Part shown: piece by piece, positions 1 to 64,000 of the stretch | How positions within the stretch are numbered: the stretch's first letter is position 1 | Layout: each line of letters begins with the position of its first letter | Source: Owenia fusiformis | Lineage: Eukaryota; Annelida; Polychaeta; Sabellida; Oweniidae | DNA length: 64,000 nt | Assembly (NCBI GenBank): GCA_903813345.2 | Contig: CAIIXF020000007.1 | Span: 2,981,730-3,045,729 of the forward strand | Direction of reading: 5' to 3' | Notes under the pieces: model-generated | Database searches by the model: none | What the model saw: only the letters and a program-made list of their open reading frames with translations | Told to the model about the DNA's origin: nothing | Position numbers and translations under genes: made by a program

Positions 1-13
1 TTGATACCCTGTA

Positions 14-634
14 CAGGGTGTCCCGAAAGTATGGGGGCCCCCTAGGCGGACATATACCAATGTCTTCATAGTATGTGTCATATATCATTTTAAAGCTTAT
101 CCAAACTTACATTAATTTGCCAAGTATCATGGTTCAACTCACAAATGGTAAATAGTTACAGGCATTTCAAAACTAAGTGTTTAGCTAAACATATAGTTCA
201 TTTCAGTATCCTGGTAACAGCCCTGACCTGAATGTGACCGAAAACATGGGAGCTATTGTCGACAAAAGGATGGATATTGAGTTCTAAAAAGAGGAAGTTG
301 AGGGTAGATACTCCAGGGAAACTCTTCTAGAATGCTTTAAAAACATTTTATAAGGATAAAAAATGCCAAATCCCTATTTGAAGCACGTTTGAGGTTATAT
401 ATGGAAAGCATTGCTGCCATTAACATGGCTTAGGGACTCAGGGAGACACACCGACTATTATTTTGGTGTAAAACTGACTTTAATTTTTTTAAACTTTTTC
501 CCATTTTGAGTTCAACTGTGATACTTGGCAGATCGGTGTAATTTTGGATGATCTTTCAAATGATATATGGCACATACTATGGAGACATTGAAAAATGTCT
601 GCCTAGGGGGCCCCTATACTTTCTGGACACCCTG
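14..634. mobile_element. TA-flanked MITE with long inverted repeats
   Basis: The element begins CAGGGTGTCC and ends GGACACCCTG, with a TA dinucleotide on each side (12-13 and 635-636). The inverted match continues inward for roughly 130 bp, with the outer part rich in GGGGGCCCCC. No transposase reading frame is present. The TA target and CAGGGTG tip fit a non-autonomous Tc1/mariner-type element; the superfamily is inferred from tip and target only. Confidence 0.8.
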
Positions 635-636
635 TA

Positions 637-953
637 TATTAAATGCCCATATAAAGTTCCAGTCACTTTGGCTTAGAGCTTAGGCTTTATTATGCGTGTA
701 GTACTCCAATACTAGACCAATGTTTTCGAAATGCGGTATGTGAGGCCTTTCAATTTAATTTCAAGAAGACTTACTTAATACATGTACTAAATCCTGCTCT
801 TGTGTATGTTTCATGAGATTTTATCCAAATTTTGGACAGATTTTTTTTTTCCTGTGACACCTGAATACTGCCACACCATCATTATTAAATATTATTTGTA
901 TACATGTACTAGTAGAATATGTAATCTCTTATATCAAATTCAATTTATTTCAG
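637..953. other. Non-coding stretch, possible intron
   Basis: No convincing coding segment. The stretch ends in a pyrimidine-rich tract and CAG at 951-953 that could be the 3' splice site of the candidate exon that follows. A diverged copy of about 850-953 recurs near 1755-1840. Confidence 0.4.
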
Positions 954-1089
954 TTATGCTGACATCTACGTGCGTACTCTATACATACATCTGTGTGAAT
1001 GGGAATGTATGAGACTGACTCCTGAGGGAAATGCCTCTGTTGTAGAGCTGCATCTCGGTCTTCTACTGACTACTACGCTGATAAGGTAA
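954..1089 (+). CDS. Possible terminal exon of an unknown upstream gene
   Basis: After a good acceptor (TTTATTTCAG, ending 953) an open frame of 43 codons runs from 955 to a TAA at 1087-1089. It encodes a segment starting YADIYVRTLYIHLCEWEC and ending LLLTTTLIR. The composition is protein-like, with paired cysteines and an amphipathic leucine-rich end. A donor-like GTAATT lies at 1086, but splicing to the acceptor near 2074 would also give an immediate stop, so the protein ends the same way. I do not recognise the family. If real, its other exons lie left of the window. It could equally be a chance open frame. Confidence 0.3.
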
Positions 1090-2318
1090 TTTCAAGCTTA
1101 TATTTTAATAACATGAACACTCCTTGTAATCATCGGTAGAGTTTTGGTCAATAATGATGTTGTGCTTATATAACCAAGCTTAACTGAGATTTTAAATGGC
1201 AAACAATGCAATTAAATGCTCCAGAAGAGAAAATAATGGAAATGTATTCAATATATTACGGCTTATGGAAAAATTTCAATTGATTTTCTTTGCAAATATC
1301 AATGTCTCTAACAATCTATTTAATAACGAACTGCAATGCATAAAAATAGATTCTATGATTATTTTAAAGCTATACAATGATAACAAACAACCCCAATACT
1401 TTTTCTTGATATATAAAAACCTAAAAATGTTGATTAAGCAATATAATATTATGAAACAAGTTCAACACATCTAGAAATTACCATAGAGTCACCAATAGCC
1501 ATTCATATTTTAGGAATCATTTTGTCGGAAATTCTATTATCTTCCTGATGATATATAGTTTATGGATTTATGGAACACATCAGCAGATATTACAAAATCA
1601 AAATCAAAAATGTGGACTTTTTTGGTCTACCCTGTACATGTGTGAGATGTGTACTATATTTACTAGAGTGTGCCATAAAACTATTTTAAATCCTGTAACT
1701 TCAATTTTGTACCTGTAATGTGTACTAGGCCTGAGGAATGAACCAAGTCAGTTGCTAATGCTGACACACCATCCTTAATAAATGTTCTTATTTAGAATAT
1801 ATAATTTCTAATATTAAATTGAATTAATTTCCCAGCAAATTATTTAAAGCTATAAAATATGTAATAAAATACTGATGATTACAAGGAACTTCGTGTTTTT
1901 ATTTTTTTAACCATAAATATAAAGGGGCTACCACTAAAAATCACTAAAAACAATAATTTCTAGATTATATTTAATAAATTAAATGAAAAATCTTGGTCTG
2001 TTTTACTTGGTCTTCCAATATTTTCTATGACTTTCTTTTACCCTACATGTGTTAAATAATCTTCATTTGGTTTCAGATAACAACACATTATGCTCCATTA
2101 TCCCTCAGGTATCAGGGAACTGGGGAATGAATAGATGACAGGAATCTCCCGAAAATCAAGAAGAAACATATTCACAGTATCATCCTAAATACACCTTGGA
2201 TAAAAAAAATATCAGCTACTAGTGTAGCATATGTAACACTTGGACTTAGAACAATATGATTTAAAATAAACATCAAAGTGACAAAGAAGAGATGTAGAAC
2301 TGAAAAAGAGCTCTAATA
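1090..2318. other. Intergenic, no gene seen
   Basis: AT-rich sequence with no supported exon. Positions about 1755-1840 are a diverged copy of about 850-953, pointing to an old local duplication. Confidence 0.4.
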
Positions 2319-3701
2319 CAGGGTGAGCCAAAAAAGGTAACCAAAACAAATCTTAATAACTCAGTCACCCTGCATGGGTTGAGTGTCATATTTTGCACAA
2401 CAAGCCTTGTCCAATGTATTGGTATACCAAGTTTCAGTGGTTATCCCATCGAACGAAGTTTGGAGGGATATAGGGAACGCCTCCATCCGTCTGTCCGTCC
2501 GTCCTTCTGGGCAATAACTCAAATACCGTTGGCCCGATTTTGTTCATATTTTGTACACATATACCCTATGGGGGTAGAATGTCTGCTCGAAAGCCGATTT
2601 TCAAAATGGCGGCCATTTTAGTGCCGAATTTACAGTAATTAAGGTGCAATATGTAAGATTGTAATAGCAATATGTTTTAGATTTAAAAAAATTATATAGG
2701 ACATTAATAAAGCTAGAAGTGTAGATGATATTAAAGAAGCACATGGAAGCCACCTTGAAAAATGGCGGCCTTTACTCGTTTTTTTACGCTTTTTGCTGTA
2801 ACTCGAAAAGTAGTGGAGCGATTTTGTTCATATTTGGTATGTGAATACTAGAAACATTGCACACTGTCTAAAAACACTTTTGATAGAAGGCGACCATTTT
2901 GAAAAATGGCCACTATTTAAGCGTATTTTACTATAACTCAAAAAGTAGTAGAGCCATTTTGTACATATTTGGTATGTGAATACTATAAGCACACTGTCAC
3001 ACACACTGTCACAGACACACTGTCCTATGACACTTTTGGTAGAAGGTAGCCATTTTGAAAAATGGCCGCCATTTTAATGTATTTTACTATTACTCGAAAA
3101 GTAGTAAAGCGATTTTGTTCATATTTGGTATGTGAATACTATAAGTATGGCACATGGTCTAATGAAACTTTTGGTAGAAGGCGGCCATTTTGAAAAATGG
3201 CTGCCATATTTGCTATATACTTTGTAAAAATGCCATCCATGGCTGTTCGATGGGATTCGCTACGCTTTGGCGTTGCCGTTGTTCTGGTTGTATCTCTAGT
3301 GGTCATGATTTTATGGCCATTTTACAAAACATGCCATAAAATATGGGCGTCAAGTCTGGAGGCCAACTTGAACGTATTGGGCGTAGTCTTGTTCACAACA
3401 CAAGCATAAACATTTTGTTTTATGGCTCTCATCTTCCTTCTTATCTCTTGTTTCAATGTTTCAAGGGTTGTTAGTGTAGAAAAAATAGACCCAAAGATAA
3501 AAAGCTGTTGGGATTTATGTCCAGTCAGTCATTTCAGCATTTGGACCATGTTTTGTAGATGACCATAAAATTGTGACTATAAGGGACAGACCAATGACAT
3601 TGATTAAGGTTTAGTTGTGCCAAATATGATTTTGAACCCATGCTGAATGACTGAGTTATTTACATACATTTGTTTGGGTTACCTTTTTTTGGCTCACTCT
3701 G
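2319..3701. mobile_element. TA-flanked non-autonomous element with internal tandem repeats
   Basis: The ends are CAGGGTGAGCC and GGCTCACTCTG, with TA at 2317-2318 and 3702-3703. The inverted match includes AAAAAAGGTAACC at each end. No transposase frame is seen. The centre is a stack of imperfect ~130-150-bp repeats. Ends and target fit a Tc1/mariner-type non-autonomous element that has gained a minisatellite. Confidence 0.75.
2780..3215. repeat. Three imperfect ~130-150 bp tandem units
   Basis: Each unit contains CTCGAAAAGTAGTGGAGCG-like sequence, then TTTTGTTCATATTTGGTATG, and ends near TTTTGAAAAATGGCC. Starts are near 2795, 2933 and 3090. A more diverged relative lies at about 2515-2620. 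Confidence 0.7.
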
Positions 3702-3703
3702 TA

Positions 3704-4008
3704 TGTAATAATCTTAGTTTTCCTTGAATAAAGTGTGAGATACATATGCAACCCAAATATATTCTAGAATTGAAACAATATAAGTAAAGATTGTTTGTTG
3801 CTTGATCTGATTCTACCTTTACCTATGTGAGGAATAATCAAAATAAAGAAAAATAAAGAAGTGGAACTTTAACCTTAAAAACTTGTAAAATGATTGTTTT
3901 TACACTTACATTATAACAGAGATATAGTGACAATGACAACTGACAAGATAGTAAAATCAGCTTGTAAGATCAATACGATAATCAAAACCAAAGTGCTGCC
4001 AAGACTTA
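3704..4008. other. Intergenic, nothing recognised
   Basis: AT-rich sequence between two transposon-like elements, with no exon or repeat structure that I can support. Confidence 0.4.
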
Positions 4009-4474
4009 CACTCCCCTTCAAAAGTTTGGCTTTAATTTGAACAACTGCTTGGGCTGGAAATCTAAACTGATATAATTTCCTAGTATAGCTTCATTTTTTC
4101 TCATTTTATATACAAAAGATTGCAGATTGATGGCAAATTAAATTCATTTTTAAAAATTGTCATCCAGATGTAAACCAAAAATGTTTTAACAAACGTTATT
4201 TTAAAAAAAGTTGATATAATTTTTCAGGTTTTATAAAGTTATATGTCTCCAAAGTCAAAACTATGCTTTATTGCTTTTTCAAGAAACATATCCCTTTAGA
4301 TAACATATGAGGCATGAGAATATCCACAAATTGAACTTAAGACTTAGCTGGTAAACAATGGCACCCTTATTTAAAGTGTTCTCATTGCTTATTTAAAGTG
4401 TTCATTGCATGTTATGTTAAAAATCAAGCATAGAGTAATCTAATAGGGAAGTTTGCAAAACTTGGGGTGGAGTG
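4009..4474. mobile_element. Short TA-flanked MITE, CACTCCCCTTC family
   Basis: It starts CACTCCCCTTCAAAAGTTTG and ends CAAAACTTGGGGTGGAGTG, with TA at 4007-4008 and 4475-4476. Another member lies at 38424-38622, and single ends occur near 14946 and 36650. It is non-coding. Confidence 0.65.
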
Positions 4475-6154
4475 TAGATTGATAACCTGAGAATAAAGGG
4501 CGGATCAGTTAAATATAGGAAAAATCAGCATATACTCATCCAGAATAGTAATAAGTTACATCCTTTGATATTTCACTTTTCATTCAAAAGACTGGAGAGA
4601 CCAATGGATCCATCTAGTTCATACTCCTTTATCCCCGGTAAAAACGTCATATTCACACTAGACGAAAACGCATCTAATGGACAACCCTATTGTAAAAAAA
4701 CGAACCTGACGGCAAACGAAAAGTCTGTCCGATAATGTACGCAATTGATATTTTTCGTCGTGTACCTTGATTATTATGATGAATTTCATTCATGTTATCG
4801 CGATTGTGATTGTTTCCAATATATTACAGTATGTTTTGGCCGATTCAACCTAAAGAACGTACTTCTAATTCTCCGTCAAAGACCAATACAAAATGCCGGA
4901 AAATCGAAAAATAATTTTGTTATTGGCTGGATGAAGAACACTAGGAGACGAATACTATTATTATTTAGCGAAAAAATAAGCTTATGATGTGGGCTTTCTG
5001 AATCAAAAAAGATTGAAATTATTTTTTCATGTTAAAGGGGTCTAATTTATCGTTAAAGTAAGTGTTGTCAATGTAAACAAACATGTCGGCGAATTCGATT
5101 TCTCGTCTTTAAACAATGATATTTGTGTAATAGTTGAATACTATATTACGAATGTTAATGATTTAGAAACCCAATTTCAATAGCTCCATGCTCGTATATA
5201 ACATTCTATATATCTCCCAATAATAATGAAATAAGAAGTAATTTTCTCAAGGGTGCTACAATTTTTTCGAGAATCCAATGGATCAATCTTGATACGCGCG
5301 AGGTTATCACGTCACATCTTGGTGGGCACTATCGTGGACGAAAGATCATTGTCCAAATCGCTCTAGTTTGCGACGTTAAACACAGAAGAAAACTCACCCC
5401 TGATTTCACTTTATTTGAAAGACTTTTAAAAATATAATAATGAGTCAGTATTTTTTCTTATAAATATTAATATTTGAATTTGAGGTCAAAGTCCGAAAAT
5501 TTGATCTACTCATACTCTACTGATTGAAATCACATTTTAAAGAGGTGAAGAAGTGAATAATTACAGGAGCAAACGTGATCAATGGTTCGAGGTCTCCCGC
5601 AAAGTAGTCGCTACGCTCCTACTTTGCGCTGCCTTCGGCAGAGGAGACCTCGAAAAAACAAATGCGCCATCTTTTTGCGACACGTCATTACGAAGTTAAA
5701 CTATATTTCAAAAGTCGAAAAACGGCTCTAGCAGTGCACAGATTTCTACCTCAATCGATTCTAAACACCACCAGAAACATTATTTCAAGGCGACAAAAAA
5801 GACGCGACTGTCTCAAATTGCAGTAATATCTGAGACAAAGTAATGGAGACTTCAATCTTTAGATCGACCAGTATTTTAAGATGTTCAGAAATCAGAGCCA
5901 TGGTCTTGGTACGAGATGTTGTAAGCCTGTTGTGGTCCAAATACCGAAGCTAAATGTCAACTACATTTAGTGGTTTGATTCGATCGAAACTAAAAATATC
6001 TAAACCGACACTTATCGTCCGCCATCTTGAATGTGAAAGTAATTGCCATTACCCTATCTTTATAGTGACCAGTGATTATTAAGCATACGGCACGCATTTA
6101 CCTAGGGTAATGGACATCGATGTGGCGAGAATAGCAAAAATATCGTACCATATT
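4475..6154. other. Intergenic, no gene seen apart from a structured palindrome
   Basis: I find no supported exon. GC is slightly higher than in the flanks and CpG is frequent from about 5280. The only clear structure is the palindrome at 5588-5652. Confidence 0.4.
5588..5652. repeat. 65-bp compound palindrome (three-way-junction shape)
   Basis: The outer arms CGAGGTCTCC (5588-5597) and GGAGACCTCG (5643-5652) are perfectly complementary. Inside are two more perfect hairpins: GCAAAGTAG pairing with CTACTTTGC, and CTGCC pairing with GGCAG across a short loop. A single strand could therefore fold into one stem with two side hairpins. I know no family for it. It could be a mobile palindromic element or a structured RNA segment. 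Confidence 0.6.
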
Positions 6155-6701
6155 CACACCGGAATAGCCTGACTACGGTAAAGTCAGATACCGTTGTCAC
6201 AAATGGCGGACATAACCGTCGCTTCAACTGTTTAATCACTTGGTCCTCATTTCATGGGATTTTATCGTCACTAATTCTGTGCATACATTAAGTTCTTGTG
6301 ATAATGCAGTCGAAATGATCATCGACCAGTGTCAAAATATATTTAACTTTGGATATTTCATCAAGACTAACATATATTTTCATGATCTACAAAAAGAAAC
6401 CAGAATGAACTTTATTTCAGCTGATATTCCTCTTGAAACGTGATGGATCTTAAAAATCTATAAGTGGGTCGACTCCCTTTATAGAAGCTTTTAACTGAAT
6501 TTACACATCTTAATGTTGAAATTGATAGTTTATCCATACATTTTAAGAAAATGGATATGTCAAAAAAATCAAATTTTCTCTCTACAGTCCTTGTTGTCCC
6601 TTTAAACATACAGTTCATGAAAATCTAATTGAAGCGACGGTTATGTCCGCCATTTGTGACAACGGTATCTGACTTTACCGTTGTCAGGCTATTCCGGGGT
6701 G
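6155..6701. mobile_element. MITE with ~73-bp terminal inverted repeats and 5-bp target duplication
   Basis: The ends are CACACCGGAATAGCC and GGCTATTCCGGGGTG, and the inverted match runs inward about 73 bp. ATATT flanks both sides, a 5-bp direct repeat. The interior is non-coding. A 5-bp duplication is found in some hAT-type elements, but I assign no superfamily. Confidence 0.75.
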
Positions 6702-7097
6702 ATATTCCAGCATCCTGCGTCTCTCGCGTACGTCAATGCAACCGGCTGCAGGGAACACCATAACGACCAAGAGGACCCAGGTGCAACCAGCAGTACATAT
6801 ACCTGAAAAATATTATATTCTTACAAGGACATTATATTATTAAATGAAAAACTGTATCGTAATTATAAGAGAGATTTATTTTATTATATCAAAAATAGAA
6901 ATTACAGATTTTGCAAGTTTAGAGTTTTTGTTTGACACCCTTTGGCAATATGACTTATTTGTTGGCAGTCCTGACCATATATACAAAGAGCTGATCAATG
7001 TCTCATAACAATTCCTGTTATTTCCAGAGACATATAAAACATATTATTTAGCAAAAGATTATTCATAATTTATCCGATAATTGGGGGGGGGGCTTGA
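6702..7097. other. Non-coding or unresolved
   Basis: GC-richer sequence at 6709-6802 is open on the minus strand behind an acceptor-like TTTTTCAG, but I could not support it as an exon. The rest is AT-rich and ends in a run of G at 7083-7091. Confidence 0.3.
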
Positions 7098-7940
7098 CAC
7101 CACGGATGGGGTCAGAAAACCTTGTTTGGGCCCAAAAAAATTCAGGGCCTCAATTAGTCGGTCTTTTTTGGCATCATGGGGCTTTTGGGCCTTATTTTAA
7201 TTTTAGGCCAAATTATGAAGGAAATGGTGAAATAAAAACATTTTTGAAAAATTGCTTTCCTGCACACTGCTATTTTCTAGTACAAAATAAAGTATGTAGG
7301 CATCTGTGTACATATTTTTCTATGCGGTGGAGGTTAATGGTAACTCCAGGAAATACTGATATTTCAAGAAGATTGCTGCCTTTTCAATTTTACCAATTTC
7401 TTCTCCAAGTTTCTCGACACTACACCGGATTGCCATTGACATCTTATCAGATATACTTAGAGAACAAGGACGATTTGCTCCCAGGATCGAAACGATTTGA
7501 ACAAATACCTCGATTATTTCTTGTGAGTTTTTTAAATTTTTAGTTTGGAAATAACACAAAAATTCACGATTCAAATCTTGAAGTGAACAAAATGGCTGCT
7601 TTTTATATTCGAATTTTGTTATCACGCGACAGGCCATATATGGCAAAAATATCGATGCTGCACTCTGGGAGCCAATCCTCTTTGCTAAGAGAAGACAATG
7701 CAACGATTTCAGGCTAGGAGAGCAAGGAAAACGCATATGTCTTCCGATTTATTTTGAACCACAAAATAACGCGGCAGGTAGGCTTTAGCATTTTTTCAAA
7801 AATCGGGTTTCGTTCCACCAGTGGGGCCACCAGTACCTTAAATTTTCAAAATGTGCAGGTATAGCAATTTTTTCAAAAATGATTTCATGCCACCTTTTCC
7901 TCTATAATTTGGCCTAAAATTAAACTGGCCCTAACGTTTT
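7098..7940. mobile_element. Foldback element with diverged arms
   Basis: About 7185-7260 (containing TTTTAGGCCAAATTATGAAG) is the inverted, roughly 80% similar counterpart of about 7860-7935. The middle has no recognisable coding sequence, although frames stay open on both strands for 400 bp or more. Related GGCC-rich sequence recurs at 11690-11985. Exact ends are uncertain. Confidence 0.5.
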
Positions 7941-8210
7941 CTCGGAGGTATCTCGGAGAATCGATCAGATCAGTTGGAGCATAGAGATTTTGTACCATGC
8001 CGTGAGCCAGACGACATATTTGCGTGAGCTAAATCTGCTTCTCCACTGGTGATCCGCTCGATTACGCTGGCTACCGAAACGGTTCGTTTCGGTAACAAAA
8101 TACGAGGTACGATTTTCCTTTTTTCTTATTTCACGCGTTGTAGGCAGAATCCCCACGACGTTTTTTCTCACAAACGTATATCAGTATCATATGCTGGGCA
8201 TTTACGACGA

Positions 8211-8343
8211 AGTCTAACAAAGTTTCGTATCAGTAACCACAAATTAAAAATAGAAACGGCCGGGTATAGATACGAACGCCCAAAATTAAAGATCGATGAA
8301 AGAATTTGCGAGGTTTGCAATTTGCGTTCATGTAAAAAATACA
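8211..8343 (+). pseudogene. LINE reverse-transcriptase C-terminal remnant
   Basis: The plus-strand translation reads LTKFRISNHKLKIE, then RYERPKLKIDERICEVCN. This matches the pattern at the C-terminus of many non-LTR retrotransposon ORF2 proteins, where a basic RISxHxLxIE stretch leads into RxCxxC. It stops where the element at 8344 begins. A weak CxxC...EFIHKC string on the far side (about 9090-9150) may be a further remnant. It is clearly not an intact gene. Confidence 0.5.
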
Positions 8344-8997
8344 GTATATATGGTAGAGATTAAAAGGTGGATTGGATCGAGTAGATTGGATTCATGTAAA
8401 AGGTGGATTGGATCAGGAATCTTCAAAATATAGAATTTCTTTCTTTTGATTTTTTCTGTGAATTTTCCTCTAGCTATTTCCATCTATAAAATATTGAGTC
8501 CCTTTGAGAAATCAGAACAAAGCAAAGACAAACACATACTCTGATAAGATGATGAATACTCCTAAGTATTCAACTGCTTTCCCTTGTAAACCTACCTTTG
8601 TAAGACATAATAAACATAGATCTGTAGATAAAAGCTGTCATTCAAATTGATGTGCAAATGTTCTAAAACAATGTCTGCTACATATGTATGTTCTGATTGG
8701 TCTGAAAACGGATGATATGGATCTTCAAACCAGTCTATCTATGATGTATGAAATGTCCTTAAAATTACACTTGGAATGAATAAGATACTGTATCACCCTT
8801 GTAGACCATCCAAGCAAAATAATATTACATCTTTTATTTGACATTATGGAAGTGAAGAGAGGACCCATCTTCTTAGAGGGAGATCAATAGATTTTTTAAG
8901 GAAAATCCATATTTTGAAGATTCCCGATCCAATCCACCTTTTACATGAATCCAATCCACTCGATCCAATCCACCTTTTAATCTTTACCGTATATATA
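8344..8997. mobile_element. MITE with ~85-bp inverted repeats
   Basis: The left arm contains AGATTAAAAGGTGGATTGGA and the right arm its complement, with a second internal AAAGGTGGATTGGATC in each arm. TATATA-like sequence flanks both ends. It is non-coding and appears to have inserted into or next to a LINE relic. Confidence 0.75.
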
Positions 8998-9294
8998 GAA
9001 AGCAAATGCTCGATTAACTTGAATCCCACGGCAAACCAATTAAACACCTTTTCAACATGGAGGACGATTCCCCTTTTTCCATGCAATATTGTATGTCTTG
9101 TGAAAATAAAGAAATTGAAATTGTAGCAGAATTTATTCATAAATGTAATATAACATAGAAGGGTGTGATATATGACATAAACAATGGACGCGTATCACAA
9201 TCACCATTCATGCGCTCATCCTTGATACACATTTATTTGTTCATTTGTTTACTTATTTATTTATTATGAAGTATTAATTGTGTGTGTTGTTATA

Positions 9295-10289
9295 CAGGGC
9301 GTATCAAAAAAACGCAACAAGTAGTTATCTCGTAAAATCACAAGACTAGTGATGACTACATCAATTTCATTTAATGTACCATAAAGCCATGTCTCTCTTT
9401 GCAATGATATGTCATTCATTCACATGTGGTAATGGTTGGGTGAGAAATCCTTCCATTTGCACAGTGGGTCAAAATCGGCTCTGCGCCAAGTTTTAGATAT
9501 TGAAAAAATCAGTGCAAGGGCTAAGTAGTGTCATTGGAAGTTCCCCTGACTTGAATTGTTGTGACTTTTTCTTTTGGAGCTATCTCAGGAGCATCTGTGC
9601 TCACAATTCCTCCACCAGATATTGCAAAACCTCGAGAAAGATTTGCCCATGGGCTGCTTTAACCCACACATGATTCAGGGCTGAACCATGCATGGCGTGG
9701 ACAGATGAGCGCATCGATCTTTATGTGCAAGGAAGTGGTGGCAATTTGGAGGGGTATAGAATGTATTCCGCCTTGCAAGAGTATGAGTATGAACACTTAA
9801 CTGTCTATGCCATACTTGTCACACCTTCTTCCAATAGCCCCTATGCCCCTTGTACTGACTTTTGCAATGTTTTAAACTTGGGTACGAGCTGAATTTTGCC
9901 CCACTTTGCAAAATTAATGATTATTCGGCCAGAGATGACTCCCTGTGAATGAATGATATTCCATTGCAAAGAGGAGTAATTTGGCTTTTTGGTACATTGA
10001 ATTAAAAGGATGCAGTCAGCATTGGTTTTATGTTTTCGTCCAATACAAATATTGCATCGGTCTCCGTACACTGACTTTTGCAATGTTTATAACTTGGCCA
10101 GAAGCTAATTTACTCCACTTTGCAAATGGAATGATTACTCACTCAACCATGACCAAATATCAATGAATGATATATCATTCAAGAGGAGACACATGGCTTT
10201 ATGGTGCAATGAATGAAATCAATGCTGTTATCACTGGTTTTGTGCTTTTCCAAGATAACAATCTGTTGCGTTTTTTTTGATACGCACTG
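9295..10289. mobile_element. Complete ~1-kb TA-flanked non-autonomous element
   Basis: The ends are CAGGGCGTATCAAAAAAACG and CGTTTTTTTTGATACGCACTG, with TA at 9293-9294 and 10290-10291. The inside has several internal near-repeats such as TTTGCAATGATATGTCATTC and CACTGTGC-type sequence, but no transposase. It is the intact left copy of the duplication described next. Confidence 0.75.
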
Positions 10290-10469
10290 TATATAGCTTA
10301 CTGTTTTCTGTTGTGTTTGTATAACCCTTTATGGGTATGCATGTGTAATAAAGTTCATAAATCTATGTTTTAGAAAATGTACATGTTTGCGAAAAAAATA
10401 GCTCAGAAGACAACAGAATCGTCGATTTAATTCCTCACTTAGGCTAAGTTACATAAACGGTTTCGGTTT
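9379..10469. repeat. Tandem segmental duplication, copy 1 (1091 bp)
   Basis: Copy 1 begins inside the 9295 element, about 84 bp from its left end, and runs past the element into unique flank ending CGGTTT. It is almost identical to 10470-11561. Confidence 0.9.
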
Positions 10470-11561
10470 CCATAAAGCCATGTCTCTCTTTGCAATGATA
10501 TGTCATTCATTCACATGTGGTAATGGTTGGGTGAGAAATCCTTCCATTTGCACAGTGGGTCAAAATCGGCTCTGCGCCAAGTTTTAGATATTGAAAAAAT
10601 CAGTGCAAGGGCTAAGTAGTGTCATTGGAAGTTCCCCTGACTTGAATTGTTGTGACTTTTTCTTTTGGAGCTATCTCAGGAGCATCTGTGCTCACAATTC
10701 CTCCACCAGATATTGCAAAACCTCGAGAAATATTTGCCCATGGGCTGCTTTAACCCACACATGATTCAGGGCTGAACCATGCATGGCGTGGACAGATGAG
10801 CGCATCGATCTTTATGTGCAAGGAAGTGGTGGCAATTTGGAGGGGTATAGAATGTATTCCGCCTTGCAAGAGTATGAGTATGAACACTTAACTGTCTATG
10901 CCATACTTGTCACACCTTCTTCCAATAGCCCCTATGCCCCTTGTACTGACTTTTGCAATGTTTTAAACTTGGGTACGAGCTGAATTTTGCCCCACTTTGC
11001 AAAATTAATGATTATTCGGCCAGAGATGACTCCCTGTGAATGAATGATATTCCATTGCAAAGAGGAGTAATTTGGCTTTTTGGTACATTGAATTAAAAGG
11101 ATGCAGTCAGCATTGGTTTTATGTTTTCGTCCAATACAAATATTGCATCGGTCTCCGTACACTGACTTTTGCAATGTTTATAACTTGGCCAGAAGCTAAT
11201 TTACTCCACTTTGCAAATGGAATGATTACTCACTCAACCATGACCAAATATCAATGAATGATATATCATTCAAGAGGAGACACATGGCTTTATGGTGCAA
11301 TGAATGAAATCAATGCTGTTATCACTGGTTTTGTGCTTTTCCAAGATAACAATCTGTTGCGTTTTTTTTTGATACGCACTGTATATAGCTTACTGTTTTC
11401 TGTTGTGTTTGTATAACCCTTTATGGGTATGCATGTGTAATAAAGTTCATAAATCTATGTTTTAGAAAATGTACATGTTTGCGAAAAAAATAGCTCAGAA
11501 GACAACAGAATCGTCGATTTAATTCCTCACTTAGGCTAAGTTACATAAACGGTTTCGGTTT
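10470..11561. repeat. Tandem segmental duplication, copy 2
   Basis: Copy 2 starts CCATAAAGCC directly after copy 1. I found only two differences: one G/T change (GAGAAAGATT versus GAGAAATATT) and one extra T in the T-run near 11365. Because it lacks the element's left terminus and includes the right flank, it arose by local duplication, not transposition. It could also be an assembly artefact. Confidence 0.9.
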
Positions 11562-11690
11562 AAAGAGCAGATCTTAACTGCTTTTCGAAATACCGTTCGT
11601 GTAATTAAAGTGGGGAATTAAATCGACGGTTCTGTTGTCTTCTGAACTATGTACATTTTCTCAAACATATGATACTGGTACACGTTTGTG
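11562..11690. repeat. Inverted copy of the 10370-10460 flank
   Basis: The complement of about 11605-11680 contains GAAAATGTACAT, AGAAGACAACAGAACCGTCG and ATTTAATTCC, matching the flank that ends each duplication copy. This suggests that the duplicated flank is one arm of a larger inverted-repeat element. Confidence 0.6.
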
Positions 11691-11985
11691 ATAAAAATGT
11701 CTGGCTGGGGGCCTGGCCGCCCCCCCCCCCTTGGGTCGGCCCAGAAAAAAAATTGGGCCAAAAAATGTTTGGCCAAAAAGGCTTTAAGGCCCCAAAAAGT
11801 GGGCCTATTGGTCATTACAGGGCCTTTTAAGGTTATATTTAAATTCAGGCCAAATTTTGAAGAAAATGGGCCTCAAAATTTCTAAATTCGGGCCCATTTC
11901 GAGGTTTTAGGGGCCCGGAAGTTTTTTTCTCTGATCTGAAATTTGACCCCCCCCCCTTGTTGGTTCCCAGATCCCCCCTGTTTAT
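11690..11985. repeat. GGCC-rich repeat with C and G homopolymers
   Basis: Runs of ten or more C occur near 11720 and 11945, and the intervening sequence is rich in GGGCC and GGCCAAA. It resembles the outer part of the foldback element at 7098-7940. Frames open here are compositional, not genes. Confidence 0.5.
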
Positions 11986-12600
11986 ATGAGAAAGAGTCGA
12001 AGGCATGCAAGGCGAATCCTGGAAACCCGGGTTCGGGAAAGCAGGGTTCACTGTTTGTTTCCGTTGACAACTGTGCGAAACTACATTCATAATTCATACG
12101 ACAGTGAACAGGAGGTTTACAGTCAGACCCGGGTGCGCCAATCCCTTATTTAAATGTGTGTTTCGCGGACCAGTGTTTAAGGCCATTCCAAACGAAATAA
12201 GTGTTTAATGAGGCCACGAAATATAAAAGTTCGTTTTATTAGAATTTTATACGTGTTATTTTTTATCTACCAAGACGTTAAACATATTAGAAAAAGTTAT
12301 GTATTATGATTGGTCTAAAATGTGCAAAGCTAGAAGACCCCTTATATTCGTTCGTTCTCTATTTTGACTAAGATAATGTATCAGGTCAACGGCTACTAAA
12401 GCAAGGAAAAGTGACCAGTAGAGATGAGGAACTTGACATACTATACTATTTTTATTCATAAATATGGATAATATTTGATTTAAATACAATTACGAGCTAT
12501 TACCATCCTCCAGTGTTGACAATTTCTGTTGTGTCAGTCTGGGCCAAAATCTTACAATATTACAATTGATAACAAGGATCTTCAAATAAAAGCAATTAAA
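11986..12600. other. Intergenic, no gene seen
   Basis: AT-rich sequence without splice-bounded open frames or clear repeats. Confidence 0.4.
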
Positions 12601-12947
12601 TCCAGGTTTGAAAACTCCCGAAAATAACACGAATGACACTAATTATTAACCGTTCACATTTTTGCATAGGCGGATTTGGATGACGGCAAACCCGGGTTTT
12701 GAGGGCGCATCATACAAGACACTTTATAACCCTATGCGCAAAACATCTCGTTAAAAGTCCGTTGTAGTTAAGTCAACATATCCATAGTTAAGAGTTAATT
12801 ACGAGGAACCCTTCTAATAAAAACAATGAAAATTCTGGTTTGAAAAGTATCGAAAATAACACGAACGAGTCAAATAATGCACCGTTCGTTTTTTTGCAAA
12901 GGCGGGTTTGGATGATGGCAAACCCGGGTTTTGAGGGCGCGACTTAT
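12601..12947. repeat. Direct repeat pair of ~112 bp
   Basis: Positions 12601-12712 and 12835-12947 share GAAAATAACACGAA, then GGATTTGGATGA or GGGTTTGGATGA, and both end GCAAACCCGGGTTTTGAGGG. The spacing is about 235 bp. They look like parts of a diverged larger element. Confidence 0.65.
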
Positions 12948-12973
12948 GGCAACGAGTGCTTCTGGTTTATATG

Positions 12974-13365
12974 CAGGCGCGTATCGTGGTCATTTTGCAA
13001 GGGTACGCCCCCGTATGTGGATGAATAATGTGTGAAGATGAATGCGATTTTTGGCATATGATTTTTCGTGCAGACCTACCATAGGTTCTGGGTCGATATA
13101 AAGATGGCAGCACGAACGTACAAGAATGACGCAACTCTGAATCACGAAAAAATTTGAATCTTTGAATCACGAAAACAGTGAATGGCAATGAGGGAATCGA
13201 GAACTTATTGTTAATACACTTGTACGACAAAGGTTTACACATCATCAAAGAAAATAACAGTAAAATACTGAATTTCATGTTTTTTCAAAATATTTTTTCA
13301 AAATATTTTTTCAAATTCAAACAGTACGCCTGGGCGTATTTTGCGTACATGACGATACGCGTCTG
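12974..13365. mobile_element. MITE with CAGRCGCGTATCGT ends and 5-bp target repeat
   Basis: The ends are CAGGCGCGTATCGT and ACGATACGCGTCTG. ATATG lies on both sides as a 5-bp direct repeat. Next inward are GTACGCCC and its complement. It resembles the element at 36954-37239, which also has a 5-bp flank repeat. Confidence 0.7.
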
Positions 13366-14179
13366 ATATGGGTAAGTAGCCTTTGCAGATTATTGACATA
13401 GACATACATGGAGGCATAGACTCATCCTCCGATTGCAGGGTTCCAGACATCATCCACAAAGTTCCTTCTTGGAAGAAGGAGGTACGAGTTCTGGAGGCCG
13501 CGTGTTCGGAGGATTGCATAGACTTTGATTCAGTGTTGTATGTACCTGGGCGGATACACTGTATTTAAAATTGGATCCCCGTCAAGGTTTACATACAGTC
13601 CCCTACCCGCATCCTCCGATCACAGGGCTTCAAAATCCAGAATATATTCTTTCTTTTTACGGAAGAAGGAGATAAGGATTCTGGATACCTGCTTAGGAGG
13701 ATGCCTACCCGGGATGATATGTATCACAGTCACGGATCACGACCTGTTGTAATCGTTCGCATATTTGGCGCATTCTTTAGTTTGGGGATTCCCCACCTGC
13801 AAAACTCTGTGAACTTCTCTTCGAATCGTACTTTCTATACAAATTTAATCACATCTCATGACTTGGTACTTCTATAAAAGTGTGAGTATAGATTTGAACA
13901 TATATTTTAGCTTATAAAACTTTTACTAGACATCCCCTAGCCAGGACTAGTCAGACTAGGACTTCACGATTTTCTGGCAATTTTTTCGTTGTTCACTCAC
14001 TCTAGGGACCACAGAGGTCTAATTCTCGGCTCGTATCTGTTACTTCAGTTTAATAAATAAGGAATAATGAAGATTGATAGTGGTCACTTTGTGTATCTTG
14101 TATTCATCATCATCATCATCATTTGAATACACAGTTGATCAATTTTACTGATCATTATATGGCGGGTTAGTACGAGAAA
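13366..14179. other. Intergenic with one diverged direct repeat
   Basis: About 13423-13530 and 13607-13712 are diverged direct copies, each starting CATCCTCCGAT, containing GGAAGAAGGAG and ending with an AGGAT inverted relative of its start. No gene is supported. Confidence 0.45.
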
Positions 14180-14577
14180 GTAAAACATGAACATCAACCA
14201 CATGCTATCTATTGCAAGACTTACGCCTGCCACAACCGTCGCCATGTTAATCAGTGTTTTTAAGTATCGCAAGGATCCTGCCATGACCGTGGTAGTGTTA
14301 TCGTGTAAGCCTGGTATAACCGTGACAATGCTGTATAATATTGCAAGGCCTGTCATGACCCTGGAAGTGTTATCGTGGAAGCCTGGCACGACCGTAGCCT
14401 TTATTGTGGTTTATAAGCGAATGTGAATATTAATGTATAGTAGTAATTTTGATTTTGACATGATTAAGGTAGTTAAACACCATGATCATAGTATTAAACT
14501 GCTTAATTGTAATGACAATCACTTAAAATTGTTTAAGGATATTCCTGGCATTAATGTCATACATATTTAAGAGTCAT

Positions 14578-14831
14578 TGCAATACATTATAACGGTCATA
14601 GTAGGACTAAGCCGAATTTTCTACATTACCACCCTCATACCTGGCCTTGCAATACTATATTTGTCACGGTCATACCAGGCTTTGCGATCCCATAGTACAT
14701 TGTCACGGTCATGCCAGGTTTTGAAATACACATTGTCACGGTCACTTATAGCAATCATAAATTTCTACATTACCACTCTCATACCCGAACTTGGAATACT
14801 ATATCACATTGCCACGGCGGTCATACCAAGC
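14578..14831. repeat. ~50-bp minisatellite, left part
   Basis: Diverged units with CATACCAGGC, TTGCAATACTATAT and ATTGTCACGGTCAT. They are continuous in type with the array at 16543-16970, so the sequence between looks inserted. Confidence 0.65.
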
Positions 14832-16540
14832 AGTGGCGTAGCCAGGATTTGGTGACCAGGGGTTCTATTTTTATGTTATTCACAAATCCCCCCCCTTCAC
14901 TGGGGTTCCTCAAATAAAAACATTTTTGTGCAATTTGTACAATTTACACTCCCTACAAAAGTTTGGCAATCCCAACCAACCCATTAGATTATGTGTTAAA
15001 GCATCCTTAGTTTGAATTCTTATTTGCATAATTTGTAAACAAAAAACTACTTTGGGAGTGCAAATATAAAATGACATTATTTTGATACCTTCATTAAGTT
15101 ATGTAGACAATTTGAATTTTATTTAACAAAAATGATGTCTCTACGTTAAACAGTCTGAAAGTAATAGACTTTATCAAGAAACCGCTCCCATCGAAATAAC
15201 ATTATTTTGCAGGAGGAATATTGTTGGAAGCCAGTTCGGATCAAATGCACTTAGTTATTGAAAATTTGGCAGACACCCTCTACTCTGAAAGATCGTTCTT
15301 CTATGATAGCTTTTCACAACGTTTACACGAAGGCTTTTTAAACTATCCTGGATAGTCGTATTACTGATGAAAACACCTGTTATTTCAATAAGTGAGTCTC
15401 AGTTATGCTTTGTTTTAAAAAAAGTTATAAATATTTCTTTGAAAGTCCCCGGAGCTGGTAAGTCCCCCGGACCAAATCAACTGCAATTGATAATAAAAAC
15501 GTTTTGAGGCATATAGATCATTTATAAATACAAGCGACTGTTCGAATGTGATACATATTTTGTTAAGTTCAGACGGCTTGATAACAAAATAGGCCTCCAT
15601 TTTGAATATTAATACCATATAATTTTTATTATGATTTTTATTGTTTTTTATTATGTAATTTATTCGCTAAACAAATCATGAATGACATTAACATGATCCA
15701 CCAACGTTTGATTTTCGTGAAAATGGAGAGCAAGTACACTAAAACGATAACAATATAAACATTATATAATCTCTAAGATGAGTGGAGTGTATCTGAAAAA
15801 ACAAAACTTTTTTTGCAATGGATTCATTTTTCCTTAAAAAAGGGGATGGGTAATAAATACTCGTTTGAACAAATGCTTGTGTTTATAAATGCTTTTAAAT
15901 AACTCATTTCACAACGTTTTTATTATTTAACGCAATTGATTTGGTTTAGAGGATTTGCCAGCCCCATGGACGAAATATTTCGAATTTTAATTGAAATAAA
16001 ACAAAACAGAGAGAACATGTGTTTCATCAATATCACGACTATTCCAGATTTCATTCGTGTAAATGTTTCGGAGTATGCGACTTCTGCTTTGTTTTCAATA
16101 ACTTTCATTAACTTCGTATTGGACATAAACTGGCTTAAAAAAATTCCTACAAAAGACTGATTTAGCCATTGCCCAAGATGATTTATTTTGTCCGAGAAGA
16201 AGCAGCTTTTAATAATTGTGCGAAATTATTGTTATTTCTAAATGTAAAATCTCATGCTATTGGATCTTCCCAAAATTAAACGATCTCACCCCATGCCTAA
16301 GTTTGCCAAACTTCTTGAGAGAAGAGTAACTTCACTGTGACATGTTTTTAACAAAATAAGGCTCTGGTGTTCACGACAACAAATATCAATTCATTTACTG
16401 GTCATATATGTAGTTCTCAAATTGCAAAGTAATTTAATGCATCTGGTTATTGCTATGATTTTTCCGCAAAATAATATTTTGGGAAATCGTGACCGGGGGT
16501 TCGTTCGAACCCACCGAACCCCCGCTGCCTACGGCTATGC
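14832..16540. mobile_element. hAT-like insertion within the minisatellite (ends tentative)
   Basis: It starts CAGTGGCGTAGCCAGG, a widespread hAT-type tip. The right side carries CGAACCCCCGCTGCCTACGG immediately before the minisatellite resumes. A C-run at about 14889-14896 and a short TACACTCCC-type inverted pair at about 14946-15063 lie inside. No intact transposase frame is seen and the right tip is degenerate. Confidence 0.4.
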
Positions 16541-16542
16541 CA

Positions 16543-16975
16543 AGCCTTGCAATACTATATTACATTGTCACGGCCATGCCAGGCCTTGCAGTACTATATT
16601 ACATTGCCACGGTCATGCCAGGCTTTGCAATACACAGTGTCACGGTTATAGCAGTCCTAATCGTAAATTTCTACATTACCACTCTCTTACCTGAACTTGC
16701 AATACTATACTACATTGTCACGGTCATGCCAGGCCTTGCAGAACTATATAACATTGTCGCGGTCATGCCAGGCCTTGCAGTACTACAGTATATTACATTG
16801 TCACGGTCATGCCAGGCCTTGCAGTACTATATTACATTGTCACGGTCATGCCAAGCCTTGCAGAACTATATTACATTGTCACGGTCATGGCAGGCATTGC
16901 AATTTAATACAGCATTGTCGCGGCTATACCAGGCTTTCACGATAACATTACCACGGTCATGGCAGGATCCTTGCG
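16543..16975. repeat. ~50-bp minisatellite, main array
   Basis: About eight units follow the pattern CATGCCAGGCCTTGCAGTAC, then TATATTACATTGTCACGG. Open frames through it are by-products of the repeat and not genes. Confidence 0.8.
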
Positions 16976-17128
16976 CTACTTAAAAACACTGAATAACATG
17001 GTGACGGTTACGCCAGGCGTTAGTCTTGCAACAGATAGGGTCTCACATCAACAACAAGTTCATGAGCTAAAAACAGTGTTTAGAAGGGAATAAAAAGTTA
17101 AAATAATAGGTTAAAAGACAGTATGAGA

Positions 17129-17440
17129 TTAAGGCATGGGTGTAAGGTAGTGAGTCTTGAACTGGTCTAAGCTCTCTGCCGATACAATGCTGTCAGGTAG
17201 TATGTTCCAATCAGGTATGGTGCGTGGGAAAAAGGAATGGAGCATTGCATCCTTCCTGCAACTGTACCTCTGGAAGCTCTCACTATTTGTAGTCCTTGAT
17301 CTGCGCAGGAGAGGTATGAGGTATGTGTCTGATGGGATTGCAACAAGTTGTTGTTTGATCTTATACATCATCGTCAAACGTTGTTGCTGTCTCCTCGTTT
17401 CAAGTGTTGTCCATTGTAGTGTATTCCTCTAGGACTACAA
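17129..17440 (-). pseudogene. LINE ORF2 3' end (non-LTR reverse transcriptase C-terminus)
   Basis: The minus strand encodes WTTLETRRQQQRLTMMYKIK, then VAIPSDTYLIPLLRRSR, then SFFPRTIPDWNILPDSIV and a stop at the low-coordinate end. The L-x-RR-x-x-x-RL-x-MMYKI block, the SFFPRTI-x-x-WN-x-LP block and the terminal SLDxFK are hallmarks of many animal non-LTR retrotransposon ORF2 C-termini. An in-frame stop lies upstream near 17435, and no polymerase core is present, so this is a 5'-truncated copy. Confidence 0.8.
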
Positions 17441-17469
17441 ATTTGTATATCATAGGCCGCTTCCCAATG

Positions 17470-17550
17470 TGCCCTGGGGTCGCTTAGTGGTTTAGCTCAT
17501 ATGTGGTCCTTTAATTACAAGAGGTCACTGGTTTAGGTCTACCATGAAAG
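17470..17550 (+). repeat. tRNA-like SINE head (weak)
   Basis: GTCGCTTAGTGGTTTAGCTC resembles a tRNA A-box region, and CACTGGTTTAGGTCTACC about 40 bp on is B-box-like. I could not fold a clean cloverleaf, so a decayed tRNA-derived SINE is the most I would suggest. Confidence 0.25.
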
Positions 17551-17739
17551 CCCATGGGTCTACCATGCGTACATAAGATTTATCTGAATTATACAAAGAT
17601 TTCGTATTTAAAATAAAATCTGAACATTCTGTTCGATATATATCATGTTTTTGTCAAGAACATGTAAATTCACAAGAGATGTGTTTCAGTAGTATAGTGT
17701 TTTTGGCACTAGTCGAAGACTATGATTTTCTCGCGGGAC

Positions 17740-17990
17740 ATATTTTTTAGACCCAGTGCCCAAAGTTTGCAGGATTTTGCGGGACATCCACCTAAATTTG
17801 AGGGACATTTAAGGGATTTGCGTGATTGCTATAATAGGCCAAATTTTGATCAAATTCGAGGAATTCACCAAAGAATTCATAGAGGGACAGACTTTTTAGA
17901 CAAAGTGCCCTAAATTGGCAGGATTTCGCGGGACATCCACTTAAATTTGCAGGATGTCACTGGACATTCTAGGGATTTGCGTGATTGGAA
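17740..17990. repeat. ~165-bp direct repeat
   Basis: Two copies share GCAGGATTT, GCGGGACATCCAC and AGGGATTTGCGTGATTG. A diverged relative lies at 19026-19170. Both resemble the inside of the element at 18079-18582, which also carries TGTCCCGC. Confidence 0.6.
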
Positions 17991-18078
17991 CTTAATGTAA
18001 AAGTACTCAAATCAAACTTTCAGATGCTGATTAATCAAATATAATGCACTTAACTTAAATAAACGTCAACACAATTTC

Positions 18079-18582
18079 CAGGCCTGTCAACTGTCCCGCA
18101 ATTTGAGTATTTGTCACGCATTTGCTGAAGAATTTGAAGTCACGCCAGTTATTTTTGCGTGACAGAAAATGTCACGCAAATACGCATTTTACCTGGTAAT
18201 TGTCAAGCAAAAATATTTCTGTAGAAAAATTTCTAATAAAGATCGTCTACACAGCAAAAATACGAACGCCGGGAAAAAATGTACGCATTTCGTTAGGACT
18301 TCTCACGCGAATTACGTATATGTCACGCATTCCGTTCGAATTTTTTCGTACCTACCCCCCCCCCCCCCCCCCCCCCCCGTTGATGTATGTTTGAAAAGCG
18401 AGCGTATCGAGCGCGAAAAATTTGAGGTGTTCAAAATTGGGAAAATGTAATAAAATTTAAACCAAGGTGTTCAAAATTTGGATCAAGGTGTTCAGATTTG
18501 GACCAAGGTGTCCACATTTTGAGGGGAGGTGTTCAACATTTCCAAGTCACTCATGTTAGGTGTTCCAAAGTTGACAGGCCTG
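18079..18582. mobile_element. hAT-like MITE with CAGGCCTGTCAAC ends
   Basis: The ends CAGGCCTGTCAAC and GTTGACAGGCCTG are perfect inverted repeats, flanked by AATTTC on both sides. The interior has several AGGTGTTC(A/C)A-type repeats and a run of about 20 C at 18355-18378. It is non-coding. Confidence 0.75.
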
Positions 18583-19571
18583 AATTTCACACAATAGGCA
18601 AACTTTATTGTAATTTATCAAAAACAAAAACCGTGCTTCAGGTGTGAGTACCGTAATACAACTAGAAATTCAAAATTTCTGAACAATACTTTGCACTTAT
18701 GGCGTTCATGACCAACTATGAAACGCTTACCCCCATAGTGTTTATATTAAAATGTACCTATTCATATAGGGGTTCGATTAATCTACATCAAATTGTAGGG
18801 AGTCAGGTTACTTTTCGAGATATCAGCATTCATTTATTGTAACTCGCGTTTGCTAACATTTGCTCTGTTCTGAAATGAAGGTCAAACGCGTAGTAAAAAC
18901 GCCAACGTTGGAACTATTTGTAAAGTACATCCCTATTTTCGTAATTAACTTTTAAAATTAGGTAAACTTTACTCAAAAGTACAAAAAACTTAGCTTAATA
19001 TCACAAGATAATCACAATTTAGCCAATAGGGGATTGCAACAATTTTGGAAATTTGCGGAGGTCAAAGCCGACATTTGTGGGACTTCGCTGGACATTGCAG
19101 GACATGCAAATTAGCCTAATTTTGATCAAATTCGTTGGATAATCCCGCCATTCGCGGGACACTTGACAGCTCTGTGTACAGAAGTAATGGATCATCAACA
19201 TTTTTTATTAGACTATACCTTTACCATTACATATTATATACCATTTCTTATACCAGACATAGAACTGTACTGACTGTAGTTATGTAAGTATACATGTAGC
19301 TCTATCTGACCTCCTCTGCATATTAGAGAACCTTGAACCACCATACTTTTCAGAACAAAAAATGTATTCTGATGTATGAGCAATATGATGATATGGCATG
19401 ACATACATGAATGGCAATAGGATAAAGGTTCAATGAAGTCTGAAACTCCCTGAACACCAAAAGTTTACTACCCATAAATCTAATCATCTAAAATATACAA
19501 AAGTTTTATATAAGTTCATTGTACATGTGTGTCGCTAACATGTAGGGTTCTCATTTTGGATTGGCATTTCA
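18583..19571. other. Upstream region of the kinase gene
   Basis: No exon is supported. The diverged repeat at 19026-19170 lies here. A good acceptor (GGCATTTCAG) ends near 19572, so the first listed coding exon is probably preceded by at least one exon that I could not find. Confidence 0.45.
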
Positions 19572-19592
19572 GGGCAGATCCATGGATTACTG

Positions 19593-20039
19593 ATGTCTGA
19601 GATAAGCAAAAATTCAGCTATCAACAGAACTGCTGAAAATCTCAATAAATTACGATTAGACTCTCAACGTGGTGGAGATGGAGAGTGTAAGCATAGAGAC
19701 ACATTTGAAGACTTGGAGGGAAGACTTGAAAATAATGACAGTGAAGCAAATAGAAATGCTTCAATTGTTGAACTTAATGAGAACATTGCAGATGATGAGA
19801 TGGTTAACATAGATAATGTCAACGCTAACATGGTTACTACTAATGATAATAGTGAAGCAGTGGAAACAACAAGAAGCATATCCAGTGATAACAATAAAGA
19901 CCAGGTAACGGCTGATGTGAATATGGGTGACGTTATGGCAGATGATGTTGTAGATGATGTTTGCCAATGTCATGGGAAGGCAATGAGACCTACAGATTTA
20001 AATGTAGGAGCCTCTGGGGATCCTGGTGCTAACATCAAG
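19593..20039 (+). CDS. map3k14: Kinase gene exon 1 (acidic N-terminus)
   Basis: 149 codons from ATG at 19593 to donor AAG|GTACGT. It is rich in Asn, Asp and Glu, with a CQCHGK cluster near the end. The frame is open upstream to the acceptor near 19572, so a further 5' coding exon is possible. Confidence 0.65.
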
Positions 20040-23000
20040 GTACGTGGTTATGAGAGTACCAACTTTAAATAAATTTTAATTGTCGTTTGAAAAGGGTATC
20101 TTTCATAATTCTTCATGTTCTTTTCATCTTTTAGGCATTTAAACACTTCAGCCATGAATGGCCAAGCTCTGGGTTCATTCAGCAGAATGTGGTGTACGGA
20201 ACTATAGAAGCCATGGAAGAATATTGCAGACATTTAAAGACAAAAATAGATAGATATCACAATCCCCTTCAGTGCTCTCACTCATATAGTGAAGGGATTC
20301 TAGTACATAAGGTAAACATATCTTTTTTAAATATATGATTTCATTTTGCCATGTTCTTTTCTAATGTGGTTATCTAGAAATTTAAAGATATTACTCTCTT
20401 AGTCTTAGCGTTAAAATCTATTGATCTATGGATAATGTCCAGTTGTTAACAGTTAGATGGAAGGAAGAGTGAAGTCAATTTTGTTGATGGGAGGGGGTCA
20501 ATGACGATTTCTTTCGCGAAGAAAGCTGCATTTTCAAAAAGTATTATAATAGGAGGACTAATCTGGTATTGTGATACCTAAGTATATATGATGTATTAAT
20601 TATTATACTTTATGCTTATTTAGTATTTGGTGCCAAAGTATAAAAGTGAAACAAACAAAATGCAATATAGTGAAGGTGCTGAGTTTGCGAAAGCTGAAGG
20701 TGAAAAGCATAGTGGAGGCCATGGAATCACATACCCAGTGACAGATACCTCAACTAATCATCAGTTTATCATGAAGAAGGTTTGTTTAAATGGATCCCAT
20801 TAGTTATCAGGGGATCATTAATAGAAACGTAAAGTTAAAGTGAAGTTACAAATTTGTTAATCAATTGTCGTAACCATGGACATAATGTAATGATATCATA
20901 TATATATAGTTTCTGTAAATGCCCCCCCCCCCAGATTATTATCCCAATGAATAAAGTTTATTAGAAATGTAGAATGAAATTGAAAGAAAATGGTTTTGCT
21001 CTAGAAAAGACTAACTCATATTTAAATTTTTGGTAATGATGAACCTAATTAAAGAGGCGATGAATTGGCATCCATTTGTATCTGAACTGTATTAGCTTAC
21101 ATCAATATTGGATGATTTTTGTCTACCATTTTGGATGAAACTGACTTCCTGATTGTGGACCTACAGAGTTTATGTCAGAACCCATATTTTATATATACTG
21201 AATGTGACATGAATTTCTCAAAACAACAAATAAAATATTATTACTAGAATAAACTTTTGTGGTAAGGCTGTATGTTTCATACAGTTGGGGACATAAATAA
21301 ATGACAGGTGGATTTGCTGAAGTGAGGATTTCCCATGTTAAAAATAAGAGAATTTACAAGAGGCCATAAATCAGTGGATGAGATTATACAAAATGTAAAA
21401 TATACAAATTTTAAGGGATATGTATCTAGACAATAATGGAAATTATGGGCTTTCAGACCACCATAATTAGGAAATGGTGATCGAAAATCGACCTGTCATT
21501 TATTTTTGTCCCCAACTGTAACTCTAACACAAATATATGATGCAGTTATCATTCATCATCAATGTGATAAAAGATATTTGATGAATAACTCAAATGTAAC
21601 AAAATCAATGTGACTTAAAGGCAGACTGTAACATACAGCCGCCAAAATAAGGATTGAAAGGTGTTCACAACAACTACATGTATCAGCTCATCTTTATTTC
21701 GACAGACCGGAAGTGAATTTTCGAGTTGAGTAAATGGTGATAATGTTCTGTTTTATGAAGCAGGGAAGTCAAGACATTACTAATATTAATCATAGTGAAC
21801 ATTAGAAGATCAGTTAGAAGCATTTAAAATCACATCCACAACAAAATCTGAATAATTGAAATATTCACACGCGGACGTCACAGAACGCACTTCCAGTTTT
21901 ACAATCAATGATTTTATCAATCAAAAAATGTTTTTATGAATTTATCCGATATCTGCTGGAATATGGTATGTATACTTGTGTTGATTGTTAAAATACAAAA
22001 TAGGTGGGGTAAAGAATATTGTCGCGCGCCAGACTCCCGCCGAGTACCCGTACTCCCTCGGAGAAGGTCTGGTGGCGATGATAAGGGATTCGGAGGTGTT
22101 TATCACGGGCGCCGAGCTGGTTTGGTGCTTCAGCTGTCACTGAGCTAGGAGATGGAAAACACAATGTAAAAAACAATCAATTACGGGATTTTAACAATCT
22201 ATTCAACACTACAATTACTATAACAATCAATTTCAAAATGTCCTCAAATGCCTTTATGGCCAGTAATACAATAATGTCTCTATATATAAGCATGAGTCGA
22301 AAAACACTCTGGCTCTGAGTTCGTCTGTCTCTACGCTACTCTGCCATACTCTGCTCTCTGCTCTGCTTGTCTGCTCTGCTCTCTAATGTACTCGGCTCTG
22401 CTCTCTGCAATACTCTGCTTGTCTACTCTGCTCTGCTCTGCTTGAAAAGAGCTCTCCCTCTTGAGCTATCTCGTCTTTGGGAAGGAGCCCTGGCTCCGGA
22501 AGTAACCTCTGCTTCGGGAGTCGCCTTGTCACGGGAGTAACCACCTTTAAACTCTCCTCAAAAGAGTGCTTTCACTCTATGAGCTACACTGTCTCTTGGA
22601 AGGGGTCCAGGCTCCGGGAATAACCTCTGCTCTTGGAGTCACCACTTCTCAGGATATACCTCTCTACAACCTCTGCTCAATTCACTCTTGAGCTACACTG
22701 TCTCTTGGAAGGGGTCCAGGCTCCGGGAGTATCCTCTGCTCTTGGAGTCGTCACTTCTCAGGAGAAACCTCTGCTCTCGAACGAGATCCACACACTGGGA
22801 ATACCTCAGCTCCGGGAATCGCCTCGTCTCAGGAGTAACCTCTACTCTTGAACGAGATCCACACACTGCTAGTACCTCAGCCCCGGGGATCGCCTCGTTT
22901 CAGGAGTAACCTCTACTCAAAGAGTGCTCTCACTCAATGAGCTATACTGTCTCCAAAGAGTAACTTCTACTCAAAGAGTGCTCTCACTCAATGAGCTACA

Positions 23001-26000
23001 CTGTCTCCAAAGAGTAACCTCTACTCTAAGAGTGCTCTCACTCAATGAGCTACACTGTCTCCAAAGAGTAACCTCTGCTCTCGGAGTCACCGCTTCGCAG
23101 GAGCAACCTCACTACAACCCCTGTAGAGAATAACAACTCTAGAATGTCGATCAAAGGATGAGATTAGACAGAGCTGTTATCTCTCGCCTTGGAGCACCTC
23201 AGTTCCGGTAATGTAACCTTGGCTCCGATGAGAGTAAACCTTCCTCAACATACAACCCTGGGTGACAGTCAGATCGCCTCGACAAAGTAGGGGCATTTAT
23301 AGCTTGGAGGGGTAATGACTAGGAGCCACCAATACTCAGAGCAGAATGACTCACGAATATCGATCAAAGAAATGAGATTAGACAGAGCCAAATCTACTCA
23401 GAGAATCTGGAGCTCAAAACTTCTCAAAATGACGTCACTTCCTTCAAAATCAAAGATGGCCGACCGCCGGGAATTGTGGGAACAAGAAAGCAAGATGGCG
23501 GACAGCTAATTACCCATTTTATGCCAACCTCAATCAAGAAAATGGCTAACTCACCAAAACACTGGCTGTTGTCTTGTATTTTCTTCAATAGTCGCACCAA
23601 ATACAATCTGCATCTAACGATTACTGCAACTAATCCAATATATCCAAAATAATGCTCCAATAAGTCCACAGATTAAATAAAACACGCTTGCACATAAATA
23701 AATCCAAACTGACGAGGTGTTGTATCTTCAAGATCTTGGTTTACTCTGATTCACGTGGTTAATTGCAAACAATAAAATCCAGACACCTCAAGTTGCATCA
23801 TGGGAAAACTACAACTTAAGTTGGAGGGAAATTCAAATAAAAGAATCTGATTGGCTGATCACCGGTTGCTGGGTACTTATTATTCTAATTTATTCCACTT
23901 CAGTCTGCTGATCCTGTAAACAACCCAGTGCCTACGTGACATTCTGCATGTACACATTTGAGCCATTAAACTCTCTGAAAGAGTCGACTGACTCCACATA
24001 TAAAAGTTCAAAATAAAACAAAAATGAAACTCACAATTTTGTCACAATATGTAAAAGTTGTCCCAGAAGCAATATTTTGTTATTTTTATCACCTAGAATT
24101 CCTTTAAAAAGTCCCATGGTATATTTTGGAAATCACTATTATGAAGGGGAGAGGACTTATTTTTGAGTCTATTTTTTCAGATCAGACTGATTTCAGCCGA
24201 TGACACCATATGCAATGAAATATTGATTCCTTTATGGTTTCCGCACAAAAATATGGCAGGTCTTTTAGGTTCAATTTGCCATGATGAGTACATATACATT
24301 TTCCAACAATATGCCAATGGTATGTTTAACTAATTCATTTCTTGACTACCATATTCTCTCTAATGAGCGCACAGTGTGGTTCCAAATTGAAATTTAAGAT
24401 ATTGAGAGATTCCAATAAGCACACATACAAAATATTTAGAAAAAATATCGCTATATATCTTTTAAGTTATTACCACTAAGGTTAACATACTCTACAGCTC
24501 ATGTATTTCTTTCACTGCATTAAATATAATCATCAATCGATATCTTGCACATCTAAGTAATCAAAACTTATGCATTAAACTTTGTTTTCTTGAAACCATA
24601 TTCAACATAAAAGTCACATATATGCTTATTGGAACTGTGCGCTCACAACAGTAACTTTACAAAATTACAGTAATTTTCAAGAATATTGTAAATATTCCGC
24701 AAAAGACATATTTGCATGAACTTACTGATTAACTGGGACGATGTACAATGTATATCCGAGACTTGTAATTCAATGTTATGTGCCTCTGTTTATGTCAACA
24801 TTTTAAGTTCAATTCAATTTATTAGATTCAAATTCCATCTTACAATATTTTATATACAATATGAAAAAGACACCCCCACTTGGTGTATACAAGTATATGT
24901 ATTTTATAGTTGGTTCACTATGGGATGTCATGATACGATCCCCCGGAGGAACTTTCAATGAGATTGAAGCCATGGCAGTCTTATTAGAAGTACTAGAGGC
25001 ACTTAGATACTGGCATAGTGTGCATATATGTCACAAGGATCTCAAACGTGAGTTGTTTGCAGAACTTTTGCCTTCGATCGATCCCTAGCTGGTGACGGTT
25101 GAAGTTAATTGCTTTCTTTTGAAGCGTTACCTGATAGAATTTATTACCCAACCGAACAAAGATATTTTTAAGATGGCTAACAAATTTCAAAATGGCCATC
25201 ATTTTTTGTAAAATAACATAATCTTTCATACTCAAAATACCAGTGGATGGATTTGGTTTGAATTTTATACATACTGATACTTAGTAGGAACAATGGAGCT
25301 CTGTTCAAGAAGTATTAATCAAAACTTGTTTTGTTCAGTGGAATTTGCTACTCCGTGGAGTTGAGTGTTCCAATTGTTTTTTTGTATTCATTCATTTGAA
25401 TTTGCAGGCTACATTAAAATCAAATTAATCTGTTGCTGAAACAAAATGCTGTCAGTCAAATTGTACATTGTAATAAACATTTAATTTGATGCTTTTAGCT
25501 GAGAATATTGGAATTGTCCGTGTAGATGATGCGACAGGAGTTTACGTGTTTGACTTTGGTACAAGTTGTGTCTTAGAACCAGAAGAGAGGCACAGATATG
25601 CTGGTACACCAAATTACATGGCCCCAGAAGTACTTCGCACAGAAAGTAAGATGTTTTAGATAGGCTTTGTATAAAAACCTCCTACCTCATACCCACCTAC
25701 CCACGTACGTGGGACATGATACAGTCATTGAAGGGTTCGATTTTAAAGATCTTAGTTTATTAAATCTTAGTTTATGATGAATTATACAGGGTGGGCCAAA
25801 AAAAACCAATACCCAACTTTAAATCAGAATGAAAATAGCTATGTTCAATATGATACATTGATTTATATATCATTTTAAAGGTAATCCATTTTCAAACAAT
25901 TTGGTATATAACACTATGTCATGAAATCAATATTAAAGTTTTATTATGCTTATTTGGGAGGCCGGGTCGGTATTTAAGGTATCCAGATTTTAGGGAGAAA

Positions 26001-29000
26001 ATAGTAAATCTGCGGAATAATGTTAATTTTTTATTTATAGATTATCATTTTGTTAGGTGAGTACATGCTTGTATATTTGCATATTGTGTGACTAAACTTA
26101 TTGTTTATGAATTTTAGTGTTGTTTATTATCAATAAGTACTCAAAGAGGGTCTGTTAAAAGGCATTAAATGTATTTGTGACGAGGATTTTATTTTCCAAG
26201 ACATTGCCTTGTACCATAGATCAAAGGAGATATTGGCATTTCTTTGCAAACAAGGTGTCAATTTGATGGATCTTGGTGCTTGGCCACCCAACAGTCCTGA
26301 TGCTAATGTGTTTGAATACCATACATGGAGCCATCTTGAGGAAATGGTACAATCAAAAGCATCCAATAAACAGCATTGATGAGCTGAAACAGAATCCTAA
26401 AGTGCTGAAATCAGAAATCTCTCAATAAGGCTATTGATAGGTTGCGCTACCACTTGAAGCTTATTGTTGATGCAGAGGGGAGGGGTTGGAGGTATATTGA
26501 GCAATTGTTAAAATTGTTTAAATAAATTAAGTGTAAAATGTTATTAAACAACACTGAAATTCATAAACAATAAATTTAGTCACACAATGATGAAAATATC
26601 AATATCCAAGCATGCATTCAACCAACAAAAGAATGATATTCTATAAATAAAAAATTAACATAATTCCGCAGATTTGCTATTTTCTCCCTTAAATCTGGAA
26701 ACCTGAAATAGCGACCCGGCCTCCCAAATAAGTATAAAAAAACTTTACTATTGATTTCATGGCATAGTGTAATATACCAAACTGTTTGAAATTGTATAAC
26801 CTTTAAAATGATATGTAAGTCAATGTACCATATTGAATGTAACTATTTTTATCCTGATTTGAAGTTGGGTATTGGTTTTTTTGGCCCACCCTGTAGATGT
26901 ATTTGTAACGACCCTTGATAGCAAGTTGCTACTTCATCCCAGGTGGGTTTGATTCCCTCGGGGTATCGAATTTAGCACACTTTCTTTCAATTTCTTTATC
27001 TGGCTTGTTGGACCTATGCTCGCGGTCATTACTGAGTTTATTCCCTGGGGCGCCCTCATGTCATTACACATTAATGCATCCATATGCCTTTATTTATGGA
27101 TCTGTCATCTGTCTAGTCATAAAATAAAGCCGGAAGTGTAGAAATGTTAATAATTTGAGCTATTTTGAGATTTATAATCTTTAAAATCGAACCCTTCAAT
27201 GACTGTATCATGTTCCACGTAGGTGGGTAGGTGGGTATGAGGTAGGAGGTTTTTTATACAAAGCCTTTTAGATATAATTTCATCATCCTTGAAACACCTG
27301 AACATAGTTGTCAGGAAATCACCCATCTTTGAATCTCATCTATACCAGTCCTCAATGACAAAAGCTTTTATAAAGACATTAACAGTTAGGATGTTTTGAT
27401 GCCTTAGCCAGTGCCAAATGATCTCAAACAATTTATAGTTTGCATTTGACTTGTTTGAGATTGATTATTACATAGGGAAGAGATATTTTGGACCTGATAG
27501 CCTAGCTGTGTTTTTCTTAAGTTTATATTGATTTGAAGTCTAACCTTAATTAACCATCAAAAGTTCTTTATTTCCCCTTGTTTATTTAATATTTTTTTGC
27601 ATCTTCAAAGTTTTACATTTAAGTCTTGCAAGTTTGACATCCATAGTTTAGCATTGAAAGACAAATCAAATGTGAAATATTGAGTCTAGCAATGGCAGTC
27701 AAATCAAATGTGACATGTCAAGTGTGATCTGAAGTCCACAGCAATGGCTTTCACATGTGACATCCAACATCTAGCAATGAATGTCAAGTGTGACATCTGG
27801 AGTCTAAAAATGAATGGACTAGCAATAATTTTCAAATGTGACATCCATAGTCTAGTAATAACTGTAAAATGTGAGATCCAGAGTCTAGCAATGCCTGTCA
27901 AATATGACATTTTAAGTCTAGCAATTAAATTGATAAATGTTTTTTTTTATTCAGGCATGAGTTGCAAATGTGACATTTGGAGTCTAGCAATGACAGTCAT
28001 TGCACTATTGAAAGGAGAGCGTCCATTTAGGAACTTGGAAGAAATTTCAATTAGATACAGGGTAATGTTTTATTTATTGCCTTGTGAAAATAGGTCTGAT
28101 CATTGAACCTACAGTATAGTTATGAGAAAAGGGGTCCTTTATTCCATCATGACCATACTTTATTTGAGTCTCTCTTCCAATCAGCTTATTTTCCAATTTA
28201 CTCAATTTACCAAACTCCTTTAATTACTTTTATCTACGAGTACATGTATATCTTTTATGCATGGCTTTTTACTGAATCGTACTGTTATACTATTAGTTTT
28301 TAGGTTATAAAAATAGACTGATCAAGTAGAATCGTTTGAAGCCCCCATATTGGAAGCTTTACACAACCCTTTAAGGTTCATAAATTGACATATGATGACA
28401 GTGTCCCTCCCTGATAAATGAACGACAGAGATTATATATTGCAGGTGGGTACTACACCTTTGTTGGCCCAAGCTGAGATTCCCACACGTACCAGTATAGA
28501 ATTGAAGGGTTTGTTACAGTGGATGCTAACACCTAATCCTGAAGACCGTCCTGATGCATCTGCTGTCTATAAGAGAGCAAGTAGTATATTGAAAGAACTA
28601 CAGAAAACACCTACAGGTAGAGTCCTAGTCTTTATCAAGTAAAACATCATATACAGTATTTTATTAGCCATTTGATTGATTTTTTTTTATCTAATTGATC
28701 TTTATTTCACCCATTTTGAAAGTCCATTTATCTAAACATGTGTTAGATATCTGCAATTCAAGATGTATTTAAAACTAAAATTCTGAGAAAATGTTGAATT
28801 TTTAAACCATAACATTACAATTATGTATTTGGAAAAATTGTCCCATGAACCTAAGTTTCTGCACATGTAGCATTAACTAATGTTATTTTGCCTCCAGCAC
28901 CCCAGATTGAAGCAGAAGATGATGTGGATCATCTACTTCCAGTGGATGTGGTTGATATTAACAATCTTCAGCTTCCCTCTCCACCATCTGAGAGTCCTAC

Positions 29001-32000
29001 CAGTTCTCAAGGTAAATCTTCACCTGTAATTTGGCAGTTGGCATCTGTAACAAATGACAGGTGGTGACATTTTGCATGTTGCTACCTTGTTTGTACTTGT
29101 TTGAGAGGATAAAATTCAGTTTTGCACGATGTGTTTTTAGTACACATAAAGTAGCTGTTTATAGATATCCTAGAATCCAGGTTCAGGACTTCAAAGCATT
29201 GAAAAATTGAAATCAAAGTGTTTTGAAAAATAAATATATAAAAATAACATCAAATCGATCAAAAAGTTTCTTACCGATGGCTCTAGATTTTATAATAAGA
29301 GGAGTTGGGTGCTCAAATGTTTACATGAGACAGGGTAATTAGTTTGCTTGAGACTGTCTGAGTTTCATATAAATTGGTTTATTGGTAGTGACACAGAGTC
29401 AATACATATTTCCAATGACTGAATTAGGTGGAGCAGCGTTTTTATGAAAAAATTGTGCTTAGCTGGAGTTTTGGAAATTTCTAACACTAAGTAGTGTCAT
29501 CTGTCAACAGACTGTAGTTTAATCATGTTTAATTTGTTTCTGCTTATATTCATTCTCATTCAAAATACTTGACCCCAGTTGCAATACACTTCCATATCTG
29601 TCCACTCGATCCAAAAACACATGTTTAAGGCCTTCCTATGAGAGGTTTGAAACGATGTCGGTAAATTTCCAGAACCACAACTCAGCAGATATTTTATATA
29701 AAAAACGCTGCTCCACCTAACTTTGTCATTGAAAGTTTGAATTGACTCTGTGTCACTACCAATAAACCAATTTATATGAAACTCGTAGAGTTTCAAGCAA
29801 ACTAACTATCCTGTCTCATGTTAAAGTTTGAGCTTCCAACTCCTCTTATTATAAAATTGAGAGCCAACGGTAAGAAACTTTTTGATAGGCCCTTGTATAA
29901 CCTCTCAAGTCATTTCCACTCATTTCTTACGATTACCTTTAAACATTATGTCAACTTGTAACATGTGAGACCAAAACTAAGTTTTTTGTAAGTAGCTCTA
30001 AACATGAAACTCAAAGCAAGTGCTACAGATTCAATTAGATGTTTAACATAAAGAGATGCCAATGTAATAAGTTAAGCAATTGACTCTTACCAAAATAATT
30101 GACAAAAATACATGTATGTTGCTATAAATCATAGTACTCAATGGACCAAATAATCCACTACCAATAGAGTAAACATTTGGATTTACTCCTTTAGAGATAC
30201 ATGTTTGTTACATGAAGTGACCCTACTGTGGACAGATTGGTATCAATCAGGAGTTCATTCAATTCTTTAAATCAACTTTGAACTCAGCTTTTTTTCGATC
30301 ACCAATATGAGAATTTTTTTATAAAATCTCTCATTGCAGAGCTAAAGCCTGATGCCCAAGTGAACATACTGGACTCTTCAGGGAGCCTTATCTACTCAAG
30401 GTACCACCAACCTAGTACATTGTGCAGTGCATTATATGAAGCAGTTAAGGATCAGGTAATGTTCTTCTCAATGTATTCTAGCAGCATTAATTGCTCCAAA
30501 TATTTTCAGCTTTTATGTTATAAACATTCTATCGGGATTTCTTGCAATTTCAAATGGCTGTCACTACCCTTGTGAGCCAAGTGCAGAATTGTAAACCTAA
30601 AATGAAAAATTTTCGGGAGATTTAAAAAAAATTGCAGTACTTTTATGGGAGTTTTTTTTTAAATCTGGTAGTTTTTACGGTAGATTTCTGAAAAAACTGG
30701 AGTTTTTACGGTCGATTTCTGAAAACCTGGAGTTTTTAGGGTCAATTTTGAAGAAACATGAGTTTTTACGGTAGATTTCTTAAAAAAAGTGAGTTTTTAC
30801 GGTCGATTTCTGAAAATACTGGAGTTTTTACGGTAGATTTTGAAAACCTGGAGTTTTAAGGGTCAATTTTGAAGAAACATGAGTTTTTACGGTAGATTTC
30901 TTAAAAAAAGGTGACTTTTTACGGTAGATTTTGAAAAAACGGGAGTTTTTATGGTAGATTTCTGAAAAATGGGAGTTTTTATGGTAGATTTCTGAAAAAC
31001 TGGATTTTTTACAGAAGATTTTGAAAAAGTTGGAGTTTTTACGGTAGATTTTTGGAAAAACAGAAGTTTTTACGGTAGATGATTAATATGATCTGTTTAG
31101 ATTATAGATACAACATTTTATTACTTTGGAAACGAATTGATCAAAGCTAAGTAAAATGTATATGTGGCGTTCACTATATGCTAAGGGCAATCTGCGTGAG
31201 GTTCCATTTTTAGGTTCGGTTTTTCGCGCATGAGCATTAAATCCAGCGATTTAATTGGTTGAAATTATTGTCTTACCCTACTATCACACCAAACTAGTTC
31301 TCACTGCGTTCTCGAAAACGGGCTTGAACTGTATACGAACGGACTGGACCTACTAAGAACCGTTTGGGATCTATTTACAAACTTCATCGAACGTACTCGA
31401 ACGGGTAGGTCCTCTAGAACTTAGACAATGCTCAAAATGTTCTTTTGGTCGTCACGTTCTACAATTAGAACGAGTGACAACGTACTAACGACGAGCTGGA
31501 CGTACTACGAACGGAACCGTCGTACTTCAATCCTACTAGGGACGTTTTAACAACGAGTTGAACTGTCTGCGGACGTGTTGAGAACGAGGTAGAACTAATC
31601 GCAAACGGGTTTAAACTGATTAAGAACGTATTTAACACTGCTTATGAACGAGTTAGCAAAAATATAGCTATCACACCAAACAAGTTGCCACTGCGTTCTT
31701 CAAAACTGGTTTTAAACTGTGTGCGAACAGAATGAACGTAGCTGCAACTTTCTAAGGTCTATTTACGAACTTTATGAACGTTCTCAGACGGGAATGTGAT
31801 TTTAGAATTTTGAATCGATTCAAAATTCGACGACGACAATACCGTTCTGTAATCAGGTCATGTTGACCTTCTAGACTAAGGGACGCGTTCTACGACGTTG
31901 CACTCCGACGTGGCGCGACCTGAACGAACTGCGAACGAGATGGACGTATTGAAGACTGTTTAAGAAGAAGAAGCTAATTATTTCAGACATATTTCCCGAC

Positions 32001-33192
32001 CACAGCCAGATTGAGCCCGTTTGACGACGTTTTCGTAGGACTGGCAAGAACGGGTAAGAACTAGTTTGGTGTGATAGGGGGGTAAGATAGATATCACTTA
32101 CGTTCATTATTTCACAGCAGTTCCTTTCCCATAATGCGCCTTATATTGCGGGAATATTTTGTTCAGCGCCATATAAAAACAAAATGTATTCTCCCGACAG
32201 AAGTATGACAGAATATGAACTGGCCCCCGTTTGTGGACATTTGGTGTGCAAACTTATACCGAATTGATTGCAGAAAAGCAATTTGAATCATGGGAATGAA
32301 GTACTTTTAAGTTATTTATGAAAGTATCGATAGTAAACCATGGGAGCCAATCCTTCTTGGAGTAAAAGAAAGAAGCGTGCCTGCAATAATCAAGGTCACA
32401 AATTTGTCAAATTCCTTTTAAATACGGTAGATTTCGACAGCAAAAATTTTACGGGAGTTATACCAAGAATACGGGAGGTTTTACGGGAGTTATACAAGAA
32501 AATGGGAGATTTTACGAGAGTTATACCAAGAATACGGGAGATTTTACGGGAGTTATACCAGAATACGGAAGATTTTACGGGACATTTCATCAAAAATACG
32601 GGAGATTTTACAGTCATATTTTTATAAAAAATAACGGGAGATTTTAGTAGAAATACGGTACGGGAGTTTGTACGGGAGAAAACGGTACGGGAGTTTGGTA
32701 TTTTTTACGGAAAAACAAAAAATTTACGGGAGATTCCCGTAAAAAAACTGGAGGTTGGCAAGTCTGCAAGTGATCCAGGTGCTGATATATTGTATTGCAT
32801 TTTTGTTATCTCAAGAAATTGAAAATTAAAAAGAATTGTAGTGTTATAACCTAATTTGTCATAAGTGTCACTCAATCAAAATGTTGAGTAAAATAGGACT
32901 CCAGTTTCACATAAATATGTACTTTCACATGAACATATACTTTCACATAAACATGTACATAAGTCTCACAAGTCCAAATCAGCAATTGTATTTCATATTT
33001 GACCTTTGAATGATATGAAATGAGCTCCACATACTCATCCCTGAGGTTTTGCTTCATTTAATTATATCTTTTTGTTTCCAGGTCACTCAAAAAGCATTTA
33101 CATTAGTGAGAAAGGACAATGGTTTCATTCTCAACATGACTTCTGAAATTGGAGAGAATAACCTGTGCCTAGGAGTAGAATTGCCAACTTGA
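19593..33192 (+). CDS. map3k14: NIK/MAP3K14-like protein kinase, 11 coding exons, 607 aa
   Basis: This is a joined model with intact frame across all junctions. Residues 1-149 form an acidic, Asn/Asp-rich N-terminus with no recognised domain. Residues about 235-500 are a protein kinase: degenerate Gly-loop GGHGITY, ATP-site lysine in FIMKKIRL (K259), helix-C Glu273, HKD at 348-350 in place of HRD, Asn355, DFG at 371-373, APE at 394-396, and CDIWSL at 407-412. Residues about 533-607 resemble the C-terminal beta domain of NIK, sharing an AF-[S/T]-L-V-x-K-D pattern; SEGIL before the kinase also matches. From family knowledge, NIK phosphorylates IKK-alpha in non-canonical NF-kappa-B signalling, and its C-terminus binds IKK-alpha and TRAF2. 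Orthology rests on remembered NIK sequence and has not been searched. The start ATG is the first in-frame one, but the frame stays open to the acceptor. Confidence 0.6.
20135..20311 (+). CDS. map3k14: Kinase gene exon 2
   Basis: 59 codons, phase 0 at both ends, bounded by CATCTTTTAG and GTAAAC. It ends YSEGILVHK, the segment that resembles the stretch just before the NIK kinase domain. Confidence 0.7.
20624..20779 (+). CDS. map3k14: Kinase gene exon 3 (Gly-loop and ATP lysine)
   Basis: 52 codons, phase 0, acceptor CTTATTTAG and donor GTTTGT. It contains GGHGITY, a glycine loop missing the third glycine, and ends at FIMKK, which carries the presumed ATP-anchoring lysine. Confidence 0.75.
21282..21518. 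mobile_element. 237-bp TA-flanked MITE
   Basis: The ends are CAGTTGGGGACATAAATAAA and TTTATTTTTGTCCCCAACTG, with a match of about 34 bp and TA at 21280-21281 and 21519-21520. It is non-coding and lies inside intron 3. Confidence 0.8.
22290..23110. repeat. CT-rich minisatellite block
   Basis: It begins with short CTCTGCTCTG repeats (22310-22445). It passes into ~60-bp units carrying GAGCTACACTGTCTC and GGTCCAGGCTCCGGGA, and then into three ~54-bp units at about 22916-23072 with GAGTGCTCTCACTCAATGAG. Open frames here are products of the repeat. Confidence 0.75.
24181..24319 (+). CDS. map3k14: Kinase gene exon 4 (helix C to hinge)
   Basis: Starts IRLISADD after ATTTTTTCAG. It carries NEIL (helix-C glutamate), PHKNMAGLLGS and the hinge-like YIYIFQQYAN. 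It ends phase 1 at AATG|GTATGT. Confidence 0.75.
24910..25047 (+). CDS. map3k14: Kinase gene exon 5 (catalytic loop)
   Basis: Acceptor ATTTTATAG. It encodes VGSLWDVMIRSPGG, the helix E region and HICHKDLK, ending phase 1 at AAAC|GTGAGT. HKD replaces the usual HRD; the catalytic Asp is kept. Confidence 0.75.
25499..25645 (+). CDS. map3k14: Kinase gene exon 6 (DFG to APE)
   Basis: The split codon restores P-E-N-I after HKDLK. It contains VFDFGTSC and AGTPNYMAPEVL, and the donor is GAAA|GTAAGA. A transposon starts only 17 bp past the donor. Confidence 0.8.
25797..26893. mobile_element. Tc1/mariner-type element with ~370-bp inverted repeats
   Basis: The ends are CAGGGTGGGCCAAAAAAAAC and TTTTTTGGCCCACCCTG, with TA at 25795-25796 and 26894-26895. 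The arms are unusually long, about 350-370 bp, and include GGGAGGCCGGGTCG and its complement. A decayed transposase 3' end lies between them. Confidence 0.85.
26182..26526 (+). pseudogene. Decayed Tc1/mariner transposase C-terminus
   Basis: The frame reads EDFIFQDIALYHRSKEILAF, then WPPNSPDANVFEYHTW. This corresponds to the family pattern QQDNAPxH...WPxxSPDLNPIExxW, so the second and third acidic sites are recognisable. A frameshift near 26355 moves the frame to KHPINSIDEL. A stop follows KSEISQ, and a last open piece ends LLKLFK-stop. The N-terminal two thirds is missing. Confidence 0.75.
27604..27940 (+). repeat. Intronic array of copies of the exon-7 kinase motif
   Basis: Eight or nine diverged ~36-39-bp units carry AAATGTGACATC, then GAGTCTAGCAATG. 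Exon 7 itself contains TGCAAATGTGACATTTGGAG and then TCTAGCAATGACAGTC, encoding CKCDIWSLAMTV. From 27744 the same frame as exon 7 is open through several units (KCDIWSLKM, KCDIHSLVI, KCEIQSLAM, KYDILSLAI) and on across the acceptor. Confidence 0.85.
27955..28061 (+). CDS. map3k14: Kinase gene exon 7 (subdomain IX)
   Basis: 36 codons with the split serine, acceptor TTTTTTTATTCAG, ending AGG|GTAATG in phase 0. It encodes KCDIWSLAMTVIALLKGERP, with the Asp and Trp typical of subdomain IX. Confidence 0.8.
28445..28616 (+). CDS. map3k14: Kinase gene exon 8 (kinase C-lobe end)
   Basis: Acceptor ATATTGCAG, ending phase 1 at ACAG|GTAGAG. It encodes LKGLLQWMLTPNPEDRPDAS, the subdomain XI arginine region, followed by a helix ending LKELQKTPT. 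Confidence 0.8.
28898..29011 (+). CDS. map3k14: Kinase gene exon 9 (acidic/Pro-Ser linker)
   Basis: Acceptor TTTGCCTCCAG, ending phase 1 at CAAG|GTAAAT. It encodes an acidic stretch with EAEDDVDHLLPVDVVDI and then a Pro/Ser-rich run LPSPPSESPTSSQ, probably a disordered linker. Confidence 0.75.
29258..29886. mobile_element. Foldback MITE in intron 9
   Basis: The arms (about 29258-29440 and 29700-29886) start ATCAAAAAGTTTCTTACC and share TTATAATAAGAGGAGTTG and GTGACACAGAGTCAA. It is non-coding. Confidence 0.75.
30340..30455 (+). CDS. map3k14: Kinase gene exon 10 (start of C-terminal domain)
   Basis: Acceptor TCTCATTGCAG, ending phase 0 at GATCAG|GTAATG. It encodes QVNILDSSGSLIYSRYHQ followed by a helix, resembling the first strands and helix of the NIK C-terminal domain. 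Confidence 0.75.
30580..32770. mobile_element. Element with inverted minisatellite arms in intron 10
   Basis: The left flank CAAGTGCAGAATTGTAAACC and the right flank GGAGGTTGGCAAGTCTGCAA are diverged inverted counterparts. Inside, a ~38-bp array (GAGTTTTTACGGTAGATTTC, about 30630-31085) faces an inverted, shorter-period array (ACGGGAGATTTTACGGGAG, about 32440-32760). A second element sits between them. Confidence 0.6.
31272..32081. mobile_element. Inner element with CTATCACACCAAACTAG ends
   Basis: The ends CTATCACACCAAACTAGTTC and GAACTAGTTTGGTGTGATAG are near-perfect inverted repeats. The tip sequence recurs internally at about 31668 (CTATCACACCAAACAAGTTG), and the body is full of GAACG/CGTTC repeats. 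It is non-coding and nested in the larger element. Confidence 0.75.
33082..33192 (+). CDS. map3k14: Kinase gene exon 11 (last coding exon)
   Basis: Acceptor TTGTTTCCAG. It encodes VTQKAFTLVRKDNGFILNMT, then GENNLCLGVELPT, and a TGA stop at 33190-33192. The AFTLVRKD string is the best match to the NIK C-terminal domain. Confidence 0.8.
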   Translation, partial: VTQKAFTLVRKDNGFILNMTSEIGENNLCLGVELPT

Positions 33193-35300
33193 TGCCATAC
33201 ATACATGTAGATAGGCTTTTCCAAACAAAATACTGAATCAAGTTTATTGGTGTCAGACACCTACTAAATAACCAGATTTCAACTTACATGTTTGCTTCGA
33301 TGAAATTGTCTAATTGATTGATTAAGAAGGCTTGTAAGAGAAAGCTTAACAAAAAACTATTAGAATGTTTCATGGCCATTAATGTGACAGAAAACTAGTA
33401 CAATATTATGATAAGCAACTAGAGCAATACTTTGACAAGCTACTATGGCTATAATGTGGTGACAAGACACTAGAGCAATAACATGACAAGATACTATGAC
33501 ACTAATGTGACAAGATACTAGTACAGTGACAAACAGCTAATATGATAATGTGACAAGATACAAGGAGTAGTATATTGTGACAGGATATTATTACAATGCT
33601 GTGATAAGATGCAGGTTCAATTATGACAAATCACATGTGCAGTAAAGAGACAAATTAAGAATACATTAATATGACAAGCAACTCGTACCATAGTAAATGT
33701 GCCAAAGCAATCCGTCACCTTACTTTGTTTTCATATCAAACAAGAACAATGGAGTAAGGTGACATAGAGCTGAATGCAATGCAAGGACTTTTAATTCAGT
33801 TAGCCAATCTTGAGAACAACAACATTTATTATGCTGAATATAATTACAGATTGCCTGCTTGGTCAGGAATTGTTAGTACGGTGTAGCTAGTTAGGGAATT
33901 GTTAAAATTTAAATGTTTGTTTATTCCAAGATGGCTGTCAGAAGTGACAATCAGCAATTTGCGCCCAAATAGAAACCTTGTCCATGTTGATCTTACCATA
34001 TTGTAGGTAATAGATGGGACCAAATAACTACAATAAAGTACATGCATATAAATTGATTGGTGGGGAATAAGTCGAGGAATCAGCAATGTTCATCAATTGG
34101 GGTATGGAATACCACTGATGGATTAAGATGTAATTTGTTTGATTTTATCATATAATATATATTTGTCATTAGAAGTTCTCAAGTACAATTAACAATTATA
34201 ATCAATAAGATCCATTAATTAATTAGACTGGATCTAGGCTGGTCTGGATCAAAGCAGGATTGGCCCCACTGAATAGGATAATGCCTTATAGGGAGTAGTA
34301 GTAGAATGCATGTACCTGTACATGTACCTAATAACTGTAAGCTCAAACATGTACTTTTTTTACAGTATTTTAATATTGCTCATAAATACTAAAGACTAGT
34401 TTTAATAACACAAATTTATTACAAATGTGTATACTCTATGAAACCAGTTAATGTAAATATTATTATTAAAATTGTATACACATGTACAAAAATGTAAATA
34501 CAAATAAGGTACAGTATATGTACACTTAGGACTATAAGAATTGCAAAAGCAAGATGTGATTAAATCATCCTGAGATTGTATAAATCTGGGTCAACATTGT
34601 ACAACATATAATGAAAAACCGATATATCTCGAACAGCTATATTTTACAAAAATATATCTACAAAAGTCTATTTTATTCTACTAAACTAGCATTTTTACAA
34701 GAATTATGCAACACTGTATAAGTTGATACCTGTTAATAAAATATGCAATGTTATTGATTAATGCACATTTTCTCATTAGATGCATGTTTGGTCTTACCAA
34801 AACTTACTTAACTTAATGTCAATACTAAAATGTCTAGATGCACTATCAGATGGTGCCATCTTGTGATATTATTGTATTCAGGTGCCTCGTACTGATTTCA
34901 TTTAAATCAATTATATGTATAAATACAAATTTATTTATTATAATAAACAATTAAAATGCAACACATAGTCTTGTCTTTCATTGTATGGTTTGTCAAAAAA
35001 GAGAATTACTGCAATGTTGAAATATACACACGCAAAGCATTAGAACTTGTACAAGAGGGCTGTATTTCTCAGCGAGAAGTATTCATAAAAACTGATATTT
35101 ATGATAACAAGGCATTTGTTCATGAAAGAGCAATGTATGGAATCGAAATGGAATGTTTCTAGCACAGGCTACCCTGTGTCCTTACAATTACAGTAAAGCT
35201 GTAAATAAAACTATCTGTTAACCACAATAATTTGCAAAGAAGGTTGAACTCATTGTTATTCAGATATTCATTATCACGAATCGCCATTGCTCAAGTAAAA
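33193..35300. other. Kinase 3'UTR and convergent intergenic region
   Basis: No coding segment is seen. 33370-33690 has a loose ~28-30-bp repeat of GTGACAAGATACTAG type. Several AATAAA-like signals follow, for example near 34735. I cannot place the polyadenylation site with confidence. Confidence 0.45.
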
Positions 35301-35825
35301 TCACCATTGTTCCATTCAGTTCAGTATTGTTCAATAAAGCTCACCATTGTTTGATTCAAAACTCCATTAGGTGGTGTCATTTTCATCACCATTGTTCCAT
35401 TCAGTTCAACATTGTTCAATAAAGGTCACCATTGTTTGATTCAAAACTCCATTATGTGGTGTCATTTTCATCACCATTGTTCCATTCAGTTCAACATTGT
35501 TCAATAAAGGTCACCATTGTTTGATTCAAAACTCCATTATGTGGTGTCATTTTCATCACCATTGTTCCATTCAGTTCAACATTGTTCAATAAAGGTCACC
35601 ATTGTTTGATTCAAAACTCCATTATGTGGTGTCATTTTCATCACCATTGTTCCATTCAGTTCAACATTGTTCAATAAAGGTCACCATTGTTTGATTCAAA
35701 ACTCCATTGTGTGGTGTCATTTTCATCACCATTGTTCCATTCAGTTCAATATTGTTCAATAAAGGTCACCATTGTTTGGTTCAAAACTCCATTGTGTGGT
35801 GTCATTTTCATCACCATTGTTAACT
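35301..35825. repeat. 85-bp tandem array, about six units
   Basis: TCACCATTGTTCCATTCAG recurs at 35301, 35386, 35471, 35556, 35641 and 35726, exactly 85 bp apart, and a truncated start occurs at 35811. The units are nearly identical. It ends 35 bp from the WD40 gene stop codon, so it lies in that gene's 3'UTR or just beyond. Confidence 0.9.
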
Positions 35826-35859
35826 TCAGATCACCTCATACAAGTGGAAAAAGCATCGT

Positions 35860-36008
35860 TCAGTTCAGATCACTATCTTCCTCATCATCATCATTGTAAT
35901 CATTGTCATCATCATCCTCATAATCGTCTTCATATTTTTTAGGGTCTTCAAAATCATCTTTGATATTATCATAAGATAGCGTGCTTATATCTAGCTGCAG
36001 ATCCAACT
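35860..36008 (-). CDS. WD40 gene last exon (acidic C-terminus)
   Basis: Acceptor TCTGTTCCAG. It encodes KLDLQLDISTLSYDNIKDDF followed by an Asp/Glu/Tyr-rich tail and a TGA stop. The acidic run is encoded by GAT-rich sequence that appears as ATC repeats on the plus strand. Confidence 0.75.
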
Positions 36009-39000
36009 CTGGAACAGAGTTATCATTTTAAATGATTGAGCCACCAATCCATTACATGATAAAATACAATCACCCAAACTACAGATTTGACAACAGATAT
36101 TTACAGTAGAAGTACAGGGTTTGTAAAATGATTCCAAAATCTACTAAGAAAGAAAATGTACTTGATCAATTCAAAAAGGAAGTTTCATTTTGGTGTTTTC
36201 AATACATTCGTATAATATTGTTACAAAACAAGTCAGTTAGATCTTGAATATTGAGTGCCTAATGTATACTTGTATATTACTTAAATATATCTTTCACATA
36301 AAAATAAAATACAAGACGTTAACATGTTAATTTCACCAGCTGCCACTTGTTACAGACGCCAACCACCGAACACCAGCCACAACAAAAGCTGGAGACTATA
36401 ACAATATGTCACCACCTCTGATGGTGACATTATTACACTATTTTACTTACTTGTGCCTTTAAAAACCTCGTCGTAATTGGGTGTGTAGGGAAGCAGCTGA
36501 CCTTCAGGGCAATTCTTAAAGGTCAGTGTGCGGAATGTTCCTATCTTGTCCGAATCTAACCCTGACACAGTAAACACAATGCTGCCATCTATATGTCTAG
36601 ATTGGACATAGGAGTAATACAGCTGAAATGAAAAATGTTGTGATAATATACACTCCCCTCCATAAGTTTGGCAACAGAAAGTCTCCATTGGATACCATGT
36701 TAAAGACTGTGTTTATGTTTGTGTCCTAATTTTGTTCAATTAATCAGCACTAATGAATGAATGTTAAATTAAGGTCCACAAAGTGACATCCTTTTGATAA
36801 TGTATGATATTTTGTAGAATTATGCTGATATTAATGGAACTGCATCCAGGGCTTAAGTTAATATTGGTCACTTTAGATATGAAAATACCTTTACCATTGG
36901 AAGTGAGGACACATTGGTACAAGCAGAGGGAATGCATTACTGTCAGTGGCGTAGCGTGGGTATTTTTGAGTGTACGCCATGAGGGAGCGAATCGAACGAT
37001 CTTTGAGGGGGGTTCGAGGGTGGGTCCTCCCCCAAGAAAAATTGAAAATAATGTTGCAGTTGAAGCGTTCTGGAGCGTTTTAAAATACGAAATTCCGACG
37101 AAATGGACTAATGACATTTAAATTATTGGTCATTTTATCCATTTTTAAAGTGTGAGGCAATTCAATCTAAAAATCAACTTTTCTCTAAATTTTGAGAGTA
37201 CGCCATGGCGTTTTATGCGTATATGACGCTACGCCATTGACTGTTGTGACATATTTCTCACTGCACTAAAATATGATAAAGGACTCAGTGCCCCTTTTCT
37301 CACACAACAATCTGTTGCAGTATTAACTTTGTACAAGAGAAAGAGGGTCTCGCTTTTTGTTTACATCCCATAATTTCTCAATTTGAGACCCAAAAAGATG
37401 AACTTACATCATCATCAGTGCTAAAAGAAGCCAAGAGTTTTCCTGATCGGCCATCCCACACAATCAATTTTTTGTCCTCGTCATTCTCTATTGTGACAAA
37501 AGTGTTAGAATCTATACGATCTCGGAAGAAAGGTTGAGTGCCCTCATGTCCAAACAGTCTATGTAGCAAGGTTCCTATAAACACATAAACATAATGCCAA
37601 CATATTCAAGTTTGAATACATGTATTTTTCAGATTTAAAGTTTGCATAGTATAAATTCTTAGAACACAGAATTTAGACATAAAGTGCCCAAATCAAGCTG
37701 TTTTGAGTATACTGTACCTGGGCTTTGAAGACCAAACCCGAGAGTACATAATTTCAGAAGAAACATTTCCCATGATACATACCTGAACTAGCATCATAAA
37801 TTCTCATTATATCATTACATGATATAAGTACAATGCTGCCATAAAGAGCCAATATTTCATCTGTACCAATTCCAGGGAACCTGAATTTGCCATTCTCTTT
37901 ATGGTACTTCACTGCATAATCAACATCAGCCATGTTATGTAACAGTTTCCCTGCAAGACATATGGGTAATCAGACGTACCTCTTTATAATCCTATATATA
38001 AGGTATAAAATCCATGTATATAATGTATATACCATTGGTAATAGCAATATGAAAAATAACACATTATAGGGTAATACAGTACATACAATTGAATATCTAA
38101 GAAATGGGACAATTAACAGCCTTAATTAATATTTGAAAGTTAAAAACTAGCACAATAAACTTGTACATAGCATTGAGTTCCGAGCTTAAATACTTAATTG
38201 TCTCACCTGATTTTATATCAACCACATGTGGCACCGATTCATCCATGTATTGCTGTTCCTCATTGATATTCAAATTGAACCCATGTTTCATAACTATTAT
38301 GATGAACCTGTTGTCTTTTGTAAATTTGGACATATGCATATAGATCCTTGTCAAATCATCATTCTTATTTTCTTCCTCTACCATACTGTCAAGCCCTGTT
38401 AAAATAGAATCTGTAAAAATGTACACTCCCCTTCAAAAAGTTTGGCAACTTTTCTGGCCACATGTTAAAGCATTTTAATTTGCTGATTTAAAAAACTCAT
38501 CAAAGTCATGAATGTCCTACTTATTGATTTGAGGAACAAAATAAATATCAAATATAAACAGGCTTTTCACATGTTTCAAATGGGGACTTCTACATGTAGT
38601 TGCCAAACTTATGGAGACGGTGTACATTACTTCTACGTTGTATTATGCATGGATACTGAAGGAAAAGGATATGTATTTTTTGAATTGTGGTTATGTAAAA
38701 ATTTTGAACTGATAAATTTTCATATCAATCCATCTGTATAAGATGAACACATTATATTTTTATACTTCTTTCTACTGACAAATCTCAAGATTTACTTTTA
38801 CTTCAAAACTTATTTTTCACCTGAAGATTCCCTGGTGAAAACTGTTACTTTTTTCCGTGAAGGTATATCGTAGATGTGAAGTTCAAATTTCTTCGGATCT
38901 TCTGACTTTCTATCTATTGGTCTTAAGGCAATTAAGGTATTATCAGGGCTTATCTGAAAAAAAACATCAGAAATTAAATGCAAAAATGTAAGTTTAACTT

Positions 39001-42000
39001 TATATTAAAGACTAATCTGATTAAAGAAAAACATAAATTAAAGGATTCAACAATATTTTGATAGGTTGTGAAAGCTTTACTTACCGGCATATCATCTTCA
39101 ATAACCGAGCCCTCAATATCAGAATTCACAGCTATATTATGTACAGCGCATCCTGTGGCAATATCCAAGATTCTAATGTAATGGCGGGATGGAGACATGC
39201 ATAAAACTTCTGAAAAGTTAAACATTTAAGATTAAGTTTAATAGTGTTATTTGACACAAGGTATTACCATGTATGTAAAATCAACACATGATGTATGCAT
39301 GCAAAATTGACCTTTGAATCATTCTCTTTCAATTGGTTTAAAAGAAGTCAAATCCATTATTTTCCTCATTAAAAGAAATTGTTTATTATGTTTTATTACC
39401 GTTCTTGTGGAAAACATTATCTTCAGTATATGTCTCATTGAGAAGTAAAATTCAAAATTCAAATTAAATGTCGAAGCTACTGCGTGACATAATGGGTGGT
39501 TTAATGCAAAAAAATTCTGACATTTCCGGTATTTCTCGACTATTTATGGCTGTATACCTTTGTTGTCATTCACCAACCAGAAGTCATTCCAGGTGTCATT
39601 CAAATGAACATCAAACATGTGTACAATAGTTGATGCCTCCATGTCACACAAGACTAACACGTCACATTTTTTAGATGGTTCTTGAAGTCTACACACGGCA
39701 TGGGTTGAATCAATGAATTTCAAATCGTCTATGTATTTAGAGATTGGTCTGCCTTCATGTACAAGCTGTAAAATAACTAGATTTTGGAAATTGAACGAGT
39801 TCAATTTCAGACTCCAGATCTAGACTTTTTTTAGCCGAGTCATCCAGAATAAGCCAAGTCATCCAAAATAAGCTAAGTCATCCAGAAAAAGATGGATGGA
39901 TGGATGAAAAAGGAAGGAAGGATACGATAGAATAGGAAGGAACGATAGGATAGAATAGGAAAGAAGGATAGAATAGAATAGGAAGAAGGGATAGAATAGG
40001 AAGGATAGGAAGGAGAGGATACGAAGCAAGGGTAGATAGGAAAGATAGGATAGGATCAGAAAGGAAGGATGGATGCATTTTTCAATATTTTCTTCTCTAC
40101 TCTTGACTTTCTACCAGGATACCATCAGATCGATTTTTCTTGAAATTTCCTTCCGAACCGGAAGTCGGATCGAAATTTGATTTGCAGATTCGGATTCCTG
40201 ACAATTTTCTACCCCTAATTCATAACTCATACGTTAAATTTGGCGAATTTTTATTTTGACCTACTTTTCGGACACGCCATAACTTCGGAACCGGAAGTCG
40301 AATCGAAATTTGGTAAGCAGATTTGGTTTTCTGAGAAAATTCAATTCTTAATTCATAACTCAAACGTTAAATTTGGAGAACTTTTTATTTTGACCTACAT
40401 TTCGAACACCATATCTCAAAAGTGGGTCAAAATACTTTCTGGAGGCAAAAGGCTTTCGCTATTAGCACACTCTTGGCTACATGTATACACAATTTCGAGG
40501 AATATAATTAAAGTGTAGTGTCAGAATCGCAAAAATAAGGATTAACTATGAATTTGACCTAGATTTTGACCTAGGGATTTTGGTGTCCAAATTTTGAAAT
40601 TAGGTAGCCTTCGAAGTTCCCTTCTTTCATAGGCTTTCATTAATTTAAGCTGTAATTAGTCTATATCTTGTATTTTACACTTCAAAAAAATCTTTTTTCT
40701 CATTGACATAACATGTGGCACCAAATTTAGCGATTTTTGAGCTTTCAAAATGTCATAAATTCCGAACCAGAAGTCGGATTGAAATTTGGTTTGCAGATTC
40801 GGACTCCTGAGAAAATTTTATACTTAATTCATAACTCAAACGTCAAATTTGGAGATTTTTTATTTTGACCTACTTTTCGGACACCATATCTCAAAAGTGG
40901 GGCAAAATACTTTCTGACGGCAAAAGGCTAACACTATTAGCACACTCTTGGCTACATGTATACAAAATTTCGAAGAATTTAATTAATCTGTAGTGTCAGA
41001 ATCGCAAAAATAAGAAGAAACTTTGAATTTGACCTAGATTTTGACCTAGGCATTTTGATGTCCAAATTTTAAAGCTAGATAACTTTTGAGGTCCCATTCT
41101 TTTAAAAGCTTTCATTATATTTAGCTGAACTCAGTCTATATTTCGTATTTTTCACTTCAAAAAAATCTTTTTTCCCATTGACTTAACATGGGCACCAAAT
41201 TTAGCGACTTTTGAGCTTTGAAAACGCCACAACTTCCGAACCGGAAGTCTGATTCGAATTTGGTTTTCAGATTCGGAATCCTGAGAAAATTTCCTACAAG
41301 AATAATATCCTGGACATTTGATTCGGAGAACTTTTTTTTGGACCTCGTTTTCGGACAATGATATCTCGAAATCGGTTTGAGATATCAAAAAACTAAATGA
41401 CCCTGGGTTTCCCACTTTTTTATGAGGAACACAATGAAAAAAACCCGGATCGAAAATATTGAAGGACGACCGAGAAAATCGAAAAAAGTGACAAAGTACT
41501 GGATTTGACCTAGTTCTTGACCTTTGACCTAGATAGAAATTTGACCCAATTTCCGAGGAACTAGATACTGAACCTAAATTGACCAAATGATTGACTTTAC
41601 TGAAGACCTTATGGTTATTGAGGAAACTGGTTTAGAAAAAGAAGAAGAAGAAGAAGAAAACTGACGAAAACAATAGACTCCAGATTTCATCTGGAGTCTA
41701 ATAAAAGTGTATGTATTTCATCTTTTTGCTTTCATAAGTTTAGGAACAGCTCTAATGGGTAAACTACCTGACCCAGTCTAGCTACAAGTCCCTATTGTGC
41801 AATGGCTTAGTGAGACTATACTTCACCTAGAAATATGTAAAGTAGTGGTATCGATATGGAGAACTTTTTGAACACACGTTTCTCTTTAACCAGTCATAAA
41901 AAAAATCTAAATATTTAACACATCGTCAAATTAATGGTCATCTTTTGAATGGTAACAATATAATTTGAAAAATAAATATACTTTCATCTATATTGTTTTA

Positions 42001-45000
42001 GAAAACACATCAAACACTTGTTTTGTTCTTGGTATCACGTTTCCAGAGTGAAATGAAACATCTTTCCAAACCTCATTGGAACAAAACGACATAAACACAA
42101 CATGTTTAGGTCTCTCAATATTGTAATTGTACAAAGGAAATTTTGGTTGATTTTAAAAAAGTATCTTGTTAATGAAATAAAAGGTTTATCTTGATTTTTA
42201 TCTATTTTGGGGTGATTTTGTTTTAATTTTATGAATACTTTTTTAAATCAACCAAAAAATCCTTTGTATTACTATAATATTGAGAGGTCTAAAAACATGT
42301 TGTATATGCTATTTTGTTCCAACAAGGTTCGGAAAGACATTTTATTTCATTCTCAAGAATTGGTAGAAAGGAGCAAAAACAATTGCACTAAAAAAACAAA
42401 AAATGTTAACAAAAACAGTTATATAAAATATTTCTAAATAATTTTTGCAATAAATTGTTGTCAATCAGTCAACATTACATAAAATACCGTGTTTTTTACA
42501 GAATGTTTTCAATAATTGGTTTAAGAGAAAAACACTGTTTAATTCATTTAATTCAGTTCTCCATATCGATACCACTCCTTTCTTTGTTGATAAAATCCAT
42601 GAAACCACATTTTTATGTTAATATTGGAATCATGAAATTTTTTTCAACTTGTATCCAGTCGATTAAAAAATCAATATTACTAAAGAAATACATACTTGTA
42701 TGCGCCTGGCCATTTTATCATCCATAAGGTCATATACCGCTATCTGGGTGCCATTGCGAGGATTCTTGTTTCCATAGTTTGCGGAGTATGTACATGCTAT
42801 GTACCTATCATTACCTACAATTGGAAACAGCCTTTTGGTACTTGCAGTTCCCTCTCTGAAATTAAAGACATAATGGTTACAGATATGGGCTAAAAAATGT
42901 CATATTAGTTATGAAAACACATAATATACAGTAGAACCTGTGTAAGTGGAACACCCTCCGTTCTGCCAAAAAGCGTTCCACTTAGGAGGTGTTCCACTTA
43001 CGGAGGTTTTAGGTTCGCGGGGATTTAACAAACATACAAGATTAAATATAGAGTTGATATGTATCACTGAAATAAGATTCTCCGATCATTGCAGGGCAGC
43101 AATATAGCATTAATTATTCATTTGTTTTACTCAAAAAGGTATCTGACATTCTTAATCCTCCTCATTCTGCCAAAAATGTTTTCTGACATTCTTAATCCTG
43201 CTCATTCTGCCAAAAATATTTTCTGACATTCTTAATCCTCCTCATTCTGCTAAAAATGTTTTCTGACATTCTCAATCCTCCTCATTCTGCCAAAAATGTT
43301 TTCTGACATTCTCAATCCTCCTCATTCTGCCAGTCTCAAACACTAAGATAAGGCAATTAAGTTTTAAAGACTTGTTCCTAATGCTAATAATTCATTTGTT
43401 TTTAACTGACATTCTTAAGCTTACTTATTAAGTATGAAACAAACAGCAAGGGGTAAGAGGCAAGAGCATCACATGTCCATCTCTTAATCCAATTTACTTA
43501 ATGATAATCCTATGAAATTCTAATTTGCTTATTATCAAATTAATTAGTGGTAGCATCACATGTTGATCTCTACAGGAGGTTAATCCAATTGACTATATGG
43601 TAATCCATTAAAATCCTAATTTGCCAATATCACGTTATTACCTGTTTTCATACCCAGGTATCATTGTTGGAGTTTAATTTTGTTTACATTAGTATCACTA
43701 TTGAAATTTATAAAAAATTGACTGTTCCACTTAGCAGGTTAATTTTTCAATATGGGGTGTTCACCGTTCAAGTTTGGAGGTGTTCCACTTACAGAGGTTC
43801 AATTAACATTAAGTCAATGGGTTTTTAAAATTGGACTTTGAAAAAGCGTTCCACTTGCGAGGTGTTCCACTTACAGAGATGTTCCACTTAACAGGTTCTA
43901 CTGTACATGTATATTCAAGGTTTGTATATATATTAAGTTCAAATACTCATCATAAGCACAAAGTTACAAAGTTGATTTAAGTGTTATTCATCATTTTATT
44001 GAAATAAAAGTGATATTTCCTAAAGCATTAAAACATTTTGAATGTTAAAGTAAAGTATAAACTCACATAATTACAAAGCAAAAATATTTTCAAAATTTAC
44101 TGCTGACCTTTATTTGAGAACAAGTAACTCACTCCATTTGATTTTCTTTAGGTTGCTCTTGATCAACTCTTGTTAGGTCCCATATCCTTAGCTTTCCATC
44201 CATCGCTAAGGTAACAGCTTGTTTACTTGTTGCCATAGCAACATCATTGATGGGGGAAGCATGTTTGGCCATTATTTGCACTGTTCCAGTGGATATATCA
44301 ATGATTGAGATTTCTTCAGATGATGGTGAGTAGTACTGGTTAACATTATTAGGCATCCATTTTATTTGATGGGGCTCACCATCTACTAAGTTGTCATCTA
44401 AAATTAGATTGCCTTTAAGTACAGACATTTTACACAAAAATTTTATGTATGAATTACTACCATCCCAGAGAATATCTTATATATTAGACTTTTGTCTTAA
44501 GTCAAATGAAATTATGGTTTACTTTTTATTTTATTAAACTGAAGCTATCAAACCTATAGATCACTTCAAGTCATCAACTCAATCCCATGTCATTCAAACG
44601 CCATGTCAACTCAACCCTGAATCAACTCAATCCTATGGCATTCTAACTCCATTTCAATGTGACCATGAATCAACTCAACCCCATGTCAATTGAAAATTGT
44701 GTCAACTTGACCTTGAATCAACTCTATCCCATATCATTTTAATTCCTGGTCAATGTGGCCATGAATTAACTCAACCCCATGTCATTCTAACTCCAGGTCA
44801 ACTTGATCTTGAATCAACTCAGCCCCATGTCATTCTACCTCCAGGTCAACTTGACCATGAATCACCAGATCATCTTCAAGTTCACCATAACCCTTATATT
44901 ATCAATCTACATATTCTTACCTTCTATGACCATAAGTTGCTCTCTCTCAGGCCATGAGAAAACATGGATAGTGAAGTTATAGGAGGAAAAAACAACAATC

Positions 45001-46216
45001 TTTGTCTCATCATGGTTCAGTAGAACCCACTCAAATTGCTCATCCTCCTGATCATCATTGTCATCAGTATCTTCTGGTTTACTGCGTGTAATCACCAGCT
45101 CCTTGTAAAAGAACCCCAAAATACATGTATTTTATTTAATACTCTTAAACCTCTTTAGCAGATACTATTAAAGGGACATAAAAATAAAAAGTCCATGGGC
45201 ATGTAATAGGAAAATTGTGTTTAGTATGGGTATGTTTCCCAGGGCTTCGGGGTTTAGGGCTTGTTTATAGCATTTTATTAACTTTTGCAGCCACTACAAT
45301 CATGAACAAAGTTTTTTGCTCAAATTAAAACATTCAGATCGTGCTCCTCGTCAGTCCAAAATCAATGTATCACAGAGTCTTATAGCAGCGTGTATTTATC
45401 CATTCCATACTAGCAACAGAAATACTCAAAAATCTATATGAATATCGAAGGACAGGTCAGTCAATTTATCAAAAAATTTCTCATAACCCTGTGTTTGAGT
45501 GACGTCAGGGTTCCAAGTACAGGACGACGAGTTTATCTAACAGGGGTAAAAATATCTGAACTCGCCATTTTATTGAAAGATGGCAGCTGCATTAGACCTA
45601 CCTTGTCTTTTAGTACAAGGGAGAAATCTCGATGTATGCAATTGGACGAAATTCGACTCACTTTCATGTGGTGAACGGACGAAAGGCAGGCGAGATATAA
45701 TGCCGTGATAGCCGTACTTTTCATATATAAAGAAAAACGTTAAGAATATGGCAAAAATTAATAAACCAATTTTTGAACTGATGAGGAGCATGAAAAAATC
45801 CATATCAAAAATGAATACAAAAATTATTGAAAATGAGTTTTGGTTCCTACACAGATGTGTTTGTGTAAAAAAGTCATTACATGCAGGATTCGCATATGGA
45901 AAACAAAGTAAAAGTACATTGTCAAAGTAGTTTATTTATTGAACATCAGCGTTTATTCTTTCAAATGATTTATGCAATGACACAAGAATAGTTATACTAA
46001 GTATAGTTTGATTTATAAATATTGAGTGAAAGTGTGCCATGGCCATTGAGATAAGATAAATGGGTCACTTCTGGTATAGATTTACAACAGTCCCCAAGAT
46101 CTTGGCATTTTAAATGTTAAAAGTGATTACCTTCTCATCATAGTATTCATCAGTTTCCATGTCAAATCCACCAATCCTGTTTGATCCAGTGCCGTAGACA
46201 ATATACCTTGATCCTC
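35860..46216 (-). CDS. WD40/beta-propeller protein, last 12 exons (5' partial), 666 aa visible
   Basis: Twelve minus-strand exons join in one frame to a TGA at 35860-35862. WD-like blades are recognisable: HASPINDVAMATSKQ followed by DGKLRIWDL (exon at 44133) and KKLIVWDGRSGKLLASF (exon at 37408). Weaker blades contain IVYGTGSNRIGGFD, ISIIDISTGTVQ, IRILDIATGCAV and IMRIYDASS. The tail is very acidic (EDDYEDDDDND). There is no signal peptide or membrane segment in the visible part. Long propellers of this kind occur in NACHT-WD and other scaffold proteins, but no NACHT or other N-terminal domain is in the window, so the function is open. The 5' exons were not found before the repeat array at 47.6 kb. 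Confidence 0.7.
36451..36622 (-). CDS. WD40 gene exon (YYSYVQSRHIDGSIVF)
   Basis: 57 codons plus one base, acceptor CATTTCAG and donor CACAA|GTAAGT. It encodes LYYSYVQSRHIDGSIVFTVS and LPYTPNYDEVFKGT. It probably forms the last propeller strands. Confidence 0.75.
36954..37239. mobile_element. 286-bp MITE with CAGTGGCGTAGCG ends and 5-bp target repeat
   Basis: The ends CAGTGGCGTAGCG and CGCTACGCCATTG are flanked by ACTGT on both sides. Next inward, GTGTACGCCATGAGG faces TACGCCATGGCG-type sequence. It is in an intron of the WD40 gene and related to 12974-13365. Confidence 0.75.
37408..37574 (-). CDS. WD40 gene exon with clear WD blade
   Basis: Acceptor TTTATAG, donor GATGAT|GTAAGT. It encodes GTLLHRLFGHEGTQPFF, then KKLIVWDGRSGKLLASF. 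The GH...WD spacing is that of a WD40 repeat. Confidence 0.8.
37783..37950 (-). CDS. WD40 gene exon (GKLLHNMADVDYAVKY)
   Basis: Acceptor GTCTTGCAG, ending phase 1 at TCAG|GTATGT. It includes ILALYGSIVLISCNDIMRIY, which has the hydrophobic strand pattern of a degenerate propeller blade. Confidence 0.75.
38207..38395 (-). CDS. WD40 gene exon (GLDSMVEEENKNDDL)
   Basis: Acceptor TTTTAACAG, ending phase 1 at TCAG|GTGAGA. It encodes RIYMHMSKFTKDNRFIIIVM and ESVPHVVDIKS, again a strand-rich degenerate blade. Confidence 0.75.
38424..38622. mobile_element. 199-bp TA-flanked MITE, CACTCCCCTTC family
   Basis: It starts CACTCCCCTTCAAAAAGTTT and its right end is AAACTTATGGAGACGGTG, with TA at 38422-38423 and 38623-38624. 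It sits in a WD40 gene intron and is related to 4009-4474. Confidence 0.7.
38821..38953 (-). CDS. WD40 gene exon (ISPDNTLIALRPIDRK)
   Basis: Acceptor TTTTTTTTCAG, ending phase 1 at TCAG|GTGAAA. It encodes ISPDNTLIALRPIDRK, then FELHIYDIPSRKKVTVF, matching the SPD...hxhYDh pattern of a propeller blade. Confidence 0.75.
39085..39209 (-). CDS. WD40 gene exon (IRILDIATGCAVHNI)
   Basis: Acceptor AACTTTTCAG, ending phase 0 at CCG|GTAAGT. It encodes SPSRHYIRILDIATGCAVHN, a WD-like strand pair with D in place of the usual WD, then an acidic loop. Confidence 0.75.
39558..39765 (-). CDS. WD40 gene exon (LVHEGRPISKYIDDL)
   Basis: Acceptor TAGTTATTTTACAG, ending phase 1 at AAAG|GTATAC. It encodes CRLQEPSKKCDVLVLCDMEA and WNDFWLVNDNK. 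A repeat element begins only about 10 bp from its 3' splice site. Confidence 0.75.
39890..40078. repeat. GGAA/GATA-rich low-complexity tract
   Basis: Dense, irregular mixture of GGAAGGA, GATAGAATAGG and GGATGGATG on the plus strand, inside the hairpin-ended element. Confidence 0.85.
40100..41600. repeat. Three ~520-bp internal tandem units
   Basis: Units share CTTCCGAACCGGAAGTC, TTGACCTACTTTTCGGACA, CATATCTCAAAAGTGG, GGCAAAAGGCTAACACTA and TTGACCTAGATTTTGACCTA. The third unit is shorter and more diverged. The GGCAAAAGGCTA and TTGACCTAGATTTTGACC blocks also occur in the 47.6-64 kb array, linking the two. Confidence 0.7.
41843..42590. mobile_element. Foldback MITE in the WD40 gene
   Basis: The ends are GTGGTATCGATATGGAGAAC and its complement near 42560-42590. 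The arms pair over most of the length, including TTTAGGTCTCTCAATATTG and AATATTGAGAGGTCTAAA. It is non-coding. Confidence 0.75.
42696..42855 (-). CDS. WD40 gene exon (RLFPIVGNDRYIACTY)
   Basis: Acceptor CTTTAATTTCAG, ending phase 0 at ATACAA|GTATGT. It encodes GTASTKRLFPIVGNDRYIAC and GTQIAVYDLMDDKMARRIQ, a clear propeller blade with YD in the WD position. Confidence 0.75.
42929..43903. mobile_element. Tigger/pogo-like non-autonomous element
   Basis: The ends are CAGTAGAACCTGTGTAAGTG and CACTTAACAGGTTCTACTG, with TA at 42927-42928 and 43904-43905. CAGTAGAACCT tips with TA targets are typical of pogo/Tigger elements. Several GTTCCACTTA repeats lie near each end, and no transposase is present. 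Confidence 0.75.
43140..43332. repeat. 41-bp tandem repeat, about five units
   Basis: Units of TCTGACATTCTTAATCCTCC then TCATTCTGCCAAAAATGTTT, nearly identical. They lie inside the pogo-like element. Confidence 0.85.
44133..44397 (-). CDS. WD40 gene exon with best WD repeat
   Basis: 88 codons. It encodes ISIIDISTGTVQIMAKHASP, then DGKLRIWDLTRVDQEQ, with donor TGGA|GTGAGT. The acceptor could be TTTTAG (exon to 44397) or the nearby CTTAG (exon to 44385); both keep frame. Confidence 0.8.
44570..44880. repeat. ~45-bp minisatellite in WD40 gene intron
   Basis: Diverged units of GAATCAACTCAACCCCATGT, then CATTCTAACTCCAGGTCAAC. About seven copies. Confidence 0.75.
44921..45101 (-). CDS. WD40 gene exon (ELVITRSKPEDTDDND)
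   Basis: Acceptor CTTTTACAAG, ending phase 1 at GAAG|GTAAGA. An acidic loop is followed by FEWVLLNHDETKIVVFSSYN and IHVFSWPEREQLMVI, a typical propeller blade. Confidence 0.75.
45102..46130. other. Intron of the WD40 gene
   Basis: No exon is needed here by frame. 45480-45730 is GC- and CpG-richer and contains GTGACGTCA; it may be part of an old mobile element that I could not delimit. Confidence 0.45.
46131..46216 (-). CDS. WD40 gene, most 5' exon found
   Basis: Acceptor GCTTCCAG, donor GAGAAG|GTAATC. It encodes GSRYIVYGTGSNRIGGFDME and ETDEYYDEK. It starts with two bases of a split codon, so at least one more upstream exon must exist. Confidence 0.7.
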
Positions 46217-46248
46217 CTGGAAGCATTTACAAGATATTTTTCAGAGAC

Positions 46249-46334
46249 CAGGGTGACCCCAAAAAACAGTACCCTCTAAAATAGTAATCATTAATAACTG
46301 CCAACTGCCAGTTCTGTTTTTTGGGGTCACTCTG
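46249..46334. mobile_element. 86-bp miniature palindromic element
   Basis: The ends CAGGGTGACCCCAAAAAACA and TGTTTTTTGGGGTCACTCTG pair over about 21 bp, leaving only ~40 bp between. TA follows on the right; the left flank is AC. Its tips fit a very short Tc1/mariner-type MITE. It lies 32 bp beyond the last WD40 exon. Confidence 0.7.
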
Positions 46335-46750
46335 TACATGAGTATATTTGTCAATAATATTTGGGATGCTTCGATGTTTCATGGATTATTTACCCTCCCC
46401 CTCTCCACATTCAATGAAAAGTATTTAAAATTCAATGGTAGAATTAAAGGAATATTCCTTGCCAGACCCTTTCTCTCTTGATATGGTAGCTATAATCATA
46501 TATATAGTTTCCATATTTAGCAAAACATGGGAAAATGTTTTAATATGGCCAATATTGATCATTTAAAAATCTAGTGCTTATTTCCAGTGAGCTGCTATCT
46601 TTTAAGATTTCTTGCAGGAAGTGATGTCATCAACTCTCAACTTCTATAACCTTGCCCATAACAGTATAGGAAAGTAGCAAAAAATCACTTCTAGACAAGT
46701 GATCATTACTTTCTGTGCAAAAATATTTTCAGAGCTGCCCTTAAGAAAAA
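46335..46750. other. No gene seen
   Basis: AT-rich sequence in which the missing 5' exon of the WD40 gene could not be found. Confidence 0.4.
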
Positions 46751-46905
46751 AGCCATGGTAACCATGGTATTCCATGGTGCGCCCATGGTAATCCATGGTT
46801 TTCCATGGAAATTCATGGTTTTCCATGTTATTTTCCATGGAAATTCATGGACACCCATGGTAATCTTCCATGGATATTTACCATGATTTTCCGTGGTAAT
46901 TGTTG
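46751..46905. repeat. CCATGG-rich palindromic cluster
   Basis: About ten CCATGG hexamers plus near-variants within 155 bp, separated by short TTTT, AAATT or GTAA spacers. CCATGG is self-complementary, so the tract can fold in many registers. Confidence 0.75.
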
Positions 46906-47394
46906 GTTTGGTAATTGGTTTTTAATGGATGTGTCATGGAGATGTAAAATCAACAATTTTGGTCGGATTTGTATTTACCAAAATCTCAAAAATGAATGTT
47001 TTGATGATATATCCCAGTTAGACTGAGACTTATCATTGAGAAAAAAGGGTGGACATTTCATTTTGAAGGTATAGCAAGAACATTCATCGAATGTTAGACT
47101 CAGCTTACAAATGAGAAAATATGTGAAACAGCAGAGCAGAGAGTAGGCCACAAGATTTCAAAAACAATTGTGCAAAGGTCTTTTGTGTAGATCAAGACTA
47201 GATAGAGATTGCTTATTTTTTAGGCCAAACACTTCTTTCCTTTGAAAAAGATTAAGTCAAACTAGCCCAAGCTCTGTTTTATTTCAATACTTTCTTTAAT
47301 TTTCAGTTTTAAAAATCAATATGAAGTAATTTAAGAAATAAATAACTCATTTTTTTAAATTACATTTCGTACATTTGAGAATACAATCAAAAAC
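46906..47394. other. No gene seen
   Basis: AT-rich sequence between two CCATGG clusters, with no supported exon on either strand. Confidence 0.4.
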
Positions 47395-47580
47395 CATGGT
47401 TTCTTTCTTTGAAGTTGAGAAAACTGCAATCAAAAGCCATGGAAGACGGTTGATTGCAATCGAAAGCCATGCTTTTCCATGGTTATTTCTTTGATGTTTT
47501 GGAAAGTGCAATCAAAAGCCATGGTTTTCCATGATTATTCTTTTGATCTTTTGAAAGTCCATGGTTTTCCATGGGCTATT
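47395..47580. repeat. Second CCATGG repeat cluster
   Basis: Three or four units of TGCAATCAAAAGCCATGG, then TTTTCCATGG and a TTTGATCTTTTG-like stretch. It sits directly before the large array. Confidence 0.7.
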
Positions 47581-47609
47581 TGTTTGGTCTTTTGGAAGCA
47601 GAAAAATGA

Positions 47610-48974
47610 ACTAGAGATCTAACGATCTAAGATTGCAAGCAATCTTACGGAGGCCCTATATTCGTTTCTGAACATTCAAAGGCCAGCCAAAGGTCAAATC
47701 TCTAATACAAGGTCATATATGAACTCCAGACAACTTGTGGATGATTTTTAAAAAAGGTTTGGTCGAATTAATGCAAGTTGAAATTTGACCTTGAAAAATT
47801 CCAAAATTTGACCTTTTTTCAGTTTTTGAGCTATAATATCTCAAAACTGGAGCCAAATTTTAATAGATAATCAATTGCTAATATGTGTAGAACCTTCAGT
47901 AGAAGAATATATATTCTGACTTTCATTTAAAAATATTGATTTGTAGTCTCCAATTTTGAGAAACTTAGAAAACACAGTTTGTGATTTCGTTTGATGACCT
48001 TGACCTTTGACCTTGCAAATTTTACTTTTTTAGACCTCAGAAGGTCTTTTGTGAATAAATATACCTAAATTTGAATCCAGAAAATCGATTTGAAAAATCA
48101 ACTTTTTTGCCCTTTCGGAGGTCACTGAAGGTCAACCAAAGGTCAAAGGTCAAAAGTAAGGTTAGATTTGGAATCCTGAGAACTTGTAGATGAGTTTTAA
48201 AAAAAAATTGGTCAATTTGAAGCAAGTTGAAATTTAGTCTTGAAAAGTTTCGAAATTTGACCTTTTTTCAGTTTTTGAGTTCCAATATCTCAAAACTGGT
48301 ACACAATTTTAATGAATAGTCAATTGCTAATATGTGTAGAACCTATAGAGGAATATATATCCTGACTTTCATGAAAAAATATTGATTTGTAGTCTCCAAT
48401 TTTGAGAAACTTAGAAAACACAGTTTGTGATTTAGTTTGATGACCTTGACCTTTGACCTTGCAAATTTTACTTTTTTAGACCTCAGTAGGTCCTTTGTGA
48501 TCAAATATACCTAAATTTGAATCCAGAAAATCAATTTGAAAAAACAACTTTTTTTACCTTTCGAAGGTCAACCAAAGGTCGGAGGTCAAAAGTAAGGACA
48601 TATTTGAGTTCCTGAGATCTTGTAGATGATTTTTAAAAAAAAATCTGGTTCATTTGAAGCAAGTTGAAAAATGACCGATTTTTGACGTCAAATATCTCAA
48701 AAACGGTAAAAAATTAACGCGTACATATAGTGAGCAATTTGTAGAGAATGCTTATATCTAGTTACATTTTAATTCATCGCAAGAAATAATGAAGTATGAG
48801 GACGAAATCTGAGAAACTTAAAAAAAGCTTAGATTTGACCTAGATTTTGACCTTTGACTTTGACCTAGATATAAAGGTCTTTCCCGCCAAGTTCAGCTAA
48901 GGTCCCTAGTAGGACTATGTAGTAGCTAGTTGAAAGTTAGTCGGAAGTAGGAGAAAAAGAGGGAGGAAGAATAA
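47610..48974. repeat. Array module 1 (1365 bp)
   Basis: The head ACTAGAGATCTAACGATCTA is followed by AGATTGC-AA-GCAATCT and ACGGAGGCCC. The body has about two TGACCT/AGGTCA units. The tail has CTAGTAGGACTATGTAGTAG and TCGGAAGTAGGAGAAAAAG, then an AGAATAA end that meets the next head. Confidence 0.8.
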
Positions 48975-50968
48975 ACTAGAGATCTAACGATCTAAGATTG
49001 CAAGCAATCTTACGGAGGCCCCGTAGATACCACAGTTTGTCACCTAATTTGACGACCTTGACCTTTGACCTTGAAAATTTTACTTTTTCAGAGCTCAGTA
49101 TGTCTTTTGTGATTAAGCGGACTTAAATTTGAATCCAAAAAGTCAATTTGAAAAATCAACTGTTTTTTACCTTTCGAAGGTCACAGAAGGTCAACTAAAG
49201 GTCAAAGGCCAAATTTGAGGTCAGATTTGAACTCCTGAGACTTTGTAGACGCTTTTTTAAAAAAAAAAATTTGTCAATTTGAAGCAAGTTGAAATTTGAC
49301 ATTGAAAATTTTCGAAATTTGACTTTTTTTCAGTCCTTGAGCTCTTATATCTCAAAACTGGTGCAAAATTTTAATAGATAGTCAATTCCTAATATGTGAA
49401 TTACCTCTAGAGGAATATATATCCTGACTTTCAACCAAAAATATTGATTTGTAGTCTTCAATTCTGAGAAACTTAGATAGCACAGTTTGTGACCTAATTT
49501 GATGACCTTGACCTTTGACCTTAAAAATTGTACTTTTTCAGAGCTCAGTATGTCCTTTGTGATTAAGCTGACCTAAATTTGAATCTAAAAAATCATTTTG
49601 AAAAATCAACATTTTTTACCTTTCGAAGGTCACAGAAGGTCAAGTAAAGGTCAAAGGTCAAATCTGAGGTCAAATTTGAACTCCTGAGACTTTGTAGATG
49701 CTTTTTAAAAAAATATTTGGTCAATTTGAAGCAAGTTGAAATTTGACCTTCAAAATTTTCGAAATTTGACCTTTTTTCAGTTCTTGAGCTCTTATATCTC
49801 AAAATTGGTGCAAAATTTTAATAGATAGTCAATTGCTAATATGTGAAGTACCTCTAGAGGAATAGATATCCTGACTTTCAACCAAAAATATTGATTTGTA
49901 GTCTCGAATTTTGAGAAACTTAGATAGCACAGTTTGTTATCTAATTTGATGACCTTGACCTTTGACCTTGAAAATTTTACTTTTTCAGAGCTCAGTATGT
50001 CCTTTGTGATTAAGCTGACCTAAATTTAAATCCAAAAAATCAATTTGAAAAATCAACTTTTTTGACCTTTCGAAGGTCACAGAAGGTCAACTAAAGGTCA
50101 TAGGTCAAAACTAAGGTCAGATTTGAGTTCCTGAGATCTTGTAGATGCTTTTTAAAAAAAATTTGGTCAATTTAGAGCAAGTTGAAATTTGACCTTGAGA
50201 AATTTCAAAATTTGACCTTTTTTCAGTTTTTCAGTTCTAATATCTCAAAACTGGAGCAAAATTTTAATAAATAGTCAATTGCTAATATGTGTAGAACCTT
50301 TAGAGGAATATATATTCTGACTTTCAGTAAAAAAATTGATTTGTAGTCTCCAATTTTGAGAAACTTAGAAAACACAGTTTGTGATTTCGTTTGATGACCT
50401 TGACCTTTGACCTTGCAAATTTTTCTTTTTTAGACCTCAGTGGGTCTTTTGTGAATAAATATACCTAAATTTGAATCCAGAAAATCGAGTTGAAAAATCA
50501 ACTTTTTTGACCTTTCGGAGGTCACTGGAGGTCAACCAAAGGTCAAAGGTCAAAAGTAAGGTCAGATTTGGAATCCTTAGAACTTGTAGATGAGTTTTAA
50601 AAAAAAATCTGGTTCATTTGAAGCAAGTTGAAAAATGACCGATTTTTGCCGATTTTTGACGTCAAATATCTCAAAAACGGTAAAAAATTAACGCATACAT
50701 ATAGTGAGCAATTTGTAGAGAATGCTTATATCTAGTTATATTTTAATTCATCGCAAGAAATAATGAAGTATGAGGACGAAATCTGAGAAACTTAAAAAAA
50801 ACTTAGATTTGACCTTGATTTTGACCTTTGACCTTGACCTAGATATGAACTAATTTCCCGACAAGTCCAGCTCATGTCCCTAGTAGGAGCATATAAGAGT
50901 TAATTCAGACCTAGCTAGAAGTAGGAGAAAAAGTGCTAAAAAGAATAATAAGAATAAGAAGAATAAGA
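48975..50968. repeat. Array module 2 (1994 bp)
   Basis: Same head type as module 1, about four internal units and the same tail, ending in AATAAG microsatellite. Confidence 0.8.
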
Positions 50969-53690
50969 ACTAGACTTTTGAAGATTGCAAGCAATCTCAC
51001 GGAGGCCCTCTTAGGCATTTTTGACAATTTGAAGGTCAACTAAAGGACAAATATCAAATCTGAGGTCAGATGTGAACTCCTGAGAACTTGTAGATGATTT
51101 TCAAAAAACGATTTTGTCAATTTGAAGTGAGTTTAAATTTGACCTTGAAAAATTTCGAAATTGACCTTTTTTCAGCTTTTGAACTCTTATATCTCAAACT
51201 GGGACAAAATTCCATTAGAAAGTCAATTGCTAATATGTGTAGAACCCTTAGAGGAATGTGTATATTTCGACTTCGGATTAAAAATATCGGTTTGTAGTCT
51301 CGAACTTTGCGAAACTTAGATAGCACAGTTTGTGACCTAATTTCATGATCTTGACCTTTGACCCTGAAAAGTTTTACTTTTTTAGACCTCAGTAGGTCTT
51401 TTGTAATTAGGCTGACCTAAATTTGAATCCAAAGACTCAATTTGAAAAATCAACTTTTTTTACCTTTCGAAGGTCATTGAAGGTCAACTAAAGGTCAAAG
51501 GTTAAATCTGAGGTCAGATTTTGACTCCTAGGAACTTGTAGATGATTTTTAAAAAAAAATTTGGTCAGATTGAAGCAAGTTGAAAAATGACCTTTTTAGA
51601 CCGTTTTTGACGTCAAATATCTCAAAAATGGTAAAAATTTAATGCTGACATATTGTAAACAATTTGTAAAGAATACTAAAAAGTAGTTTCAGTTTAATTC
51701 ATCGCAAGAAATAATGAAGTATAAGGACAAAGTTGAGAAACTTGAAAAAATTTTAGATTTCACCTAGATTTTGACCTTTGACCTAATTTGATAGCCGTGA
51801 CCCTTGACCTTGAAAATTTTACTGCTTTAGAGCTCAGTAGGTCTTTTATGATTAGGCTAACCCTAAATTTGAATCCAAACACTCAATTTGAAAAATCAAA
51901 TTTTCTGACCTTTCGAAGGTCACTGAAGGTCAACTGAAGGTCAAATGTCAAATCTGAGGTTAAATATGAACTCCTGAGAAGTTGTAGATGATTTTTAAAA
52001 AAAAGATGGGTGAATTTGAAGGAAGTTAAAATTTGACCTTATAAACTTTGAAAAATTGACCTTTTTCAGTTTTTGAGCTCTAATATCTCAAAACTGGGAC
52101 AAAATTTTAATAAATAGTCAATAACTAATATGTGTAGAACCCTTAGAGGAATGTATATCTTGACTTTCAATTAAAAATATTGATTTGTAGTCTTGAACTA
52201 TGAGATACTTAGATAGCACAGTTTGTGACCTAATTTGATGACCTTGACCTTTGACCTTGAAATTTTTACTTTTTTAGACCTCAGTAGGCTTTTTGTAATT
52301 AGACTGACCTAAATTTGAATCCAAAGACTCAATTTGAAAAATCAACTTTTCTGACCTTTCGAAGGTCACTGAAGGTCAACCAAAGGTCGAATGTCAAATC
52401 TGAAGTCAGATTTGGACTCCTGGGAACTTGTAGATGATTTTTAAAAAAAGATTTGGTCAGATTGAAGCAAGTTGAAAAATGACCTTTTTAGACCGTTTTT
52501 GACGTCAAATATCTCAAAAATGGTAAAAATTTAATGCTGACATATTGTAAACAATTTGTAAAGAATACTAAAAAGTAGTTTCAGTTTAATTCATCGCAAG
52601 AAATAATGAAGTATAAGGACAAAGTTGAGAAACTTGAAATTTTTTTAGATTTGACCTAGATTTTGACCTTTGACCTAATTTGATAACCGTGACCCTTGAC
52701 CTTGAAAATTTTACTGCTTCAGAGCTCAGTAGGTCTTTTATGATTAGGCTTACCCTAAATTTGAATCCAAACACTCAATTTGAAAAATCAAATTTTCTGA
52801 CCTTTCGAAGGTCACTGAAGGTCAACTAAAGGTCAAATGTCAAATCTGAGGTTAAATATGAACTCCTGAGAAGTTGTAGATGATTTTTTAAAAAAAGTTG
52901 GGTGAATTTGAAGCAAGTTAAAATTTGACCTTATAAACTTTGAAAAATAGACCTTTTTCAGTTTTTGAGCTCTTATATCTCAAAACTGGGACAAAATTTT
53001 AATAAATAGTCAATGGCTAATATGTGTAGAACCCTTAGAGGAATGTATATCTTGACTTTCAATTAAAAATATTGATTTGTAGTCTTGAACTATGAGATAC
53101 TTAGATAGCACAGTTTGTGACCTAATTTGATGACCTTGACCTTTGACCTTGAAATTTTTACTTTTTTAGACCTCAGTAGGCTTTTTGTAATTAGACTGAC
53201 CTAAATTTGAATCCAAAGACTCAATTTGAAAAATCAACTTTTCTGACCTTTCGAAGGTCACTGAAGGTCAACCAAAGGTCGAATGTCAAATCTGAAGTCA
53301 GATTTGGACTCCTGGGAATTTGTAGATGATTTTTAAAAAAAAAATTGGTCAGATTGAAGCAAGTTGAAAAATGACCTCTTTTGACCATTTTTTGACATCA
53401 AATATCTCAAAAACGGTAAAAAATTAATGCTGACATATAGTGAACAATTTGTAGAGAATACTTAAATGTAGTTTCAGTTTAATTCATCGCAAGAAATAAT
53501 GAAGTATAATGACAAACTTGAGAAACTTGAAAAAAAACTTAGATTTGACCTTGATTTTGACCTTTGACCTTGACCTAGATATGAAATATTTTCCCATCAA
53601 GATCAAACCAGGTTTCTAGTAGGAGCATATAGTAGAAAGTTGAAAGCTAGTTGAAAGTAGGAGAAAACTGCTTTGATAGAATAATAATAA
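50969..53690. repeat. Array module 3 (2722 bp)
   Basis: Second head type, ACTAGACTTTTGAAGATTGC, followed by CTCACGGAGGCCCTCTTAGG. Units alternate between a GGGACAAAATT-containing type and a TTCATCGCAAGAAATAATG type. The tail ends AATAATAATAA. Confidence 0.8.
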
Positions 53691-54599
53691 ACTAGACTTT
53701 GGAAGATTGCAAGCAATCTCACGGAGGCCCTCTTAGGCATTTTTGACAATTTGAAAGTCAACTAAAGGACTAATATCAAATCTGAGGTCAGATGAGAACT
53801 CCTGAGAACTTGTAGATGATTTTCAAAAAAAGATTTTGTTAATTTGAAGCAAGTTTAAATTTGACCTTGAAAAATTTCAAAATTGACCTTTTTTCAACTT
53901 TTGAACTCTTATATCTCAAACTGGGACAAAATTCTATTAGATATTCAATTGCTAATATGTGTAGAACCCTTAGAGGAATGTGTATATTTCAACTTCGGAT
54001 TAAAAATATTGGTTTGTAGTCTCGAACTTTGCAAAACTTAGATAGCACAGTTTGTGACCTAATTTCATGACCTTGACCTTTGACCTTGAAAAGTTTTACT
54101 TTTTTAGACCTCAGTTCGTCTTTTGTAATTAGGCTGACCTAAATTTGAATCCAAAGACTCAATTTGAAAAATCAACTTTTCTTACCTTTCGAAGGTCATT
54201 GAAGGTCAACTAAAGGTCAAAGCTCAAATCTGAGGTCAGCTTTGGACTCATGGGAACTTGTAGATGATTTTTAAAAAAAAAATTGGACAGATTGAAGCAA
54301 GTTGAAAAATGACCTTTTTGACCGTTTTTGACGTCAAATATCTCAAAAATGGTAAAAATTTAATGCTGACATATTGTGAACAATTTGTAGAGAATACTAA
54401 AATGTAGTTTCAGTTTAATTCATCGCAAGAAATAATGAAGTAAAAGGACAAACTTGAGAAACTTGAAAAAAAATTAGATTTGACCTAGATTTTGACCGTT
54501 GACCTAATTTGATAACCATGACCCTTGACCTTGAAAATTTTACTGCTATAGAGCTCAGTAGGTCTTTTATGATTAGGCTAACCCTAAATTTGAATCCAA

Positions 54600-56880
54600 A
54601 CACTCAATTTGAAAAATCAACTTTTCTGACCTTTCGAAGGTCACTGAAGGTCAACTAAAGGTCAAATGTCAAATCTGAGCTTAAATATGAACTCCTGAGA
54701 AGTTGTAGATGATTTTAAAAAAAAAGTTGGGTGAATTTGAAGCAAGTTAAAATTTGACCTTATAAACTTTGAAAAATTGACCTTTTTCAGTTTTTGAGCT
54801 CTTATATCTCAAAACTGGGACAAAATTTTAATAAATAGTCAATAGCTAATATGTGTAGAACCCTTAGAGGAATGTATATCTTGACTTTAAATTAAAAATA
54901 TTGATTTGTAGTCTTGAACTATGAGAAACTTAGATAGCACAGTTTGTGACCTAATTTCGATGACCTTGACCTTTGACCTTGAAATTTTTACTCTTTTAGA
55001 CCTCAGTAGGCTTTTTGTAATTAGACTGACCTAAATTTTAATCCAAAGACTTAATTTGAAAAATCAACTTTTCTGACCTTTCGAAGGTCACTGAAGGTCA
55101 ACTAAAGGTCAAATGTCAAATCTGAGGTTAAATATGAACTCCTGAGAAGTTGTACATGATTTTTAAAAAAAAGTTGGGTGAATTTGAAGCAAGTTAAAAT
55201 TTGACCTTATAAACTTTGAAAAATTGACCTTTTTCAGTTTTTGAGCTCTTATATCTCAAAACTTGGACAAAATTTTAATAAATAGTCAATGGCTAATATG
55301 TGTAGAACCCTTAGAGGAATGTATATCTTGACTTTCAATTAAAAATATTGATTTGTAGTCTTGAACTATGAGAAACTTAGATAGCACAGTTTGTGACCTA
55401 ATTCGATGACCTTGACCTTTGACCTTGAAATTTTTACTCTTTTAGACCTCAGTAGGCTTTTTGTAATTAGACTGACCTAAATTTGAATCCAAAGACTCAA
55501 TTTGAAAAATCAACTTTTCTGACCTTTCGAAGGTCACTGAAGGTCAACTAAAGGTCAAATGTCAAATCTGAGGTTAAATATGAACTCCTGAGAAGTTGTA
55601 CATGATTTTTAAAAAAAAGTTGGGTGAATTTGAAGCAAGTTAAAATTTGACCTTATAAACTTTGAAAAATTCACCTTTTTCAGTTTTTGAGCTCTTATAT
55701 CTCAAAACTGGGACAAAATTTTAATAAATAGTCAATGGCTAATATGTGTAGAACCCTTAGAGGAATGTATATCTTGACTTTCAATTAAAAATATTGATTT
55801 GTAGTCTTGAACTATGAGAAACTTAGATAGCACAGTTTGTGACCTAATTTGATGACCTTGACATTTGACCTTGAAATTTTTACTTTTTTAGACCTCAGTA
55901 GGCTTTTTGTAATTAGACTGACCTAAATTTGAATCCAAAGACTCAATTTGAAAAATCAACTTTTCTGACCTTTCGAAGGTTACTGAAGGTCAACTAAAAG
56001 TCAAAGGTCAAATCTGAGGTTAAATATGAACTCCTGAGAAGTTGTACATGATTTTTAAAAAAAAGTTGGGTGAATTTGAAGCAAGTTAAAATTTGACCTT
56101 ATAAACTTTGAAAAATTCACCTTTTTCAGTTTTTGAGCTCTTATATCTCAAAACTGGGACAAAATTTTAATAAATAGTCAATGGCTAATATGTGTAGAAC
56201 CCTTAGAGGAATGTATATCTTGACTTTCAATTAAAAATATTGATTTGTAGTCTTGAACTATGAGAAACTTAGATAGCACAGTTTGTGACCTAATTTGATG
56301 ACCTTGACATTTGACCTTGAAATTTTTACTTTTTTAGACCTCAGTAGGCTTTTTGTAATTAGACTGACCTAAATTTGAATCCAAAGACTCAATTTGAAAA
56401 ATCAACTTTTCTGACCTTTCGAAGGTTACTGAAGGTCAACTAAAAGTCAAAGGTCAAATCTGAGGTTAAATATGAACTCCTGAGAAGTTGTACATGATTT
56501 TTAAAAAAAAGTTGGGTGAATTTGAAGCAAGTTAAAATTTGACCTTATAAACTTTGAAAAATTGACCTTTTTCAGTTTTTGAGCTCTTATATCTCAAAAC
56601 TGGGACAAAATTTTAATAAATAGTCAATGGCTAATATGTGTAGAACCCTTAGAGGAATGTATATCTTGACTTTCAATTAAAAATATTGATTTGTAGTCTT
56701 GAACTATGAGAAACTTAGATAGCACAGTTTGTGACCTAATTTGATGACCTTGACATTTGACCTTGAAATTTTTACTTTTTTAGACCTCAGTAGGCTTTTT
56801 GTAATTAGACTGACCTAAATTTGAATCCAAAGACTCAATTTGAAAAATCAACTTTTCTGACCTTTCGAAGGTCACTGAAG
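54600..56880. repeat. Homogeneous 446-bp tandem units, five copies
   Basis: The landmark GTCTTGAACTATGAGA occurs at 54911, 55358, 55804, 56250 and 56696, i.e. steps of 447, 446, 446 and 446. The units are nearly identical, far more alike than units elsewhere in the array, so they expanded recently. Confidence 0.9.
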
Positions 56881-57336
56881 GTCAACTAAAGGTCAAAGGT
56901 CAAATCTGAAGTCAGATTTGGACTCCTGGGAACTTGTAGATGATTTTTAAAAAAAAAATTGGTCAGATTGAAGCAAGTTGAAAAATGACCTCTTTTGACC
57001 GTTTTTTGACGTCAAATATCTCAAAAACGGTAAAAATTTAATGCTGACATATAGTGAACAATTTGTAGAGAATACTTAAATGTAGTTTCAGTTTAATTCA
57101 TCGCAAGAAATAATGAAGTATAATGACAAACTTGAGAAACTTGAAAAAAAACTTAGTTTTGACCTAGATTTTGACCTTTGACCTTGACCTAGATAAAAAA
57201 TATTTTCCCCCCAATTTCAGCCAAGGTTCCTAGTAGGATCATATAGTAGGTAGTTGAAAGCTAGTTGGAAGTAGGAGAAAAATGCTTTGATAGAATAAGA
57301 ATAATAAGAATAAATAAAGAAAACCTACAAAAGCTA

Positions 57337-57364
57337 TAGGAGGCCCTTTCAGGAGGGCCTCCTA
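57337..57364. repeat. GGAGGCCC terminal hairpin, copy 1
   Basis: Perfect 11-bp stem TAGGAGGCCCT / AGGGCCTCCTA with loop TTCAGG, followed by ATAA. Preceded by CTACAAAAGCTA. Confidence 0.85.
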
Positions 57365-57399
57365 ATAAATAAATAAATAAAGAAAAGCTACAAAAGCTA

Positions 57400-57427
57400 T
57401 AGGAGGCCCTTTCAGTAGGGCCTCCTA
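57400..57427. repeat. GGAGGCCC terminal hairpin, copy 2
   Basis: Same 11-bp stem with loop TTCAGT. Followed by ATAATAATAATA and the next module head. Confidence 0.85.
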
Positions 57428-57439
57428 ATAATAATAATA

Positions 57440-59462
57440 ACTAGAGATCAAGATTGCAAGCAATCTTACGGAGGCCCGTAGGTGTTTTGGCCTTATATGG
57501 TCAACCAATGGTCAAAAGATGGTTATTAAGTCAGTTTCTAAGTCAGCTAGTTACTAAGTTAGTTATTGACTACGTAAGTTACTAAGTTAGTAACTTTAAG
57601 TATATTACTAAGTAAGTTATGAAGTTGGTTATATGGTTTCTTCCAAGGTCAACCAAAGGTCAAAACTAAAGTCAGATTTGAACTCCTGATAATTTGTAGA
57701 TGGTTTTTAAAAAAAAGTTTGGTCAATTTAGAGCAAGTTGAAATTTGACCTTAGAAATTTCGAAATTTGACTTTTTTAAGTTTTTGAGCTCTAATATCTC
57801 AAAACTGGTGCAAAATTTGAATAGATAATCAATAAGTAACATGTGTATAACCTTGAGAGGAATCTATATTCTGACTTTCATTAAAAAATATTGATTTGTA
57901 GTCACCAATTATGAGAAACTTAGAAAACACAGTTTGTGATTAAGCTTGATGACCTTGACCTTTGACCTTGCAAATTTTACTTTTTTAGGCCTCAGTAGGT
58001 CTTTTGTGAATAAATATACCTAAATTTAAACCCAGAAAATCGATTTGAAAAATCTACTTTTTTTACACTTTGGAGGTCACTGAAGGTCAACCAAAGGTCA
58101 AAGGTCAAAAGTAAGGTCAGATTTAAAATCCTGAGAACTTGTAGATGATTTTTAAAAAAAAGTTTGGTCAATTTAGATCAAGTTGAAATTTGACCTTGAA
58201 AAATTTCGAAATTTGACCTTTTTCAGTTTTTGAGCTCTAATATCTCAAAACTGGTGCAAGATCTTAATAAATAATCAATTGCTAATATGTTTAGAACCTT
58301 TAGAGGAATATATATCCTGACTTTCATTAAAAAATATTGATTTGTAGTCACAAACTTTGAGAAACTTAGAAAACACACTTTGTGATTTAATTCAATGACC
58401 TTGACCTTTGACCTTGAAAATTTTACTTTTTTGGACCTCTTAAGGTCTTTTGTGATTGAATGCACCTAAATTTGAATCCCAAAAATCGATTTTACAAATC
58501 AACTTTTTTGACCTTTCGAAGGTCACTGAAGGTCAACTAAAGGTCATAGGTCGAAACTAAGGTCAGATTTGAGTTCCTGAGATCTTGTAGATGCTTTTTA
58601 AAAAAAAGTTTGGTCAATTTAGAGCAAGTTGAAATTTGACCTTGAAAAATTTCGAAATTTGACCGTTTTTCAGTTTTTGAGTTCTAATATCTCAAAACTG
58701 GAGCAAAATTTTAATAAATAGTCAATTGCTAATATGTGAAGAACCTTTAGAGGAATATATATTCTGACTTTCAGTAAAAAAATTGATCTGTAGTCTCCAA
58801 TTTTGAGAAACTTAGAAAACACAGTTTGTGATTTCGTTTGATGACCTTGACCTTTGACCTTGCAAATTTTACTTTTTTAGACCTCAGAAGGTCTTTTGTG
58901 AATAAATATACCTAAATTTGAATCCAGAAAATCGATTCGAAAAATCAACTTTTTTGACCTTTCGGAGGTCACTGAAGGTCAACCAAAGGTCAAAGGTCAA
59001 AAGTAAGGTCAGATTTGGAATCCTGAGAACTTGTAGATGAGTTTAAAAAAAAAAATTGGTCAATTTGAAGCAAGTTGAAAAAAGACCTTTTTTGACCTTT
59101 TTTTGACCTTCAATATCTCAAAATCTAGGCAAAATTTCTCTAGACGGCAAAAGGCTAAGACTAATAGAATACTAATATCTATCTGTATGCAAAAATTCAG
59201 CCAAAAATATTGAAGTGTAGTGTCAGGATTTGAGAAACTTGAAAAAAACTTAGATTTGACCTAGATTTTGACCTTGACCTAGATAAGAATTCCTTTCCCG
59301 CCAAGTTCAGCCAAGGTCCCTAGTATGGCTATGGAAGAGCTAGTTGAAAGGTAGTTGGAAGTAGGAGAAAAGGTCCCGGGAAGAATAAATAAAGAATAAA
59401 GAATAATAATATCTACAAAATTAATAGGAGGCCCCTGCCGGGGGGCCTCCTAATAAAGAATA
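57440..59462. repeat. Array module 5 (2023 bp)
   Basis: Short head ACTAGAGATCAAGATTGC. An early stretch has GTTACTAAGT/AAGTCAGTT repeats (57510-57640), and about three units follow. The last unit contains GGCAAAAGGCTAAGACTA, as in the 40 kb element. It ends with a hairpin at 59425-59452. Confidence 0.8.
59425..59452. repeat. GGAGGCCC terminal hairpin, copy 3 with compensated change
   Basis: Stem TAGGAGGCCCC / GGGGCCTCCTA, loop TGCCGG. Relative to copies 1 and 2 the innermost T-A pair is C-G, so the stem stays perfect. Confidence 0.85.
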
Positions 59463-62205
59463 ACTAGACTTTTGAAGATTGCAAGCAATCTCACGGAGGC
59501 CCTCTTAGGCATTTTTGACAATTTGAAGGTCAACTAAAGGATAAATATCAAATCTGAGGTCAGATGTGAACTCCTGAGAACTTGTAGATGATTTTCAAAA
59601 AAAGATTTTGTCAATTTGAAGCGAGTTGAAATTTGACCTTGAAAAATTTCGAAATTGACCTTTTTTCAACTTTTGAACTGTTATATCTCAAACTGGGACA
59701 AAATTCTATTAGATCGTCAATTGCTAATATGTGTACAGCCCTTAGAGGAATGTGTATATTCCGACTCCGGATTAAAAATATTGGTTTGTAGTCGAACTTT
59801 GCGAAACTTAGATAGCACAGTTTGTGACCTAATTTCATGATCTTGACCTTTGACTTTGAAAAGTTTTACTTTTTTAGACCTCAGTAGGACTTTTGTAATT
59901 AAGCTGACCTAAATTTGAATCCAAAGACTCAATTTGAAAAATCAACTTTTCTTACCTTTCGAAGGTCATTGAAGGTCAATTAAAGTTCAAAGGTCAAATC
60001 TGAGGTCAGATTTGGACTCCCGGGAACTTGTAGATGAGTTATAAAAAAAGTTTGGTCAGATTGAAGCAAGTTGAAAAATGACCTTTTTTGACCGTTTTTT
60101 TACGTCAAATATCTCAAAAACGGTAAAAATTTAATGCTGACATACAGTGAACAATTTGTAGAGAATACTAAAATGTAGTTTCAGTTTAATTCATCGCAAG
60201 AAATAATGAAGTATAAGGACAAAGTTGAGAAACTTGAAAAAAATTTAGATTTGACCTAGATTTTGACCTTTGACCTAATTTGATAACCGTGACCTTTGAC
60301 CTTGAAAATTTTACTGTTTTAGAGCTCAGTAGGTCTTTTATGATTAGGCTAACCCTAAATACTGAAATATGAATCCAAACACTCAATTTGAAAAATCAAC
60401 TTTTCTGACCTTTCGAAGGTCACTGAAGGTCAACTAAAGGTGAAATGTCAAATCTGAGGTTAAATATGAACTCCTGAGAAGTTGTAGATGATTTTTAAAA
60501 AAAGTTGGGTGAATTTGAAGCAAGTTAAAATTTGACCTTATAAATTGACCTTTTTCAGTTTTTGAGCTCTTATACCTCAAAACTGGGACAAAATTTTAAT
60601 AAATAGTCAATGACTACTATGTGTAGAACCCTTAGAGAAATGTATATATAGACTTTCAATTAAAAATATTGATTTGTAGTCTTGAACTATGAGAAACTTA
60701 GATACCACAGTTTGTGACCTGATTTGATGACCTTGACCTTTGACCTTGAAATTTTTACTTTTTTAGACCTCAGTAGGCTTTTTGTAATTAGACTGACCTA
60801 AATTTGAATCCAAAAACTCAATTTGAAAAATCAACTTTTCTGACCTTTCGAAGGTCACTGAAGGTCAACCAAAGGTCAAAGGTCAAATTTGACGTCAGAT
60901 TTGGACTCCTGGGAACTAGTAGATGATTTTTAAAAAAAAATTTGGTCAGATTGAAGCAAGTTGAAAAATGACTTTTTTTGGCCGTTTTTTGACGTCAAAT
61001 ATCTCAAAAACGGTAAAAATTTAATGCTGACATATAGTGAACAATTTGTAGAGAATAAATTAAATGTAGTTTCAGTTTAATTCATCGCAAGAAATAATGA
61101 AGTATAAGGACAAAGTTGAGAAACTTGAAAAAAATTTAGATTTGACCTAGATTTTGACCTTTGACCTAATTTGATAACCGTGACCCTTGACCTTGAAAAT
61201 TTTACTGTTTTAGAGCTCAGTGGGTCTTTTATGATTAGGCTTACCCTAAATTTGAATCCAAAAACTCAATTTGAAAAATCAACTTTTCTGACCTTTCGAA
61301 GGTCACTGAAGGTCAACTAAAGGTCAAATGTCAAATCTGAGGTTAAATATGAACTCCTGAGGAGTTGTAGATGATTTTTAAAAAAAAGTTGGGTGAATTT
61401 GAAGCAAGTTGAAATTCGACCTTATAAACTTTAAAAAATCGACCTTTTTCAGTTTTTGAGCTCTTATATCTCAAAACTGGGACAAAATCTTAATAAATAG
61501 TCAAGACTAATATGTGTAGAACCCTCAGAGGAATGTACATCTTGACTTTCAATTAAAAATATTGATTTGTAGTCTTGAACTATGAGAAACTTAGATAGCA
61601 CAATTTGTGACCTAATTTGATGACCTTGACCTTTGACCTTGAAATTTTTACTTTTTTAGACCTCAGTAGGCTATTTGTAATTAGACTGACTTAAATTTGA
61701 ATCCAAAGACTCAATTTGAAAAATCAACGTTTCTGACCTTTCGAAGGTCACTGAAGGTCAACTAAAGGTCAAAGGTCAAATCTGAGGTCAGATTCGGACT
61801 CCTGGGAACTTGTAGATGATTTTTAAAAAAAATTTGGTCAGATTGAAGCAAGTTGAAAAATGACCTTTTTTGACCGTTTTTTGACGTCAAATATCTCAAA
61901 AACGGTAAAAATTTAATGCTGACATATAGTGAACAATTTGTAGAGAATACTTAAATGTAGTTCCAGTTTAATTCATCGCAAGAAATAATGAAGTATAAGG
62001 ACAAACTTGAGAAACTTGAAAAAAAACTTAGATTTGACCTAGATTTTGACCTTTGACCTTGACCTAGATAAAAAATATTTTCCCCCCTATTCCAGCCCAG
62101 GTTCCTAGTAGGATCATATAGTAGGTAGTTGAAAGCTAGTAGGAAGTAGAAGAAAAATGCTTTGAAAGAATAATAAATAAATAAAGAATAAAGAATAAAG
62201 AAAGA
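59463..62205. repeat. Array module 6 (2743 bp)
   Basis: Head and unit order as in module 3, and of almost the same length. The tail ends in an AATAAATAAAGAA microsatellite. Confidence 0.8.
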
Positions 62206-64000
62206 ACTAGACTTTTGAAGATTGCAAGCAATCTCACGGAGGCCCTCTTAGGCATTTTTGACAATTTGAAGGTCAACTAAAGGACAAATATCAAATCTGA
62301 AGTCAGATGTGAACTCCTGAAAACTTGTAGATGATTTTCAAAAAAAAGATTATGTCAATTTGAAGCGAGTTTAAATTTGACCTTGAAAAATTTCGAAACT
62401 GACCTTTTTTCAACTTTTGAACTCTTATATCTCAAACTGGGACAAAATTCAATTAGATAGTCAATTGCTAATATGTGTACAACCCTTAGAGGAATGTGTA
62501 TATTTTGACTCCGGATTAAAAATATTGGTTTGTAGTCGAACTTTGCGAAACTTAGATAGCACAGTTTGTGACCTAATTTCATGATCTTGACCTTTGACTT
62601 TGAAAAGTTTTACTTTTTTAGACCTCAGTAGGACTTTTGTAATTAAGCTGACCTAAATTTGAATCCAAAGACTCAATTTAAAAAATCAACTTTTCTTACC
62701 TTTCGAAGGTCATTGAAGGTCAATTAAAGTTCAAAGGTGAAATCTGAGGTCAGATTTGACCTAGATCTTGACCTTTGACCTAATTTGATAACCGTGACCC
62801 TTGACCTTGAAAATTTTACTGTTCTAGAGCTCAGTAGTTTTTTTTTGATTAGGCCAACCCTAAATTTGAATCCAAAAACTCAATTTGAAAAATCAACTTT
62901 TCTGACATTTCGAAGGTCACTGAAGGTCAACTAAAGGTCAAATGTCAAATCTAAGGTTAAATATGAACTCCTGAGAAGTTGCAGATGATTTTTAAAAAAA
63001 AGTTGGGTGAATTTGAAGGAAGTTACAATTTGACCTTATAAACGTTGAAAAAATGACCTTTTTCAGTTTTTGAGCTCTTATATCTCAAAACTGGGACAAA
63101 ATTTTAATAAATAGTCAATGACTAATATGTGTAGAACCCTTAGAGAAATGTATATCTTGACTTTCAATTAAAAATATTGATTTGTAGTCTTGAACTATGA
63201 GAAACTTAGATAGCACAGTTTGTGACCTAATTTGATGACCTTGACCTTGAAATTTTTACTTTTTTGCTTTTTGCTTTTTGTAATTAGACTGACCTAAGTT
63301 TGAATCCAAAGACTCAATTTGAAAAATCAACTTTTCTGACCTTTCGAAGGTCACTGAAGGTCAATTAAAGGTCATAGGTCAAAACTAAGGTCAGATTTGA
63401 GTTCCTGAGATCTTGTAGATGCTTTTTAAAAAAGAGTTTGGTCAATTTAGAGCAAGTTGAAATTTGACCCTGAAAAATTTCGAAATTTGACCTTTTTTCA
63501 GTTTTTGAGTTCTTATATCTCAAAACTGGAGCAAAATTTCAATAAATAGTCAATTGCTAATATGTTTAAAGCCTTTAGAGGAATATATATTCTGACTTTC
63601 AGTAAAAAAATTGATTTGTAGTCTCCAATTTTGAGAAACTTAGAAAACACAGTTTGTGATTTCGTTTGATGACCTTGACCTTTGACCTTGCAAATTTTAC
63701 TTTTTTAGACCTCAGAAGGGCTTTTGTGAATAAATATACCTAAATTTGAATCCAGAAAATCAATTTGAAAAATCAACTTTTTTGACCTTTCGGAGGTCAC
63801 TGAAGGTCAACCGAAGGTCAAAGGTCAAAAGTAAGGTCAGATTTGGAATCCTGAGAACTTGTAGATGAGTTTTTAAAAAAAAATTGGTCAATTTGAAGCA
63901 AGTTGAAAAAAGACCTTTTTTGACCGTTTTTTGACCTTAATATCTCAAAATCTAGACGAAATTTATTTAGACGGCAAAAGGCTAACACTAATAGAATACT
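62206..64000. repeat. Array module 7 (runs off window)
   Basis: Head as in module 3. Near 62745-62770 the unit order skips directly from TCAGATTTGACC to CTAGATCTTGACC, an internal deletion relative to module 6. It ends in GGCAAAAGGCTAACACTA sequence as the window closes. Confidence 0.8.

Follow-up and report, generated by a model that had tools for sequence, protein, structure and literature searches.

Probable non-autonomous Helitron2/Helentron-type transposons with a CTAG 3′ end in the annelid Owenia fusiformis

Helitron2 elements, as described by Bao and Jurka (2013, PMC3627910), start with T and carry a 5′ ATIR 0-2 bp from the end within a 5′ hairpin; on the other side, a 3′ ATIR closely precedes a 3′ hairpin. 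HINE/DINE-1-like elements (Thomas 2014, PMC4067079; Yang and Barbash 2008, PMC2374699; Cg_HINE of the Pacific oyster, PMC7492417) are described with a subTIR near the 5′ end that pairs with a local inverted repeat, a 5′ module that includes a microsatellite, tandem repeats in the center (units of ~50 to 500 bp in Drosophila) and a 3′ subTIR with a palindrome behind it; differences in the palindrome stem between species have been interpreted as compensatory. These elements occupy T-rich targets and have no coding capacity. The locus described here resembles both kinds in these traits. Stem compensation in this transposon class has already been published (PMC3627910, PMC2374699), the former source noting compensatory changes between two related elements, and a hairpin acting as terminator has been published for rolling-circle elements.

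We analysed a 64,000-nucleotide stretch of an O. fusiformis contig (the window), which holds a single element, E1, and an array with seven 3′ ends, A1 to A7, that extends from 47.6 to >64.0 kb. Both are very probably non-autonomous Helitron2/Helentron rolling-circle transposons of HINE/DINE-1-like build, ending in CTAG and lying on the minus strand (Table 1). Along that strand the order is 5′-(T)TAG and a hairpin with the 5′ ATIR, a 5′ microsatellite, central 446/475-bp tandem repeats, the 3′ ATIR, a palindrome and CTAG-3′, with T-rich flanks bordering the elements. Complete elements open with a perfect 11-12 bp hairpin, and their 3′ side consists of an inverted copy of the hairpin arm, a second short palindrome and CTAG. 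An earlier, sequence-only reading had described the same parts from the plus strand as a 3′ hairpin, a head motif and a 5′ hairpin, respectively, so its heads are 3′ ends and its tails 5′ ends. Because the strand was misread, what it took for a head motif matching a 3′ hairpin corresponds to the usual subTIR/ATIR in a hairpin at the 5′ end with an inverted 3′ copy, and since that arrangement is described for Helitron2/Helentron/HINE, the class that it called unknown is a known one. Its guess of Helentron-type rolling-circle elements was right in kind, the anatomy agreeing with published Helitron2/Helentron/HINE. The ends do match and the paired-base changes do exist, but both are known hallmarks of the Helitron2/Helentron kind.

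Table 1. Features of the single element E1 and of the array (A1 to A7) in the window
Feature	Position	Strand	Details
E1, complete non-autonomous Helitron2/Helentron-like element (probable)	39777..41700	-	1,924 bp; 5′ end 41700; 3′ CTAG 39780-39777
E1 5′ hairpin, contains 5′ ATIR/subTIR	41674..41700	-	12-bp stem TAGACTCCAGAT / ATCTGGAGTCTA, loop GAA
E1 central tandem repeats	40274..41292	-	475-bp unit, 2.1 copies
E1 3′ ATIR/subTIR	39809..39819	-	ATCTGGAGTCT; 11-nt inverted copy of 5′ arm
E1 3′ palindrome	39787..39808	-	GAAATTGAAC TC GTTCAATTTC; between 3′ ATIR (adjoining) and CAAAATCTAG
Array central tandem repeats	47675..63908	-	TRF periods 434-447 bp (main arrays); broken up by element ends
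A1 3′ end	47611..47657	-	3′ ATIR, palindrome AGATTGC TT GCAATCT, second small hairpin, CTAG
A2 3′ end	48976..49022	-	ATIR variant GGAGGCCCC on plus strand
A3 3′ end	50970..51009	-	
A4 3′ end	53692..53731	-	
A4 5′ hairpin/5′ ATIR	57337..57364	-	TAGGAGGCCCT / AGGGCCTCCTA; fold z -4.52
Second array 5′ hairpin	57400..57427	-	fold z -5.16; 1/200 shuffles as good
A5 3′ end	57441..57478	-	ATIR variant GGAGGCCCG on plus strand
A5 5′ hairpin with C-G for T-A exchange	59425..59452	-	TAGGAGGCCCC / GGGGCCTCCTA; fold z -4.03
A6 3′ end	59464..59503	-	
A7 3′ end	62207..62246	-	A7 5′ end not seen in window

At 4/4 5′ ends the 5′ ATIR/subTIR lies within ~0-4 bp of the end and is paired in the 5′ hairpin, behind which the microsatellite consists of TTC or TTATT runs. 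An inverted 3′ ATIR, recognized by sequence, stands directly upstream of the 3′ palindrome at 8/8 3′ ends, all of which close with CTAG, the spacing between palindrome and CTAG differing by type. The E1 5′ hairpin folds far better than chance (z -6.15; 0/200 shuffles as good). Folding of the 3′ palindrome, which covered four of the eight 3′ ends, gave z -4.62 for E1 and a weak fold for the beta-type palindrome on its own (A3: z -1.56; 17/200 shuffles as good). The single E1 open reading frame of at least 120 aa (159 aa) has no Pfam match up to E 0.1, no stop-to-stop frame of that size occurs in the array, and neither a transposase gene, RepHel included, nor an autonomous partner, which would encode RepHel and, for a Helentron, an endonuclease too, was seen in the 64-kb window. 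The element ends are ambiguous by one T. E1 appears to lie within a host-gene intron.

The combined plan is commoner than chance. A strict structure scan returned five overlapping rows in the window, only at these elements and only on the minus strand, and nothing in 40 shuffles; a relaxed scan with a CTRR end returned 21 overlapping minus-strand rows, none on the plus strand and a single match in each of two of 60 shuffles. ACTAGA alone is not enriched (31 matches against a mean of 30.08 in shuffles) and was rejected as a signature in its own right. A plus-strand reading with ACTAGA as the 5′ end was rejected, given that the Helitron2 features are ordered on the minus strand and that both scans are empty on the plus strand. 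The same order makes it extremely improbable that the repeats are plus-strand retroelements or ribozyme-bearing repeats with an ACTAGA 5′ end, a 3′ hairpin and an A/TAA-rich tail: AATAA-rich sequence does follow the plus-strand tail hairpin, but it flanks the array hairpins on both sides, and no known RNA family or ribozyme matched the window above the Rfam gathering score. By blastn, neither element matched positions 1-39700 or 41750-47600 at E 1e-4.

A canonical Helitron (Helitron1), with 5′-TC, 3′-CTRR, one 3′ hairpin ~10-12 nt from the 3′ terminus and no inverted repeats, would account for the 3′ CTAG closely preceded by a palindrome and for flanks that allow insertion between A and T, and oyster elements are described that mix both feature sets (PMC7992393). 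We nevertheless consider it improbable, as all four 5′ ends start with TTAG/TAG rather than TC, and a hairpin that folds strongly at the 5′ end is combined with an ATIR at the 3′ end.

The flanks bear on a further alternative. CTAG is followed by TT at 8/8 3′ ends, and TTAT precedes 4/4 5′ ends, where the letters can just as well be parsed as TTA ahead of TTAG. These letters agree with TT (or A-T) insertion at every end, yet in three of the four elements the two flanks share a direct repeat of 4-5 nt (TTAT for E1 and A5, TTTAT for A4; 1 nt for A3), and a short target site duplication, unexpected for Helitrons, could be present. Of the 401 TTATT sites in the window, only 21 continue into TTATTTAT. 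The flank repeats, the inverted repeats near both ends and the former naming of DINE-1 itself as a MITE would fit a cut-and-paste element of another class, such as a DDE MITE or a foldback element with subterminal inverted repeats. This too seems unlikely: the inverted repeat on the 3′ side is both subterminal and asymmetric, A3 has no flank repeat, the repeats of A4 and A5 lie within microsatellite (that of E1 does not), and the order of ATIR, palindrome and CTAG matches rolling-circle ends. The flank repeats weigh slightly against the Helitron2/Helentron reading, which is still very probable.

The pattern originally described is borne out in part. In E1 the paired arms lie at 41674-41700, the motif GACTCCAGAT at 39810-39819 and AAATTGAAC/GTTCAATTT inside 39787-39808. 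In the array, hairpins with GGAGGCCC occur at 57337-57364, 57400-57427 and 59425-59452, and heads of the form ACTAGA...AGATTGC/GCAATCT...GGAGGCCC occur seven times (47610, 48975, 50969, 53691, 57440, 59463 and 62206). Only three array 5′ hairpins are seen for the seven 3′ ends, with no 5′ end seen for A2, and the array, first thought to stop at 59462, continues to at least 64000.

The two subfamilies have homologous bodies in the same orientation (best match 191 bp, 72.8%, E 7.6e-22), with no opposite-strand match at E 1e-3. Owing to this shared homology, the stems can be said to have changed between relatives and yet stayed paired, and pairing kept despite sequence change is indeed seen between the two subfamilies. 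A C-G for T-A swap is also present within the array, in the 59425-59452 hairpin. The head motif of the same element does not track this swap: A5's own 3′ ATIR lacks the matching base, and the matching variant is found in A2. Tight covariation of head and hairpin is left with one between-subfamily contrast in its favor, whereas the sole within-array change opposes it in its own element.

The match between 3′ ATIR and 5′ arm reaches 11 nt in E1 and 8-10 nt between array 5′ and array 3′ ends, against only 5-6 nt across subfamilies. Among 20,000 random segment pairs from this window, 678 have a 9-nt and 139 an 11-nt inverted match, figures that are inflated by the repeat-rich window from which the pairs were drawn and that serve as a caution. 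Because random pairs reach such lengths, an ATIR match alone is modest evidence. If each array 5′ end were paired with the 3′ end whose ATIR it matches best, 57427 would go with A1 (10 nt) and 59452 with A2 (9 nt), and 57364 would match A3, A4, A6 and A7 equally well (10 nt); we rejected this pairing, which crosses the bracket order of nesting and rests on single bases.

Most likely, the array was built up as new copies inserted, time after time, within the TTATT-rich 5′ microsatellite of those already present. Self-insertion of this kind would leave 3′ ends abutting cut-off 5′ modules. All four hairpin-less junctions fall within 5′ microsatellite, each at a different point, and when A4 is removed, the flanking parts join into an A3 5′ module of close to the usual length (76 versus 72 nt to the anchor). 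Under the nesting model the hairpin at 57400..57427 is assigned to A3, A4 presumably having landed just inside it, and at least four further 5′ hairpins are predicted beyond 64000, outside the window. For the array only, tandem growth, through either unequal crossing-over or rolling-circle replication that runs past the 3′ terminator, is a serious though less favored possibility. A3 and A6 are 94% alike over almost their full length, a 63-bp tandem duplication spans the two adjacent 5′ hairpins, and tandem Helitron arrays elsewhere are ascribed to terminator bypass in the literature; the differing microsatellite junctions, the restored A3 module and the position of an alpha-type copy (A5) between beta-type copies speak against it.

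By analogy with what is published for relatives, a RepHel transposase acting in trans would nick at the 5′ T and peel off one strand, and peeling would stop near the 3′ palindrome with a cut after CTAG. Pairing between 5′ and 3′ ATIRs may melt the 5′ hairpin and signal where to stop, an idea put forward in PMC3627910. Selection on both hairpin and ATIR pairing would account for stems that changed between subfamilies while staying paired. A combined idea, less likely than not, is that the three-part co-change of 5′ arm, local partner and distant 3′ ATIR reflects strand exchange between the ends at rolling-circle termination, and that new copies land preferentially in the 5′ microsatellite of existing ones, nesting like Russian dolls into satellite-like arrays.

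Read on the other strand, a seemingly unknown repeat very probably belongs to an established transposon class. The locus adds two related subfamilies whose ends are usable for testing 5′/3′ ATIR pairing as the stop of rolling-circle replication, and the array suggests a simple route to satellite-like DNA through insertion into an element's own 5′ microsatellite.

Neither the array 3′ end nor a 26-base stretch had an exact match in viral and prokaryote contig collections, nor had a 35-base central-repeat stretch in viral contigs, which says little because these collections are mostly viruses and prokaryotes; an 18-base central motif had no match in a literature search. Compared with described relatives, the CTAG end is not among the Helitron2 features given in PMC3627910, and DINE-1 is said to be without Helitron termini (PMC3630058). 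Oyster Helitrons (PMC7992393) share the CTAG 3′ end and subTIRs (257 of 751 intact elements with subTIRs) but start with TC, and a 5′ microsatellite is described there in only one. Proto-Helentron-Pi (PMC4067079) likewise has 5′TT/3′CTAG ends and inserts between A and T, and unlike the elements here it is coding and ~14 kb long. FoHeli1/2 of Fusarium oxysporum (PMC5148889) have ATIRs and hairpins at both ends and insert after TNAT (the next base being T in the legend and A in the text); they differ in being fungal, ~5-6 kb long and ending in ATTTT, and central satellite-like repeats are not mentioned in that account, which explains short repeated 5′ termini by self-insertion, as proposed here. 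Relative to HINE/DINE-1-like elements as described, the central units are longer (446/475 bp versus mostly 140-180 bp in the 13 oyster clusters), and the array with at least seven 3′ ends sets this locus apart.

The sequence letters that a sequence-only reading had listed for a repeat family with matching head and tail motifs were found in the window as described, but the order of the features, taken there from the opposite strand, makes sense when the minus strand is read. This applies both to E1, a complete element, and to the array of related elements with 3' ends A1-A7. Each element type carries an inverted repeat (ATIR) whose 5' copy lies inside a hairpin and whose 3' copy precedes a palindrome. 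CTAG is followed by TT in all eight 3' ends, and two boundary readings fit the flanks: TTA/TTAG...CTAG/T or TTAT/TAG...CTAG/T. Between palindrome and CTAG, A1 (47611-47645) and A2 (48976-49010) have an extra small hairpin, AGATC GTTA GATCT, which is absent from the remaining 3' ends; it was folded for A1 alone.

Features of E1, the array and neighbouring sequence (window coordinates)
Feature	Position	Strand	Description
E1 5' end	41700	minus	TAG within hairpin TAGACTCCAGAT-GAA-ATCTGGAGTCTA
E1 microsatellite	directly after 5' hairpin	minus	TTC
E1 central repeats		minus	475-bp unit, 2.1 copies
E1 3' ATIR		minus	ATCTGGAGTCT, inverted copy of 5' hairpin arm
E1 3' palindrome	after 3' ATIR	minus	GAAATTGAAC-TC-GTTCAATTTC
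E1 3' terminus	39777	minus	CAAAATCTAG
Array 5' ends (n = 3)	57364, 57427, 59452	minus	same plan as E1 5' end
Array 3' ends (n = 7)		minus	3' ATIR around GGGCCTCC, palindrome AGATTGC-TT-GCAATCT, CTAG
Apparent intron (by eye) containing E1	39563-42899	minus	
Weakly WD40-like exon of the apparent host gene of E1	44129-44476		best Pfam E 8e-5, under curated cut-offs
Foldback or MITE-like element near E1 5' end	41839-42581		27-nt inverted ends (96%), inner inverted repeat 162 nt (71%)
MITE-like element	42924-43908		inverted ends ATATACAGTAGAACCTGT (94%), several internal GTTCCACTTA repeats
Tandem repeat	35300-35821		85-bp unit, 6.1 copies, 98% matches

A possible 3' splice site (TTATTTTACAG/CTTGTACATGAA) follows the CTAG end of E1 after ~10 nt, and E1 may thus supply the branch-point region of this apparent intron.

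A strict scan for a hairpin with a 9-bp arm, an inverted arm copy at most 6 kb on and a second palindrome at most 6 nt after that copy returned five overlapping rows, on the minus strand only, comprising E1 and the A4 3' end paired with either adjoining 5' hairpin; 40 dinucleotide shuffles gave no match to it. Relaxed to an 8-bp arm, a CTRR end and 12 kb, the scan returned 21 overlapping minus-strand rows, every one from the four 5' hairpins of E1 and the array, and none on the window's plus strand, while two of 60 shuffles gave one match each. The ATIR match alone is less exclusive: of 20,000 random segment pairs from this repeat-rich window, 678 reach a match of 9 nt and 139 one of 11 nt. 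Each of the four 5' hairpins folds better than its shuffles, with z from -4.03 to -6.15 and no more than 1/200 equally good. Among the four of eight 3' palindromes folded, z was -4.62 for E1, -3.36 for A1, -2.53 for A5 and -1.56 for A3, a weak fold of the beta 3'-end type that 17/200 shuffles equalled.

The bodies of E1 and the array show same-strand homology (best 191 bp, 72.8%, E 7.6e-22), with no opposite-strand match at E 1e-3, and the bases flanking their stems look alike by eye; the stem differences therefore lie between relatives. When the 3' palindromes are aligned from their outer ends, E1 has A-T and the array G-C at the third pair; the first pair varies among G-C, A-T and G.T, and E1 has two additional A-T pairs close to the loop. 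The three outer pairs of the 5' stem are conserved, and most inner pairs, whose alignment is uncertain, are changed yet complementary. The exchange of C-G for T-A reported within the array is present in the hairpin at 59425-59452. The proposed match of head to tail is seen in E1, but one array element speaks against a strict rule: the 3' ATIR of A5 has G (plus strand) at the exchanged site, not the matching base, and the C variant matching that hairpin sits in the 3' ATIR of A2, whose 5' end is not seen in the window.

Identical TTAT or TTTAT letters occur on both flanks of E1 (4 nt, 39776/41701), A5 (4 nt, 57440/59453) and A4 (5 nt, 53691/57365). A4 and A5 lie in TTATT microsatellite and E1 does not, and of the 401 TTATT sites that the window contains, only 21 continue to TTATTTAT; these three elements may thus be flanked by a short target site duplication. 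Under the nesting model, A3 has a flank identity of 1 nt. As a rule, Helitrons make no target site duplication, and the flank repeats are a point against a Helitron-type reading. Longer duplications of variable length are described for some Chlamydomonas Helitron2 elements (PMC3627910).

Six element-element junctions were identified in the array. In two, a 3' end lies 11 and 13 nt ahead of a complete 5' end; in the other four it abuts a 5' module truncated within its microsatellite. With A4 taken out, the 57427 hairpin lies at near-normal spacing from the A3 body (76 versus 72 nt). The microsatellite junctions and the rejoined A3 fit repeated self-insertion of copies into TTATT-rich microsatellite, which would build the array, and we moderately favour such nesting. 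Self-insertion was likewise put forward to account for the repeated 5' termini seen in Fusarium (PMC5148889). Local duplication is also possible, because A3 and A6 are 94.2% identical over 2,730 aligned columns.

In a reconstructed bat Helitron the 3' hairpin is the terminator and circles are formed (PMC4778049). By analogy, we infer that the RepHel enzyme of an autonomous relative would nick E1 and array elements at the 5' T, unwind them, halt at the 3' palindrome and cut after CTAG.

The element kind, its structural plan and stem compensation are already published. In Helitron2, the 5' ATIR lies 0-2 bp from the end as part of the 5' hairpin, and the 3' ATIR lies upstream of the 3' hairpin; its authors recorded compensatory changes between a pair of related elements and proposed that ATIR-ATIR pairing opens the 5' hairpin and fixes the replication end point (PMC3627910). 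HINE/DINE-1 elements add a microsatellite and central repeats to the Helitron2 plan (PMC4067079, PMC7492417, PMC2374699), and their stem differences between Drosophila species were read as compensatory in 2008 (PMC2374699). Oyster elements combine subTIRs with CTAG ends (PMC7992393), and proto-Helentron-Pi has 5' TT and 3' CTAG ends with insertion between A and T (PMC4067079). The E1 and array families had no match by name among the open-access papers searched. E1 and the array elements share the structural points of Helitron2 and HINE/DINE-1.
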